A DNA stretch of 64,000 bases from Dryococelus australis (taxonomy: Eukaryota; Arthropoda; Insecta; Phasmatodea; Phasmatidae). Below, piece after piece: positions 1 through 64,000 of the stretch (position 1 is its first letter; every line of letters begins with the position of its first letter). The translations under genes and the position numbers were made by a program. The notes beneath the pieces were generated by a model. That model had not been told where the DNA came from. It worked only from the letters and a program-made list of their open reading frames with translations, and did no database searches. The DNA is taken from NCBI GenBank assembly GCA_029891345.1, contig CM057000.1:135562163-135626162 (forward strand), given 5' to 3'.

Positions 1-426
1 ATTTTTTAGCGTATCAGCACAAATAATAACGAAAATAGCTTCGGAATTACGTGTTAATTTAAAAGTAAATGAAAATTTTCGTGAGTTAGTTTACCGTGTG
101 AATGCAGTCAAAAATTAATTTATAACTGTTAGGTACCTGCGTTTTTTTTTTTTCTTTTTTGTCAATGATACGAGTAGCATTAATGGCCTAATTTTGCGCT
201 GTTTTAAATTATGTGAACGGAATAAACAATCTTTACGTGAAATAATCTTTTGAGTACCTAGGTTAAGTTACTGAATGTTTTTTTTATAAGTAATGTTTTT
301 AAACGTGGTTTAACTTTTTATAAATCTCACAAAACTAGAATTCATTTCAAAATTAAAATAACTTTCGAGTAATGGCTCACCCAACACTGGCCCTCTACTG
401 ATAGGTACTCCCACCTAACACACATT
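1..426. other. AT-rich intergenic sequence
   Basis: No ORF, RNA gene or recognisable repeat is visible. It holds a T-rich run near 140-160 and ends where the family C MITE begins. Confidence 0.5.
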
Positions 427-856
427 AGACGCTTAGCACTGTCTTCACAAATTTTTAATCAACGGTTGAAAAATCACCCCATGATGAGCGTGGCTTTTTC
501 CAAGTGAGGCACGTATCAGAAGTGTTTCTATATATCCAATAACACAGAATTGCCTCATTTTTGTTTGAATTTGAAGTTTCACTGAACTTATATAGTATCT
601 CTAAATTTTAATAATTCATTTACATTTAATATGAATATAAACAGGGGAAAAGTACGTGTGTTGGTGATGCCTAACAAGAAATAGTTCTCCTACGAAATAT
701 AATTAGACCAGGTGCGCACGAATGCTGTGCGTTGTTCCTTGGGTATAATTTTCCAGACTTTGCTAAGCTTTATTTGTTTTAGGCTGGGAAACAGCCTGAA
801 ATTAGAACTTAAGTTGAGTTTCAAAGAAGTTGGAAGTTACCACGAAGCCTAGCTAC
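427..856 (-). mobile_element. Degenerate family C MITE, reverse orientation
   Basis: The stretch aligns by eye with the reverse of the family C elements at 8240-9086, 29859-30203 and 30944-31338. Shared blocks are the CACCCCATG segment near 475, the GGTGATGCCTAACAAGAAATA segment near 662, the GCGTTGTTCC segment near 728 and the end GGAAGTTACC near 830. Both termini are eroded, so the boundaries are approximate. The length of about 430 bp agrees with the other copies. It has no coding capacity. Confidence 0.55.
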
Positions 857-2548
857 GAGCAGGGACACGACCAATCTGTAAAGTTTAAGGGGCGACTGAA
901 TTTGTTAACTGAATTTTCAGTCTTTCTGACTAATTTACATAGAAAGTGTCTTTCCGCAGCTGGATCGTTGAAATATTTGGACATGGGTTTCATTGCCATT
1001 TTTGTTTAGCGCCCAAAGTGTTAGGATATAATGGCAAACCGCTGGTTTATACGTTCACTTCGCCGAGCCTCATTCTTTCAACGTAATGCAAACAGCCTGA
1101 AACAAGCCTGCAGGTATCAGATATCATCGTGGGGAAACTGAGCAATCTAAATTGATATGATACTATTCAGTAAGTAAAGAAATTATGCCACTTCTAACCC
1201 CGTCAAAGTGTAGCACAAAAACTTTTTCTTTCTGTTTGTAGCCAAACCAAAACTAAATATAGCAATATAATAGTTTAAAAAGTCCGCAAGAAAAATACTT
1301 ATGTCGTTGTTCTTCTTATAGGCCGTTTATCTTTGTCAATATGTATCCATGTAGGAACTTCTACATTTTTAACGAAAAATAATTACTATACGTCTTAGTA
1401 CACGTGTGTGACGTGTGTGTGTGTGATGTGTGTGTGTGTGCGTGCTTGCGGGTGTGTTTTAGTCGTTTGCGCGATGTTGAATGTTTTTTAGCTTTAGATT
1501 TTATTGTTTTTCCCCTCTTTATGTTTGGTACTGTACATTATTGTCAGTTAGTGACAATTATATCCCTTTCGTTTCTATAAATCGTTCTATTACAAATTAA
1601 GAATTCTTTATCTGCTACTTAGATGCATGTAAACTTACTGTAACTTATTTTGATATCCTTTGTTTCATAGCCTATATCTTGCTGTCGCTGTGCGTTAGCT
1701 TTGTTTTATTGCAATTCACATGATATTCTTAGTTTCATAACTTCGTGATTTGGTATCTCTGTGCGGTATCTTTTATTTAATTTATTTTTATTTTTCATTC
1801 TAGCAGTAGTAAAGTGTAAGGCAAGGCAGATATGACTTAAATTTTCCCCTTGTATAAATAAGTAGTAATTAAATTAATAACTCTCTACTTGGAGGAAAAA
1901 TGATGACAGTCAACTACCTTGATACAATACTTATATTTATTTTATTGATTAAAACTAATTAACTTTTCCAGCCACAGCTACCCTCACATACTCCTTACTC
2001 GAATCCCCGAATCCTCACCCAATGTGGATCAAACAATTTATCTGATATCTCCATGTGGATTTAAATATTCTCTTCGACAATTCGTCAGTGTACCTACAGA
2101 ATGAGCGAGCGAACTGCAACAACACATCATCTGTCTAAGCCAATCAGAAATGCTTTGAAACCCCTCGAAGCTCATCGGCGAACGATTGAAATATTCGGAA
2201 ATTAAATTAACTGAATATCATGATTGTTACAACAATAACATGAACTATAAGTGTGCTAATAATATCATTTGATAAAATTAAATTATTTAATTAATGTTTA
2301 TTAGTGTATTACAATTATCGCATGATGAGTAGAATGAAATTAGTTTCAAAGGAAACAGCTACAAAAATGAAGCATTAATAAAGCTGGTATGCAGCTAATT
2401 AAATAATGGATTTAAAAATGTATACATTATCTGTTACACTGCGTAGTGGTATTAATTTATTAATTAAGGAAATATACTTAGAACTATCTTTAAATAATGA
2501 CATATCTTCAAAAACAGTTTTGGGGCACAAGTTAACACAACTGCACTA
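857..2548. other. AT-rich intergenic sequence with a GT microsatellite
   Basis: Nothing recognisable apart from the interrupted GT repeat at 1403-1445. No ORF has coding character. Confidence 0.5.
1403..1445. repeat. Interrupted (GT)n microsatellite
   Basis: GT dinucleotides interrupted by GACG and GATG steps, continuing into GC/GT-rich sequence up to about 1456. Confidence 0.9.
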
Positions 2549-4261
2549 ATGGCACTCGAATACAAGCCAATTGTGCCCCATTATTTGTATATACGGAGAG
2601 GAGGCAGACATCCTTATCATCCAGTGGTTAGTATCAAGTATTTCACTTCCTTCCTTAGCAAACGTCCAGGTTTCAACACTACTAGTGTTTGTGCAGGGTT
2701 ATCGACGGTCCGATCCCTTAATTCGTTAAGCTTGAAAGAGTGTGTGTCGACTCAAACCATACTATATCTGCTTGTTCCTAGTCTAGTATATAATCCACGA
2801 AAAGAATGAATAATCCAGCGATAAACGTAGGTAAGTTTAATAAGGCGAATTGTAAGTCTGTATTAGCACAAAGGACTAGATTAAAGTTACGGCAAGGTAG
2901 TCTACGCGTCCCTTGGGATGTACGAGAACAGAAACAATTCGAGACATCAGGGCAAAGAAAATTGCCCACTCTCTCCTTTGCTTGTTCGTACTGTCTCACT
3001 CACAACCAATGGGGGATTTCTTTGAGGATTTTCGAGGTCGACGGTTAAGGGGCATTAGGAACTGAGCCAATGTAAGCTCCCTGTCACTTGACCTGGCTGT
3101 CTGTGATGCCACGATAAAGGAACATATTGGCTCGATATATGCTCTCTTCTGTTACACATACGACGGGCTCACAATTCGGTGTATGTTCGGTAGCTACTTG
3201 TATAGAAGACAGTCCGCTCTAAGCAGGGAAGTGTGTGCTTCTGCGGCATAAGCAATTTGTAAGGCAATTCGTAATGATTTCTTGATTCGCCCCTACCTTT
3301 TTTATATAGTTTTAACACCTCTTCTTCAGTTATCAATTTTTTTCGATGCATGTTTCAAGACAAACATAACATAAGGACGTCAGGCTGCATGTTGTATCGC
3401 TCTGCTTCATGCGACAGAGCGTTCAATTCCATTCGAACATTTGCAAATGGCAACGTTGAGCTTTCCTAAAGTGAAAAAAAAAAGATTGTTTCTTTATGGG
3501 CGATTCAAGTTATTAATGAATATATAACACGGAAAAAGGTAAGGCATCATAAACTTCTGTGGTTGTCCAAACTTTACATGTCGCTCATTTCTCATTAAAA
3601 ATAAATACCTTTGTGACCTAGCAGACATTTCATTTCGGACAAATTCTGATGTAGCTTGCATCTGCTCGCAATTTAAACTTTGTACAAAAAACACTAACTT
3701 GTTATGCATTACAAGTTATCAACATAGATGACGTGAATAGGAGACGGGTGTTCTGGACGACAAGATCTGCAGTTCTGACGTCGCTCAGATCAGAGCTGGA
3801 GGGCTTTATGAAAATCACGGGCAAAGTAGTTATATCGGTCTCCTATTACGCAGTAATCGAAAAATTGATCTATGCTTAGTCCGGGTCCAAATGAAAATTC
3901 ATAATTTTCAATACAGGAAAATGCTTTCATGTGTATTCCAGTACGGTATTGTTACGAACGGTCGCTTAGTCTCCACGCTTTCACCCGCTAAACAGGAGAG
4001 CGTATCGGTTGGTTATCTCTCCTGAAGGTAACGTCAGTGATCACCTGAAGAGTGATAGGGCGATGTGTCTCATCACGCCTGCCTCGTTATGGTTGACGGT
4101 ACTGACGTCACTTCCACCCGGTGCAGGAGTCGACAACTTGGGAGCGATTGTGCGAATCTTCTCGGTATCGCCTCCAATGGCGCAACTCCGAGATGCGAAG
4201 AACGATCTGGGCCAGGTCACCTCCACCTATAACAGCCACGACGTGCCTCTGTGTGGGCACT
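2549..4261. other. Unassigned intergenic sequence
   Basis: Several short overlapping ORFs of 60-87 codons on both strands show no motif, no conserved neighbour and no consistent frame. From about 3960 to 4260 the sequence becomes GC-richer and runs into a SINE tail; it may be part of an older repeat that I cannot name. Confidence 0.4.
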
Positions 4262-4375
4262 AATGCCCTGCTCTTGCATTCCGGCGCTGCTCCGTACTCA
4301 CTTCGCTTTACCGTTGTCGGCTCTTAAGACCTCGATTTTGAAAACCGCCCAAATCTCTCCACTGCACTCAGTCTT
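4262..4375 (+). mobile_element. tRNA-derived SINE (family S1), 3' part only
   Basis: Holds the family's central and 3' motifs: GCATTCCGGCGCTGCTCC, then TACTCAC, GGCTCTTAAGACCTCGAT and the tail CGCCCAAATCTCTCCACTG. The tRNA-like head is missing. Full copies elsewhere (7154-7412, 24641-24889) are about 250 bp, so roughly the last 110 bp survive here. 5' truncation is typical of SINE copies. Confidence 0.75.
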
Positions 4376-5022
4376 TCTGCCTCTACTTCTGCGCGGCTGT
4401 CCGGGTGGGAAGTGGCAAGGTTCACTTAGCAGATATTGAGGTAGGGTATGGTTCTCTGTGTCAGTGATACTGCGGACGGGGTGGCCACCACACGAAGAGC
4501 AGTTATGTGTACGCCATATAGACTGAAGATGAAGTAGACCGCTTATTCGTCTTCTGCGCATGTACCCAACATTGATCTATCCCAAAGAAACACAACATTC
4601 AAAGTCACATGGTCAATAGTGATGAACGTGTTTGTTCATATCTTAATTTTAATGACAAGCGCTTTTATGTGAATTAAATGCTTTCACCAATTTGAATTTA
4701 CTGTACCTGCATTCCAAATTGTTTTAGAGGAAATATTCAAATATCCCGAAGCACTCGTTGACTAAACAGTACAATCCACGTTGGTTTTGCTAGCCGTGTT
4801 GACATAGAAGCAGTTCGATGTTGGGACACGGAGACTGGTTGTCCGCAGTCAGCGAGATCGGTCTACCTCATCTCTAGTCTATGATGTACGCATACTTTCG
4901 GTGAAAACGCTCAGTCGTGCGAACTTTGCCGACCAGACAAGAGCATATACCAGCAAGAGCTAATCCCAGCGCTCACGCCGCTTCTACGCTATCCGCGTTG
5001 TTTTCGCAGAGAAAAATTATGA
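4376..5022. other. Unassigned intergenic sequence
   Basis: No feature recognised. The CpG-containing sequence around 4800-5000 carries no coding motif. Confidence 0.4.
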
Positions 5023-5030
5023 CCGATACC

Positions 5031-5298
5031 TAGAGACGTGCAAAATTCTCGTTATTGTTTAGCGGCCGACTGAACTACAAGATACTGTGCATTTGGCCGA
5101 CTTCTGCCATAGGCCGGCATTACGTCTGGCCGGCCTCACAGGAATCTTGAGCCAATAATGTAACTTCAGAGACTAGTGACCAATCTTCTTTAACAAAGAA
5201 AAGTAGATAGGTGACTACACTTAATAACTGTGCTCAGTTACACATAAAGCAGTGGGGTTTATCTTGTCGAAAGGTAACGCGAATTTTGCAGGTCTCTA
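5031..5298. mobile_element. hAT-like MITE (family J), copy 1
   Basis: Termini are TAGAGACGTGCAAAATTC on the left and the inverted GAATTTTGCAGGTCTCTA on the right. The element is flanked by an exact 8-bp duplication CCGATACC (5023-5030 and 5299-5306). An 8-bp duplication with short terminal inverted repeats is the signature of the hAT superfamily. At 268 bp it has no transposase. A second copy lies at 60069-60328 with the same termini. Confidence 0.85.
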
Positions 5299-5306
5299 CC
5301 GATACC

Positions 5307-5842
5307 ACATTCCTCCGCACAGGCAACGGCTATATTAACCACAATTCTGTGCATGGTTCCCAAAGCGATCAAAATGGCTGTCATCAGAGATTATGTTTTG
5401 AGGTTAAGACTTTTAACAAATGAAGGAAGGCAATTTTTGTGACATGAACAATACGGGCAAATCTTTCTGCTAAAGGCCAGGAGAATTTTGTGAATGTCTA
5501 TTTTCTTTTTCTATTTTTATTTAGTTTTGCTAGGTTGCACTGCTCAGCCTGGCAGTGACGTTATTGATAAGTATTTTCATTTCCCATCAGGCACATAATT
5601 TTGCCGAACGTAAATACACAATGCTTTTTTTTTTTCAGAATAACTAAAAACTTTGGCGTAGAAGAGGTACAATCACGTACTTGCTACTGCAAATTCCTAT
5701 GGTTTGTGGAATTCGTAACCTGTCGAGGTACATTGTTCGACTGTATTACAGGTGCTTTATTGAAATTCACTGCCTGGGAACTACCTGCAGTAGAAAGAGA
5801 GCGGGTAATGTTAAATTATAAAAACAAGGAAAATAATGGAAT
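5307..5842. other. AT-rich intergenic sequence
   Basis: Nothing recognised beyond short T runs, for example near 5625. Confidence 0.4.
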
Positions 5843-6854
5843 GGAGAGATTTTAGCGGCTTTTACCTCGAGGTCTTGAGAGCCGATGAGGGTGAAGCGAG
5901 ATGAGTATGGAGCAGCCCCGGAATGCGAGGGCGGGGGAAATGGGATATCGCCGAAAAAACGTGCTAATCACTGGCATCGCCCGGCACGATTCCCACACTG
6001 AGAAAGAGTTTTTGTTGAATCAAACAAGATTTGTTTGGTGCAACCAAATGATTTATTTGTATAGGAGCTATGACATATTTTGTTGCTGAAACCAAATTGT
6101 ATTGTTATTCTCATTTGGTTGCCTCAAACTGTAAGACTTAGTTGGTGCACCTAAATATTTGTTTGGCTACGCGTACATTAATCAGTTTGGGCCGATATAG
6201 AAAGTTTTAAAAGTTCGACCGACTTCCGAACCTAGATCACCTGCGTCCGAGCGCTAAGCCTTAGTAATCTCAGCTAATGTGACAACTGATAACGCCGGAA
6301 AGCTTTTACATAGATATACTGCAAATATTGGGCAACGTGTTCAAACAAATATTACAAGTTTTACAGCTTTACTTGTCAGTTTCTTGTTGCATTGTTTTAT
6401 TAATGTGTTTATACGATTGTTAAGCATCAATAGATACACTAATAAACACGGTTACTATCCCAATTGTTACAAAAAAAAATACAAACAAACTCTCGAACTG
6501 TATTTTCGAACGAAGGCAGTCAAATGAGCGGCCAAACAAATAAATACATTTGATTCAAGAAATCATTTACCTTACAGTCCAATTTTGTTTTGGCCCAACA
6601 CAGAAATTTTGTTTATTCAAACATATATTTCGTTAGACGAAGAAAAGTAATTTTGTTGCTTTTCAAATTTTGTTTGGTCAACAATATATTTAATTAGGGC
6701 TACTAAATATATATTTGGACCTATAGAAACAAATATTTTGTTTGGTTATGTCTCAGCGCACGTACGAAAATCTGGGAGCAGCACCGGCGGTAAACAAAAC
6801 CTGGCTGGCCTTGGTGTGAGACGAACGCCTTAGCTACTACACAATTGTGGCCCC
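5843..6854 (-). mobile_element. SINE (family S1) split by a 759-bp insertion
   Basis: Two pieces of one reverse-strand SINE lie on either side of another element. The 3' half is 5843-5997, ending in GGCACGATTCCCAC. The tRNA-like 5' half is 6757-6854, resuming in GTACGAAAATC and ending TTGTGGCCCC. Together they match the full-length copy at 7154-7412. The interrupting element at 5998-6756 is therefore younger. The head is eroded: the box regions are recognisable only by alignment to the other copies. Confidence 0.75.
5998..6756. mobile_element. TIR element inserted in a SINE (family D)
   Basis: The ends are CTGAGA and its inverse TCTCAG, at the exact positions where the SINE sequence stops and resumes. 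The interior is AT-rich and repeats the word TTTGTTTGGT many times on both strands, so the two halves are loosely inverted. There is no coding capacity; the ORFs inside are short and motif-free. The duplication is unclear: CCCACA on the left against CGCACG on the right. The superfamily is unknown. Confidence 0.55.
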
Positions 6855-7143
6855 TAAGAAGAAGACGGAAGACAACCAGTAAGACAGAATTATAGTCAAG
6901 CTATCTCAGTTTCAATGGAGACTTGGGCAGAGCAAGATGAGCGAGGTAAGTGTGTAAAACGTGTCTTTTATTTAATTTTGAATCTATAACGTGTCACGTG
7001 CACGTAGTTATAAGACATGCACACGGACACAAAAAAAACGGTTTGCTATCAGGAAAAATTACAGAGCGATTTCAAAACGAACCAGGAATCCAGTAAGACA
7101 CGTGGAGAAGACTGCCGTTAGGGTTGATTTCAAAGGGAGTTAT
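6855..7143. other. Unassigned intergenic spacer
   Basis: No feature seen between the two SINEs. Confidence 0.4.
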
Positions 7144-7153
7144 CACGAGTGAT

Positions 7154-7412
7154 CGGGCGAATGAACGAAGAGATTCCGGTGGCCCTTAACAGCGAAGTAT
7201 CAAGAGGCGATGAGGCTGATTGAGGTGAGTATGGAGCAGCGCCGGAATGATGAAATGGTGGGGGAAACGGGAGATCCCCGAGAAAAATCCACCGACCAAC
7301 GGCCACGTCCGGCACGATTCCCACTTGCGAAAATCCGGTGGCCCGGCTAGGGATTGAGCCCGGTTCGCCTAGGTGGGAGGCGAGCGGGCTAACCGCTCGG
7401 CCACCGCGGCCC
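7154..7412 (-). mobile_element. Full-length tRNA-derived SINE (family S1) with target duplication
   Basis: The best preserved S1 copy. On the minus strand it begins GGGGCCGCGGTGGCCGAGCG, a tRNA-like head with an A box (TGGCCGAGCGGTTA) and a B-box-like GGGCTCAATCC about 45 bp on. A tRNA-unrelated body with CGGGGATCTCCCGTTTCCCC follows, then the tail CGGAATCTCTTCGTTCATTC. It is flanked by the 10-bp duplication CACGAGTGAT (7144-7153 and 7413-7422). The long variable-arm-like region suggests a Ser or Leu type tRNA ancestor, which is an inference. Such elements rely on a partner LINE for movement. Confidence 0.92.
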
Positions 7413-7604
7413 CACGAGTGATTGGATTTTAAGTAGGTATACGCCTGCGGAATTAGCCTTCAGGGAAGCTGTGAAAATTCCTCTCGCGGTTCACAAGTGA
7501 CTCGGCACTTTGCCAAGCGATCCCCGGATATAAACTGCAGGGAGAGGATAATTTGCAACTGCAGCTCGCGACAAATTGGCTCATGTCGTGTGATGGCGGA
7601 ATCG

Positions 7605-8118
7605 CATAGCCCCGACGCACACGACACGACGGCCAACAGCCAACGAAATACAAGGTAGACGATTCGATACACGACGGTGTATCGACGGTCGATACACGAC
7701 CGATTCTGTCGTACGGCCAGCAATTTTGGGTTAGAAATTATTTCTATTCTTCGTCGTGTCGTGCGGCACGACGCACAGAACGTACAACATTGCAAAACGA
7801 AATTGTATTGCAAACTTTCCCTACAATAGTAAATACGTAGCTTAAAAGGAAAATAAATTGAAAATTACTGTATCTAACTCTATAAATAATAATTTTACTT
7901 TTGTATGCATTAGCGATACCAATTTGTCACCATTATGTATTACAAATTTCCCTCTTGTTCACCGCCTTTGAAACTAATGTAGCCGATCAGCGCCTTCTAA
8001 ATAGTTAGGTTAAATGCCGAGAGCGTGGTGTCGGTCGTCCTGTAAATACAAGTAGTCACATTGAAATGTGTCGTGGTTCCGTTTTTGGTCGTGTCGTGCT
8101 GTGTTGGTCAGGGCTATG
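7605..8118. mobile_element. 514-bp TIR MITE with internal hairpins (family E)
   Basis: The left end CATAGCCCCGACGCACACGA is the inverse of the right end CGTGTCGTGCTGTGTTGGTC plus AGGGCTATG, giving an imperfect TIR of about 30 bp. Inside there are two adjacent small hairpins: CGATACAC/GTGTATCG with a 4-base loop at 7665-7684, and CGGTCG/CGACCG at 7686-7702. The palindromic GTCGTGCGGCACGAC lies near 7757. There is no coding capacity. Flanking duplications are not clear, so the superfamily is open. Confidence 0.7.
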
Positions 8119-8239
8119 TAATTCCGGCATGACTGGCGAAGCGGATAGGATGAATTCCAAACGTCCAAGCAAGGGAGTTTCTTAAATCCAGCTCAGCAGT
8201 GTAAATGCTGCCTTCTGTTAACGCCAATGCACTACACGA

Positions 8240-9086
8240 TAAACTCGCGGTTACTTCAAACTTTTCTAAAGCCCTGCTGAATTTATACTTTCAGGATATT
8301 CCACCGTTCCATGCAAACAAATTTTAACCAAGTTACGGGCTGTTCACGGTAAAATGGGCACTTTTGAAAGCCCTGCTCAAGATCTAGTTGTATGCACGTT
8401 GTGTATTCTTCCGCCTTATGTAAAATTAACATTGGCGAGGCCCTCATCACTTTATTCATGCGCCGGTCGAGTGAAACTATAATATTATTTAAAAAAGTAA
8501 ATTTTTATATATATGCTTTTTTTTACACTTCGATGCATTAAAGAAAAAACATTAAGCGAAATAAATGATTTAAGCTATCACAAATAGTTACCTAAAACTA
8601 TTTATTTGACGTTAAGATATGGAACTACTTTCCCTCCATCGTTACCAACTTTACTGGGCGCATGTCACTCAGTGCGCTTGTTAAAATATATGCAGGTAAA
8701 AACAGTGACATTTCTGTAAGGTTGATTTGAAAAGTGCTCACTTGATCGCGAACAGCCTTTATGAGAACTACACCAAAGGGACAGAGCACTGCGTTCGCGC
8801 GCACTTAGGTTAATAATATTTTACGTAAGAACTATTTCTTACTAGGCATTACTAACACACCTATTTTCACTCTTATTTAGTCATATAAGTTATGGATTAA
8901 ATATTTAATTTGTAGATAGAATATAAGTAAAAGTTCAATTTCACCAAACAAGAAGAACTTTTATGTTAACGAAAGTGTAACACGCTTGGCCACATGGCAT
9001 ATCTAGAAAAGAACGAAACACGTCGGATATGGTGACATTTTTCAAAGGTTGGATTCAAAAAGTGTGAAGAAACCACGAATAAACTA
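8240..9086 (+). mobile_element. Family C MITE carrying a nested family A MITE
   Basis: Left terminus TAAACTCGCGGTTACTTC; right terminus GAAGAAACCACGAATAAACTA in inverse relation. The body matches the other C copies: GCCCTGCTGAATTTATACTTTC, CAAAGGGACAG, GGCATTACTAACACA. Without the nested A element (8336-8759) the copy is about 423 bp, like other C elements. Confidence 0.8.
8336..8759 (-). mobile_element. Family A MITE nested in a family C MITE
   Basis: 424 bp, with ends CGGGCTGTTCACGG and the inverse CGCGAACAGCCTT, both flanked by TA (8334-8335 and 8760-8761). The flanking C sequence joins cleanly when the element is removed. A TA duplication fits the Tc1/mariner superfamily. It is reversed relative to the copy at 33173-33585. 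No transposase. Confidence 0.88.
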
Positions 9087-9288
9087 CACTTGAATTTACA
9101 TCGAGCAAGAATTTAAAAAAATATTCCTCTGCCATTGAAAACATAGCCCTGCAAGTTTGTAGTTTCTCTGTATCCTTAAACTATACAGACCCAGTGAACA
9201 CACTATTGTACATTACGCGCGTGTAGGTAATTTCATGTATGTACTGCTAACTCCGCGGCTCAGAGACCAATTTTGGAAAAAGGGGGAG
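9087..9288. other. Unassigned spacer
   Basis: Nothing recognised; it ends in a G-rich stretch before a SINE. Confidence 0.4.
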
Positions 9289-9517
9289 GGGGCTTGGCAA
9301 GGTGGCTGAGCAGATAGACTGCTCGCCTCCAGCGGCCGGGTTACTTCCGGATTTTCTCAAGTTGGAATCGTGCCGGACGTCGCAACTGGTCGGCGGGTTT
9401 TCTCGGGGATATCCCGTTTCCCCTGTCCATGCATTCCGGCACTGTTCCATTCTCACCTCATTTCAAGGCCTCCTTGTTAAGAGCCGCCCAGATTTCGCAA
9501 CTCTACTCAATAACCAA
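9289..9517 (+). mobile_element. tRNA-derived SINE (family S1), diverged head
   Basis: Holds AAGGTGGCTGAGCAGATAGA in place of the usual A-box region, CTGCTCGCCTCC, then TCTCGGGGATATCCCGTTTC, GCATTCCGGCACTGTTCC and a tail of AACTCTACTC type. About 20 bases of the B-box region are missing compared with 24641-24889. It abuts the left end of the fold-back element at 9521. Confidence 0.8.
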
Positions 9518-9704
9518 TAGTAGTAGGGGAGTGATGGTTCTGGCCCACTAGGCACACTGACAAGGCATAATGCCATAAGATTAACCTGGTAAGGGTCTCG
9601 GACAGGAGAATACCAAGCAAAGTTCTGTCGTATGACTGGAAGAGCCTCTCTCGGGTTACTAGCTGCCGCTATCAGTTAATCCTGTGCTTTGATTGGTACA
9701 CATC

Positions 9705-9955
9705 AACATCCACCACAACATCCACAACCAGCACCACACCTAGCACCACATTAGCACCACATCTTAAGGTGACACCACAATAGCACCACATCTAACACCA
9801 TATCCTGAGGCAGCACTACAATAGCACCACACCTATCACCACATTAGCACCACATCCTGAGATAGTACCACAATAGCACGACACATAGCAATACATTAGT
9901 ACTACATCCTTAAGCAGTATCACAATTAGCACCACAATCTCCTCCTCCTGCTCCT
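9705..9955 (+). repeat. CACCAC-rich tandem repeat in the left arm
   Basis: Irregular repeats of AGCACCACA(T/C) interspersed with longer units containing ATCCTGAGGCAG or ATCTTAAGG. The inverse in the right arm (about 17320-17425) is much shorter, so unit number has changed since the arms separated. Confidence 0.8.
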
Positions 9956-10528
9956 CCTCCTTTCCACACAATACCACACTTCACTCTATCTGCTCCACCC
10001 CTTCAACTACCAACACCCCCTTTCCCCCTCTTATACCTAAGCTGTGTTGAGATTACTTCTGGAATTAATCGGCTACTTGCTGCGAGATTCTAGGCTCTCT
10101 CCTGCACTCCTCAGATATGGTTAACACCCTCCCCACGCCCTCCCTTCTCCTGTACTGCGATTGCTTAACCACACCCCCAACCTCCTCAACCATACACTCA
10201 TTCCAAGCCAGGTAGGTTGTGTTCAGTTCCAAATTTGCTTATTAAACAATCCTGCTGTGGCTATCGAAGTTGTAGAGTTGACCACCAGGAATGCTGATGT
10301 CTTTATTTGCTGTCATCGACCGCTAGGTAGCGCACAAACTCAATTAATCGATTACATTGATTTCTCACATCGACTACCAGAGAGCACACAAATCGCTCGT
10401 CCACCACAGCCAATGTTGTTTAATGCTATTATCCGTTACTACGAGCTCTGAGCTCGGCTGGAAGCATACGAAAATTTTCTCCATTATATATGTAATGCGT
10501 TAGTACACGATAAACATTTTTTGCTATC

Positions 10529-10592
10529 TAGTGATTTTGAACAAGGGAACCCTGGCTCGATAACTCAATTATCTAATCGATTGAGCTATCTT
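10529..10592 (-). other. tRNA-like sequence 2 (left arm)
   Basis: On the minus strand it reads GATAGCTCAATCGATTAGA (A-box-like) and then TTGTTCAAAATCAC (B-box-like) about 35 bases on. The counterpart in the right arm is at 16946-17001. Not a functional tRNA gene as far as I can fold it. Confidence 0.45.
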
Positions 10593-10705
10593 TTTTTGTC
10601 ATTTTTATTGTAGTTGTTGTAGTAGTAGCTGAAGAGTTAAAATTAGACCGACTTGTTGACAAGTTTCCAGTGCGACAAGCGAACTAAATATCTGCCATGT
10701 TGGAG

Positions 10706-10774
10706 GCAATGGGGTGCGAACCCGCGACCCTCCGGCTACAAGTCAACTACCCTACCCTGAGCTATGAGGGCAGG
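10706..10774 (-). other. tRNA-like sequence 1 (left arm)
   Basis: On the minus strand it starts GCCCTCATAGCTCAGGGTAG, followed by GACTTGTAGCC in the anticodon-loop position and GGGTCGCGGGTTCGCACCCC as the T arm. Box A and box B spacing is tRNA-like. The TGT in the loop suggests threonine tRNA ancestry, which is an inference. The acceptor ends do not pair well, so I call it tRNA-derived and not a gene. Confidence 0.6.
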
Positions 10775-11261
10775 GCGACTAAGTTGAAATTGAAGTTTTT
10801 ATAAGGTAAATAAATAATGATAATCTGCAAACTTGCAGATTCAAAATGAAGTTGTAATTTATAAACTGTAATTATATGAAAATATGATGTATTTATATTA
10901 ATATATGTATATAAAAGTGTAAAATTGTCAAACATACATGTTTGAAGCAACATGTTCACGAACTAGTATTTAAAAAGAGATTTTGTTTATGGGGACACAA
11001 CAGTCAAATATTGAAAACATTATTTTTTGAAAAGAAAATGTATGTCTTTAAATTTAAAATGTAGTAATTAATGTTTTTACAAATAAGTATATCGAGTAAC
11101 ATATCTAAATATTCGTATTTATTATACCAGAAAATGATTACATAACTATAAAGATCGCCATCTTGAATTTTCATAAGCTTAGATTTGATATAATTTTTAT
11201 TTTTAAATTCGTTATGTAACCCCTCCGAACATGAAACACAACTCATCGCTTACCTTACAAC

Positions 11262-11690
11262 AGGTCATTTAAGTCCTAAACCCTTTCTGCAAGGTCAATT
11301 TTGAGTTAAGCCCTTTTATAAATATACTCATAATTTCCGAACCATTGATGCTTTGGTCATCATATTCATAACATAGATATCATACCCAACATACAACATT
11401 ATGGTAATGTCATTTAAGCCCTAAAACATTTTTGCCAAGGTATATTGTGTTTAAGCTCTTTTATAAATGCAGTCATAATTTTTTAACCATGTGAGCTATA
11501 GCAATCAAATTTACAACATTGGCATCATACCAAATATAAGGAGTTATGTCTTTTTTTAAGCATAGTAACTCATAATTTCCAAACAGTTGATACTATAATC
11601 ATTAAATTCATAACACGTTCATCAGCCCCAGCAACAAACTATACTGTAAGATCAAACACAACTTAAAACCTTTTGTAAGCATAAACCTAT
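11262..11690 (+). repeat. Degenerate ~145-bp tandem repeat (left arm)
   Basis: About three units with the recurring blocks GTCATTTAAGYCCTAAA, AAGCYCTTTTATAAAT, CATAATTTYC, then CATCATACC and CAACAT. The same array appears inverted at 15905-16270. Confidence 0.7.
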
Positions 11691-12048
11691 CACATGAATA
11701 CTCATTAAGTACATATATACCCATGTAATATTTATTTCATTTCAGATTTTGACCAAATGGTTGGTTGGCTTGTTACTAGGATTCCTTAATGTAATGTTAA
11801 TTTCGGATTATCGCGTTAAGAGTCTCGGCCAGTGCACCTAATATTATTTTATATCCGAATTTAACAAATATTTAGTTTTGATTTATATTCCTGCTTACAG
11901 CAATTATTGCAATGTTGGGTTCGATTCTTGGGCAGAACACTTATTATTATTTTCATTTTGATCTTAACAAAAATTTATTTTGTATTCCTGCATATAATAA
12001 TAAGGTAATGCAATTTTTTTGATAACTGACTATGATTCCCAGACTTCT

Positions 12049-12282
12049 GTTAATCAGAAGTTAGCATTCGTTATGTTAAGATGTGTACTTAGAGTGAAAA
12101 TAATTATTTTAGATAATCTATACGTAAATACTACTTATGTGTTCTTGACTTGCAATGAAGGAATGAGTATGTTCTCAAATGTATAGTTATCTTCCATCAT
12201 TGTTTTTTGTTTTTTATTGGTCGATGGGTATTTGGTTTCAGATCATTACATACATAGTCGTTTCAGTTGGATATGTATTATG
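12049..12282 (+). repeat. 234-bp direct repeat, copy 1
   Basis: Matches 13942-14175 over its whole length with about three differences that I can count. It starts GTTAATCAGAAGTTAGC. This copy sits inside the left arm; the corresponding point of the right arm lacks it. Its identity is far higher than that of the arms, so the duplication is younger. Confidence 0.92.
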
Positions 12283-12456
12283 CCAATTCTTGCGCATTCA
12301 CTTATTACCGATGTCTATCGCATTACCTGATATATGTCTACTCCTCAACTGACGTGTTACAAGTTCGGCGTCAGTTATTTAAGTTTGAGAATTGTGGAGG
12401 CAATGCAGTTATATGATGTAATCTGGTAATGTCGTAATCGTGTAACTAACGTAATT

Positions 12457-12955
12457 GTGCAAATCGATACTTGCATAATCAAGCAGGTGAATAACCAAGT
12501 ACAAATATTTACTTTTCAATCACACAACTATACAATACTAAATGAAGTGAAAATTAAAATGATATACAAAGCCATAGAAAGAGAAATACTTGCACACTTA
12601 TCTGATTTTCAAAGAAGGGATTCAGGATGGGTTTTTTGAGTTCAGCATACCAGTCGTAACACTCTGATAATTGTGATATTGTGTTTACTCGTAGTGATGT
12701 CCTATATAGAGCTAAGATGAAGTATTGTTTGTTGATCACCGGGAAGCGAATGCATGTATTGCAGCAAGGCATTTGCGATTAGGTTTAGTGCTAGAAAACC
12801 TGAAGATAGTAACTATTAATTTGCCAATAGTTATAAGAGCTATCTATACATGTGTTAACTGTAATGTTGTATATGCGAGTAGTGAAACCTTGAGTGGATA
12901 CTGTAGAAAATGTTCTATGAGTTTAGAGCATAGTATAAATTCTTTTTTGAAATGA
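12457..12955 (+). pseudogene. Coding remnants in the fold-back core, with a CxxC-CxxC motif
   Basis: Two open stretches in different frames. The first (12457-12639) ends in a segment EREILAHLSDFQRRDSGW. The second (open from 12716 to the stop at 12953) contains CVNC, 13 residues, then CRKC, which could form a zinc ribbon. The second has no ATG before the cysteines, so neither is an intact gene. An AATAAA lies at about 13010. The two may be parts of one protein separated by a frameshift or intron. I do not recognise the family; the region could be a decayed element-encoded protein. Confidence 0.4.
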
Positions 12956-13266
12956 GAATATGATGGAGTATATGTAAGTAATACTACATATTTTTCGATA
13001 ATTTTTTGAAATAAAGATAAATTTTATGAAAGACTATTGTTTTTATTAATTCTATCCCTTCCAACTTTTACGTGTTGTTATTAGCAATCGCTTATAAAAG
13101 TTAAGAGAATGATAATAAAGACTTCAATATAAAAATGTATGGATAGTTGAATGCCTATATAACATTCATTCTACCGATATGTATAAATTTTTGAAGACAT
13201 TACATGAAACATTTTTTTAATATGTATGGCTAGATATATCCTATAAACACTTGGATTTGTAAATAT

Positions 13267-13600
13267 TGCTGCAGATTGATTGAAAGATTATTAATATTTG
13301 GTAAAGATTGGTAAAGACTGATGTAAAGATAATAAAAGATCGGTAAGGAATGGTGGAAATATTGGTGAGGATTTATGGAAAAAATTGATAAAGATTGGGA
13401 AAGATTGATGGAAAGATTTTTAAATATTGTAAATGATTGGTGAAAAGATTGGTAAAGATTGGCAAAGATTGGTGGACAGATTGTTAAACAATGGTAAGGA
13501 TTGATGGAAACATTGGTAAGAATTGATGGAATATTGTTAAAGTTTGGTAAGGATTGATGGAAATATTGTTAAATATTGATCGAAAGTATGTTAAAGATTG
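13267..13600 (+). repeat. Irregular tandem repeat of GATTGGTAAA type
   Basis: Short words such as GATTGGTAAAGATTGG and GATTGATGGAAA are repeated with variable spacing across about 330 bp of the core. A short GT run (about 13605-13618) and a TTTTGGGTTA-type repeat (13620-13720) follow. Confidence 0.8.
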
Positions 13601-13941
13601 GTTTGTGTGTGTGTGTGTTTTGGAGTAGATTTTGGTTTTTGGTCAATTTTGGGTTGATTTGGGTTATTTTGGATTATTTTGGGTTTGTTTGTGTTATTTT
13701 AGATCATCTTAGGTTAATTTCGATCAATTTGATTAATTAGGAGCAAGTATGGGTGGAGCTGGTTTGCAAATTGGAATATTTTAGGTTCTTTGTGTGTGAG
13801 TTTGTGTTAGTCTGTGTATATGTGTTGTCGATTGGTTGTGTCGATTGCGTATGTGTTGTCGATTGGTGTAGACAGATGATAAATGCTGTAATATAGAGTG
13901 AGCTAGTTAATGAAAAGAATTATGCGTAATATCATAAATAT

Positions 13942-14175
13942 GTTAATCAGAAGTTAGCATTCGTTATGTTAAGATGTGTACTTAGAGTGAAAATAATTAT
14001 TTTAGATAATCTATACGTAAATACTACTTATGTGTTCTTAACTTGCAATGAAGGAATGAGTATGTTCTCAAATGTATAGTTATCTTCCATCCTTGTTTTT
14101 TGTTTTTTATTGGTCGATGGGTATTTGGTTTCAGATCATTACATACATAGTCGTTGCAGTTGGATATGTATTATG
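13942..14175 (+). repeat. 234-bp direct repeat, copy 2
   Basis: Second copy of 12049-12282, located in the core. The two copies bracket 12283-13941, which includes the coding remnants and the GATTGG repeat. Confidence 0.92.
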
Positions 14176-14220
14176 TCAATATTTTGGTTAATTTACTTGG
14201 TATGCAATTAAAATAATTAT

Positions 14221-14541
14221 CTATTTATCCTGTATGGTTTTTAAATTTTTATATATATATATTCCACTACACACTAAACGAAACTTGAAACTGTCCTGTG
14301 TATGATCCATGTGATGGAACTCGTATATCTCACCACTTACTACATTTACTATAACCATTTCAAACCCAGGAGTTCTTTTATAAACAACCTGTACATCATT
14401 ATACTTTAAATTAAATATGTGTGATAATGTGTATTGCAAGACAGAAGATGGAGATTTGTTTATTTGTGTTGTATGAAATGTTGATATAGTTTTCAAGTAT
14501 TTAGTTTTGCTGGTAAATTTTGATGTTAAGGGGTTTTGCAA
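14221..14541 (-). other. Open frame of unknown significance in the core
   Basis: 106 sense codons on the minus strand, but the first codon is TTG and no ATG opens the frame. No motif recognised. Part of its sequence is duplicated directly downstream: 14459-14544 resembles 14616-14698. Probably a remnant or chance frame. Confidence 0.25.
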
Positions 14542-14544
14542 GTG

Positions 14545-15230
14545 AATGGTTTGTCGTTAGTAATATAGTTTGAAGTGGTTCCTAAATATGATTGTGTCTG
14601 CTTTGTATGCGTTGTTCATTTGAGTTGTATGATCTGTTGATATATTTTCAAGTATTTGGTTTTGCTTGTAAAGTTTGGTGGTATGGGGTTTTGCAATTGT
14701 CTGTTATGGTGTGTGTAAATTAGTTGTATGAGTGTGCATATGTGTGTTTAGGTGTGTGTGCATGTATGGGTATGTGTTTTGCTATTACATGGTGATATGT
14801 TTTATCAAAGTAATTCATTGGAAATATTCTGTCTGTGGGTGTTCGTGTGTGTTGAAGCCGTATGCATAATTGTTTTTCCTGTTAGGTTTTGTTGAGTTGA
14901 CAAGAATAAAGCAGGAAGTGATCTCGCTTGAAAATATTGTATGGGCCTCATGTTTACGGTAAGGCTTTAGTATTGAGCTGTCGTTCCTCGGGAGCATACG
15001 TATACCTCTCTACATACAATGTGCATACTTGATAAGTGTGTCTGGCGAATGGTAGCCTAGTGTAAGTGTAATACCTCACTTTCATAATAATGCTAATTAT
15101 AAATTCTGAAACTAATGAAAAGATATATGAGAGTTGACATCTGCTGTTTTGGTGAGAAGACATATTACTTTCTTGAATGTTTAGTGGTTAATTATTAATG
15201 TGTAGATGTACATATCTAGTAAATATTCAT
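14545..15230. other. Rest of the fold-back core
   Basis: GT- and TG-rich low-complexity sequence (about 14700-14790), then unassigned AT-rich sequence. Nothing coding seen. Confidence 0.4.
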
Positions 15231-15904
15231 TACATGATTATGCAAACATGGATTTGCACCATTATGTTAATTACACAATTACATTATTACCTGATTACAT
15301 CATATAACTGCATTGCCTCCAACTTTCTCGACCTTCAACAGTTGACATAGAACATGTAACATGTTAGTTGAGCAGTAAACATAGGTCAGGTAATAAGATA
15401 GACATCGAGCATAAGTGAATGCATAAGAATGGATTTTCCAGAATTTTATATCAATATTAAGTGAGTCGCCTGGGAATCGAAGTCAGTAATCCAAAAATAG
15501 ATTATATTAATTACTATATGCAGGTATACAGAGCAAAAATTAATATTTATTAAGTTCAAATTTAAAATAGTAATGTGTTCTGTCCAAGAATCAAACCCAA
15601 ATACGAAAATAGCATTGCATTATTGTTCTAAGCAGGAATAAATATCAAAACTAAATTTATTGTTAAATTCGGATATAAAATAATATAAGGTGCTCTAACC
15701 AAGACTTGAACTCGATAATCTGAAATTAACATTACATTAAGTAAACCTAGTACCAAGCCAACTCACAAGTAAAATCTGGTTAAAATCGGAAATGAAATAA
15801 ATGTTATGTAGGCAAATATGTCCTTGATGAGTATGCACTTGATAAGTTTATGGCTAACTGTGCTTACAAATTTTTTGAGTTGTGTTTGAATTTGCAGTCT
15901 TGCA

Positions 15905-16270
15905 ACTACGCTTATAAAATGACATAACTCATGATTAATCTTACAAGAAAGGGAATAGAATCTAAATGACATAACCATCGTGTTGGATATTGGATATGAT
16001 GCCTATGTTATGAATTTGATTCCTATGTTTCCAACCATTCGTAAATTATGATTAAATTTATAAAAAGGGCTTAACGCATAATTTACCTTGGCAGACAGGT
16101 TATAGGGCTTAAATGACATAATCATTATGTTGTATGTCGGGTATGGTGTCTATGTTATGAATTTGATGACCATAGCATCAATGGTTCGGAAATTATGAGT
16201 ATATTTATAAAAGGGCTTAATTCAAAAGTGACCTTGCCAGAAAGGGTCTAGGACATAAATGACATGTTGT
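15905..16270 (-). repeat. Degenerate ~145-bp tandem repeat (right arm)
   Basis: Inverse counterpart of 11262-11690, with blocks such as TTATAAAAAGGGCTTAA and TTATGAATTTGATNCC recurring. Confidence 0.65.
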
Positions 16271-16764
16271 AAGGTAAGCGATGAGCTGTGTTTGATGTTC
16301 GAAATGGTTATATAATTAATAAAAAAAATTAAAAAATATCACTTCTGTGTTTACGAAAATTCAAAACGGCTATGGTTATAGTTACATAATATTTTTTTCT
16401 GATAACATATTCTTATCAGTATAAAAATACGGATCTTCATACATGTTGCTCGATTCACTTACTTGTAAAAAATTAATAACTATATTTTTAATTTCTTTAT
16501 AAAGAAGTATGTTTTGAATATTTGGCTGTTGTGACCCCATAAACTAAATCTCTTTTAAAGTACTAGTTTATGAACATGTTGCTCCATTAATGTATGGTTG
16601 ACAATTTTAAAGTTTTATATACATATATTAACATAAACACACCACTTTTTTACATAATTAAGATTTATTATTTATTACAACTTCATTATGAATGTGCGAG
16701 TTTGTAGGTGAGCCTTTTTTATAACCTTATTAAAATCCCATTTCAACTTATGTCTTGGTAGCCG

Positions 16765-16840
16765 CCCTGCCCTTATAGCTCAGGGGTAGGGTGGCCTATT
16801 AGTAGTCGGAGGATCGCGGGTTTGCACCCCAGTGCCTCCG
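16765..16840 (+). other. tRNA-like sequence 1 (right arm)
   Basis: Contains CCTTATAGCTCAGGGGTAGG (A-box-like) and GATCGCGGGTTTGCACCCC (T-arm-like). Inverse counterpart of 10706-10774. Confidence 0.55.
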
Positions 16841-16945
16841 ACACGGCAGATGTTTAGTTCGCTTGTCTCAATGGGAATTTGTCAACAATCCTGTCTAACT
16901 TGAGCTCTTCAACTACAACAATAATGGCAAAAAAAAATATTGCCC

Positions 16946-17001
16946 AGTCGACTAGAGCATTGATTTAACGAGCTGGGGTTCTCTGGTTCAAAACCACTAG
17001 A
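16946..17001 (+). other. tRNA-like sequence 2 (right arm)
   Basis: Contains TGCCCAGTCGACTAGAGC and CTGGTTCAAAACC in A-box and B-box order. Inverse counterpart of 10529-10592. Preceded by an A-rich stretch at 16931-16938. Confidence 0.45.
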
Positions 17002-17706
17002 AAGCAAAGTTTTTTTTTATAGTGTATTAACACATTACATATATGATGGATAAAATTGTCTCAAGCCCCCAGCCAAGCTCAGAGCTCGTAGTACCATGGG
17101 TTAAGCAGTCAAAGGGCAGCAGAGGGGAGGTGTTGAGAGGGTGTTAACCATATCTGAGGAGTGCAGAAGAGAGCCGAGAATCTCGCACCAGGAAGCCGAT
17201 TAATTCCCGAAGTAATCACAACACAGCTTTATATAAGAGGGTGGAGGGTGATGTAGGTAGGTGAAGGGGTGGAACAGGTAGTTAAGTGCAATGTTAAGTG
17301 CGGAGGAGGAGGAACAGGAGGAGGAGGAGATTGTGGTGCTAATTGTGATGCTGCCTCAGGATGTGTTGCTAATGTGGTTCTAGGTGTGGTGCTGGTTGTG
17401 GATGTGGAGGTGGATGTTGATGTAGACCAATCACAGTACAGGGATTGTGGATAACGCCGGCTAGTATCCCGAGAGAGGCTCTTCCAGTCATGCGACAGAA
17501 CTTTGCTTGGTTTCCATCTGTCAGAGACCCTTGCCAGGTTAATCTTATGGCACTACGCCTTGTCAGTGCGCCTAATGGGCCAGAACCATCACTCCACTAC
17601 AACTACCGATTCATCTTACCTGTGGATAAATGACTCTCAAACCGTCTTATTGGTCTAGGGCATAGTAGGCTCATAAACTGTAGCCGGTCATATAGCCTAC
17701 AGCTCA

Positions 17707-18039
17707 ATGGCCGTTGTGACGGCTATCTCTGCACATCGAACGAAAGTCAAACCGACGGTGCCATATGAAGTTGAGAAAATGTTGGCCGTTTGGGACGGTT
17801 TACCTTCGCTGCGACGGGGTGTGTTTGACGAGCTCCACGCCTCACGTCCGCTGGGCGGGCCTGCTGGTCTGCAAGTATGGGCGCCGCGGGCCGCTACCGC
17901 CCACGAAACGATGGCTGCCTTCTCCTCCCTCGTACGTCACTTTAACCACGTGACGCCTGCCAGCCAGTCACGCACCACCAGGGTGACCGTCCAGGACTTC
18001 AGATATCGACGGAGGGAAGATCATTTTGTAATGGTCTAG
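17707..18039 (+). CDS. Possible small ORF, 110 codons, unknown
   Basis: ATG-initiated frame in a locally GC-rich island just outside the fold-back element. AATAAA (about 18050) lies some 10 bases after the stop, followed by a strong hairpin (GGTGTCTC...GAGACACC, 18066-18094). No domain or signal peptide is recognised. Composition and the nearby polyadenylation-type signal make it slightly better than a chance ORF, but there is no homology argument. It could be an exon, a retroelement remnant or chance. Confidence 0.25.
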   Translation: MAVVTAISAHRTKVKPTVPYEVEKMLAVWDGLPSLRRGVFDELHASRPLGGPAGLQVWAPRAATAHETMAAFSSLVRHFNHVTPASQSRTTRVTVQDFRYRRREDHFVMV

Positions 18040-18065
18040 ATGATTTCAAATAAAATATAAATACA

Positions 18066-18094
18066 GGTGTCTCGCCCAGATTCGGGGAGACACC
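18066..18094. other. Strong hairpin
   Basis: GGTGTCTCGCCC is inverted as GGGGAGACACC with a loop of about 6-7 bases. It lies just after a possible ORF end. Confidence 0.6.
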
Positions 18095-18560
18095 ACAGGG
18101 TTTTCACTTGGGCAGGAACTGTTATTCCGTCAACATTTTAAAGAAGGGGCTTGCTGCCATATTAGTTAACTATGGTTTAAAGCAAAATAATTATATGTAA
18201 CCTGCATATAGGTGAGAAGAGATGTAATCTTGTAAAAGTGTAGATTTTGGGGGAAGTTGTAAACATAATTATTTTTATACCTTTTTTATACTAAACGTAA
18301 TGAGTGAGAAAATTATATTTTTATATAACGTTTATTGATTGTAAAATTCTGGGGAAAAACTGTGTAAATGGTTATATTTTGATATAAAAACCAAGGCAAC
18401 GAATAATTTTCAAACCTTTTCACTGGAAACCAAACCAAATCCCCTTTTTTTTTGACGTCAATGGGGGGCTCTCAGCTGTTTTCCAATTTAAAACACCTGC
18501 ATTCAGGAAGCAGTTGAGACAAGGACCTCGTCCTGTATGTGTTGTTAAACACCGTCACAC
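18095..18560. other. AT-rich intergenic sequence
   Basis: Nothing recognised. Confidence 0.4.
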
Positions 18561-18564
18561 TGTG

Positions 18565-18653
18565 ATAACTTTGTGTCGACTTAAGTACAGCACCCATCAT
18601 AACATATGTGCTTTACATTAACTGAAACCGTATATTAAAGTAGACTGATAGGG
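18565..18653 (-). mobile_element. piggyBac-like MITE (family K), end fragment
   Basis: Reverse of the first ~85 bp of the element at 28394-28689: GTCGACTTAAG, CAGCAC, ATCATAA and GAAACCGTA are shared in order. It ends in GGG immediately followed by TTAA (18654-18657). The other end is lost. Confidence 0.7.
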
Positions 18654-18657
18654 TTAA

Positions 18658-19873
18658 AGGGGCTCGACTACTTGGGACTATTTTCCGCGCTTGAGGCAGC
18701 GAAGCGAAGGAGTAAATAGAACGACACTGTCACGCGCGTCTAATGAACTATCGCCTCTAAGCGCGCTGTCGTAGTGAAGTGTGTACCTACGAGACTTAGC
18801 GATGAACTTTATTGGTTCCGAAGTCTTTGGCAAGGTTCGATGCAGGAGCCTCGGGTAGTTTTATGTACCGGGTGAGTCACCCGCGCCTTTTTTCCCCGTT
18901 TCTATGCAACCCGGAAACAATATTACCCATCTACAAAACATCTCCTCCTCTGTAAAATAATGTTCTCTTGTGTAGCCGAGTCCCGTGCCATGTACATACT
19001 CATTACGGCGCCTCGTCTGTCAGCTGAACAATCGACGACGTTGTCAGCCTGCGCCAATCAGAAGCGCGGAAATAGAGAACCGCTACAGCACAGCACCTGC
19101 ATGTTGAATTCTTTTCGTCAATACAGTAAGCGGTGACCGTAATTTTACGTCGCATGTACAAACACGATGGCTCGAAGCGAGGCGGTTTTGTGTTACTAAG
19201 GATGCAATCGTCAAGTACCAACGTACTCGGTAAACATCGCAATAATCTGTTTCAACACAATAAACGGATGTGCGTTATTTGAAATGTGACAGCTTCTCAA
19301 CTCTTTGATGACATAACGCCATCAACGCTTACGTGGTGTTCTGCTGCGATTGATATTTTGTTAGACGGATAACCTTTGTGTGCGGGTTTCCCAGATACGG
19401 ACAAATAGGCGCGTGCGTCTCGCCCTGTATATTATGAGATAGGTAACGCAGTTTTCAGCTAAATTTGAGTGCTTTTAAATTACGTTTATAGCGTCTCGAA
19501 ATCACTCAACAGGCCTCGTATGAAGTCCGCGTTTTTTTTTCTTCACAGATGAGCTCATTGGACACGCGTTTAATAGTTTAGTGGAAAATAAAACGTGTAC
19601 TTGAAACACTCTGCAACGCAATTCAAGTGCCCGGTAGGCTCACCCCTTAATGCTTGTCAGTATCTTCAAAGATCATCGCAACACGTAAACAATTATACAC
19701 GTGAATAAAAATAATAATTGTTTTATAACAACTCAAATGAACGATACAGATTGTATTGCCCGTGACGCAAGAATGTATAGTTAGCTGAGAGACTATAAAC
19801 TAGGCATATCCATACGCTAGTAGCCAGCCAGTAATGAACTTTGTTAAGTGGAGTAAGCATGTAAAATGTGATA
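18658..19873. other. Unassigned sequence, partly CpG-rich
   Basis: 18660-19100 is richer in CG dinucleotides than the surroundings, but no ORF, splice-site pattern or repeat is recognised. Confidence 0.4.
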
Positions 19874-20112
19874 TAGGCTATTCACGGTAAAGTGATCACT
19901 TTGTGAAGCCCTCTCATTTGGAATAACTTTCAATTAATATCTTTTATTTTAGCCCTACATATTAACTTTCGAGTCCAGTGTTTATGACGTGCATGGAAAC
20001 GTTTAGTTTAAAAAGTGGTGGAACGATAAAAATGGCTGTTATGAAAAAAAAAAAAAAAAGAAAAGAAAGCAAGTATGGCCTCAAAAGTGCTCACTTTACT
20101 GTGGACAACCTA
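19874..20112 (+). mobile_element. Family B MITE, copy 1
   Basis: 239 bp between TA duplications (19872-19873, 20113-20114). Left end TAGGCTATTCACGGTAAAGT, right end the inverse AGTGCTCACTTTACTGTGG. An A run of about 16 lies at 20044-20059. No coding capacity. Confidence 0.88.
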
Positions 20113-20221
20113 TACGAATCTATAGGACAGGGGCAAGTGGAGATGCAGAGGCAACATAATTGGCGTCATAAGCGACACAATCCCAGTTTCTCTTGAATGC
20201 CAGTAAAAGAGTACGGAGTAC

Positions 20222-20594
20222 AAAGTGTTAATAGGGCACTTTTAAATGCAACCAACCTTTGAGAGATGTCGCTGCCCTCGCCTGCGTATATTTTAATGGA
20301 CAAGCTGACTGTATTCACTCAGTAAAGTTGATCATGAAGGCAGGAAAGTAGTTCCACGCCTTAACGTCCAATTGAAAGTGTTAAGTAAACATTTGTTAGT
20401 AATGTAATGATGATTCGTAATGCTCGCTCATTTTCAGTGTATATGGGAATCAGAAAATTCTCAAATATTAACTTTTTCTAATAATGTCACAGTGTTGGTT
20501 GATCGACGCGTGTATAAAGTGGAAGAATTCGAGTGCACGCGAGTAAATATTGAACAGGACTTTCAACAGTACTCAGTTTATTGTGAACGGTCTA
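20222..20594 (+). mobile_element. Family A MITE, degraded
   Basis: Internal blocks match 33173-33585: ACCTTTGAGAGATGTCGCTG, CAGTAAAGTTGATCATGAAG and GAAAGTAGTTCCACG. The right end is AACGGTCTA; the left TIR is eroded. The middle is shortened. Confidence 0.65.
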
Positions 20595-20661
20595 TACCGA
20601 GTGAAACAAGTGGGCGTGGCTTGACTTAGCGATGGCGGCGGAGAAGGAAAAATTCCGAGAT

Positions 20662-20686
20662 AAAAAAAAAAAAAAAAAAAAAAAAG
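20662..20686. repeat. Poly(A) run
   Basis: About 25 consecutive A. No retroposon body is recognised upstream, so its origin is open. Confidence 0.8.
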
Positions 20687-20689
20687 GTA

Positions 20690-21698
20690 AAAACAGAGAA
20701 ACTCGGAGCGGAACGGATGAAACATAGTATTTAAGTGGCAAAGAAGGGTTGGGCTGAATGGAAGTTCGAGTTGAATAAAACGATCCGTTAGTAAAGTTCT
20801 GCGTTGAAAAATTCACAAGTGCTTGCCTCCAGTCGGCTTCTTTCACGGCACGTAAAAGTACCCGCCACTTGATTTCCGCTCCTGAGAAAGTTTCAGACGT
20901 GCGTACTTAGCTCTGTAAATGTAACTCCGACCGACTTTAATCGACGTACTGGAGTAACAAATCGTACGGAAAATTCGTTGGAAATTTCTTTATATTCTCT
21001 AGATATTTCACGAGGCGATCAAGTTATTTTTGCCAAATTTAATGCACGTTTTTATTTTTATCGGATTACCTTTCAGTGGCTTAATAAAGGGGTGGGGGGA
21101 AAGCATTTTTACTATAAGCGGGGGAAAAAAATCGAGTTAAGCCACTGAAACGACAGCTGTAGAAAGGAAATTTCGCTAAAGTTCGTTACGGGAGTTGGCG
21201 AATACGAGTGTGCGTTCTTTGTTCTGGTGTGTAATTAGAATTATGTAACATAAAGAGTTTCGTTTTTTTTAATTCTTTTTTGATTGGAATACATTTATAA
21301 GTATTTGCAAGAAAAAAACTGCCACGCGGACTGCTATTTTAATGGTTTTTAATATTAATGGATGCATCAAATATTCTGCGAATGGTTTCTTAAAGTTTTC
21401 TGTAATTTAACAAGAAAACAACATTTGACAGATATATTTCCGCGCAACTTGCATACGCTAAAATATTTGGTTGTAAATATTTTGATTATATTTCATTCTT
21501 ACCTATTGCTTGTCCCCTATATCCTTACCAGCTATCGGATGATATTCTATAAAGAACAGAAACGCACAGCCAAATAAATTAACACATATCCATGTTTTAT
21601 TCAGTATTATACGCCAGGGAACTTCAAACACTGCCCTACCATTCTTACTAACTGCGACATGGATTTTTGGCTTTATTTTGATGTATCATTTTTGTTTA
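20690..21698. other. Unassigned intergenic sequence
   Basis: Nothing recognised. Confidence 0.4.
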
Positions 21699-21900
21699 TA
21701 GGCTTTTCACGGTAAACTGAGCACTTCTGAAAGCCCTGCTTAAGATCTACTTGTATGAACATAGTGTATTGTTCCGTCTTATATAAAATTAACATTGACA
21801 TGCGCCTCTTCGCCTTATTCATGCGTTGGACAAGTGAAATGAGGAAATTATTAGAGAAGTAAACATTGTACAAATCGGCTAATTTGTAAACTTCGATGGG
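21699..21900 (-). mobile_element. Family A MITE, half element
   Basis: Intact left end TAGGCTTTTCACGGTAAACT, then the A-specific GCCCTGCTTAAGATCTACTT. Homology to the reversed A copies stops near the CTTCGATG word; the other half is missing. Confidence 0.75.
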
Positions 21901-22177
21901 GGTAAACTCTAGACGGCTCAATAACACTAGAATAATTACAAAAACTACAAATGATTTTATTACTTCTTCTCATACATGATATCTAATACATGAACAAGCA
22001 AATACTGAATGAATACTAGTTTGGAATATCTAAACAAATAATACAGAATAAAACTTGACTCTTCAAGCTACAATTACATTATCGAATTATTAGGCTCTTA
22101 ATGGGGGACCTCTCGGGTTCACTGCACGTAATATCACCTCCGGATCTATCCTGCACCCATAAACGAATTTCTCCTTA

Positions 22178-22415
22178 TAGACTGTTCACGGTAAATTGAG
22201 CACTTTTTAAGGCCCTGGTAAAGTTTTCCTTTCAGCCAATTTCTATATTTCCGCCACTTTTTAATATAAATATTGCTATGTGACTAATAAACACAGTGTA
22301 TACATTTCATCACACTGAAATTATAACGCCTAAGGCTGCAATAAAATATTTTTATTAGTGGTTAATGGCTGCTGGGAGGGCCTTAAAGAGTGTTCACTTT
22401 ACCGTGAACAGCCTA
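22178..22415 (+). mobile_element. Family B MITE, copy 2
   Basis: 238 bp, TA duplications, left end TAGACTGTTCACGGTAAATT, right end the inverse ACTTTACCGTGAACAGCCTA. Internal words CGCCACTTTTTAATATAAA and CACAGTGTATACATTTCA are shared with other B copies. Confidence 0.9.
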
Positions 22416-22638
22416 TATCACTGATAATTACGACACGACCGGAGTTCCTCCGCTTCGTGATGTGTTGTCGTGGATGGCCAAACTGGACACGTCTCTCCAA
22501 GATGCCGGTATCTCGACTCGCCTTGCAATGTTGTCCTCGCGAGTTTCTCGCGCCGACCTCCGTCGTCGATGTAGCCCTCGAGTAGTGGTACCAAAAGAGT
22601 GGGTCTTCAGGCTCCAGCGGCCTTAAATATACCATCTA
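22416..22638. other. GC-rich spacer
   Basis: CpG-rich 220 bp between a MITE and the Tc1-like element; the reading frames show no motif. Possibly part of an unrelated older repeat. Confidence 0.35.
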
Positions 22639-23189
22639 CCAAAAAGTTATTGTGCACCCGTGAAGATAGGTAACTCAGTACCTCAGTTGACTTGTGTTTC
22701 ACGGCCTTCGGCGTAGGGCCGCTGGTGTTTGTCCGTGGTAGCATCAACACACAGGCATATTGTAACATTCTGGATAATGAAATGCTCCCAACATTGTGGC
22801 GTTTTTACGGAATGAACCCGTGTTACTTCCAGGATGACAATGCCAGGTGCCATGTTTCAAGGGCTACTATGCAGTGGTACGCCGACAACAATGTTCGCCG
22901 ATTGGACTGGCCTGCCCAGACCCTCGACCACAACTCTATAGTACATCTTTGGGACGAATTGTATCGCCGGGTGAGGGCTCGTCAGGCGCGGCCAAAATCC
23001 ATCGCTCAACTCATGGAATGGTTGCAAGAGGAACGGCGACGAATCCCCGTGGATGTCCTGCAGACACTCGTAGAGAGCATGCCAGACAGGGTGGCTGCTG
23101 TTATAGCCGCAAGAGGTGGCCCTACGAGATTCTAACGGGGTAACAACCACCGAGCGAACATTGTGGATAAGTGCCCAATTACTTTTTGG
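22639..23189 (+). mobile_element. Internally deleted Tc1-like transposon
   Basis: The 551-bp element is bounded by CCAAAAAGTTATTGTGCAC and its inverse GTGCCCAATTACTTTTTGG, each next to a TA (22637-22638, 23190-23191). TA duplications and the encoded transposase fragment place it in Tc1/mariner. The usual autonomous length is about 1.2-1.7 kb, so roughly the 5' half of the transposase is deleted. It is not autonomous. Confidence 0.88.
22692..23135 (+). pseudogene. Tc1-like transposase, C-terminal fragment with lost catalytic Glu
   Basis: 147 open codons, the first a TTG inside the old frame. The order of motifs is that of the Tc1 DDE domain: CFTAFGVGPLVFVRG, then FQDDNARCHVS holding the second catalytic Asp (residue 49), then HLWDEL preceded by NSIV where family members have NPIE. 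The Glu position (residue 84, 34 residues after the Asp, as in DD34E) is Val, codon GTA at 22941. The C terminus ends in a typical VESMPDRVAAVIAARGG block. The N-terminal DNA-binding domain and first Asp are absent, so the protein is dead. Confidence 0.92.
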
Positions 23190-23298
23190 TAGATTGTGTA
23201 TTTTGCTACTGGCTGACTTGCAGGAACGCCTGTCAACACACCCTCGCTCTACCTAGCTCCTCTCATCGCAAGTGCTCCAAGACAGCGCTCCGTCAACC

Positions 23299-23326
23299 CA
23301 TGGTGCGGGTTCGAGTCCCGTGCCCG
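23299..23326 (+). other. Isolated tRNA T-arm-like sequence
   Basis: GGTGCGGGTTCGAGTCCCGT is followed by GCCCGC and can form a T-stem-loop with a perfect B box. No A box or anticodon arm is visible upstream at the right distance, so this is a tRNA remnant or a chance hairpin. Confidence 0.35.
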
Positions 23327-23365
23327 CAACAGCGTGCTCAGAAGTTTGCACTTTCGCAGTTGTAG

Positions 23366-24547
23366 AAGTGTGAAAGGTTACGTCGGGCCGAAAGTAATAT
23401 TTACTACTTTTAAACTATTTTAAACACCAGGACTGCTTAAAATATTGCACATTAATAACAAAGTATATTTCATTAAAAATCATACTCATGAAAATTAGAG
23501 ACATTTTAATTAAATATTTCCCTTTCTATACCTTAACACGCCGAGTCCATGGTAGACCTATAGCATGTTTTAGCTAATTTTAGTAGAAGGATAATATCAG
23601 ATTTTAATTAACCATTCGGCATGAAGTGGAGAAGGTAATAATACAGTTTAGCCTATCTGTTTGGCGTTCGAATCCATTCATTGCGTATTTCCGGTTATTT
23701 GGTAACGACACCGTCTACAGCCACAGATAAAAACGCTCAACCTATACAAAGCGTTGTATTTACGTTAAATTTCAGTTCTCGGCAGTTAACATAACTGCGT
23801 AGCGCGCAGTTACAGCGTGATAGGAGATCGTAAAAGTCACGAAACTCCACAGCAATTAATTTCATAATACGAGTAGCTTCATTATGAGCGAGCGATTGCA
23901 ACTCGATGATTAACCCTAATTTAATTGTGACCGGACAGGGCAGGTAACTCAATTAGTTCTGCTCCCATCGCCAACAGGAAACGATGTCACTGTCATTACC
24001 GAAAGGGTTTTTTATAGTTATACTCAAAATTATGAAATGCATGGCAATCATTGAATCACACAGACGTTTCTTTTAGCGAGGCCATTAATTCAAATACGCA
24101 TGTGTTTAGTGGAGTGTTTCCAAATTCTACAGGGTACAGTTGACTGTAATTTGAACCTGTTTATTTTGCTGCTCACGAAAAGATTCTATGTAACATTTTC
24201 TTTTTTTTTGGGGGGGGGGGGGGCGACTAGTTAAAATTGGTCGAATTCAAGGGAAAGTAAAATTTTTGGTCTCGAAAACTGTTTTAAAATTCTGTATTGA
24301 CTATGACATGCTAAACTCGGAACGTTTGAAAATACCGCTTGTATCAGGAGTATTTTATACTTCCTTTAACATATACAACTCGATGTTAATCAAAGGTGTT
24401 CAGTACAATCAATACAGATTGTCACACATGGCCCCGTAATGCGACACCTGTTCCAACAATACCTGTGAAGGAGGCCATATGCAAGTTTACAAAACTGAAT
24501 AACCATATCAGCGAGACGGAATGTAATTTCTAAACATCAATAATAAA
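23366..24547. other. AT-rich intergenic sequence
   Basis: Holds a G run at 24210-24223. No coding or repeat structure recognised. Confidence 0.4.
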
Positions 24548-25073
24548 ATGCAGAGAACAACAGAAAATGTGGGTCCAGCAGACATCAGGACATTCGAGAC
24601 TAAATTCAACGAATTATTAGCAGACTCCGCCTACAGTGGGGCCACGGTGGCTGGGCGGTTAGCCTGCTCGCCTCCCACCAAGGCGATCAGGGTTCAATCC
24701 CCGGTCGGGCCACTCCGGATTTTCGCTCATGGGAATCGTGCCCGGTCGATGCCGGAGGGTTTTCTCGGGGATCTCTAGCTTTCCCCCGCCCTTTCATTCC
24801 GGAGCTGCTCCATACTCACCTCAATAATCCTCATCGGCTCTCAAGAACTCGATGTTAAGAGTCTTCGAAATTTCTTCACTCACTCACTTCGCCTACAGCG
24901 GGAGCCAATCAGAAATAATTACGACACACACACATGGAGGGACGCGAAGTGTATTCGGTAATGCGTCCATGTTTTCGCGTAAGAAGATAAAGCTGGAACT
25001 TGGTGATCAGATTTGGATGTATCGTAAATTAGTTGATCCTATTGGTGATATGCATATTCTTAGTTATGTGTAA
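24548..25073 (+). pseudogene. 87-codon ORF interrupted by a SINE
   Basis: Codons 1-31 are 24548-24640 and codons 32-87 are 24903-25070, with a TAA at 25071. Removing the SINE and one copy of its 13-bp duplication restores a single ATG-to-stop frame; the duplicated sequence is read as AYSG on both sides. A TGCAG just at the ATG could be a splice acceptor, and an AATAAA lies at about 25089, so this may be a terminal exon or a retrocopy. Ends KLELGDQIWMY then DPIGDMHILSYV. I do not recognise the family. As it stands the SINE adds 45 codons and a stop at 24776. Confidence 0.45.
24641..24889 (+). mobile_element. Full-length SINE (family S1) with 13-bp duplication
   Basis: 249 bp. tRNA-like head GCCACGGTGGCTGGGCGGTT and B box GGGTTCAATCC, body TTTTCTCGGGGATCTCTAGC, GAGCTGCTCCATACTCACCT, and tail TTTCTTCACTCACTCACTT. 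Flanked by CGCCTACAGTGGG (24628-24640) and CGCCTACAGCGGG (24890-24902). Confidence 0.93.
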
Positions 25074-25089
25074 TTGTATTTCCATCCGT

Positions 25090-25496
25090 AATAAATGGCA
25101 TTGAAAGTAAATAATTGTATTTCGTTATTATTGTTTTTTTTTTATTTTACGTGTATATTATTTTATTATGCCATTACATTCGATTTCGTTTAAATGGCGT
25201 TCACTTATTGTTTAATAATATTTCGTATTCGTGTGAAAGGAGAATATTTAATTTCATATAGTGTTATTAAAAGAAATATCACCCATACAAATAACCCAAA
25301 ACAAACCTGCTGCCTGCACCAAAAAGGAACACAGTGTTACACATGTAACAATTAAAATCTGGACATCCAGTGATACATGTAATATTGTGATACATTTACA
25401 TAAACAGTAGTCCATGTGACATAATAAAAGTTATTCATTAAATGGAAATTTGGATTCAGTTCGAACTGTTATTATGTGGTGTTTCATTGTCCACAT

Positions 25497-25542
<46 letters not shown>

Positions 25543-25884
25543 GGTTTGTATTCAGATCAAAATAATAAATTTGTGTTGCAATCAATATGTTTAGTATAAT
25601 TGAGTTCTGCATATAGTATATGTTGTAATATCATTGGAATTATTTAAATCGGTCAGGTAGTTTAGTAGTTATTAATTTTTGTAATTGTCAGGCGGTACTT
25701 AACCTCAAAGTGGGCGCCATGTAGCGCCGCCCGTACAAGAACTTCATACGAGAGGCGCGGAGCTCCAGCAGCTAACATGCCAGGTTGTAGCGAGTGTCCA
25801 GGGGAGTGATCGGCGACCGGGCGAGGATCCGGTGATGATCTGGGTAGAGGGTCCGGAGTGGGAGACTGGGTGAGTCCTAACTAA
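25090..25884. other. AT-rich intergenic sequence with a TA microsatellite
   Basis: Contains the (TA)n run at 25503-25539 and a GC-richer patch at 25720-25880 without motifs. Confidence 0.4.
25503..25539. repeat. (TA)n microsatellite
   Basis: About 18 uninterrupted TA units. Confidence 0.95.
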
Positions 25885-26470
25885 GGCCGGTTCCCAACTC
25901 GAAAGTGTGCTCACTCTCTCTCTCTGGCTCACTTTAGCGGATTGAGACTTGTGCCCTCTGTAAGCCTTCGGCATTATTTCTGACAGGAAAAGTAATAAAT
26001 AGTGAAAAATAAAATATTGCTGGCTATTAACTTTCCTCGAAAAAACTATACAGTATTTTATGAAATAGTAATTTGTTAAATTTTTTGCATGATTAAAAAC
26101 ATAATTGTTATGTGCAAATCACAGTTGATAATCACACAATTGACCTAAATGAAACATGAAACATGTTATGTTTCATATCAAACGGAATATTGCTGTCATT
26201 ACACATTTCACAATCGCAATGATTAAGCTAAGTCGAAAAAAATTTTCTGACACTGCTTTAGAAACAACAAACTATATATGGATGTTTGAGGTTAGAATTA
26301 AAAAAAAAAAAAAATGGCTGCTAGAGAGGGTGCAAGAGTGAGCACAGAGTGCACATTGTCGTTCACTCTCCCTCTTGCACTCTCTCTACGGTATTGGGAC
26401 AACAGAGAGGACTCTGTGTGACGTCAAGAGTGAGCGAGAGAGTACTCTCTCGGCGAATAGGGACACGGCC
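25885..26470. mobile_element. Harbinger-like MITE (family F)
   Basis: Termini GGCCGGTTCCCAACTCG and the inverse CGAATAGGGACACGGCC, flanked by TAA (25882-25884 and 26471-26473), as in PIF/Harbinger elements that duplicate TWA. Subterminal GAGTGAGC and CTCACTCT words form further inverted repeats. 586 bp, no transposase. Confidence 0.75.
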
Positions 26471-26631
26471 TAAATCTTTTTCACTCTTTTAAAAATAACC
26501 TTTCCTTTCTTCCCTTATTCCGCGAACCTTACAATTGGACCTTCTCTATTACGTGTTACTTATGTTAGAATTGTTAAATAAACAAATTACTTAAAATTTG
26601 ATATAATCTTCTCTAGCCTTAACTTTCTATA

Positions 26632-26859
26632 TAGGCTGTTCAAGATAAAGTGGGCGTTTTTTCAGGCCCTCTCAACAGGCTAATAAATATGTTTTTTTTT
26701 TGCAGGCTCAGACATTTACTTTCGAGAATGGTGAAAGTATATACCGTACTTAGTCGAATGATAATGCTGCTATTAAAAAGTGGCGGGAAGATAAAAACTG
26801 GCTTAAAAGAGAACTTTGGAAGGGCCTTAAAAAGTGCTCACTTCGCCGTGAATATCGTA
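26632..26859 (+). mobile_element. Family B MITE, copy 3
   Basis: 228 bp with TA on both sides. Left end TAGGCTGTTCAAGATAAAGT; right end eroded (GCCGTGAATATCGTA). Internal sequence matches other B copies. Confidence 0.82.
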
Positions 26860-26861
26860 TA

Positions 26862-28389
26862 TTTCTGTTTCTTATTCCCGTAGGAGTAAGATTATAACAA
26901 GATGCACTTTGATTAAATTTCTAATTAAATATTTCAGTGTCGGAAATCTAGGACACAAATTTTATTTATATTGTTTATATAGCATTTAGTTATTTTTTTA
27001 ATTATTTCTTCTTTTTTTGTGATATTATGGAAGTTGTTCAGAATACGAATATGTAGGTGGAAAATAAAAATTCTTAATTTAAAAAAATTAAAAAAAGTTG
27101 TTTTATAAATTGGAAAATAGTAGTTGAATGCATATGTAGTTGACTCTATTGCACTAGTCTAGCTGAACAATTTAGAGGAATTGTAAAATAATTATAGGTG
27201 GGTGACAAAAACGTTATTTCAACACTGGTTGCAGTTCCTCCGCAAAAGACCAGAATATTTCTGTGAACTCGTAAGGATGAAAGTGTACGGATCGTTGACT
27301 CTGAGTGCAGCAAGTTGTCAATTATTATTATTTCCTTTACCTCACCTTGTTGCCCTTTCACAGCGCTCTAGCGCCTGAACCATTTGTAAGAAAATTTAAC
27401 TGATCTAATGCATTTTGTACAAAATTTTATCTACTTTAATTTTGAATAATGTGGTATTTTCGATGAAACTCGTAGTTTTCGAGATGTAAGCGGAATAAAA
27501 AAAGTGCGAAATTTCTAGGGTTTTTTTTTTTTTTGCAGTTTTCTCTGTGAAGCCAACATTTCTCGAGGTGGCAAACATAAAATTCGAATTCAGCACCCCA
27601 AAATCATATAGAATCGATGAGAAAAAATTTCCTGAATTTTTCCCTGGATCAGGCCCTTTCGACTGGACTATTTGAGCTTATCGTCGAATACTGGATTGCA
27701 CGCACAATCACTTATATTGGGGAAAAAAACTCCATAGTTACAGGAGAACTGTTATCTTCGCTGTAATGAGATATATTACTTTATCTACTACTTACAGATT
27801 TCTACCTACTGGTTAACTATCCGTGTGTTCAGGCAATGCCATGAAAAAAAATTCACGCACATGCCTATGGCTTATCAAATATTTTCGTTTCTCTTTGGTG
27901 GGCTGAGGGAAAGAAAAGAGAGAGGGTTTGCGGGGGGAGGGGGGTGAAGTACAAAAGTAAAGATGTATGAACTTTTTTTTTTTCGAGGGTGCGTCGATTT
28001 TCGAGTGCATGTCACGACTACAGCGGCACATTTGGAACGATGTCAAAACGAGCCCGCGTATGGATGTCGTTCTATTAATTCAATTGCCCTGTGGAGTTGG
28101 TGTTGCGAAACGCTGTTTCGCCCCGCTCCGCGAACACAATACTTCAACACGATGGGGTGTAGGGAGGGGTGGTTTGTCGAGAGGGTGAGTGGGGTGCCCG
28201 CAAGGGGGACGGGAGGGGTGGGATTGACTACGATGTTACCAACTCAGTGGATTTCCCGCCAGATTTGGTGTATTTAACTCCTAGCTAGTGGGCAGAATTA
28301 TTTTCTAGTAGCCAGTGGATAATCCAGCAGGAATTTTAAAAATTGTCAGTGGAACGTGGGGGAAATTTTTCTGTGAGGGAAGAAAATAT
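26862..28389. other. AT-rich sequence with a GC-richer island
   Basis: 26862-27960 is AT-rich with T and A runs. 27990-28230 is GC-richer with G-rich purine tracts; two overlapping frames open there but neither has a recognised motif. Confidence 0.4.
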
Positions 28390-28393
28390 TTAA

Positions 28394-28689
28394 CCCTTTC
28401 AGACCCAATTTAATTTACGGTTTCAAGTGAGGCGAACAAAACATTTTATGATGCGTGCTGCACTTAAGTCGACATAACACTTGTTTTGTTGCCACAGCCA
28501 ATGAGCTGTAGGCTATATGTTTGGCTACAGTAATATGAACCAATGATGATTTAGACGAGTAAGGTGGTTTGCGAACCGTTTACCGATAGGTAAGATGATC
28601 GGCCGTTGAGCTACGCAGTGTGCAGTACAGACAAAAACCTACCTACACGAACGTAATGTACTTAACTGTGTACACTGGGTCTGAATGGG
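28394..28689. mobile_element. piggyBac-like MITE (family K)
   Basis: Left end CCCTTTCAGACCCA and right end TGGGTCTGAATGGG are inverse with one mismatch. TTAA lies on the left (28390-28393) and ATAA on the right (28690-28693), a likely mutated TTAA. TTAA duplication and CCC termini are characteristic of piggyBac. 296 bp, non-coding. A fragment of the same family lies at 18565-18653. Confidence 0.82.
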
Positions 28690-28693
28690 ATAA

Positions 28694-29578
28694 TTAATTA
28701 AAATATCAATAATCAATTTTTACTAACTGATAATTACTTCCTGTTCTAGTTGGTTGCATGTTGGTGGTAAAATTTCGAAATACCCCATAAGGTTAATAAA
28801 AGAGCTAGCACTGTAGAAATTTAAAAAGCTTTCGAAAAAGAAGCAATGTCTGAGTGTGCTCAGATTAAATAAGCTGCTGAAGTGGCTTATATGAAATAGT
28901 TTCGAACTACCTCTAACCAAAATATCTCTTAGTTATTATTACATTTAGTGGAGTTAATGACATGCAGTGTGTGTGTATACATTGGTGAACTTTTAACAGC
29001 AATAAAATACAAAATTGTAAATTGTGAAATAAACGTGGGAATTATATAGAAGAAAAGCTATTTAGGCTACGCGTGAATTATATATATATTATATATATAT
29101 ATGATGTGTTTTAAAAATTTTTAGAAATATTTTACTTTTGTTTTTTTACGTTTGTTGTGAACAAATTATATTAATATTGTCTTTATTCAGAGACTCATGA
29201 AGTGCAGTTTTATAATCTAGTGGAGTGTGGTGACCTACCTAGTGGAATTCTCAGTCTACATGTTGGCAGGAGTGACTCGACAGGGGGGGGGGGGTACTAG
29301 GGGCTGCGCGGGAGCAAGCCAACGAACCGGGAGCACCAACACGAACACCCGGGAGTGCCAACCTCGCCGTCTGGAGCACGCGCACAACAAACACGCACGC
29401 ACGCACACACACACACACACATACGCAGGAGGGAGTAGTCGTGTTATGATTAGTCGGGCGACACACACACGCCCATCCCTACAACCACACTCGCGGGCTT
29501 GCCTTTCACTCTCCTCGCGTCGCAGTTTCTTGCGATGCTCTCAAGGCGAGCGGCGTCTTCTTCGCTGTGTTTGAAAGG
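28694..29578. other. Intergenic sequence with low-complexity tracts
   Basis: Includes AT dinucleotides near 29078-29102, a G run at 29283-29294 and CA repeats at 29391-29422. The ORFs over the CA repeat are low-complexity artefacts. Confidence 0.4.
29391..29422. repeat. (CA)n/(GCAC)n microsatellite
   Basis: CACG units grading into uninterrupted CA. Confidence 0.9.
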
Positions 29579-29579
29579 A

Positions 29580-29815
29580 GGTCACGGCGGCTGAGCGGTT
29601 AGCCTGCTCGCCTCCCACCAAGATGAACCGGGTCCAATCCCCGGCCGGGTAACTCTCCGGGCTTCTCGCATGTGGAAATTTTTCTCGGGGATCTCCCGCT
29701 CACCCCGCCTTTGCATTCCGGCACTGCTCCATTGTCGCCTAATTTCATCCTCCTCGGCTCTCGAGACCTCTTTGTAAGGAGCAGCCCAAAACCTCTCAAC
29801 TCAACACAACTCATT
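29580..29815 (+). mobile_element. SINE (family S1), near full length
   Basis: Head GTCACGGCGGCTGAGCGGTT, B box GGGTCCAATCC, then a body shortened by about 20 bases, TCTCGGGGATCTCCCGCTC, CATTCCGGCACTGCTCC and tail AACCTCTCAACTCAACAC. Target duplication not clear. Confidence 0.88.
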
Positions 29816-29858
29816 AGCTGGGCGAGAGAGTAATAAATTAAAGGAGGACTGATTCGTA

Positions 29859-30203
29859 TGGTCCATTCACACTTTTCTGAAGCCCTGCTGAAGTACTACT
29901 TCCAGGATATTCCTCTGCCTCGTGCAAACAAAGCTTAACCGGTTCTAGAACGTTACATCAAAGGGACAGCGCAACGCATAATATAGTGCATAATAGCTAT
30001 ATTTAACTAGGCATTACCAACACATATCCTCCCTGTTTTTGTTCATGTTAATCATAAATTAAATATTATAATTTATAGATAAAATATGAGTATAAGTTCA
30101 ATGTATCAAATAATAAATTACGAAAAAAACTAACCACGTCATTGCGTGCGGTGATATTTCTAAGGTTCGATACAAAAAGTATGAAGAAACTGCGAATAGA
30201 CTA
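29859..30203 (+). mobile_element. Family C MITE
   Basis: Left end is shortened (TGGTCCATTCACACTTTTC); right end GAAACTGCGAATAGACTA. Body: GCCCTGCTGAAGTACTACTT, ATCAAAGGGACAG, GGCATTACCAACACA. Confidence 0.75.
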
Positions 30204-30943
30204 TACAGTTTCTAATCGTGTCATCTCTGCTGTAGCCGTTCGCATATAATAATCAATTTTTTTTTAAACGTGAATATGCCTTTAAATTTGCGACCATAGT
30301 GGGAGGCAAGCCAGAAAATCCGATGATAGCAAAATCGGAGGATAGAGTTCGGCATTGCAGCTCCGAATCTATATACTACATTCAAAATTCAATTACACCA
30401 CTTTATTGCGAAAGGATCAAAGAATATGTTACGTTGAATGAGGACTTCAAAACATCGCGGAAGGGCGGGTGGTAGGGGGAGGGGGGGGGGGGGAATGCCC
30501 CGCAATTTTTAGTTCGTTTCGTCGCGTCTCGTAAGTTCCGCGCAGTATAACTTTTGGCTACGAGAAGCTACGACGCTTGTTTAAGTTTCAATCGACAGCT
30601 CTCGTCAATATCAATCGATTACGTGTATAAAAAGTTTGTGTGGCGTAGCTATGATGAAATTGTATGAGTTTAATGTAAAAAATTAAGAAAACTTAACACA
30701 ATTTCGGCTCATACTCGTCAAAAGCCAAGTCGAAATACAGAACTCGTATACGGTTGGAAAGAGTATTTAAAAAAAAAATCCAGTGATACCCGTAAAACCC
30801 CATATGACCGAGTGAAGCGGTGCCGGGAACGTAAAATAAACATCAAGGCGTCCGAGCGCGTAAACGTAGACGTATTCTCGCAAAACAAACGGCCGTGTCC
30901 CTAACACAGCCACACCCCAATTTTTTTGAGCTCTTACTTGTTA
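30204..30943. other. Unassigned intergenic sequence
   Basis: Contains a G run (30475-30493). Nothing else recognised. Confidence 0.4.
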
Positions 30944-31338
30944 TAGTCAATTCGTGGGCTATTCACACGTTTTGTATCAAACGTGTGAAATATTACCCCA
31001 TGTTTTATTAATTCGGTTGTTTCCTAAATGTGGCATGTGTCACAAGTGTTTATATTTTGTGTTATAAGAAATTGGACTTTTACTTTTTTTTATTTGTTAA
31101 TCATAACATTTTATTAATGATTAATATGAGTAAAACCAGAGAGAATATAGGTGTGTTGATAATGCCTAGTAAGAAATATTTCTTATGCAAATTACTATTT
31201 TACTAAATGAGCAAGAATACGGTGCGTTGTCCCTTTGGCGTAATACTTTAACCTTAGCTTTGTTTTCACGAGGCGAAGGAATCGGCTGAAAGCATAACTT
31301 TGGCAGTGCTTTAGAAAAGTTGTAAGTAACCGTGACTG
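30944..31338 (-). mobile_element. Family C MITE, reverse, ending in a minisatellite
   Basis: Left end TAGTCAATTCGTGGGCTATT; body shares CCCCATGTTTTATTA, GATAATGCCTAGTAAGAAAT and GCGTTGTCCCTTTGG with the reverse of other C copies. The far end AAGTAACCGTGA is the family terminus, but instead of closing with ATAGACTATA the sequence passes into the 32-bp tandem array. Confidence 0.8.
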
Positions 31339-32096
31339 AACTACGGATAGTAATATAGTCACCGTGACTGAACTACAGATAGTAATATAGTCACCGTGAC
31401 TGAACTACAGATAGTAATATAGTCACCGTGACTGAACTACAGATAGTAATATAGTCACCACGACTGAAGTACAGATAGTAATATAGTCACCGTGGCTGAA
31501 CTACAGATAGTAATATAGTCACCGTGACTGAACTACAGATAGTAATATAGTCACCGTGACTGAACTACAGATAGTAATATAGTCACTGTGACTGAACTAC
31601 AGATAGTAATATAGTCACCGTGACTGAACTACAGATAGTAATATAGTCACCGTGACTGAACTACAGATAGTAATATAGTCACCGTGACTGAACTACAGAT
31701 AGTAATATAGTCACCGTGACTGAACTACAGATAGTAATATAGTCACCACGACTGAAGTACAGATAGTAATATAGTCACCGTGACTGAACTACAGATAGTA
31801 ATATAGTCACCGTGACTGAACTACAGATAGTAATATAGTCACCGTGACTGAACTACAGATAGTAATATAGTCACAACGACTGAACTACAGATAGTAATAT
31901 AGTCACCGTGACTGAACTACAGATAGTAATATAGTCACCGTGACTGAACTACAGATAGTAATATAGTCACCGTGACTGAACTACAGATAGTAATATAGTC
32001 ACCGTGACTGAACTACAGATAATAATATAGTCACCGTGACTGAACTACAAATAGTAATATAGTCACCGTGACTGAACTACAGATAGTAATATAGTC
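31329..32096 (+). repeat. 32-bp minisatellite, exactly 24 units
   Basis: The unit is 32 bp: ACCGTGACTGAACTACAGAT followed by AGTAATATAGTC. 768 bp hold exactly 24 units with no indel. Variant units are few: ACCACG...GAAGTAC in units 5 and 14, ACAACG in unit 18, GGCTG in unit 6, ACTGTG in unit 9, CGGATAG in unit 1, and G-to-A changes in units 22 and 23. It begins inside the terminus of the family C MITE. Confidence 0.97.
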
Positions 32097-33172
32097 AGTA
32101 AAGCTACAATTAATTCAGAATGTTTGGAAAACTGTTATCTGTGACCTCTTTATTAATTTCTAATGTTTATCTAAACTGTACTCAAACATTTCAAATGTCG
32201 CTGTATAACGTGGTTCATAGCCATTGACCAAAACAGATAATGTCGTTATAATAAATGCGATTGAAAACTGTACTGTGGTATTGGTAACTAAAACCATTTA
32301 TGAAAGTACTAATTAAAATCATAGCAATGTTGAGAAAAATGTATAGAATTCTATTACGGCCGTGTTCATGTCCATTGTTATAAAGCAAAATCGAAATAAT
32401 TTAATGAAATGGTTAGTGAATTAAATTCAAGTAAACTTTTACAGTTACATTTCCCTCCGTTAGTACATTTGCGGTTTCGCGAATTATTTTGTAACATTAA
32501 ACGTAGAACACCAAGCGTGGAACGTAATACTTATAAAGCAAGTAAGACAACGCCGTAAATAAAGGTAATCATACTCAGCTGAGGAACGTTAACAGGAATC
32601 TTTATGGCAACCTTCAGACTTGGGCTAAATATAGTGACAATAAGCACATTATCCAGATATCACTTGAAGTATATGCTGGGTGAAAATTAGAATAAATAGC
32701 TCGTCCCCTGGCTTACCCTTCACGCCATCTGATTTTTATATGACAGTCTCGCCTCAGCTACGTTATCAAGACGCAAGAAATAGCATGATTTCTATCTATC
32801 GCTCATACTCAATGTGAATTGCTATAATTTCACATCAACTTATGTACTGAAAGGTTTGTTTGAGAAATATTTTCAATCGATATTTAAAAAAAAAATGGTG
32901 CATTATGTCAATAAAAAACTGGTGAATGATTGCCATATTCACGGAATACTAGTTCTGTGTTAGAAGCAACCGTGTATTTAAACAAATCTTTCGGACCGAC
33001 TTTAATTAACGCCTTTAGGTGCTGCAAAGAAGATTCTTCATGAGTGCTGTTCTTAAGCCAACACAGTATTTTCCAGAATTCACATGAAGCTCATAACTTA
33101 GGGGGTAACTCATGATTGTAGAGCAATGTGGGGTAGATAAATATAAAGAGCTAAGGTTACTAAAGGCTGTTC
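32097..33172. other. AT-rich intergenic sequence
   Basis: Nothing recognised. Confidence 0.4.
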
Positions 33173-33585
33173 ACGATAAAGTGAGCACTTTTGAAATGAA
33201 CCTTAGAAAAAAAGTCACCGCCCCGGCATGCGTATATTTAAACGGGAGCTCCGACTGACATTCGCCCAGTAAAGTTGATTACGATGGAAGGAAAGTAGTT
33301 CCATGTATTAACGTAGAAATAAAAGTGTTAGGTAACCATTTTTGGTAACTTAGATTATTTCTTTCGCATTCTGTTTTCCTTAATGCATCGAAGTGTAAAA
33401 ATTAGCATGTTTATAAAATATTTGCTTTACTAATAATTTCACAGTTTTACTTCACCGACGTAAGAATACAGTGATGAGGCTCATGGCAATGTTAATCTTA
33501 CATAAGGCGGAATAATACACATCGTGCATACAAGTAGATCTTAAGCAGGGATTTCAAAAGTGCTCAGTTTACCGTGAACAGCCTT
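33173..33585 (+). mobile_element. Family A MITE, reference copy
   Basis: 413 bp flanked by TA (33171-33172, 33586-33587). Left end AAGGCTGTTCACGATAAAGT, right end the inverse CAGTTTACCGTGAACAGCCTT. Internal landmarks are GAAAAAAAGTCACCGCCC, CCCAGTAAAGTTGATTACGA (where other copies carry insertions), CTTAATGCATCGAAGTG, GTGATGAGGCTCATGGCAAT and AAGTAGATCTTAAGCAGGG. No coding capacity. Confidence 0.92.
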
Positions 33586-33600
33586 TATATGGTTATATAA

Positions 33601-33945
33601 TTGAACATCGTGACATTAGATGAAGTACTAAAAGATCGGGGGAGTATTGTTATTGCAACTACATTAAAAAACTTATTGAGAGCCACGTTATTATACTGTG
33701 TTTCTCCTACCTTGAGAAGTAAGTGGAGGCTGATGAAGTATGACGAATTAGGGCCGTCGGAACAGCAGGCTTCTTGGGACGTCAATCTCGGCTGGCGTCT
33801 CATGGAGACAGACGCCTTCCGCCACTCTACATTGTCCTCATATCGGCGTCGCATAACATGGCCTGATTCCCTGGCTGGTAGAGGGCATTCCTGCTTACCG
33901 GGATTCGGCAATGCACGTCCCGATTATGGCAACTGGTTGTCCTGA
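33601..33945 (+). other. GC-richer island with an unrecognised open frame
   Basis: 114 sense codons from a TTG, right after the A element. No ATG start, no motif. The locally higher GC makes longer open frames likely by chance. Kept only as a description of this stretch. Confidence 0.2.
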
Positions 33946-34178
33946 ATGTGATGGCGTGTTCAGGAGGGCAATCGAACTAAGGCCTTTTCACACCATCGTA
34001 ACAAGATACCCGCAGGGGAAGATCATTATGCACTGACCCTCGTAATATACGGACCAGCCAAAACTATCCTTCGGGTCCTCTTTATGCATACAACTGTGTA
34101 TAGTCTGTTCATGGTTAGTGCGCGCTGTTGAAAACAACCTTTGAAAAATGACACTGCCTCAACCTGCATGTGTTTTAA

Positions 34179-34702
34179 CCCTTTAGTGCATAATGTTTCA
34201 AATACGATACATCTGGATTATTAGATTTTTGTTTGTATGAATATAAATTAAATGATAAGCATTTAAAAACAATTTTAATTCGACATCAAAACAATTTAAT
34301 GGAAGCAAAGGAAAACCTTATTTTCACAATATCGAGTAGAGTAGTGGTTAGCGCTCTAGACTCACGATCCAAGTATCGTGAGTTCAAATCTCGGTATATT
34401 CACTTTGAATTAAAACAAGATAATGTGTGCGTGCTGTGGACTGCTCGATCAACCTTCGTCGTCAGGGATAAACAAAATATCGCGACGACCTATCGGACTG
34501 GCGAACCGATCGATTGGCAAGCCATTCGATGCTCATACGTTGGAGGCGATTTCGAGTTTGCCCAAACTGTTCCGAAAGTGTTACTACTGAAAATCGTACG
34601 ACGAGACAAACGTCAAATGAGTTTGTTCGTTCGTCTGGATTTCGTATCGTTTATATGTTCGAAAATCGTAACTTTTGGGTCTCTGTTAAGAGTGATAAAT
34701 GG
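34179..34702. mobile_element. piggyBac-like insertion carrying a tRNA-like sequence (family M)
   Basis: 524 bp bounded by exact TTAA on both sides (34175-34178, 34703-34706), within a family A MITE. Ends CCCTTTAGTGCATAATG and the inverse of CCATTTATCACTC share CC-TTTA only, so the TIR is weak. Contains the tRNA-like stretch at 34336-34400. A 157-codon frame (34233-34706) spans it but shows no transposase motif and its middle is the tRNA-like sequence; I do not regard it as a gene. Confidence 0.65.
34336..34400 (+). other. tRNA-like sequence within family M
   Basis: GTAGAGTAGTGGTTAGCGCT (A-box-like), a perfect 8-bp stem CTCACGAT/ATCGTGAG with the loop CCAAGT, and GAGTTCAAATCTCGG (B-box-like) overlap in tRNA order. 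The acceptor stem is not closed. It may be a SINE head captured by the DNA element, or a tRNA pseudogene. Confidence 0.55.
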
Positions 34703-34800
34703 TTAACTGGTGTACTGACTGCCTCGCGCCCAGTAAAGTTGGTAACGAAGGAAGAAAGGAAGTTCCTTGTTTTAACTTTGAATTTTAAGTGCAAGGTAAG

Positions 34801-36465
34801 TACACTGTAATTTTTTTTTTTTAATATTACCATACCGGGATATAGAAATGATGGTAAAGTGCATTTGGTAAAATAATTTCCCATGCATTTATACCACGAT
34901 TCCTAAACTGTTTCTGAAAACGTGGAATGTGTGTGATAAGTTCCAAACATGTTTGGGACTATTGCTAATATACACTCGGACAGCCGCATTCGGAATCGTT
35001 CTGGTTTCCTCGGGTTACACGCAATGTGCAGCAGGGAATATGATTGGTGGTTTCGTCGATCGTCGCATGTCTTACGTCCGCCCGGTGTGCGAAGTTAGCC
35101 ATTTGATCTGGTGCTTATGGTATTTTAGAAGATTGATGGAGTAGTGGTTATTCTCATCAAATTCCGGTTGCCTGAGGTAAGTTACTAATAATTTATAGTA
35201 TTTCTAACATCTTTACTATCGTAGAAATGCTTAATGCATGTTAGAATGTAGGAACACATGGCTTCAGTTTATCTGTTTGTATCTGTTTAGGTGTTGTAAA
35301 TTTAGTTAAATGTACATCTGTAAAGGTATTCCCATTCTTTAGATTGGTTGGCGAACGCGTGAAGAAATAATAAAATTATGTTAAAATCTCTACTTCGTAG
35401 ACCACAACTGAATTCCGGGAGCTGAAAAAGTTGCAAAGAAAATTAATACTATAAAAAGTAAAATAAAAAATATATAATTTTAATACCTGGAAAACACACA
35501 CGACAGTGTACATAACATTTATAATTTCTCAATGTATAACAGCTAAAGTTAACCTAAATTTATTTGGGAGAATCCAAAATAATCTTAAATTGAAGTAGGC
35601 CTAACTACCTACCTATATGCTTAGATAGGCCTAGTTGGGTAATTATTATTTTCTGTCTATGACGTTTCTGGTACGCGTAGAAACATTACTTTACTGTTAT
35701 TTTACTGCAACATAACCATTAAAAAATTTAATATTTTAAAAAAATCTTGCAGCAGTTGGCTTAATGTGAGTAGCCTAATGATAAGTTGTTGCAATAGAGC
35801 CATATTTTGTTGACAGAAATAAATTATTATTCTCCCATTACTAGAAATTTTCCATTCAGAATACAGCTATCACAGTTAAAATTATTTGTGAATTTAGTAA
35901 AATCTAACACTAAGAAAATTTTCTTTTAGTTATGGTATTAATCTTTTCCTTAGTCACTGGGGCTGTGGCTATTATTGTTAAATACTGATCAAAGAAATTG
36001 TCATGAAAATTAAGATATAGGCTAATGTTTCGGATTTGCCAAATGGGTCGTTTCTGTAGCCCCTGTACACTACATAATTTAATTGAAATGCCCATTGTTT
36101 AATCAAGAAAGTGGATGCAGTTATTGTAAGTACACTGTGTGCTGCTTGAGTGAGAAATTAAGTTAGAGCACAGTAATACATGTTGGGTGTTAATTTGGGT
36201 TGCTTTTGTAAATACCTAGTTGCCAGCTTTTAATTTTCTAAATTGAATACTAATTTATTTCATATTATTTCTTACATTTTTCTATATTTGAAAATTTATT
36301 AGCTGAGTTCATCTTAAGTGATTATGAACCTGTAAAAATTAACACTTGAATCAAGTGTGTAGTGTAATTATTCAGAGTATGGGTTTTTTGGCAGGGTGGT
36401 TTTTGGTGGATGGGAGGGGGGGAGCAAACTACCCAGAAAATGATATACATATAATGACATTTCTT
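34801..36465. other. AT-rich intergenic sequence
   Basis: No recognised feature. A short inverted pair TAGGCCTAACTAC / GCTTAGATAGGCCTAG lies near 35597-35630. Confidence 0.4.
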
Positions 36466-37540
36466 ATCACACAGAACATGAATTTACTAGAGGCATCACA
36501 TTATTCACAGTACATACTAACTAAATGCGATGGCGGGGAGAGCTACAAAAATTGGGAAAATTGGGGTAAAACGCATAATTATGTAGGTATAATTTATGCA
36601 CACACACGTATGGTTTGCTGCGCTAAATACAGGAAGTAATAACCTGACTACGTAGCTTCACTATTGTTGGATGACAACAGTGTGTGTAGGTAATTCTTAA
36701 GAATAGGGGCTTTATCGATGAAAAAAATCTCTGAAAGAGGTACAATTCCACTCTACTAATTACACAGAACACAAATTGACTAGGGGTATCAACATTTTAC
36801 AAATAGAAACCCCAAAAACTATAGTGGGCAGGGCTATGAAGATCAGAGAAATTTTGGGGTGAATCAAATATAAAAAAATAGTCCTAGACCTATATACGTT
36901 TTCATGATAAAATTTTACCCCTCAGTTTCCCTCCAGTTCATAGCCCCCCCCCCCCACTATCATATTTCTCAATTGTATTGATACCATTGTCAATTTGGGT
37001 ATTTTTCCGTTCAATATTTTTGTAATTAAACATATTTTCATCGTACAATATTACAAAAATATTACAAATAGCACGAAATTACAAAACGCACACACGTATT
37101 ATTCCTCAATGCAAATGGGCTACACATGAAATTCATTTATGGTGAAACTGCAAGCTTCGCTGATGCTTGGCACTTTGCGTCACTACCGAAAAAAATTGCC
37201 GGCGAGGTTGAAACACTGTTTTGGGGATTTACTCCCCTGCTGGCGCTGGGACTCTGGCTTTGTGCATAATGTTTGGCTATGCTTGTACAGTCTTTTTGCA
37301 ATTTTAACATTGTCGTAAATAAATACTACATTATGTACATATGTTTCACTCGTTTTACCCCACAATTCCCCTGATCTTCATAACCCGCCCCAATATTGTT
37401 TTTGGAGTTTCCATTGTTCAAATGTTGATGCCCCAAGTAAATTTGTGTTCTGTGTAATTAGTAGATGGGAATAATACCACCTTCCACGATATATTTTTTC
37501 GGAATAGCCCCTATTCTTAGGAATTGCGGAAGTATGAAAT
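36466..37540. repeat. Repeat cluster with four copies in both orientations (family H)
   Basis: A ~105-bp segment recurs at 36466-36575 (+), 36765-36870 (+), about 36915-37000 (-) and 37350-37460 (-). Landmarks are CACAGAACA..AATTNACTAG, then GGGC(A/G)GGGCTATGAAGATC-like words and TTTTGGGGT. The outermost pair 36700-36730 and 37510-37530 (TTCTTAAGAATAGGGGC and the inverse GCCCCTATTCTTAGGAA) suggests a fold-back element of about 0.85 kb with arms near 190 bp. A C run lies at 36945-36956. Confidence 0.65.
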
Positions 37541-40049
37541 AATTATGTTACTCACCCCATGAATAGTACTATGCTGTATCCGCGACATAAGAGTACCCTA
37601 TGCGACGAATTTCCAGACACACTCACATTACTGAACAAATATTATAATTTAAATAACTGTATGTATATATTAGCACATAAACACTTATATTTTCACACAA
37701 TTATTTGATTTAACTCGTCTAACCAAATGAATTGCATTTAAAACTCACTTTCATGCTTTCACACTATTCTAAACACCTACGACCGTTACACATCCACCAT
37801 TAGTTCTGGAAATTCCCACAATGCACTGTGCAGTGTATTGTGTAATGGCGACTCACGTTGTGTATAAACACCATTTCGGAACCTGTTCGTATATGTTGTA
37901 CTATATGTATATTTTTTATTCTACTAGTTATACATTACGTAGTTTGCTCCTCTCGTGAATATAGACAAGGTAATTCACCTGAATTACATAATCTTCCGAC
38001 ACTGTTTGATACCTGTGTTGTATACCTGTATAACCTCGGCGTCGCTGCATAAATATGCCCTGTATATGATGTTTTACACATTAAGTATTCATTTCAAACA
38101 GTATTCTTACATGTAAAACAATTCAGCGACCCGATATAAATATATTTTACATAAATTAGGGCCTATACGTGTTTTATTGCATAAACACTGCAATCTGATA
38201 ACCCTCTTCCCTATCACACTCTATTTTTTTACAGAAAACTAACTGAAGCCCCTCCAAAATCCCTAGTAATTATGATAATTAATCTTCGTATCTAACATTC
38301 AGGTGTCATTTTCCTGATTTCCGAAATAAAAAACCTTATTAAGAATGACCATGTGTGTACCGACGCGCCGGAGTGCAGCGAAACGCACATCCTATTTTAG
38401 TTTATATGTAGGGACAGTTGTTTCTCCCGATAATATTTCAAGACCAGTTTTACCCTAAAACACTTTTGTTCGTATGCTCTTTCGTGGATTGATGATTTTA
38501 AATGTCATGTGACTCGAGTGTCTATCCGCGAATCGGTATCGGAGTACTTCATTATGATTGGCTCAGTCAAATAGTCTTCTCAGTCAAATGTCTTCTCATG
38601 TAGACATGCGTCCAATAACCGAAGGAAGTTGTGGCTGTGGACGCAGGATATTGAAGTCTAGCATGGCCGTAATTATTTTCGCGAAAAATACCTATCCCTA
38701 CTGATATGCCAAATTCCAAGCTCTGCGGATTCAAGAACGCTTCAAGCTCTATGCCTTATAAAAAAAAAGCCGACTTGACTTGAATTGCTGTTTTATTAGC
38801 TCATTAACTCCCCTGCTGGTGCTGGAACTTTGGCTCGGTGCAAAATGCTTGGCTACACTTGAACAGTATGTTTCAGAGCTAGGTGTTTATGTTTGAATAT
38901 CAATTAATCAGGATCACAGTAAAAACTACAACCTATTCTGACATTAGGTTTAATTTAGGTAGGTGTTTTGCATTTTAAATGGCTGGCGACAGGAGCACGT
39001 AAGCCTTTCAATGTAATACTACACAGTACAATTCACTACGCTTACTTACCACGCAAAAACTGTAGTATAAATTACGTTATATACTCGCCCATGTAAGTGG
39101 TGATTTATTGCTGATAAGGCTTATATAGGACACGTTAATGTCTATTCAATTTGTCAAGACCCCACAAATACTCTTATTTCCGTACAATAAATATATTTTA
39201 ACACTTCACACAACATAGTTGCAAAGAAACACACTACTTTCGCACAGTTATTTGATTAAACATGTCAGATGGAGAAAAAATCACAACGAAACACACTTAA
39301 TAGCACTCCTAAATCTCAAGCCTACTAAAGGTATATTCTTTTACTACTACTTATATGTTATGTAGTAAAATCCTGAGAATAAACATTCATTAATGTTAAT
39401 TTGGATTTACTGTTTTTCTGGCGCTGTCAATTTGTTTGTGTAATGTTTTAGTCGAGAATGGCGGGATGGTTGTCATCAAAACTGAAACTTAATTTAAAAT
39501 AAAATACTACTAATAGCTTTGGCAAATGGTTGGTATCCCTGCTTAACATTTTGCTGCAGTTGTTTGAATTACTTAACATGATAATATTAAAAACACTTTA
39601 GTATGTTGGAAACACTAATACGAGACTTTACATATTGACACACACAAGTTTGGCAGCTAATACATGCCACCGCAGTCGTATACTACTCGTCAAACTTAAC
39701 ATTTTCTAATTTCAACAGTTGTGCATTTGATGTATTTTCAGAGTACATGATTACGAAACAATATAATACCAGTGATAAAAACAAGTCTGCATGAACAAAA
39801 ATATGGTTGCATAGGAGTGGCGTGAGTTTAGTTTGTACTCAAACTGCATGTCTGCAATTAAACGTAATTTATTGTGACAACCACTTTTATTTGATGTTTG
39901 TCGAGTTTATAAGAGTAATACAAAATACGTCAACTGTATTAACTTTTGTAATGCATCTGACTGGTTAAACACAAGCGAAGCCAAATTCATACATTGCTTA
40001 GCCTGTCCGTGCAAGTTTTATCAAGTACGCTCCCAAAGTGTTAGTTACA
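37541..40049. other. AT-rich intergenic sequence
   Basis: A ~70-bp segment at 38806-38875 (CTCCCCTGCTGGTGCTGG, GGCTACACTTG) is a direct copy of 37226-37295. Otherwise no feature recognised. Confidence 0.4.
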
Positions 40050-41168
40050 CACTCTAAATCGGAATCAGTTATTTCTTACTGATTGTCAGTTGAAACTGCT
40101 TCATCCGGAATCAGTAGAATAAGAAAACTACTAATCTATTCAGTTAAATGAAATCCACTAATACAAACAGTAGAAAATCAGTCATTTATAGTCGATTAAC
40201 AAAAAGCACAAGGATTAAATAACCGCGCACAACGGTTTGAAATAAATCAAGCACAATTATTTTGTCGCAAAACAAAATTATTAGCCTACATGTACAAGGA
40301 AATTTTGGAAGTGGTTGGTATCGAACCGCCACCCCAAAACGCAACACATTCTCTTGTTTCTTTTGGCTGACGTTCTACCAACTCTGCTACTTTTCCACGG
40401 ATATAAACGGTCTCGCATTTGTGTAGTAACATATACTTACAATGACGAACGGCTGTAAGTTTCGTAATGTGAAAGTACTTCATGTTGTCGAAATGTACAC
40501 ATATTATGCGCACGTAGGTACCTGCATGTCTTTGTAAGGCTCGAAAGTCATTCTAAGTTAAGTTTAGTTCAGATTGTGAGCTTTAAAATAGAAATAAAGT
40601 AGTTTTAACGGTGTTGTCGGTGTTTTATATGTAGTATCTGCCATTTTACAATGCAACGAGATCTTACAGAATGAAACTGTTATTTTGAAGAGACAGATTG
40701 ACTAGTAATATCTGTGTTTGTCGTTTCCTCATTATTTGATCTGTTAACTTGCAGACCACAAAATATTTGTTGGTGTACATTCACCTTTCTTATTGAATCA
40801 CCGCACTATCGAGTCAGTAGAATTATCACTGATCTATATGGCACTAAAAATAACAGTTTAAATCTGTAATGTCTCGTTGCATTGTAAAATGGCGGATACT
40901 AGTTAACATCGATAACCTCGTACATTGAAACCACTATATTTATCTTTTAAAGCACAGTATCCGAACTAAACAAACGATAGTAGGTTGACTTTTGAACTTT
41001 GCAAAGACGTGTACTTGCATTATCCAACTATAAATAACTAGTTTTCTACTGCTTAAATTAGTAGATTTCTTTTAACTGATGAATTGGTGATATTTTTTCT
41101 ACAGATTCCGGATGGAGCAGTTTCAACTGACAATCAGTAAAAAAAATAACTGATCCCGGTTTAGAGTG
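40050..41168. mobile_element. Fold-back element with an asymmetrical insertion (family I)
   Basis: Termini CACTCTAAATCGGAATCAGT and the inverse ACTGATCCCGGTTTAGAGTG. The arms pair from the ends to the centre; an inner pair is GTATCTGCCATTTTACAATG (40634-40653) with CATTGTAAAATGGCGGATAC (40881-40900). The left arm is about 0.3 kb longer because of the segment at roughly 40200-40515, which holds a tRNA-like sequence. Duplications are unclear and there is no coding capacity. Confidence 0.75.
40310..40405 (-). other. tRNA-like sequence in the left arm of family I
   Basis: On the minus strand: AAAAGTAGCAGAGTTGGTAG (A-box-like) and GGTGGCGGTTCGATACCAAC (B box, T arm), about 60 bases apart. It lies in the segment present in one arm only, so it likely came in with a SINE-type insertion. 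Confidence 0.5.
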
Positions 41169-41796
41169 CAGTGGTTGGAAAAGCAACTGTTTACGAAACT
41201 TATTTAGTGGTAGCAACATTCCAGCTGCTTGAAATATACGATGGTAACGAACTTTGTAATTTTACCACAGATGGTACTTCATCAAGATGGCCACCTTTTT
41301 GGTGCTTATAGGAGTAGGAGCCGAATTCAGACGTTTAACCTAAGTACAGCATGTTACATCGTGTAATGAATTAGGCCTAATGAAAACCGTCAGCAATAGA
41401 TTTAAAAAAATGTTAAGAGTAATTCTTCATGTGTATTGACTTACATGTTAAAATAGTTATACCTCTAGTATTAATATAAATTTATTTAATTTTTTACACT
41501 GATGTCAATTTGTTCAAAAATTGTTATCCAATATTATATCTGCCATATTGCCTTGTAAGCAAAACATTAATTGGCGGAAGTTTGACATTTACTCAGTATC
41601 TAAGCTGATCATTTTGTAAATATTTTATAACAATACCAAAAATTTCAGAATACTTTTTCCACCGTGTTATTTATAGAACTATACAACAATTTCTAAAACA
41701 AAGACAATGAATATATGCTATAGAGTTATGCCTATCGAAATGCACTAGAGATAAAATGATAAAAATACAGTATAGATTGCATAAGTAAAACTGGAT
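41169..41796. other. AT-rich intergenic sequence
   Basis: Nothing recognised. Confidence 0.4.
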
Positions 41797-42060
41797 ACAA
41801 TGTTCCCTGTAAAGTGAGCAATTCTGAATTCAACCTTTGAAAAATGTCACTGGCCGTTCTTGCATATGTTTAACAGCCACAATAACTGTTGTGCACTTAG
41901 TAAAGTTGGTATTTGCTGTTCATGATAAAATGAGCACTTTCGAAAGCCCTGCTAAAGTTCTACTTACTTGCCCATTAAGTATCCTTCCGCCACATGTAAA
42001 CAAACATTGCCATGTGATTACAACATGTTAAAATCAGTGTTTACATTTCAGGACTGGTTA
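41797..42060 (+). mobile_element. Family A fragment with a family B MITE inserted
   Basis: 41797-41909 is the 5' quarter of an A element (GTAAAGTGAGCAATTCTG, ACCTTTGAAAAATGTCACTG, CTTAGTAAAGTTGG). At TA (41910-41911) a second terminus begins: TTTGCTGTTCATGATAAAAT. Its body matches family B (CTTCCGCCACATGTAAACAA, GTGTTTACATTTCA) and fades by about 42060. Confidence 0.72.
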
Positions 42061-44777
42061 AATGTTTTGGACTCTAAGTGATGAGCATTGTTTCATATAA
42101 ATTTGACAGACATTGTGACCAACCTACACAGCATGTAAACAGTAAACGCCCCCATTTCCAAAGTACTGTGCTAGCTGATAGTTGTTGCAGGATGCGTGTT
42201 ATTATGTTGGCGCTATTGGCGATGATTTTAAAAGAAAATAGTATTGGGTATTAAAAATTATAATGTGGAAAATTAATGATAATTACAACAAATCTGGTTA
42301 AAATTACGCTCATAGACTAATACGCAATTTTTCTGAGATATAGAGCAAGGGCTTTAAAAACATTTAGAAATATTATGGTAGAGCATGCGAACATCACGGT
42401 TAATAGAAAGGTTTCCACCAATTTCCGTCGAGTCTGTTGTCTATGGTCTCCACCCGTCCGGTGAAAAGCAGTTGTCGCCATTGTGCTCTCTTTCGTCATA
42501 ATTTGTCAATATGGGAGAATTCATTTCTTATGATGCCGGAATGTTATATATGCAGTTAATTAATTTTGTATTTACGTATTTCATTAAGTATAGTTCGTCA
42601 TAGATGCCTTTTTGGAACAGTCTCCTCAGTGAAATTAATTATCGACACGTGTCTGCCGCTTGATAAAATGGTTTGTTGTGTGCTGTGGTCCACTATTTTC
42701 TGTGGCCATCGCGAAACGCGAGCGAAAGATTATTTTCGTTGTTAAGAGTGGATTTGTTGGTTTCAAGAAATAGTTCAAGTGTTTTGTTAATCCCATAAGT
42801 CAGCAAATAAATTATTTCGTATCAGTAGCCAGCACGTGATTAACCATCCAAAGTTCGGTACGTGTTTAGGAATTACGAAGTGAACAGTAAGTCTGTGTGT
42901 TTTGTAAATAATGTTTTCTTAAATTGTTGTTAGAATATTTTAAATATATTTGGACTTTTATTTGACTGAAACTCTAAGGATTTTTACGTAGAAGTTAAAT
43001 TCGCTTAACATGTTTACAATGTGCATTTCGCACATCGGCATTAACTGTGACGTATTTATTACGTTTTGTTCTTGCGGGAGGTTTTCAAATGTACGTGGCT
43101 TAAATAAGCGCCCTTTTAGTTTAGTTCGTTATATAAAAAAAATGCAATGATATTTATCTGTTGAGCATTTCTCGCATCGGTACGAACAGTCACACATTTA
43201 TTGCATTTAGTTCTTTCGATGAAGTTAAAACTTTAGAGTTATTGTAAATTGATTGCTATTTCCGTACAAACAAAATTTTCCAATGCATCATCAAAACAAG
43301 GCAAGTTCAAAGCGCCACTCTCTTATAAGAAGAACCACAGAAATATCGTCTCCTGAAAGACGTAAAACTATAGTTCCCCACCCCACCAATAAACTAAAAG
43401 CGAACACTAACTAGTATACTATGTGGCCATTAGAAAAATAAAACAGTTGCGAATGACAACCAGCTATAGTAGTCTAATTACTGGACAGAAGTTGTCAGTC
43501 TTTCAATGATTGCCATTAGATCCGTAGTTTGTTTACAAAGATCGGTTTCTTCACAGACAGAAGAGTTGTCGCGGAGGGATACATCGTGGCCGCACTTCTT
43601 TTCAAGAACTGTCGAAATTTATTTAAGTTATAAGAAACAGACTATAACTAATTACATAATTATTGTAGTACACAATACCCATTAAGTATGTAAATGTGTG
43701 TATATGTATACACATATTATATAAAAAATATACAATAAGAAAACATATTTAAAACATGTAATCTGTATAACCGTTTAGGTCCCGTCAAAGCTCCGACTGA
43801 CAAAAACTTCACAAGACGAACAACAAACGAATGAAAAAAAATAACGCCCTAGCGATGAATTCGTGGAAACAGTGAAATAGCAAACATTAATTAAACTTGG
43901 GCACCGAGCAAGGAATAACACGACACGTTAAAAAAAAGGACACAGCAACGCAACATCGTAGATAAGTCGAAATGTAATATGGAAGGGCAGCGAAAACCAG
44001 ATTTCGAAATAAACTAGCACTACTGCACACCCAACGTACAACACCACTTGCCACGCAAATTGCCAAACATTTAAAAACTGTACCGCAAACTTAACGTTTC
44101 CCGCAACTCACCGTTTTCTAAGTGCCCCATCGCTCTGTAGCGTGACAAGTAAAACGTCAGCTCTAAAACATGATAGCTGTGTTTGACCTCAGCTGACCGA
44201 AGTGAAGTGCAACTAAGTCATAAGTAAAATACATAGATCTTGTAGGCATAAAGTGGCGGTTAATGTAGCAGACGTCTGAAGCGCATAAAGCTGACAGCGA
44301 GGAAAGATGATGGGATCTGAGTCGAGCAATGACTGCACAGAAGTAGATAATTCTAACAAACTTAATGTTACTACGCTAATGCCGCAGTATATAAAAATAT
44401 GTAGTATATAAAAATTAAAATATATAGAATATGTGTGTGTATGTACATTATACGGATAGTTTTATATGCACCTTTATAAATAAACATGGATATACATTGA
44501 CGTATTACATATGTATAAAATTAATTAATTTACACTAAAAATATAAACATAACAACAAATGCATTGTTGTACATGTACATATTTTTTCTGACACAGTTAT
44601 TCTAGGTTCATACCGTTCTGAGCTCCCCCCCCCCCCCCCACCCACAAAAAAAGAACTGAATGTTTATACTGTGAATTGAAGTGGTAACAGAAGGGTATAC
44701 CAAGCTTGTGACTGGCACCACTTTCATTTGTAATGACACAACATAATTATAAAAATCATGTATATTATTTCTAGCTA
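42061..44777. other. Intergenic sequence with one weak gene candidate
   Basis: A locally CpG-containing stretch at about 42400-42880 is the best candidate here for a promoter or first-exon region, but there is no firm signal. A weak duplication links 43017-43075 and 43160-43220 (GCATTTCGCACATCGG and GCATTTCTCGCATCGG). 43640-43780 and 44380-44600 are very AT-rich with small palindromes. A C run lies at 44627-44639. Confidence 0.4.
42317..42499 (-). CDS. Possible small membrane protein or first coding exon, unknown
   Basis: 60 codons from a real ATG (42497-42499) with a second in-frame ATG in a good context (ACAATGG) six codons on. The N terminus is polar and basic (TGGDHRQQTRRK), followed by a hydrophobic segment FLLTVMFACSTIIFLNVF of about 18 residues that could span a membrane, and a short basic tail. 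No family recognised. It stands in a locally CpG-containing region. It may be chance. Confidence 0.22.
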   Translation of the reverse strand: MTKESTMATTAFHRTGGDHRQQTRRKLVETFLLTVMFACSTIIFLNVFKALALYLRKIAY

Positions 44778-45014
44778 TAGGCTGTTCACGGTAAAGTGAG
44801 CACTTTTTAAGTCCCTTCCAAAAGGCAATAACCACTAATAAATATATCTTATTGCAGCCTCAGGCATCAAATTTCGAGGGTGGTGAAATGTATACGCTGT
44901 GTTTGCTGGTCACATAGCAATGTTTATATTAAAAAGCTGCAGGAAGATGGATATTGGATGAAAAGAAAATTTAGAAGGGCCTTAAAAAGTGCTCACTTTA
45001 CCGTGAACAGCCTA
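44778..45014 (+). mobile_element. Family B MITE, copy 4
   Basis: 237 bp between TA duplications (44776-44777 and 45015-45016). TIRs TAGGCTGTTCACGGTAAAGT and the inverse; only a few differences between the two ends, so this is one of the better preserved copies. Confidence 0.93.
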
Positions 45015-45016
45015 TA

Positions 45017-45603
45017 AGTGAAATACTGATCCGGTGATGGCTACATTTCCGGTGTCTCTCGTGGCCCAAATGGGTGCAACATTCCCTTTTGGTCAAACAC
45101 ACAGACCTCCAGAAACCAATTTTACAGGTAAAGTGCATGGACTCTCATCATTGTCGTGGTTCCTTCATCGCAATGACTGCAGCAAAACTGAAAACTTCAA
45201 TGAGGAAAGTATTTAAAGAAAATTGCTATACTTAGAAAAAAATTGTTTATGCGTGCGCCACAAAGCTGAAATAAATGTCTTATTATTAATGTAAAACCAA
45301 TACATATCCAGAAATGACAGCAAAATAATAATGTAAAGGACAAATTATGAAAGTAATACTTAACAGGCAAGTTACTTTATCATGTGTACGACCGACACAC
45401 GAAGCAACATTACATATATATTTAACACTTAATTTCTAAGATGTATAAACTATCATGACACTTATACTACGTTATCAATTGAAAAACGTATTCACGAATT
45501 AAGAAAGTGTGTATTTTGACTTCATTCCTCGGGAAGGTATTTTCTTTTGTTCATTTTTTGATAATAGCAACCACTGAAGTTTCGTAATGCTTCTAGCTAA
45601 TAT
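45017..45603. other. AT-rich intergenic sequence
   Basis: Nothing recognised. Confidence 0.4.
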
Positions 45604-47538
45604 TGACGCCGACGGGTGGGACACGAAACAGACGATGACACAGATTACTTACTGATGATATGGGCGCCAGCGGTGCTTCTCAATCACTGCACTGTTGAGA
45701 CTCAGGGTTCTCAGGGATGCTGCGAGTTCTGTGTGTCCGTCTCACCCGAGCGTACTTACGGTACACGTTTGCAATACTAAACTTCGATACTAAACATTTT
45801 TAACGCTTGAAAAATAGAGGTAGCAAGGACACTGTCCCTACAAAAAAAAAAATGAGTCACTGTGAGACTTGTTTTATTTATACCGTACATACAAAACACG
45901 TGCCACGAAATTTGATGATACTATCGGTCGTGTCTAGCTAACTCCGCTTGGGTGCTCCCCAGCCCGAAATTACTCTAGCGCACGCCTAGATGAATGACCT
46001 CGCCGTGGTGTATGAAATCACAATCTTCACAAGGGAAGAGAGTCGACAGCCACTAGGGTGGACTGAAGATTTTTCCCTGAAGATAGGGCACGGCGAATTA
46101 CAAAATGAAACACTGACGATACATTAACACGTGTGATTGCGTGGCATCACTAACACAAACTCGTCTGGGCTCGCCCTCCAGCACGTGGGTAGTGTGGTGA
46201 CGGCCTATTCACATAGCCGACTAGGACGGAAGTAATGTCACCGTACACAAAATACAAAATTACATAAATACCTTTAGAAGGAGATGAGTATTCACAATAA
46301 ACACGCACATGCGTGAAAACAAGCTTAAATGGCGCGGACGCCGCTGGATAAAGTTCTTAGTGGACCACGTGGTGCAGGTAAAATTGCAATATTTCTTCGT
46401 GGAAACTGCAAATTAAATTCAAACAATTATTATTCTTGTTGAGAAAATTATTCTCTTTGCGACTGAAGTGGCTACAGGCTTGTAGCATGCCTGATGGCGG
46501 ATAAAGCAAACATTAAAGTGACTGCGTGGTCAAACAAAAAGCATCCATTTATGTTGGAAATTACACGGAACCCTCGCAAAATTTAACATAGAACCCTGAA
46601 TAAAATATTGCACACATGATGTTACATAAATAAGCTCTCAAAACGCAATGATGGCGCAGATATAGACTTGGCGTCGGTTAACCATGTGGCTGTACGTGGT
46701 GTTGCCGTAAAAGATTCAAACATGAAAAATACCCTTAAATACAGACATGAAAACAAAGCCCTTGAAATGGCACGCAACAATAATACAGAAATTGCGATGG
46801 AACACCTTTAGCAGAAACGGATGGCGCCTGATTCAAGTTTCGCGGACTGCACGACCTCTCCGACATCTTTTTCCTCCTTCTCCCCGATTAAGTTGAAAAA
46901 AATGCCACAATGGTTAACTAAATTAGTCAAGCGGAGGCATAACGCTGGGGAAATGTCTGGCAAAACGCACGCAAGCAAAGGTTATACGGTATACTAAAAG
47001 TGCTATTGAAATATACATCAGTGCTCAGAAGTTGTAGTGCGTACGTGACAGCGTCTTACCTCGCCGGCTCTCCTAGACACTGTCCAGAGGCAAGCGTCGC
47101 ACGGACCTACCATGGCTGCCTATGGGGTTCACATAAGCGAAAGTGCTATGCACGCCTAGTAAAATATTTTATTATTGCAAAATAAAAGTGGCACAAATAA
47201 TTTGAATATTTTTGTATATTTTATAATTTTCTTGCTAATTTTCTGTATTATTTTAGTCTCTCTTTATGACGGCGTTCAAGCCGGAATATTACTGTTCTTA
47301 ATCTCCGTGCAGCGCGCACTTTGAATTCATAACCAAACATTTTCAAATTGACAACAAACGCCTAAAACATTTAAAGACATTTCAAACCCTGAAAATAAAA
47401 TAACAAGACGCATTTTACACTGCAAAAATAATATTCCGTTAGGAAAGTTCAGATTTGAGCTTCTGCGCACGTGCCTATGACACGTGCATGATGAGCGCCG
47501 CCATGGGCTCTAGCACCGCTGGCTGTTAGCTGGCATCA
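45604..47538 (+). mobile_element. 1.9-kb repeat (family P), copy 1
   Basis: Starts TGACGCCGACGGGTGGGACA and ends GCTGTTAGCTGGCATCA. It aligns along its length with 54789-56646. Shared landmarks include ACTTACTGATGATATGGGCG, ATTGAGACTCAGGGTTCTCA, GTGTGTCCGTCTCACCC, AAATGGCGCGGACGCCGCTG, the CACGTGCATG region and GGCTGTTAGC. The ends are short inverted repeats (TGACGCC) and CCAGCGGTGCT recurs inverted near each end (about 45669 and 47513). No ORF is conserved between the copies. Either a non-autonomous DNA transposon or a solo-LTR-like unit (it begins TG and ends CA). Confidence 0.75.
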
Positions 47539-48388
47539 ATTTTAACAGTAAAAATTAAAATGTAAATAATCTATAATCTTAAAAAGTCTCAGATGAATTG
47601 AAAAGATTTTTTTTTTAAACCCGCTACCGACTATATGTACAGAACTTAAATGTATCAAATGTATAAATGTAGCAACATAAACAAACTAATATTATTATCG
47701 TTGTACCATTGTAGCCAGGCCACTATGCTTTGGTGTTTTGTATGTGATTATCGCTATAACTGTGAATGTGTTATGTATATGTCAATTGGAGCCGAGCTCT
47801 TATTGATAGCTAGCTCATACAGCTTCTTTAGAAATACTTAATTTGACATGTACACTGCGTAACGTAATCTAACCTATATAAAACCTGGATTCGCAAGTAA
47901 TCAGGAGCTCTGGGAGTCTGGAGTGTTGACTGTGATCTCTAATTTACAGTCACATTAAATTCCAATGTCTAACATTTTTTGCTGCCAATGTGGCAGGTAT
48001 AAAAAACAATCAGGCCTACTCAAAAATGCATACTCTCTTAGTTTATGTTTCCCAAATGGTAGTAAGTTGTCTTCTCGAACATCCATTATGAAATGAAAAC
48101 ATGGAATTATTTTATATCTGTTGACAATTAATTGTAAATCGTTTCTAATTTTTCTTACCTGCATTGCCAAATAAAACTACTGCACTTGCATCAAGAAGGA
48201 ATGTCGGCAACAAGCGCAGCTATAGGTCTACATGTATAATTAACGAAACCATCTTCAAGATGGTATAGTTCAAATATTGGAACATTTTTGGTATAACATC
48301 AAACTGTGACGTGTATGTTATGTTGACAATAGTGAAATTTACACCACTCGCACTTGGGATGAATAACTACATGAACACAAATTTGCTG
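47539..48388. other. AT-rich intergenic sequence
   Basis: Holds a perfect small palindrome ACCATCTTCAAGATGGT near 48248-48264. Otherwise nothing recognised. Confidence 0.4.
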
Positions 48389-48700
48389 TTAGGCCTACAT
48401 GACTAAACAACACGGTGATATCGAAATGTGTCAAACTAACGTATAATTATTGGCTGCATAAATTGTACTTGTTATCAAGGTAGCTTTAAGAAAGGTCACG
48501 TGGCTGGGCGTATGTAGATACGTGCACATGTTTTCAGGTTAGGCTTGCATTAAAAAACAACACAGTGAAATAAAAACATGTAAAATTAACGTTTCATTAT
48601 TGATGGCAAGATTTGCACTTATTATCAAGAGAGATTTAAAAGAAAGGTTAAAACAGATGGGCGTAGGTACATAAGTACACATAAATTTCTATATTACTTG
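48389..48700 (+). repeat. ~149-bp tandem duplication
   Basis: Two units, the second starting about 48538. Recurring blocks are GTTAGGC, AAACAACAC, AACGT, ATTATTG, TTATCAAG, GAAAGGT and GGGCGTA with moderate divergence. Confidence 0.65.
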
Positions 48701-49443
48701 TCAAACTTAGGATATAGCATGTACTTCGCAAACTCACGTGAATATATTAGTCACATTTCTGTTGTAGTTCACTTACTTTCATTAATGTTTTTAAACTTTC
48801 CGTGTATAAAATCACATTTCCAACTGTCTATTTTTTTTTTGCTAACATTAGGGCCCTACTGGGGATATGCGCGAAAAACCTGTTCGAGGAAACACGTCGT
48901 AAAAACACGTTTACACTTACCTCCGGACAGCTGCAGTTGAAATTCTCATCATTTCTGCACCTTTTTCAATGACCTTGCACGACTTCATCACTCCTCGACG
49001 AATTTAATACTTTTGGCGAGATTTATAATGTCTCCCTGACGCTTGACTATTCGTACGTTGCTTTGCTGGAACGCATGACTTTACACAAAACCACTACAAC
49101 CTATAATGAAACAATGCTGATTGCAGATAAGCTGAAAAAGAAATGAGAAATATTTAAGCACCGCAACCTCCAGCTTCCAAATTTGCAGTTTGCCTCGCAG
49201 CTGCTCCACACACGCAAAGCCAAGCACGATGCATGAAGGAATCACAACAACGGACCGTTGATTTTCACCGTTGCGCCGATCACGTGACACAATGCGTTAC
49301 AGTAACTGCATTGTCTTAAGCTGATAATTACTATAACGTATATAAAATAAACTTTAAACAATTTAAGTAGTCATAAATTTTAACATTACAATTGCAATAC
49401 AGCATTATTTCCTAGATTCTACTTTTCAAATTTCACTGCCAAC
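48701..49443. other. Unassigned intergenic sequence
   Basis: Nothing recognised. Confidence 0.4.
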
Positions 49444-50103
49444 ATAACTGGGTGTGTTCGTCCCCAGCTCGTGTCGTGACACACATGGTTATACATACGC
49501 AGTTGTGGGCAGTGGTTTTTTTCAAAGGTTGATTTCTAGAGTACTCAATTTATCGTGAACAGCCTTTAATGATGGAGGGATGACAGTTGCATGTCTTACA
49601 GCTGAATTAAATGAGTTACACATTTGTTAATACTGAAATGGTTCCTATTTCTTCCCCTTTTTATTTACACGTATATTGGTGAACTATTTATTTTTCTAAT
49701 AACTTCACACTTTTTCTTGATGGTCACATGAATAGAGTGGAGCGCAGAGATTTTGGCGACTCTTAACATTGATGTCTTTAGAACCAATGAGTGTGGAACA
49801 ATGTATGGAGCCGTGCCGGAGTGAAGGGGTGGGGAAAACGGGAGATCCCCAAGAAAACCAGCATCGTCTGGCACAATTTCGATATACGACAATGTAGGAG
49901 CGACCCTGCCAGGAATCAAACCTGGTTCATCCAAGTGGAAGGCGAGTAGTTTAACCGCTACACCACTGTGGTTCCTGCATGGCAGAAGTGATCAGGTCCA
50001 TGGCAGTGTTAATTTTTACATATGTTGTAAAATGTGCAATGTGCATACAAGTAGATCTTGAACAAGGCTTTTAAAAAGTGCTCAGTTTACAGTCAACAGC
50101 CTA
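49444..50103. mobile_element. Family A MITE with inverted 5' part and a SINE inside
   Basis: 49444-49565 is the 5' quarter of an A element in reverse, running from CCAACATAACTGGGTG back to the terminus TTATCGTGAACAGCCTT. Immediately after TA, 49568 onward is the remaining three quarters in forward orientation (ATGATGGAGGGATGAC, GTGATCAGGTCCATGGCAGT, AGTAGATCTTGAACAAGGC), ending AGTCAACAGCCTA at 50103. The break coincides with the position where other A copies have insertions. A SINE interrupts the forward part at 49733-49976. Confidence 0.75.
49733..49976 (-). mobile_element. SINE (family S1) inside a MITE
   Basis: On the minus strand: head GGAACCACAGTGGTGTAGCG, B box AGGTTTGATTCC, GGGGATCTCCCGTTTTCCCC, CACTCCGGCACGGCTCC and a tail with AAAATCTCTGCGCTCC. 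More diverged than the copies at 7154 and 24641. It interrupts the A element between CATGAATAG and AAGTGATCAGG. Confidence 0.85.
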
Positions 50104-50105
50104 TA

Positions 50106-51258
50106 TAAGCTGTGTTTACAAGAGTTGTGAATGTGAGATCAATGTGAATTGTTGCACTGGCGTCATGCACAAATCGGGCGAAATTAAAGATATTTACAAT
50201 GATACATAACACCACTATATTATTTGCACATGATTACTATATACCTAAATGGGTGCTGAAACAAAGGACTTAATTTCTTTACTGGTTTCTTGAATTATTT
50301 TATTTTGTTTTATTGCACATTTTAGAATAAAATATTTGTGTGTGTAAGATTATAATGTTTCTATTTTATCTGTTACGTAATATAATAATTTTTTTTTGGA
50401 AGTTTGTTAGCTGTGGTAAAAAAAACACCTTACTTGACGTTCACACTAAATGAATATTAGGTATAAAAGATAATTAGTATATTATTTTAATGAAATATCA
50501 ATTAATTTAAATCTATGATACCTTGTAATAATGAAATACTCCTGGACATTTCCATCTAGCACCAATATTAGCTGTCCCACGATCAATGTTATCGATCATA
50601 AAAGTGTTTGCTCACGTCTCATGCTACCGTCCAGCCAACATAACCTCTATTTCAGATATCATATTGCAAACAAGTTCAATCATAACGTAGTTAGCTTTGT
50701 CACAATTTTGTTGGGTAGTTTTTGTGATAGAAATGATTCAGTGACTCGTGTTTTGTGTAATGAAATTTATTTTATTTCTTAATTGCCCTTTTGTCAAAAT
50801 CAAAGCTAATATGGTGCCAAACTATTCATTAGATATAAAAAGTCAATTCGCTTCAGTGTAATGAATGTTCCATCATTATAATTACTAAATATGTCATTTT
50901 TCATGGAAATTTTTCATCTAAGTCGTTTTCTTATTGGATCTAAATGTGCAACATTTTTATTTTAAAGTATTTGGCGGTTTTTTTGTGTTTCACTTGAATT
51001 TGTGATTGTATTATGAAATAAAATTCTGAGAAGTTTGTCAGCGTCAGTGTCGATTGTGAACGTGCTTGCTCGTATCTCATTTTACTGTCAAATTCTGTAT
51101 TTGCTGCTGTCCAGCCAACGTATCCTCTTTCAGTACCCGTTCAGCCAACACGTTCGATCTTAACCTAACTGTTTTGAGCACGTTCTGTTGGTGTTTATGT
51201 AATATAAATGATGCAGTGGCCCTGTTTTGTATACTACACATTGATGTAAATGCGAGGT
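50106..51258. other. AT-rich intergenic sequence
   Basis: Contains two loosely similar stretches (50585-50760 and 51055-51230) sharing GTTTGCTCACGTCTCAT / GCTTGCTCGTATCTCAT and CAGCCAACATAACCTC / CAGCCAACGTATCCTC, about 470 bp apart, so an old duplication is likely. Confidence 0.5.
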
Positions 51259-51266
51259 GTCACACC

Positions 51267-51803
51267 CAGGGCCGAATTTAACTACTGGCACACCTCTGTG
51301 CCCAAGGAAATATTCCCTCCCCCCCCCCCCATCGCCCTTCCAATTATTTTTTATGCTATGAGCACAAAATCCCTTATATAACAAACAAACATATCACATG
51401 ACTGACATAACACATATTTATTCACAGTTTGTCAAACAATAAAACAATTTTAACTAACAGGTAAGTGGTTTACGTCGTGCTTCTTCATTTTCAAAATTTG
51501 TCTATAGTAACATTGTCATAGTCCAGTTTCACAGATAAATCATTTTCAATTGCAAGCATAGAGAGTTTTACTAAGCGTTGTTGAGTTTGTGATGTGGATG
51601 TGTTGACATCAATATTTTTGTAAAAAAAAAACTTGGCATTAAACATTTATAATTTCCCACTAATTAATTTTTTTTTCATTATTTTTACAACAGCTGATCT
51701 AGTGTACAATCTATTCTGTTGCAAATGATCACATTTTTGCCGCCCCCATAAATTTGCCGCCCTGGTCCTGGGTCCATAAGGCCCATGCCTATATACGGAC
51801 CTG
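51267..51803 (-). mobile_element. Non-autonomous hAT transposon with transposase remnant
   Basis: Ends CAGGGCCGAATTTAAC and the inverse of CAGGTCCGTATATAGG, flanked by an 8-bp duplication GTCACACC (51259-51266) / GTCACACT (51804-51811). Both features are diagnostic for hAT. A piece of transposase C terminus remains on the minus strand (51491-51583). A C run of about 12-13 lies at 51318-51330. 537 bp in total, against 2.5-4 kb for autonomous relatives. Confidence 0.92.
51491..51583 (-). pseudogene. hAT transposase C-terminal fragment
   Basis: The minus-strand frame ends with QQRLVKLSMLAIEND followed by LSVKLDYDNVTIDKF and a stop. This is the pattern of the conserved C-terminal (dimerisation) end of ZMYM-like hAT transposases: R-L-x-x-L-x-x-L-(S)-I-E-x-(D/E)-hydrophobic, then D-Y/F-D. 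The frame stays open upstream for at least another dozen codons and then reaches an A run. The catalytic region is gone. Confidence 0.8.
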
Positions 51804-51900
51804 GTCACACTAGCGTGACACTTTGCATTTACAACGTGTTGTGGCCATCCCGTTTAGCCTCAGCGGCACGAGCACATAGTATCACACCAGCATGCAAAAG

Positions 51901-51982
51901 CCCGCCGGTGACCCGGCCGGGGATTGAACCCGGTTCGCTCTGGTGGGAGGCGAGCAGACTAACCGCTCGGCCACCGCGGCCC
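51901..51982 (-). mobile_element. SINE (family S1), tRNA-like head only
   Basis: On the minus strand GGGGCCGCGGTGGCCGAGCG, CTGCTCGCCTCCCACCAGAG, GAACCGGGTTCAATCCCCGG, then GTCACCGGCGGGC. The whole 82-bp head is nearly intact, but the body and tail are absent. It could be read as a tRNA-type promoter fragment. Confidence 0.85.
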
Positions 51983-52073
51983 CTAGCAAGCAAGGTTGAA
52001 ATGTTATCGCTATACATGCAACTTGATACGTCGACCAAAATCACTAAGCACTCGCTCACAGGCAGTCATTGCT

Positions 52074-52790
52074 GAGGCCATGTCTCAATCTAAAGAGCTC
52101 TCTGCTGCACAATCTATCGGGAGCACTACTTCATGTGCTCGTTCTGTGAAATTGAGACAACCAATCTCTCTGCCACAGCTGATGCCAAAAGTTGCAAAAT
52201 CATGTTAAGATATAATTGTGGCCATAGCTATTGGAAGTACTTTGTATACGTTCAGATAATTTCAGAAATAACTATTGCACTACTGGAATAACTTTTGTAG
52301 TGAAATATAGTTAGGCTATTTTTTGTTTTGCAGATTAATGTTGTCGTGTTACAGCAATTCTTGAATGTGACGTATTAATAGAAATTATTGTATGTAACTG
52401 AACACTATGCGAAAGTTACAAAAATACATAACCTGGTAAAACAAAGTTTGTCTGAAATAATTTTCTACATGTTTGTAAATGCACGTTATGCAAGTGATTT
52501 CATTGACTGAAACAGCTAAAATTACCAAACATGTAAAATGCGATGTTATTTTGGCCTGGAAAGCTACTATAACCACATCCAAAGACTCAAAACACTGTAA
52601 ACAAATATGGTGAATGGTCAGAGAGTGTGAGAGGGCACCAGCAAGAGCGCTGCTTTATATGTTCCCTCCTCTCTGCGCTCTCGCCCTTTTGCATGCTCTC
52701 CTACGAATTGAGACAACCAGACAATGTTCCATGTGACATCATTGTAACATGTTCGCGAGAGCACAGTTCTCTGGTCCAATTGAGACACTG
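52074..52790. mobile_element. Probable TIR MITE (family G)
   Basis: Left GGCCATGTCTCAATCTAAAG and right AATTGAGACACTG are inverse over GTGTCTCAAT. Subterminal words GAGCTCTCTGCTG and CGAGAGCACAGTTCTCTG are also inverted. The style (purine-rich GAGAG words, GTGTCYC near the end) is like family F. Duplications are unclear. Confidence 0.45.
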
Positions 52791-54193
52791 TTTGATTTCT
52801 ATTTTATTTTTTTATTTTCTTTGAACGGGCAATTCTAACCAGAAATGTTGGTGATACGAGGAAAATAATGCGTAGATATGAGTGATTAATACTTTTTTTT
52901 TTTAGGTTAATGTAATAATTATGCACTTAACATTTGTAACGCTCCTGAATTTACTCATGTGAATTGTTGTTTAGGTTCTTGATGGTGGAGAGGATAAAAA
53001 ACTTAGGTGTCAGACGAGTACCAATCGCTTGTGGGAACTACATGCACTCGCCACCACAGGCTCTCGGTGACTGGAATCAGCTGGAAGGTGAGGCCTCTCC
53101 CGCTGGCTGGCAGGAGGGCAGAATTTTAGCAGCCTGCTCACATTGCAAAATTGTTTAAGATGGCCAGAAATAGTACCTGTTTTTAATTGTGACCGGGAGT
53201 TTGAAACTTAAGGCTTATAATATGTTTATGTAAATACTGAGCTGGCACGAAAAGACATGCGGAAACACTGCCGTACCATATGTACAGTGAACAGTGATCG
53301 TGTGGTACATAGAAAATTGACCGTTCGGTGGAAACAAATTGGCGTAAGATCAGATATCAGTTGGCAGCATTTTTCAGATTGCTGAAAAAAAAAATCTTTC
53401 TTTCATTTTACTCTAGAAATACCTTGGCAGCTTTACTATTATGAATTTTGTGGAAACACTTCTACTATGTAAGGAGTATTTTCATTTTGTGTGTGATTTT
53501 TACTGGTTTTTGTGGTTAGGTTGCGAAATTTAAGTTGGAGTAATATCTAACAGTGAACAAGCGTTTTGCCCATGTTTGCTGTTATTTTAATTTTACTTAA
53601 ATGTTACAGCTTTCCTGTCCCTAATTTATTAAAAAAACACATTTTCGTATAATTAATAGGTGTACAAAACCACTAAGGGAATAATGTACACACAATTCTC
53701 AAGTGTAGGAACAAAACTTGAAAGGCTGTCGAAGGTCAAGATGTGGCCATTATGTGGGATGTAGCGACTGATTAAAAGGGATAGTGTGTTTTTATGTTCT
53801 ATTAAATATATTATATATAAATGAACAGAAGCTGCATGTGGGTGGTGTAAAATTCTGTAAGGTATTTTTTCTACCTTTAATATATACAGATTATATCCAA
53901 GATAATGATGTTCAGTCAGAATTGGTTAATATACTATCGTAACAATGTTCTAAGTCATGTTGTGCTTAGTTTGTGGGCAGTTAGCATGTTAATTAATATT
54001 AATTTCATATGACTTTATTTTGTGATATTCTAGAATCCTAGCATACTAAATTCCTACACAATGTAAACAACTAGAATTATTTTGTACAAAGTTGTGAATC
54101 AACTTACGTTGAACTAAGAATTACTGTATCTGAGAAAGTAGGCTAATTATTTAAGTAACTTATTTTTTAATGTTTTGATAGCTTGTAAGTGAG
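52791..54193. other. AT-rich intergenic sequence
   Basis: Nothing recognised. Confidence 0.4.
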
Positions 54194-54424
54194 CAAGGTT
54201 GCACAGTGGCAAACCACTGGGATCACATTCAGACGAATGTGGGTTTCATTCCTGGTCCAGCCATTCTGATTGCAGTTTTCCATGGTTTCTGGAAATCACT
54301 CCAGGTGAATGCTGGGCTCGTTCCTTGGCACAGAACATGGTAGATTCCTACCCAGTTCCTGCTTCTCTCACTAACTTTCTTAGTTTATAATGACCTAGCT
54401 GTCAGAGATGTCGAGCCCAACCTA
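54194..54424 (+). mobile_element. tRNA-derived SINE of a second family (S2)
   Basis: tRNA-like head GGTTGCACAGTGGCAAACCA, then the B-box-like GGGTTTCATTCCTGGTCC. Next come TGATTGCAGTTTTCCATGG and GAAATCACTCCAGGTGAATG. The 3' end TAATGACCTAGCTGTC then GAGATGTCGAGCCC has the pattern I know from a widespread insect SINE type (head, CCGTGGTTTCC-like middle, TAATGACCT tail). That link is from memory and needs a search. Confidence 0.72.
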
Positions 54425-54788
54425 TACATGATAGGTTAGGCTTACCACCTCTAAACTTCCCTTTGGGTAGAGATGAAATTGTTAAGAATTAAATGTATTA
54501 GTTCACAGTAAAATTATTTACCTCCACAAATAGTGTGTGTTTAAGTTAGCCGTCAACGCATTAAGCAAGTACGACCAAGTTCTTGGATGCTGCAGCATTA
54601 TCCAGATTCAAACTGTGCAGTGTGATATTTGGACACACTTCGCTAACAGTTTACTTTTCCTCTTCACGAGTGATATAAGTCTCTGGCCTTTCAAGCTGAA
54701 GTTGTGCAGAATATTTGAAAATACAAAACCACATATTTATTTTTACTATGCAATATTAAAAACATACATAAGTTATGTTTCGATTAGT
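54425..54788. other. AT-rich intergenic sequence
   Basis: Nothing recognised. Confidence 0.4.
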
Positions 54789-56646
54789 TGACGCCGTCGG
54801 GTGAGACACAAGACGAACGATGACAAGAATTACTTACTGATGATATGGGCGCCAGCGGTGTTTCCCAATCACCACACTATTGAGACTCAGGGTTCTCAGG
54901 GATGCTGTGGGTTCTGTGTGTCCGTCTCACCCGGTCGTACTTACAAAACACTGGTACCCTTTACGAAACACTGAACACTGAAAAATTGGCAGGAGGTTGC
55001 TGTCACCACAAAGAAATACTTGATGTACCGTTAGTCTTGCTTTTATTTTGCCACTCACACGAAATCGTGTCAGGATTTTTAAGTTTATGAATTACAATCG
55101 GACGTGTCTAGCTAACTCCATTCAGGTGCTTCTCTGTAGGTGTTAGGAAACACAGTCCTCACAAGTAAAAGGGTCGACGGCCGCTAGGGTGGACTAACGA
55201 TTTTTCCTGATTACAGAGCGCAGAGAATAATGAAATAAATGAGTGAACACGTGTGATTATTTGCCATCACTAGCGCAAACTCGTCGGGGCGCGTCTTCCA
55301 GCACGTGGTTAGTGTGGTGGCTGCCTATACACATAGCCGGCTAGGACGGAATGATACAAATACAACTGGAACAAGATGGGACACGACATGAATGGTTACA
55401 ATAAACACGCAAGCACGTGAAAGCAAGATTAAATGGCGCGGATGCCGCTGGATACGTGTTGCGGCGTAGCGCGTGGTGCAGGTGAAATTTCAGTATTTCT
55501 CCGCAAAAACGGAAAATTCTGGTCAAACAAATTATTATTTTTGTTGAGAATATTATTCTTTTCCAGATTGAATTGGTTTTGGACTTGTAACATGCCAGAT
55601 GGCAAGAAAATCAAACACGGAAATGACCGCGTGGTCAAACATACAAAGCATCAATTACATGCAAAATACACGGAACTCTGAAAGAGAAATACATAAAACC
55701 CTGAATCAAATTATGGCGCACATGTTATTACACAAATAAACCCTCAAAGCTCATGAATGGCGCAGATATTGACTTGAAGGCTATGAACCACGTGGTCGCA
55801 AATGATGTGGCCGTAAAACAATTAAAAATGAAAATTACCCTCAAATACATACACAGACTTAAAGCCCTTAATATTGCACGCAGAAATTATACAGAAATTA
55901 CATTGAAATGCCTTCGACATAGGCGGACGGCGTCTGATTCAAAGTTGCGCGGGCCGCGTGGCCTCTCAGACGTCCTTCCTCCCTTCTCCACGTTTACATT
56001 TTAAAAAGCCACAAGGGCACAATTTACTAGATTAAGCGGAAGCATAATGCGTGGGAGAATATCTGGCGAAACCGTACACAAGCAAAGGTTAACCAGTATA
56101 CTAACGATTAACTATGGTAATCTACATCAGTGCAAAAAGTATGAAGTGAGCACGTGACTGAGTCTTACCTCGCCAGACCTCCGACAACGTTTACGTTGAG
56201 GCAAGCGTCTCACGGATCTCCCATGTCTGCCTACGGGGTTCACATGAGCGGAAGTGCTATGCACGCCAAGTGAAACTTTTATCTTTTGAAATAAATGGCA
56301 CAAAAATAATTTAAATATTGTTTTGCATTTTACTTTTAAATGGTATAAATTTCGTATTCTTTTAATGTCCTTTGTGACTGCGTTCACGCCGGAATAATAC
56401 TGTCCTCAGTCTTCGTGCAGCGCGCATTTTGAATTCATAACCACACATTGTGCAATATTTTTAAACATAAATTTTTCAACGCTTAAAACACTTTGACTCT
56501 GGAAAGAAAACAGAAGACACATTTTACATTGCAAATGAATATTCCATTGTGGGAAAGTTAGAATTGGAGCCTCTTTGGGCACGTGCATGCCCACGTGTCA
56601 CGTGAGTGGTCATGGGCTCAACACTGCTGGCTGTTAGCCGGCGTCA
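54789..56646 (+). mobile_element. 1.9-kb repeat (family P), copy 2
   Basis: Starts TGACGCCGTCGGGTGAGACA, ends GCTGTTAGCCGGCGTCA; same orientation as copy 1 at 45604-47538 and alignable end to end by eye, with many substitutions and small indels. The terminal inverted repeat is clearer here: TGACGCCG against CGGCGTCA. No frame is shared with copy 1. Confidence 0.75.
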
Positions 56647-56694
56647 TAGAGTTAGCTCATTTTTTGTTGCTAGTGTTTTCTTTTGTGATTACTA

Positions 56695-56792
56695 TAGACT
56701 GTTCACGGTTAAATGAGCATTGAAAAGCCTTGCTTGAGATCTACTTGTATAAGGTTAATTTCAAAAGTTCTCACTTTATCGTGAACAGCCTT
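56695..56792. mobile_element. 98-bp internally deleted MITE of the A/B group
   Basis: TAGACTGTTCACGGTTAAATG at the left and the inverse TCTCACTTTATCGTGAACAGCCTT at the right with TA on both sides (56693-56694, 56793-56794). Between the TIRs only AAGATCTACTTGTATAAGG remains, an A-type word. Probably derived from an A element by internal deletion. Confidence 0.85.
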
Positions 56793-56794
56793 TA

Positions 56795-57036
56795 TAGTCT
56801 ATTCATGGTTACTTCCAGCTTCTCTGAAGCCTGGGTTGCTTAAGTTCTACTTTCTAGTCATGTATCTGCCTTATGCAAAGAAATCTTCACCAAGTATAGA
56901 AAGTTACGCCAAAATATTTTAATTAAAAGACAAAATACACAGAAAAATAACATACTTTTATATAATTTTATATTATCATAATTATAAAATACTTGTGATT
57001 TGTAATCCAGTGTGTGAAGAAACCATTAATAAACTT
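56795..57036 (+). mobile_element. Family C MITE, shortened
   Basis: Left end TAGTCTATTCATGGTTACTT follows directly on the TA of the preceding MITE. Right end GTGTGAAGAAACCATTAATA. The interior has lost much of the C body and is AT-rich. Confidence 0.7.
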
Positions 57037-57236
57037 GTAGGTGAGAGTAATGTGTCTTAATTTGATATATTTTTGTGGTCTGTCAGTCAATGATTTTTGC
57101 AACTTGTGTTTTTGCAACTTGTGGAAATAAACATAGTATATCAAATACCTTTGTGGTGTTTGTTTCTGTTTTTTTGTTTTTTGTTTGTACCTGTATTTCC
57201 TATTATTTTTCATGTGATTGGCAGAGCGTCTTGCCA

Positions 57237-57666
57237 TTTTTATGGGAATACTAGGTAATCCCGGCGAATGTTGTTTCACTAATTTTTTTTTTTACCATAA
57301 TGAACATGTATATAACGTCATCTAGATGATCCTGACGAACGCTGTTCCGCCTTTTGACGGGCACGTGTTAATCTTATATTTTTTCTGAGTTCTTCTCTAT
57401 TCTGTATACGTGCCTCTTCAGTTTGTGCAGCGCGTGTTCGCGTTCTATTTTGTCTTCCCAATGCATATGAGCAAAATCGGCCCATAAAAATAGAAGTAAG
57501 GCTTCAGCGCCACCTATTGGAATGAAAAAAAAAACAATGAAACACAACTAAAAACGTTACTCGCCACCTCAATAACATATGGTGTGAATATGATCTCAAT
57601 TGGTCCAGTGGTTTGTCAGTGATGATGCTGTTTACTCACGCAGAATGAATTTTATATATATTGATC
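57237..57666 (+). mobile_element. Retroposon (LINE-type) 3' end
   Basis: Contains two spaced words of the type CGAAYGYTGTT (57264-57274 and 57337-57347), CAGCGCCACCTATTGG, then CAATTGGTCCAGTGGTTTGTCAGTGATG with ACTCACGCAGAATGAATTTT and an end in TATATATATTGAT. This order is what I know from the 3' untranslated ends of several arthropod non-LTR or Penelope-like retroposons. No reverse transcriptase remains. Class uncertain. Confidence 0.5.
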
Positions 57667-59400
57667 AGATATATTTAATGTGCCATATGCCATATGCAAC
57701 AAAAATAAAAAAGTGTTACATAAACAAGTCTTGGTAAAACATAAATTGAAATAATACCAACTTAGCGAAAAAAAAAACTTTTTCTTGAAGTGTGATGCAT
57801 TTGAGTAAAGGAGAACATTTACAATGAATTTGTACATCTTTATTGATAGATGTTGCACATTATGCCCTTTCACAGTTTGCAAGTTCTATTCATCATGTAC
57901 ACTGCATTCACTCATTTATACGAAGTTAAGAGAAACCGCTGTTGCAGAGTAATAAATAATACATAAATTACGGATACTCCCAAGTTGTATGCTTAATTTT
58001 TTGCTTTCCCATTTTTTTGCTCGATTTGCTTAACTTATTTAGTTAGAATCTATGTATTGTGGATGCATTCCTTTTATACTATCAGTAATGAAAGATGATA
58101 TATATATATCCCCTACACTTCACATTGTGTATTAACTAAATCCCTTCACACTTCAACAATTTTCTGTCTGAAGTGCTTAATTTCTACTAATTTCTTCGGA
58201 ATAAGCTTCCTGAGTGTAAAATACAGTTCCTGCATGAGAACTGTGCAAAGAACAGCTTGCTGAAGAGGTAATGTGCTATTCCTATATTTTGGTGTTAAAA
58301 ATTTGCCATCCATGTATTGGTATTGACAATACCGGAAATATTATTATTCATACATACCCATATAATTTTTAGGAAACTTTCAATGCATACATAGAATAAA
58401 TATAAACAACCTCTGTAGCAGTATGGTGTAGTTCCTGTATATTTGACATTCAAGTAATTTTGAGGACAAGCTACATAAGGGGGTGTTTTCCTTTCTGTAC
58501 ACACGTCTAGTAAAGGTATCATCTGATTGACACACTATAAATGGTGGTGTGCAGTCATTTTTAGGAGTTTTACACAATTCATAACTTGGGAATTAAGACA
58601 CAGAACTTGGAGATTCTTCATGTTCCTTGGCTCATTCTTAAGTATACAATTGAAATTAAACATGAACAGTAGAGAGTGGCATGTCACTGTTCATAATTTG
58701 GCCTGAGTCAAGGCAATAGGAAAATGTAAAAGAACCAAGTCTCGGTAGCGTTGATTAGGAGGAGATGGGCATCCAATGAAGCACTATGCCTGACTGTACA
58801 ACGTGCAGAACTCCTTAGTATGCACACTACCAAAATTGTCAGAAAGGTACCATTAGCATTACGTATGAATGAAGAATGCATGTATTTTGTATAATTGTAA
58901 AATGTATTGCAAGAATTTACTTATCTTGCTTTGAAATCATGTACTGACAGTATGTTTGTAATCAAAATGTAGGCATGTTTTCATGCTATATGCTTTAGAA
59001 AGTACATATTGTGAAATAAAGAAGTAAGAGTGCCATAATTACTTTGATTGTGAATTGATGTTTTGCTCCTCCATTTCAACCACAAAAGTTTTATAAGTGA
59101 ATTGGAATGTGCTTTCCATAGCATCCAGAATGTAAATTTTTTAAATTTTTTATTAAAAAAATAAACTTTTATTAGTACATGATTTTTAAAACATTAAAAT
59201 AATTTAATTCCAGCATAATAGTTTAGTGTTAAAAAATATACACATTCTTCTTTAATATGCAACATAAATAACACTTTCCTAACAGTTTTGGTAGTGTATG
59301 TACTGATGAGCTCTGCATTTCACATAGTCACGTGCCAGGAAGCCACTCATCATCTGCCCGAAGTGTATATTTGTGCAAACGGATTTATTCTTGTTTGGTA
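57667..59400. other. AT-rich intergenic sequence
   Basis: No feature recognised. The 58280-58580 part contains TGTAGCAGTATGG, TACACACGTCTAGTAAAGG and similar words, which look like degenerate relatives of the tandem repeat at 59404-59910. Confidence 0.4.
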
Positions 59401-59403
59401 AAA

Positions 59404-59910
59404 ATACTACTCTTGTGTATGTTGTGTATGCCGGTTTGTGATGATACCTCTACATGTGTATGGCAAATGTACCACAATTTCATACTACAGCTGCCAATAT
59501 GGGGTCTGAATGTTCCTATATACATGTCTGGTAAAGGTCCCGTACTTGTGTACTACAACTGTCAAAATGGTATGTGATGATTCCTATACATACGTCTGGT
59601 GAAGTTACTATATGTCTGTACTACAGCTGCCAATATGGTATGTGATCCTTCCCATACAAGTGTCTAGTAACAGAACCATACTAGTATAGTATATTTACTA
59701 ATCTGGTTTGGAATTGTTCCTATATAAGTGTCTGGCAACTATACTTTTGTTGTATGGTAAGATTTCTAAACATTTGGAAATGTTACCGACCATTCTTACA
59801 TAGGAAAATCTCCATACATGTATTGTAATGTTACAAGACATATGTATGGTAAATTTCCCATACGTGTCTGGGTTAAAAACCTCCCATACATGTTTTGTAA
59901 TCATACCAAG
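59404..59910 (+). repeat. Degenerate 68-bp tandem repeat
   Basis: Three clear units start at 59483, 59551 and 59619, spacing exactly 68: TACTACAGCTGCCAATATGG, then TTCCTATACATACGTCTGG and GTAAAG. Looser units with CATACATGT and TGTCTGG continue on both sides. The minus-strand frame at 59698-59904 is just this repeat. Confidence 0.82.
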
Positions 59911-59934
59911 TCTTTTTTTACAGTGTATTTGGGG

Positions 59935-60352
59935 ATGCTGAAATTATTTATTTTTCTTTCTGTTCCTTTTAACGCGTCTAAATGTAAGAATTAGCAAATA
60001 TGTCAAAACATTTGCTCTTGTAATAATTTCTCAGTTTCGCGAGATAGACGCATGAACAAAGTGATCAGTAGAGACCCGCAAAACAGTGCTGTCTATACTC
60101 CAACCGGTGTCGTTTCACAACTGGCTACTGCGTAGACGTTACGTCACTCCCTTTCAGACTGAGCTACACGTGATTGGACTACAGAAATCTGAAGAGTCTG
60201 TTTACTGGCGCAGAGTTACCCAGGGCGTGTCAAATAAAGTATGGTCCAATGACTAAGTTATTGCAAAGTGACATGTGTTTGAAGTTTAATGTGTCCCTAA
60301 ATAACAACGCGAATATTGCAGGTCTCTAGTGACCAGGCTCGTATGGCAAAGT
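59935..60352 (+). mobile_element. Family A MITE fragment with nested hAT-like MITE
   Basis: 59935-60068 matches the middle of A (TTTCTGTTCCTTTTAACGCG, AATTAGCAAATATGTC, CTCTTGTAATAATTTC, AGACGCATGAACAAAGTGAT). 60329-60352 continues it (GTGACCAGGCTCGTATGGCA). The J element lies between. Both ends of the A copy are missing. Confidence 0.75.
60069..60328. mobile_element. hAT-like MITE (family J), copy 2
   Basis: 260 bp, ends TAGAGACCCGCAAAAC and the inverse ATATTGCAGGTCTCTA, flanked by GTGATCAG (60061-60068) and GTGACCAG (60329-60336), an 8-bp duplication with one change. Shares termini with 5031-5298. Confidence 0.87.
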
Positions 60353-62240
60353 TCCTGGTGGAACCGGCGCTGGCCTCTCCAAACCTCCCCTCCAGGTGGC
60401 CGATTCCTATTAAAATGTTATACCCGGAGCGCTGCTTTCTAACCAAGCTACTTTAGCCCCCACAAACAAAAAGCTAAATCGGCTCTTTTGATCTTCAGCG
60501 TCCACCAAGAACTTTGAAATTTTGACACTGCGATGCTGTCCGAAAGAATAAAGAAAACTACCCTATACTACTGATACACACTCTTAACTATTAGCGACTG
60601 CGCTTTGTTCTTCACCGTTGAATTTAAGTATGGCGGTATACCCCTTATCTACCTTCTCTGCCCAGTGCGCTCGGGCTGTAACGAATTTAGTTTTGGGGAT
60701 GCCCCGTAACCAGAAACATCCCCACCACCTTGCCCCCGAACGCAAAGAGTTTTAGTCTAAACTAACTGCTCACTCCGATACGGCACTCATGCACACGCAC
60801 ACACACACACACATTCATTATCATTCACTGTGTCCGAAGGTCTCCATGTCTTGGTCCTGCAACATAAAACTCATACATGTTCTCTCGCACTTTGTCATAT
60901 TTAAGATATTGGTGCACTGCACGCGTCAGTCGCATCCAGGTTGTCACATCCAGGATGTTATGTCACATCCGAGTATCTTTGTCTTGACCGGTATTTCTGG
61001 CCGGGTGGTTGGGGCCGCGTTGGGGAGATGTTCTGCCGCTTTCTTCCATTACTGTTCTTTCCTTCCATCCTAAGGGCTTTCCAGCACCTTATTGGATCCC
61101 CCTCCCCTCGCGCCTTCTCCCGCCCGACCAAGCCTCCCCCCTCCCCCTGGGGGTGGCGAGTCACATTTGATGTGGCGAATCCTGTTCTTGTTTTAGTCTG
61201 CCAACCGGGATTGAAGGACTAATACCTGACCACAGTGTACCCACTGAAGGGCTTACTGCAGTCCAAGGTACACCTACCGTATGTACGGATGGCATCCTCG
61301 AGGATCTCAGATTCCAGGAATCTTTCTCCTCTTCACCAGTAACACTCTTTTAAAAGTGTCGATATCTCCTTAGGTTTGGTGGGCAGACCCACCTGGGCGT
61401 TTTAGTAGTTTTTGTAATTGCCGTGTATCATTGAGCTACCTATGAGTTGCTCCCCAGGATTATCCTCAGTGTCCTTCTGTCCTAACCTATAGTTAGAGAT
61501 TACGAGCTGTATTGTCAACGTTACAATATGAACCGGGTCGGAACAGTTAATATGATTATTTAGAAATAATTTAAAAGTACAGTAACATTAGGTAGACGCG
61601 GATGTCGAGTTGGGATATCCCAGGTCAGCCACATCGCAGCCGCACAATATCGTCTTCCCGCCGACCTCCCTAAAAGACGCCGCAGATAACGACGCTGCTG
61701 TGAGCTTCAAACCTCATCTTGTGGACTTTACGCCTTTCAATTCCGGGAGAAACCCAGTCTCTTTCACGCCGTCGCCCTCTCCTCCCCTCCCCCCACACCC
61801 CCAGGGTAATCCGATTTAGACGCCATCGCCTAATTGCTTCTCTGTAGGTATAAGAGCATCGCCTAATGAAAATGTACGATCCAGGGCGTCCTTGCGTTTT
61901 TGCTTTCTCGGCGTGGGTGTGTGTAAGGGGAAGGGTGGGTGGGTGTAGAGAAAAAATATTGCCGCCCCTCCTTCATCCATTCCGTTCTCCCTCCAGCCAC
62001 GTGGTCCCTGCGCGCTGAAACTGGTACATTAGGGTAATTGATACTCCGCTCGCGGGTTGATACTCGAGGGAGAGAAAGTCGCGAGGAACGGGGGAGATGA
62101 AGCGCTGATCATGATTACCGCTGTATTGTCTCAGTTTGTCTTGGAGTGCGCGGCGCGACAAGGCAAAAAAAAAAATTACGAAGTACAAATAAAGTCGTGC
62201 TAATTTCACAAAATAACATTTGGTAACATTCGCACGATTG
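60353..62240. other. GC-richer region of unknown origin
   Basis: From 60350 to about 62170 base composition is clearly GC-richer than elsewhere. It includes a CA run (60791-60813), a pyrimidine-rich stretch at 61090-61160 and several frames of 60-94 codons with no motif. Phrases such as GGGGGTGGCGAGTCACA and AACCGGGATTGAAGGACTAA look like the non-coding end of a retroposon, but I cannot place it. Confidence 0.35.
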
Positions 62241-62908
62241 AAGGCTGTTCACGATAAAGCGATCACTACTGAAGTCAACCTTAGAAAAAAGTCACTGCCC
62301 TTGCCTGCGCATATTTCAACGTACTCACCGAGTGACATTCGCCCAGTAAAGTTGGGATAGGCTATTCACGGTAAAAAGAGCACTTTTTAAGGCCCTGCTA
62401 AATTTTTCCTTTCAATTGATTTCTACTTTTCCGCCACTTTTTAATGTAAGCTTTCCAGTATAACTAATATACACAGTGTATACATTTCACCACTCTCAAA
62501 AGTTAACATCTGAGATTGCAATAAAATATATTTATTAGGGCCTTGAGGGCCTTTTGGGAGGGCCTTGAAAAGTGCTCATTTTACCGTGAACAGCCTATAA
62601 TGATGGTTAAAACGTAGTTCTTACTCTTAAATTAAAGTCGAATAAAAAGTGTTCGGTAACCATTTGTGATGTTTTAAATTATTTATTTCACATTCTATCT
62701 TTTTTAAGCACGCAAGTGTGAAAACGACCAGTTTTGTATAATAATTACTTTTCTAATAATTGTACAGTTTCGCTTGACCGACGCATGAATAAAGTGATGA
62801 GGCTCATGGCAATGTTAATTTTACGTAAGGTTGAAGAATAGACAACGTGTAGACAAGTACACGTTAATTAGGGCTTTCAAAAATGCTAATTTTACCGTGA
62901 ATAGTCTA
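62241..62908 (+). mobile_element. Family A MITE with nested family B MITE
   Basis: Left end AAGGCTGTTCACGATAAAGC, right end ATTTTACCGTGAATAGTCTA then TA. Without the nested B element the length is about 426 bp. Landmarks: GAAAAAAGTCACTGCCC, CCCAGTAAAGTTGG, GTGATGAGGCTCATGGCAAT. Confidence 0.9.
62358..62597 (+). mobile_element. Family B MITE nested in family A
   Basis: 240 bp, ends TAGGCTATTCACGGTAAAAA and the inverse TTTTACCGTGAACAGCCTA. The right-hand TA is intact (62598-62599); the left reads GA. It sits right after AGTAAAGTTGG of the host element. Confidence 0.92.
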
Positions 62909-62910
62909 TA

Positions 62911-64000
62911 ACTAAATGGGCCGGGGGAGAGGGAGGGGGGGAATCACTGATTTTCGTTCGCTTTTAGCATTTCATTGTGACCTTACTCGCAGGATAACAG
63001 AAGACAGCACGGCCCGTGTCGTCGGCCGCCGGCGACAGAACATCGCTCTATTGTGAAGTCGCATAAACACTCGTCGCAGCCTGCAAGCGTCGGATGCGAC
63101 GCAACGCATCGCGCCGCTCTGACTAAACGACCACGCGCCATGCATTGATAAGCTTGCAGTACAGAAGCTGCCACGTTTGTTCCTGGCGACAGTCGACGTG
63201 CGATTTCCTGCAGGAAGTACTGGCATTGTCTACGCGCGTCTGGAACTGTTTTGCTGGCACCGAAAGATTTGTGTGCGTTTGATACGGAAAGGGTTGTCCT
63301 TGAGCAGTTGTCAGCCGAGTGACAGTTTTGTTAATTAGGCCGTACCGCTGAATAAACCAGCATCAATTGTTCATAAATCCTAGCGTTAAAAAAATTTGCC
63401 CGCAATAAGATGGCGGCCGCCCTTGTTATTTTCATTACGGTAGGAGATTTTTAATGGGAGTTTGCTCTTAGGTCAAGGATCCCGGCAACGTAAAACAATT
63501 TTTGGGAACTGTAATTTAATTTCACTTTTTCCCGATATTAAAAAAAAAAAAAAGCGGTTTTAAAACCCAATGTTCAAGGGGAAATTTTTCTCTCAATATG
63601 TTAAATGTGTCCCGTATATTTATCACTTGATTTTGCATAAGGGCTCGCCTTATAAAAATTTGTCAGTTGAATTATATCCGATTCTGTACGAATTTCAGGA
63701 ATGAAGTGTACTCGCAGCTACCGTCAACTAGGGTTTCTTGGGATAGAGTAGAGTGCGGCAAGAGTGCGCAGTTTCTGTTCGGCATTTTTTTACTATGCTA
63801 TAATGATGTATGAAAACATGATATATTTTACACACACCCTACAGACCCTTGCAAACATATAAGAAATATATGAGACATCTACATATAATACTTCGTGGAG
63901 TGCATACAGAATGAACAATGTGATGCGATTGCGCAGTCTTATCCGCTGTGAGGGGTAACAATGCGCCAGCAGGTGGGCAAGACTGCGCAGGTGCTACAAC
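62911..64000. other. Unassigned sequence to the window end
   Basis: 62930-63330 is CpG-rich; two overlapping minus-strand frames there (62972-63226) have no motif. 63330-64000 is AT-rich with an A run near 63541-63553. It may hold a promoter-like region, but nothing proves it. Confidence 0.35.

What the first reader, a model, noticed from the sequence alone, without database searches (positions are those of the whole stretch)
9521..17602. 8-kb fold-back element with multi-kilobase arms, unknown class
Seen: many blocks in 9521-12485 recur inverted and in mirror order in 15231-17602, around a core of about 2.7 kb. The arms contain variable-number tandem repeats, as in Foldback and Galileo elements. 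Those families are known for long repeat-bearing arms; here no P-like or other transposase is visible. Inference: either a new fold-back family or an old inverted duplication of a chromosomal segment.
Basis: partly seen in the sequence, partly recalled or inferred. Interest (0 to 1): 0.8.

Follow-up and report, generated by a model that had tools for sequence, protein, structure and literature searches.

The report
Old fold-back transposon with Maverick-type ends
An old 8-kb jumping element without recognisable genes sits here between very long mirror-image arms, and its end letters and 6-base target duplication look like those of the virus-like Maverick/Polinton transposons rather than those of the classic fold-back elements.

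Summary
A left arm (9519-12481) and a right arm (15235-17604) are inverted copies, about 80% identical over 2301 aligned columns, around a 2753-bp core. The unit is a discrete insertion, not a local inverted duplication: a diverged copy of the target in the same window (28389-28686, minus strand) has the two flanks joined, and the target is duplicated as ACCAAT/ACCGAT (5 of 6), the only length from 2 to 12 that fits at these boundaries. A later SINE-like repeat (about 9272-9506) landed exactly on the left junction. The ends read AGTAGT (left) and AGTTGT (right, reverse complement). Paired (AGT)2 ends and 6-bp duplications are documented for vertebrate Mavericks (PMC8097293, passages). Galileo (7 bp) and Tetris (8-10 bp) duplications do not fit. 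No Maverick gene or transposase was found in 56 of 56 open segments. Best reading: an ancient non-autonomous (or gutted) Maverick-type element with arms of 2.4-3.0 kb, longer than the 46-1447 bp reported for vertebrate Mavericks. This is probable, not proven: one copy, one imperfect end, and no host genome held, so copy number and an autonomous partner are untested.

The parts
9519..12481 (+). left arm (terminal inverted repeat), 2963 bp, begins AGTAGTAGGGGAGTG
15235..17604 (-). right arm (terminal inverted repeat), 2370 bp; its reverse complement begins AGTTGTAGTGGAGTG
12482..15234 (.). core, 2753 bp, no recognisable gene, mostly G-over-C on the + strand
9513..9518 (+). left target duplication ACCAAT next to the element (also the right-hand copy of the SINE-like insert's own duplication)
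9266..9271 (+). left target copy ACCAAT on the far side of the SINE-like insert
   Evidence: lines up with the empty target copy
17605..17610 (+). right target duplication ACCGAT
9272..9506 (+). later SINE-like dispersed repeat inserted exactly at the left junction, with its own imperfect 12-bp duplication (9 of 12)
   Evidence: limits inferred from the duplication
28389..28686 (-). diverged copy of the target repeat without the element (empty target; GCCGAT at 28598-28603)
9730..9942 (+). distal tandem array in the left arm (about 4 units of roughly 41-52 bp; about one unit in the right arm)
11264..11538 (+). tandem unit of roughly 145 bp in the left arm (1.9 copies)
15916..16265 (+). the same unit (roughly 147 bp) in the right arm, 2 full copies and a third partial
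12048..12287 (+). 240-bp segment that interrupts the left arm, 4 mismatches to a copy in the core
13941..14180 (+). second copy of the 240-bp segment, in the core
13256..13616 (+). degenerate purine-rich tandem array in the core

Best explanation
This is a single, old insertion of a non-autonomous (or gutted) Maverick/Polinton-type element of 8086 bp with giant terminal inverted repeats. Shown: discrete unit, inverted arms, near-perfect 6-bp target duplication, empty copy of the target, AGT-type ends, no recognisable gene. Inferred: an autonomous Maverick elsewhere in the genome supplied a protein-primed DNA polymerase and an integrase. The polymerase would start at the repeated AGT ends (jumping back by one repeat) and copy the element by strand displacement. 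The displaced single strand would fold on itself through its arms, so that the annealed arms rebuild a double-stranded end. The integrase would then insert the linear copy with a 6-bp stagger. The arms would be identical at insertion and have since diverged to about 80%, with arrays growing or shrinking independently in each arm.
For: Ends and duplication: with symmetric boundaries 6 bp is the best of the lengths 4-12 tried; 5 of 6 bases match, and the one difference (CCGAT to CCAAT) is a transition at a CpG. Three observations agree: the duplication pair, the copy at 9266-9271, and the empty target that joins the two flanks. AGTAGT is exact at the left end (0.00035 per position in this window; 0.0017 within 2 bp of a random point) and 5 of 6 at the right end. 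PMC8097293 (passages) gives (AGT)2//(ACT)2 as the commonest vertebrate Maverick end motif, 6-bp duplications, and the link of repeated ends to jumping-back replication; PMC10045372 (passages) gives 6 bp for Polinton; PMC4046053 (passages) describes a single-stranded intermediate for casposons, modelled on the earlier Polinton model. No coding capacity: none of the 16 weak Pfam families matched by 56 of 56 open segments scanned is a Maverick gene or transposase.
Against: The right end is AGTTGT, not AGTAGT, and the duplication is 5 of 6; a 6-bp match of that quality joins 0.7% of random pairs of places in the window. Asymmetric boundaries give some longer, looser matches with lower p (best 8 of 11). 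The motif was looked up after seeing the ends. In the passages read it is documented for vertebrate Mavericks, while insect elements belong to another group (PMC10328495, passages), whose ends I did not see in print. No PolB, integrase or capsid remnant was found, so no gene ties it to Mavericks. The arms are 1.6 to 2 times the longest TIR reported for intact vertebrate Mavericks (1447 bp). Only one copy is known. Of five DNA-pattern scans of viral or bacterial/archaeal contigs, four gave no match and one gave a single chance match inside a phage gene.
Confidence: 0.55

Rival explanations
1. A non-autonomous cut-and-paste TIR transposon of another superfamily, known or unknown, that happens to make 6-bp duplications and to begin with AGT. 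Its long arms grew by recombination between copies, as proposed for Galileo, and the transposase acts in trans.
For: Long, internally repetitive arms arise in unrelated superfamilies and TIR length is called an unreliable classifier (PMC3573991, passages). IS3EU and GingerRoot also make 6-bp duplications (PMC10045372, passages). No Maverick gene was found.
Against: Duplication lengths of 7 (Galileo), 8-10 (Tetris) and 2-5 do not fit at the boundaries. IS3EU/GingerRoot termini are TA..TA or TG..CA; with the boundary moved 1 bp outward to TA..TA the best match listed is 3 of 4 and the 6-mers AACCAA/CCGATT share nothing. The AGT repeat then needs a coincidence.
Confidence: 0.3
2. A formerly autonomous Maverick whose gene region was deleted after insertion, leaving both long arms and a remnant core.
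For: Same ends and duplication. Mavericks of the Hessian fly are fragmented by deletions (PMC8504770, passages). Open segments with a protein-like look at 12716-12952 (+) and 14224-14556 (-).
Against: Much of the core is degenerate tandem arrays and skewed sequence. Those open segments are only marginal against 300 shuffles each (p 0.010 and 0.040 among 10 tests, uncorrected), have no Pfam match near a curated cut-off and no relative in viral contigs.
Confidence: 0.1
3. An old local inverted duplication of chromosomal DNA with no mobility.
For: The arms have no match elsewhere in the 64-kb window (E up to 0.01).
Against: The outer ends coincide with a target duplication and with the junction of an empty target copy; the ends carry a transposon-type repeat motif.
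Confidence: 0.03

Closest known systems
Maverick/Polinton self-synthesizing transposons
   Same: AGT-repeat type ends, 6-bp target duplication, long terminal inverted repeats
   Different: 8.1 kb instead of 12.7-24.6 kb (intact vertebrate elements, PMC8097293, passages); no polymerase, integrase, protease, ATPase or capsid gene found; arms of 2.4-3.0 kb against 46-1447 bp there
Galileo (P superfamily fold-back element)
   Same: very long arms with internal tandem repeats; copies made only of two TIRs occur (PMC3573991, abstract start and passages)
   Different: 7-bp target duplication; no P-type transposase found here
Tetris (fold-back element of Drosophila virilis)
   Same: long arms with internal tandem repeats, gene-less middle domain
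   Different: 8-10-bp target duplications; tandem unit of about 220 bp (PMC4079207, passages)
Tlr elements of Tetrahymena (recalled; only search listings seen)
   Same: Maverick relatives recalled to carry tandem repeats inside long inverted repeats
   Different: about 22 kb and gene-bearing, limited to the ciliate germline (recalled)

Membership tests
Maverick/Polinton | 6-bp target site duplication | tested here: met
   ACCAAT/ACCGAT, 5 of 6 (not perfect), the best of lengths 4-12 with symmetric boundaries; supported by the empty target copy
Maverick/Polinton | repeated end motif such as (AGT)2//(ACT)2 | tested here: inconclusive
   left AGTAGT exact; right AGTTGT, one change
Maverick/Polinton | long terminal inverted repeats | tested here: met
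   2963 and 2370 bp, longer than the published vertebrate range of 46-1447 bp
Maverick/Polinton | protein-primed PolB, integrase and capsid/ATPase/protease genes (autonomous members) | tested here: not met
   none in 56 of 56 open segments of 45 aa or more; so at most a non-autonomous or gutted member
Maverick/Polinton | shared terminal sequence with an autonomous Maverick of the same host | not testable with these tools
   no genome held
Galileo / P superfamily | 7-bp target duplication | tested here: not met
   4 of 7, and 3 of 7 with the copy beyond the SINE-like insert
Galileo / P superfamily | P-type (THAP) transposase | tested here: not met
   no match in 56 of 56 open segments
Foldback / Tetris (Mutator type) | 8-10-bp target duplication | tested here: not met
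   0 of 8, 1 of 9, 4 of 10; with the copy beyond the SINE-like insert 1, 0 and 5
IS3EU / GingerRoot | 6-bp duplication with TA..TA or TG..CA termini | tested here: not met
   the 6-bp duplication fits AG..CT termini; 1 bp further out (TA..TA) the best match listed is 3 of 4
local inverted duplication | no target duplication and no empty target | tested here: not met
   both are present

The most novel reading that the evidence does not exclude
A fold-back family parasitic on Maverick/Polinton machinery: gene-less elements whose multi-kilobase arms form the panhandle intermediate of protein-primed replication, in effect transposon satellites of a virus-like element.
Probability: 0.3. Interest if true: 0.65.

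Novelty: new variant of a known kind. Interest (0 to 1): 0.45.

Why it matters
If it belongs to the Mavericks, the fold-back form would have arisen in a protein-primed, virus-like lineage as well as in cut-and-paste transposons. Gene-less elements with Maverick ends would show that this machinery can be parasitised in trans, which would be testable wherever both forms coexist. On what is in print: two searches for phrases such as 'non-autonomous Polinton' or 'internally deleted Maverick' found 0 papers. Looser word searches found 112, 13 and 5 papers, of which I saw listings of 20, 13 and 5 and read passages of only a few, so a description under other words may exist; subscription papers and Repbase are not covered.

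Tried and rejected
Local inverted duplication: rejected. Galileo, Foldback/Tetris and IS3EU/GingerRoot by duplication length and ends: not met (with papers). Coding core: not supported; one open segment (12716-12952) has a weak match, E 0.0026, to a PHROG of unknown function (4 segments scanned). tRNA-like blocks that I thought I saw by eye in the arms and in the SINE-like insert: no support from ARAGORN or Rfam; dropped. A relaxed ARAGORN run listed 21 low-quality items, not used. Relatives in collections: the terminal 19-mer in viral contigs gave one match, L001, inside a phage gene with no further similarity to the arms; a second pattern gave 0 in viral and 0 in bacterial/archaeal contigs, a third 0 in viral contigs, a fourth 0 in bacterial/archaeal contigs. 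These collections are not where an animal element is expected, so the negatives say little. The first duplication computation used ends 3 bp off and is superseded; the notebook entry carries offsets of the same kind.

Full report
Observation. The self-comparison of the window and the repeat finder show a large inverted repeat. After exact placement of the ends the left arm is 9519-12481 (2963 bp), the right arm 15235-17604 (2370 bp), and the core 12482-15234 (2753 bp). The longest joined match has 1123 bits; 100 resampled arm pairs reached at most 38.3 bits. Over 2301 aligned columns the arms are 79.9% identical, K2P 0.236, which includes two poorly aligned blocks. The length difference between the arms comes from a tandem array at the left (about 4 units against one), a left-only segment at 10171-10431, and a 240-bp segment at 12048-12287. 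Outside the element the window holds no match to either arm at E up to 0.01; the only match to the core is 31 bp at 25100-25129 (E 0.003).

Discrete insertion. The flanks of the element belong to an older repeat, a second copy of which lies at 28389-28686 on the minus strand. In that copy the counterpart of the left flank (9183-9262) runs into the counterpart of the right flank. The right-hand match formally starts at 17600, five bases inside the element's end, through a short shared CAAC. Joins of the two flanks without the element were aligned to it in 289 spacings: the five best all move both sides by the same amount, which keeps the junction in register. The join at my boundaries, with the left target copy, scored 144. 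It is not the best: moving both sides 5 bp left (which uses the right target copy) scored 149, and 10 bp left (which also takes in four end bases of the element) scored 154. Between the left flank and the element lies one more insert, a SINE-like repeat whose relatives are elsewhere in the window. It is bounded by TCAGAGACCAAT and TCAATAACCAAT (9 of 12), so I infer that it landed on the junction after the element was in place.

Ends. Next to the element the left side reads ACCAAT and the right side ACCGAT; the empty copy has GCCGAT (28598-28603). With both boundaries moved symmetrically, 6 bp at the present boundary is the best of lengths 4-12 (p 0.0067 for a single comparison; next best 0.038), and none of the other lengths from 2 to 12 fits at that boundary. 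Asymmetric shifts give some longer, looser matches, several of them with lower p (best 8 of 11, p 0.002), that eat into the right end of the element; I prefer the symmetric one because the arms end there. A 6-bp match of 5 of 6 or better occurs between 0.7% of random pairs of places in this window, so the duplication alone is modest evidence; it gains weight from the empty copy and from the copy beyond the SINE-like insert.

The element starts AGTAGTAGGGGAGTG, and its other end, read inward, AGTTGTAGTGGAGTG. In the passages read of PMC8097293, vertebrate Mavericks carry (AGT)2//(ACT)2 or (AG)3//(CT)3 ends, 6-bp target duplications and TIRs of 46-1447 bp, and the repeated ends are tied to the jumping-back step of protein-primed replication. 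PMC10045372 (passages) gives 6 bp for Polinton, and TA..TA or TG..CA ends for the other 6-bp groups IS3EU and GingerRoot. Tetris has 8-10 bp (PMC4079207, passages). [quoted passage not shown]

Contents. All 56 stop-free segments of 45 aa or more listed were scanned against Pfam. The 16 families at E up to 0.5 are weak matches to one segment each (best 0.0026, DUF6549) and include no polymerase, integrase, packaging ATPase, viral protease, capsid or transposase. Against 300 shuffles each, two of ten region-by-strand tests fell below 0.05 (0.010 and 0.040, uncorrected). Protein searches of viral contigs with the two best segments confirmed no relative (28 and 8 pattern matches, none upheld). One of four segments matched a PHROG of unknown function at E 0.0026. 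As a yardstick, a Tc1-like remnant elsewhere in the window reached only E 0.068, and 85 further open segments of the window (75 aa or more, outside the element) had no Pfam match at 0.001, so strongly decayed genes could be missed. The core is G-over-C on the + strand (C 4%, G 27% in 13251-13940) and holds degenerate tandem arrays.

Mechanism. Shown: arms, ends, duplication, empty target, no recognisable gene. Inferred: enzymes in trans from an autonomous Maverick, protein-primed copying from the AGT repeats, annealing of the arms of a displaced strand, and integration with a 6-bp stagger. A single-stranded intermediate is proposed for casposons on the pattern of the Polinton model (PMC4046053, passages). 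The panhandle step here is my inference and was not tested.

History (inferred). Insertion into an older repeat; mutation of the left target copy (CCGAT to CCAAT); then the SINE-like insertion that duplicated the mutated copy; meanwhile divergence of the arms to about 80%. The 240-bp duplication between left arm and core has 4 mismatches, so it looks far younger than the arms; where the left arm has it, the right arm has about 40 bp of other sequence. I cannot explain it; template switching or conversion is a guess.

Limits. The window's genome is not held and the organism was not identified; that it is an arthropod is my impression from the repeats. Copy number, related copies and an autonomous partner are therefore untested, and the Maverick assignment rests on the ends and the duplication of one old copy.

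Noticed in passing
12048-12287 and 13941-14180: 240-bp direct duplication, 98% identical, looks much younger than the arms; the right arm has about 40 bp of other sequence at that place; no inverted ends seen by eye.
   Followed up: partly
12482-15234: Core with strong strand skew (C 4%, G 27% on the + strand in 13251-13940) and several degenerate tandem arrays.
   Followed up: partly
31325-32097: Tandem array of a 32-bp unit, about 24 copies, 96% matches.
   Followed up: no
45603-47538 and 54788-56646: Direct repeat of about 1.9 kb, 72% identical.
   Followed up: no
36692-37525 and 40050-41168: Two smaller units with inverted ends of about 172 and 142 bp, beginning AATTCTTAAGAATAGGGG and CACTCTAAATCGG; no match to the arms of the fold-back element. 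Target duplications not tested.
   Followed up: partly
22674-23132: Remnant resembling a Tc1/mariner transposase (DDE_3, E 0.068, below the curated cut-off).
   Followed up: partly
22174-22417, 26619-26861, 44776-45018, 62357-62599: Dispersed repeat family of about 240 bp, members with inverted ends of roughly 41-57 bp.
   Followed up: no
17715-18570: Stretch absent from the 28.4-kb copy of the target repeat, so probably a second insertion in the right flank; overlaps a 120-aa open frame (17677-18036) without a Pfam match above cut-off.
   Followed up: no
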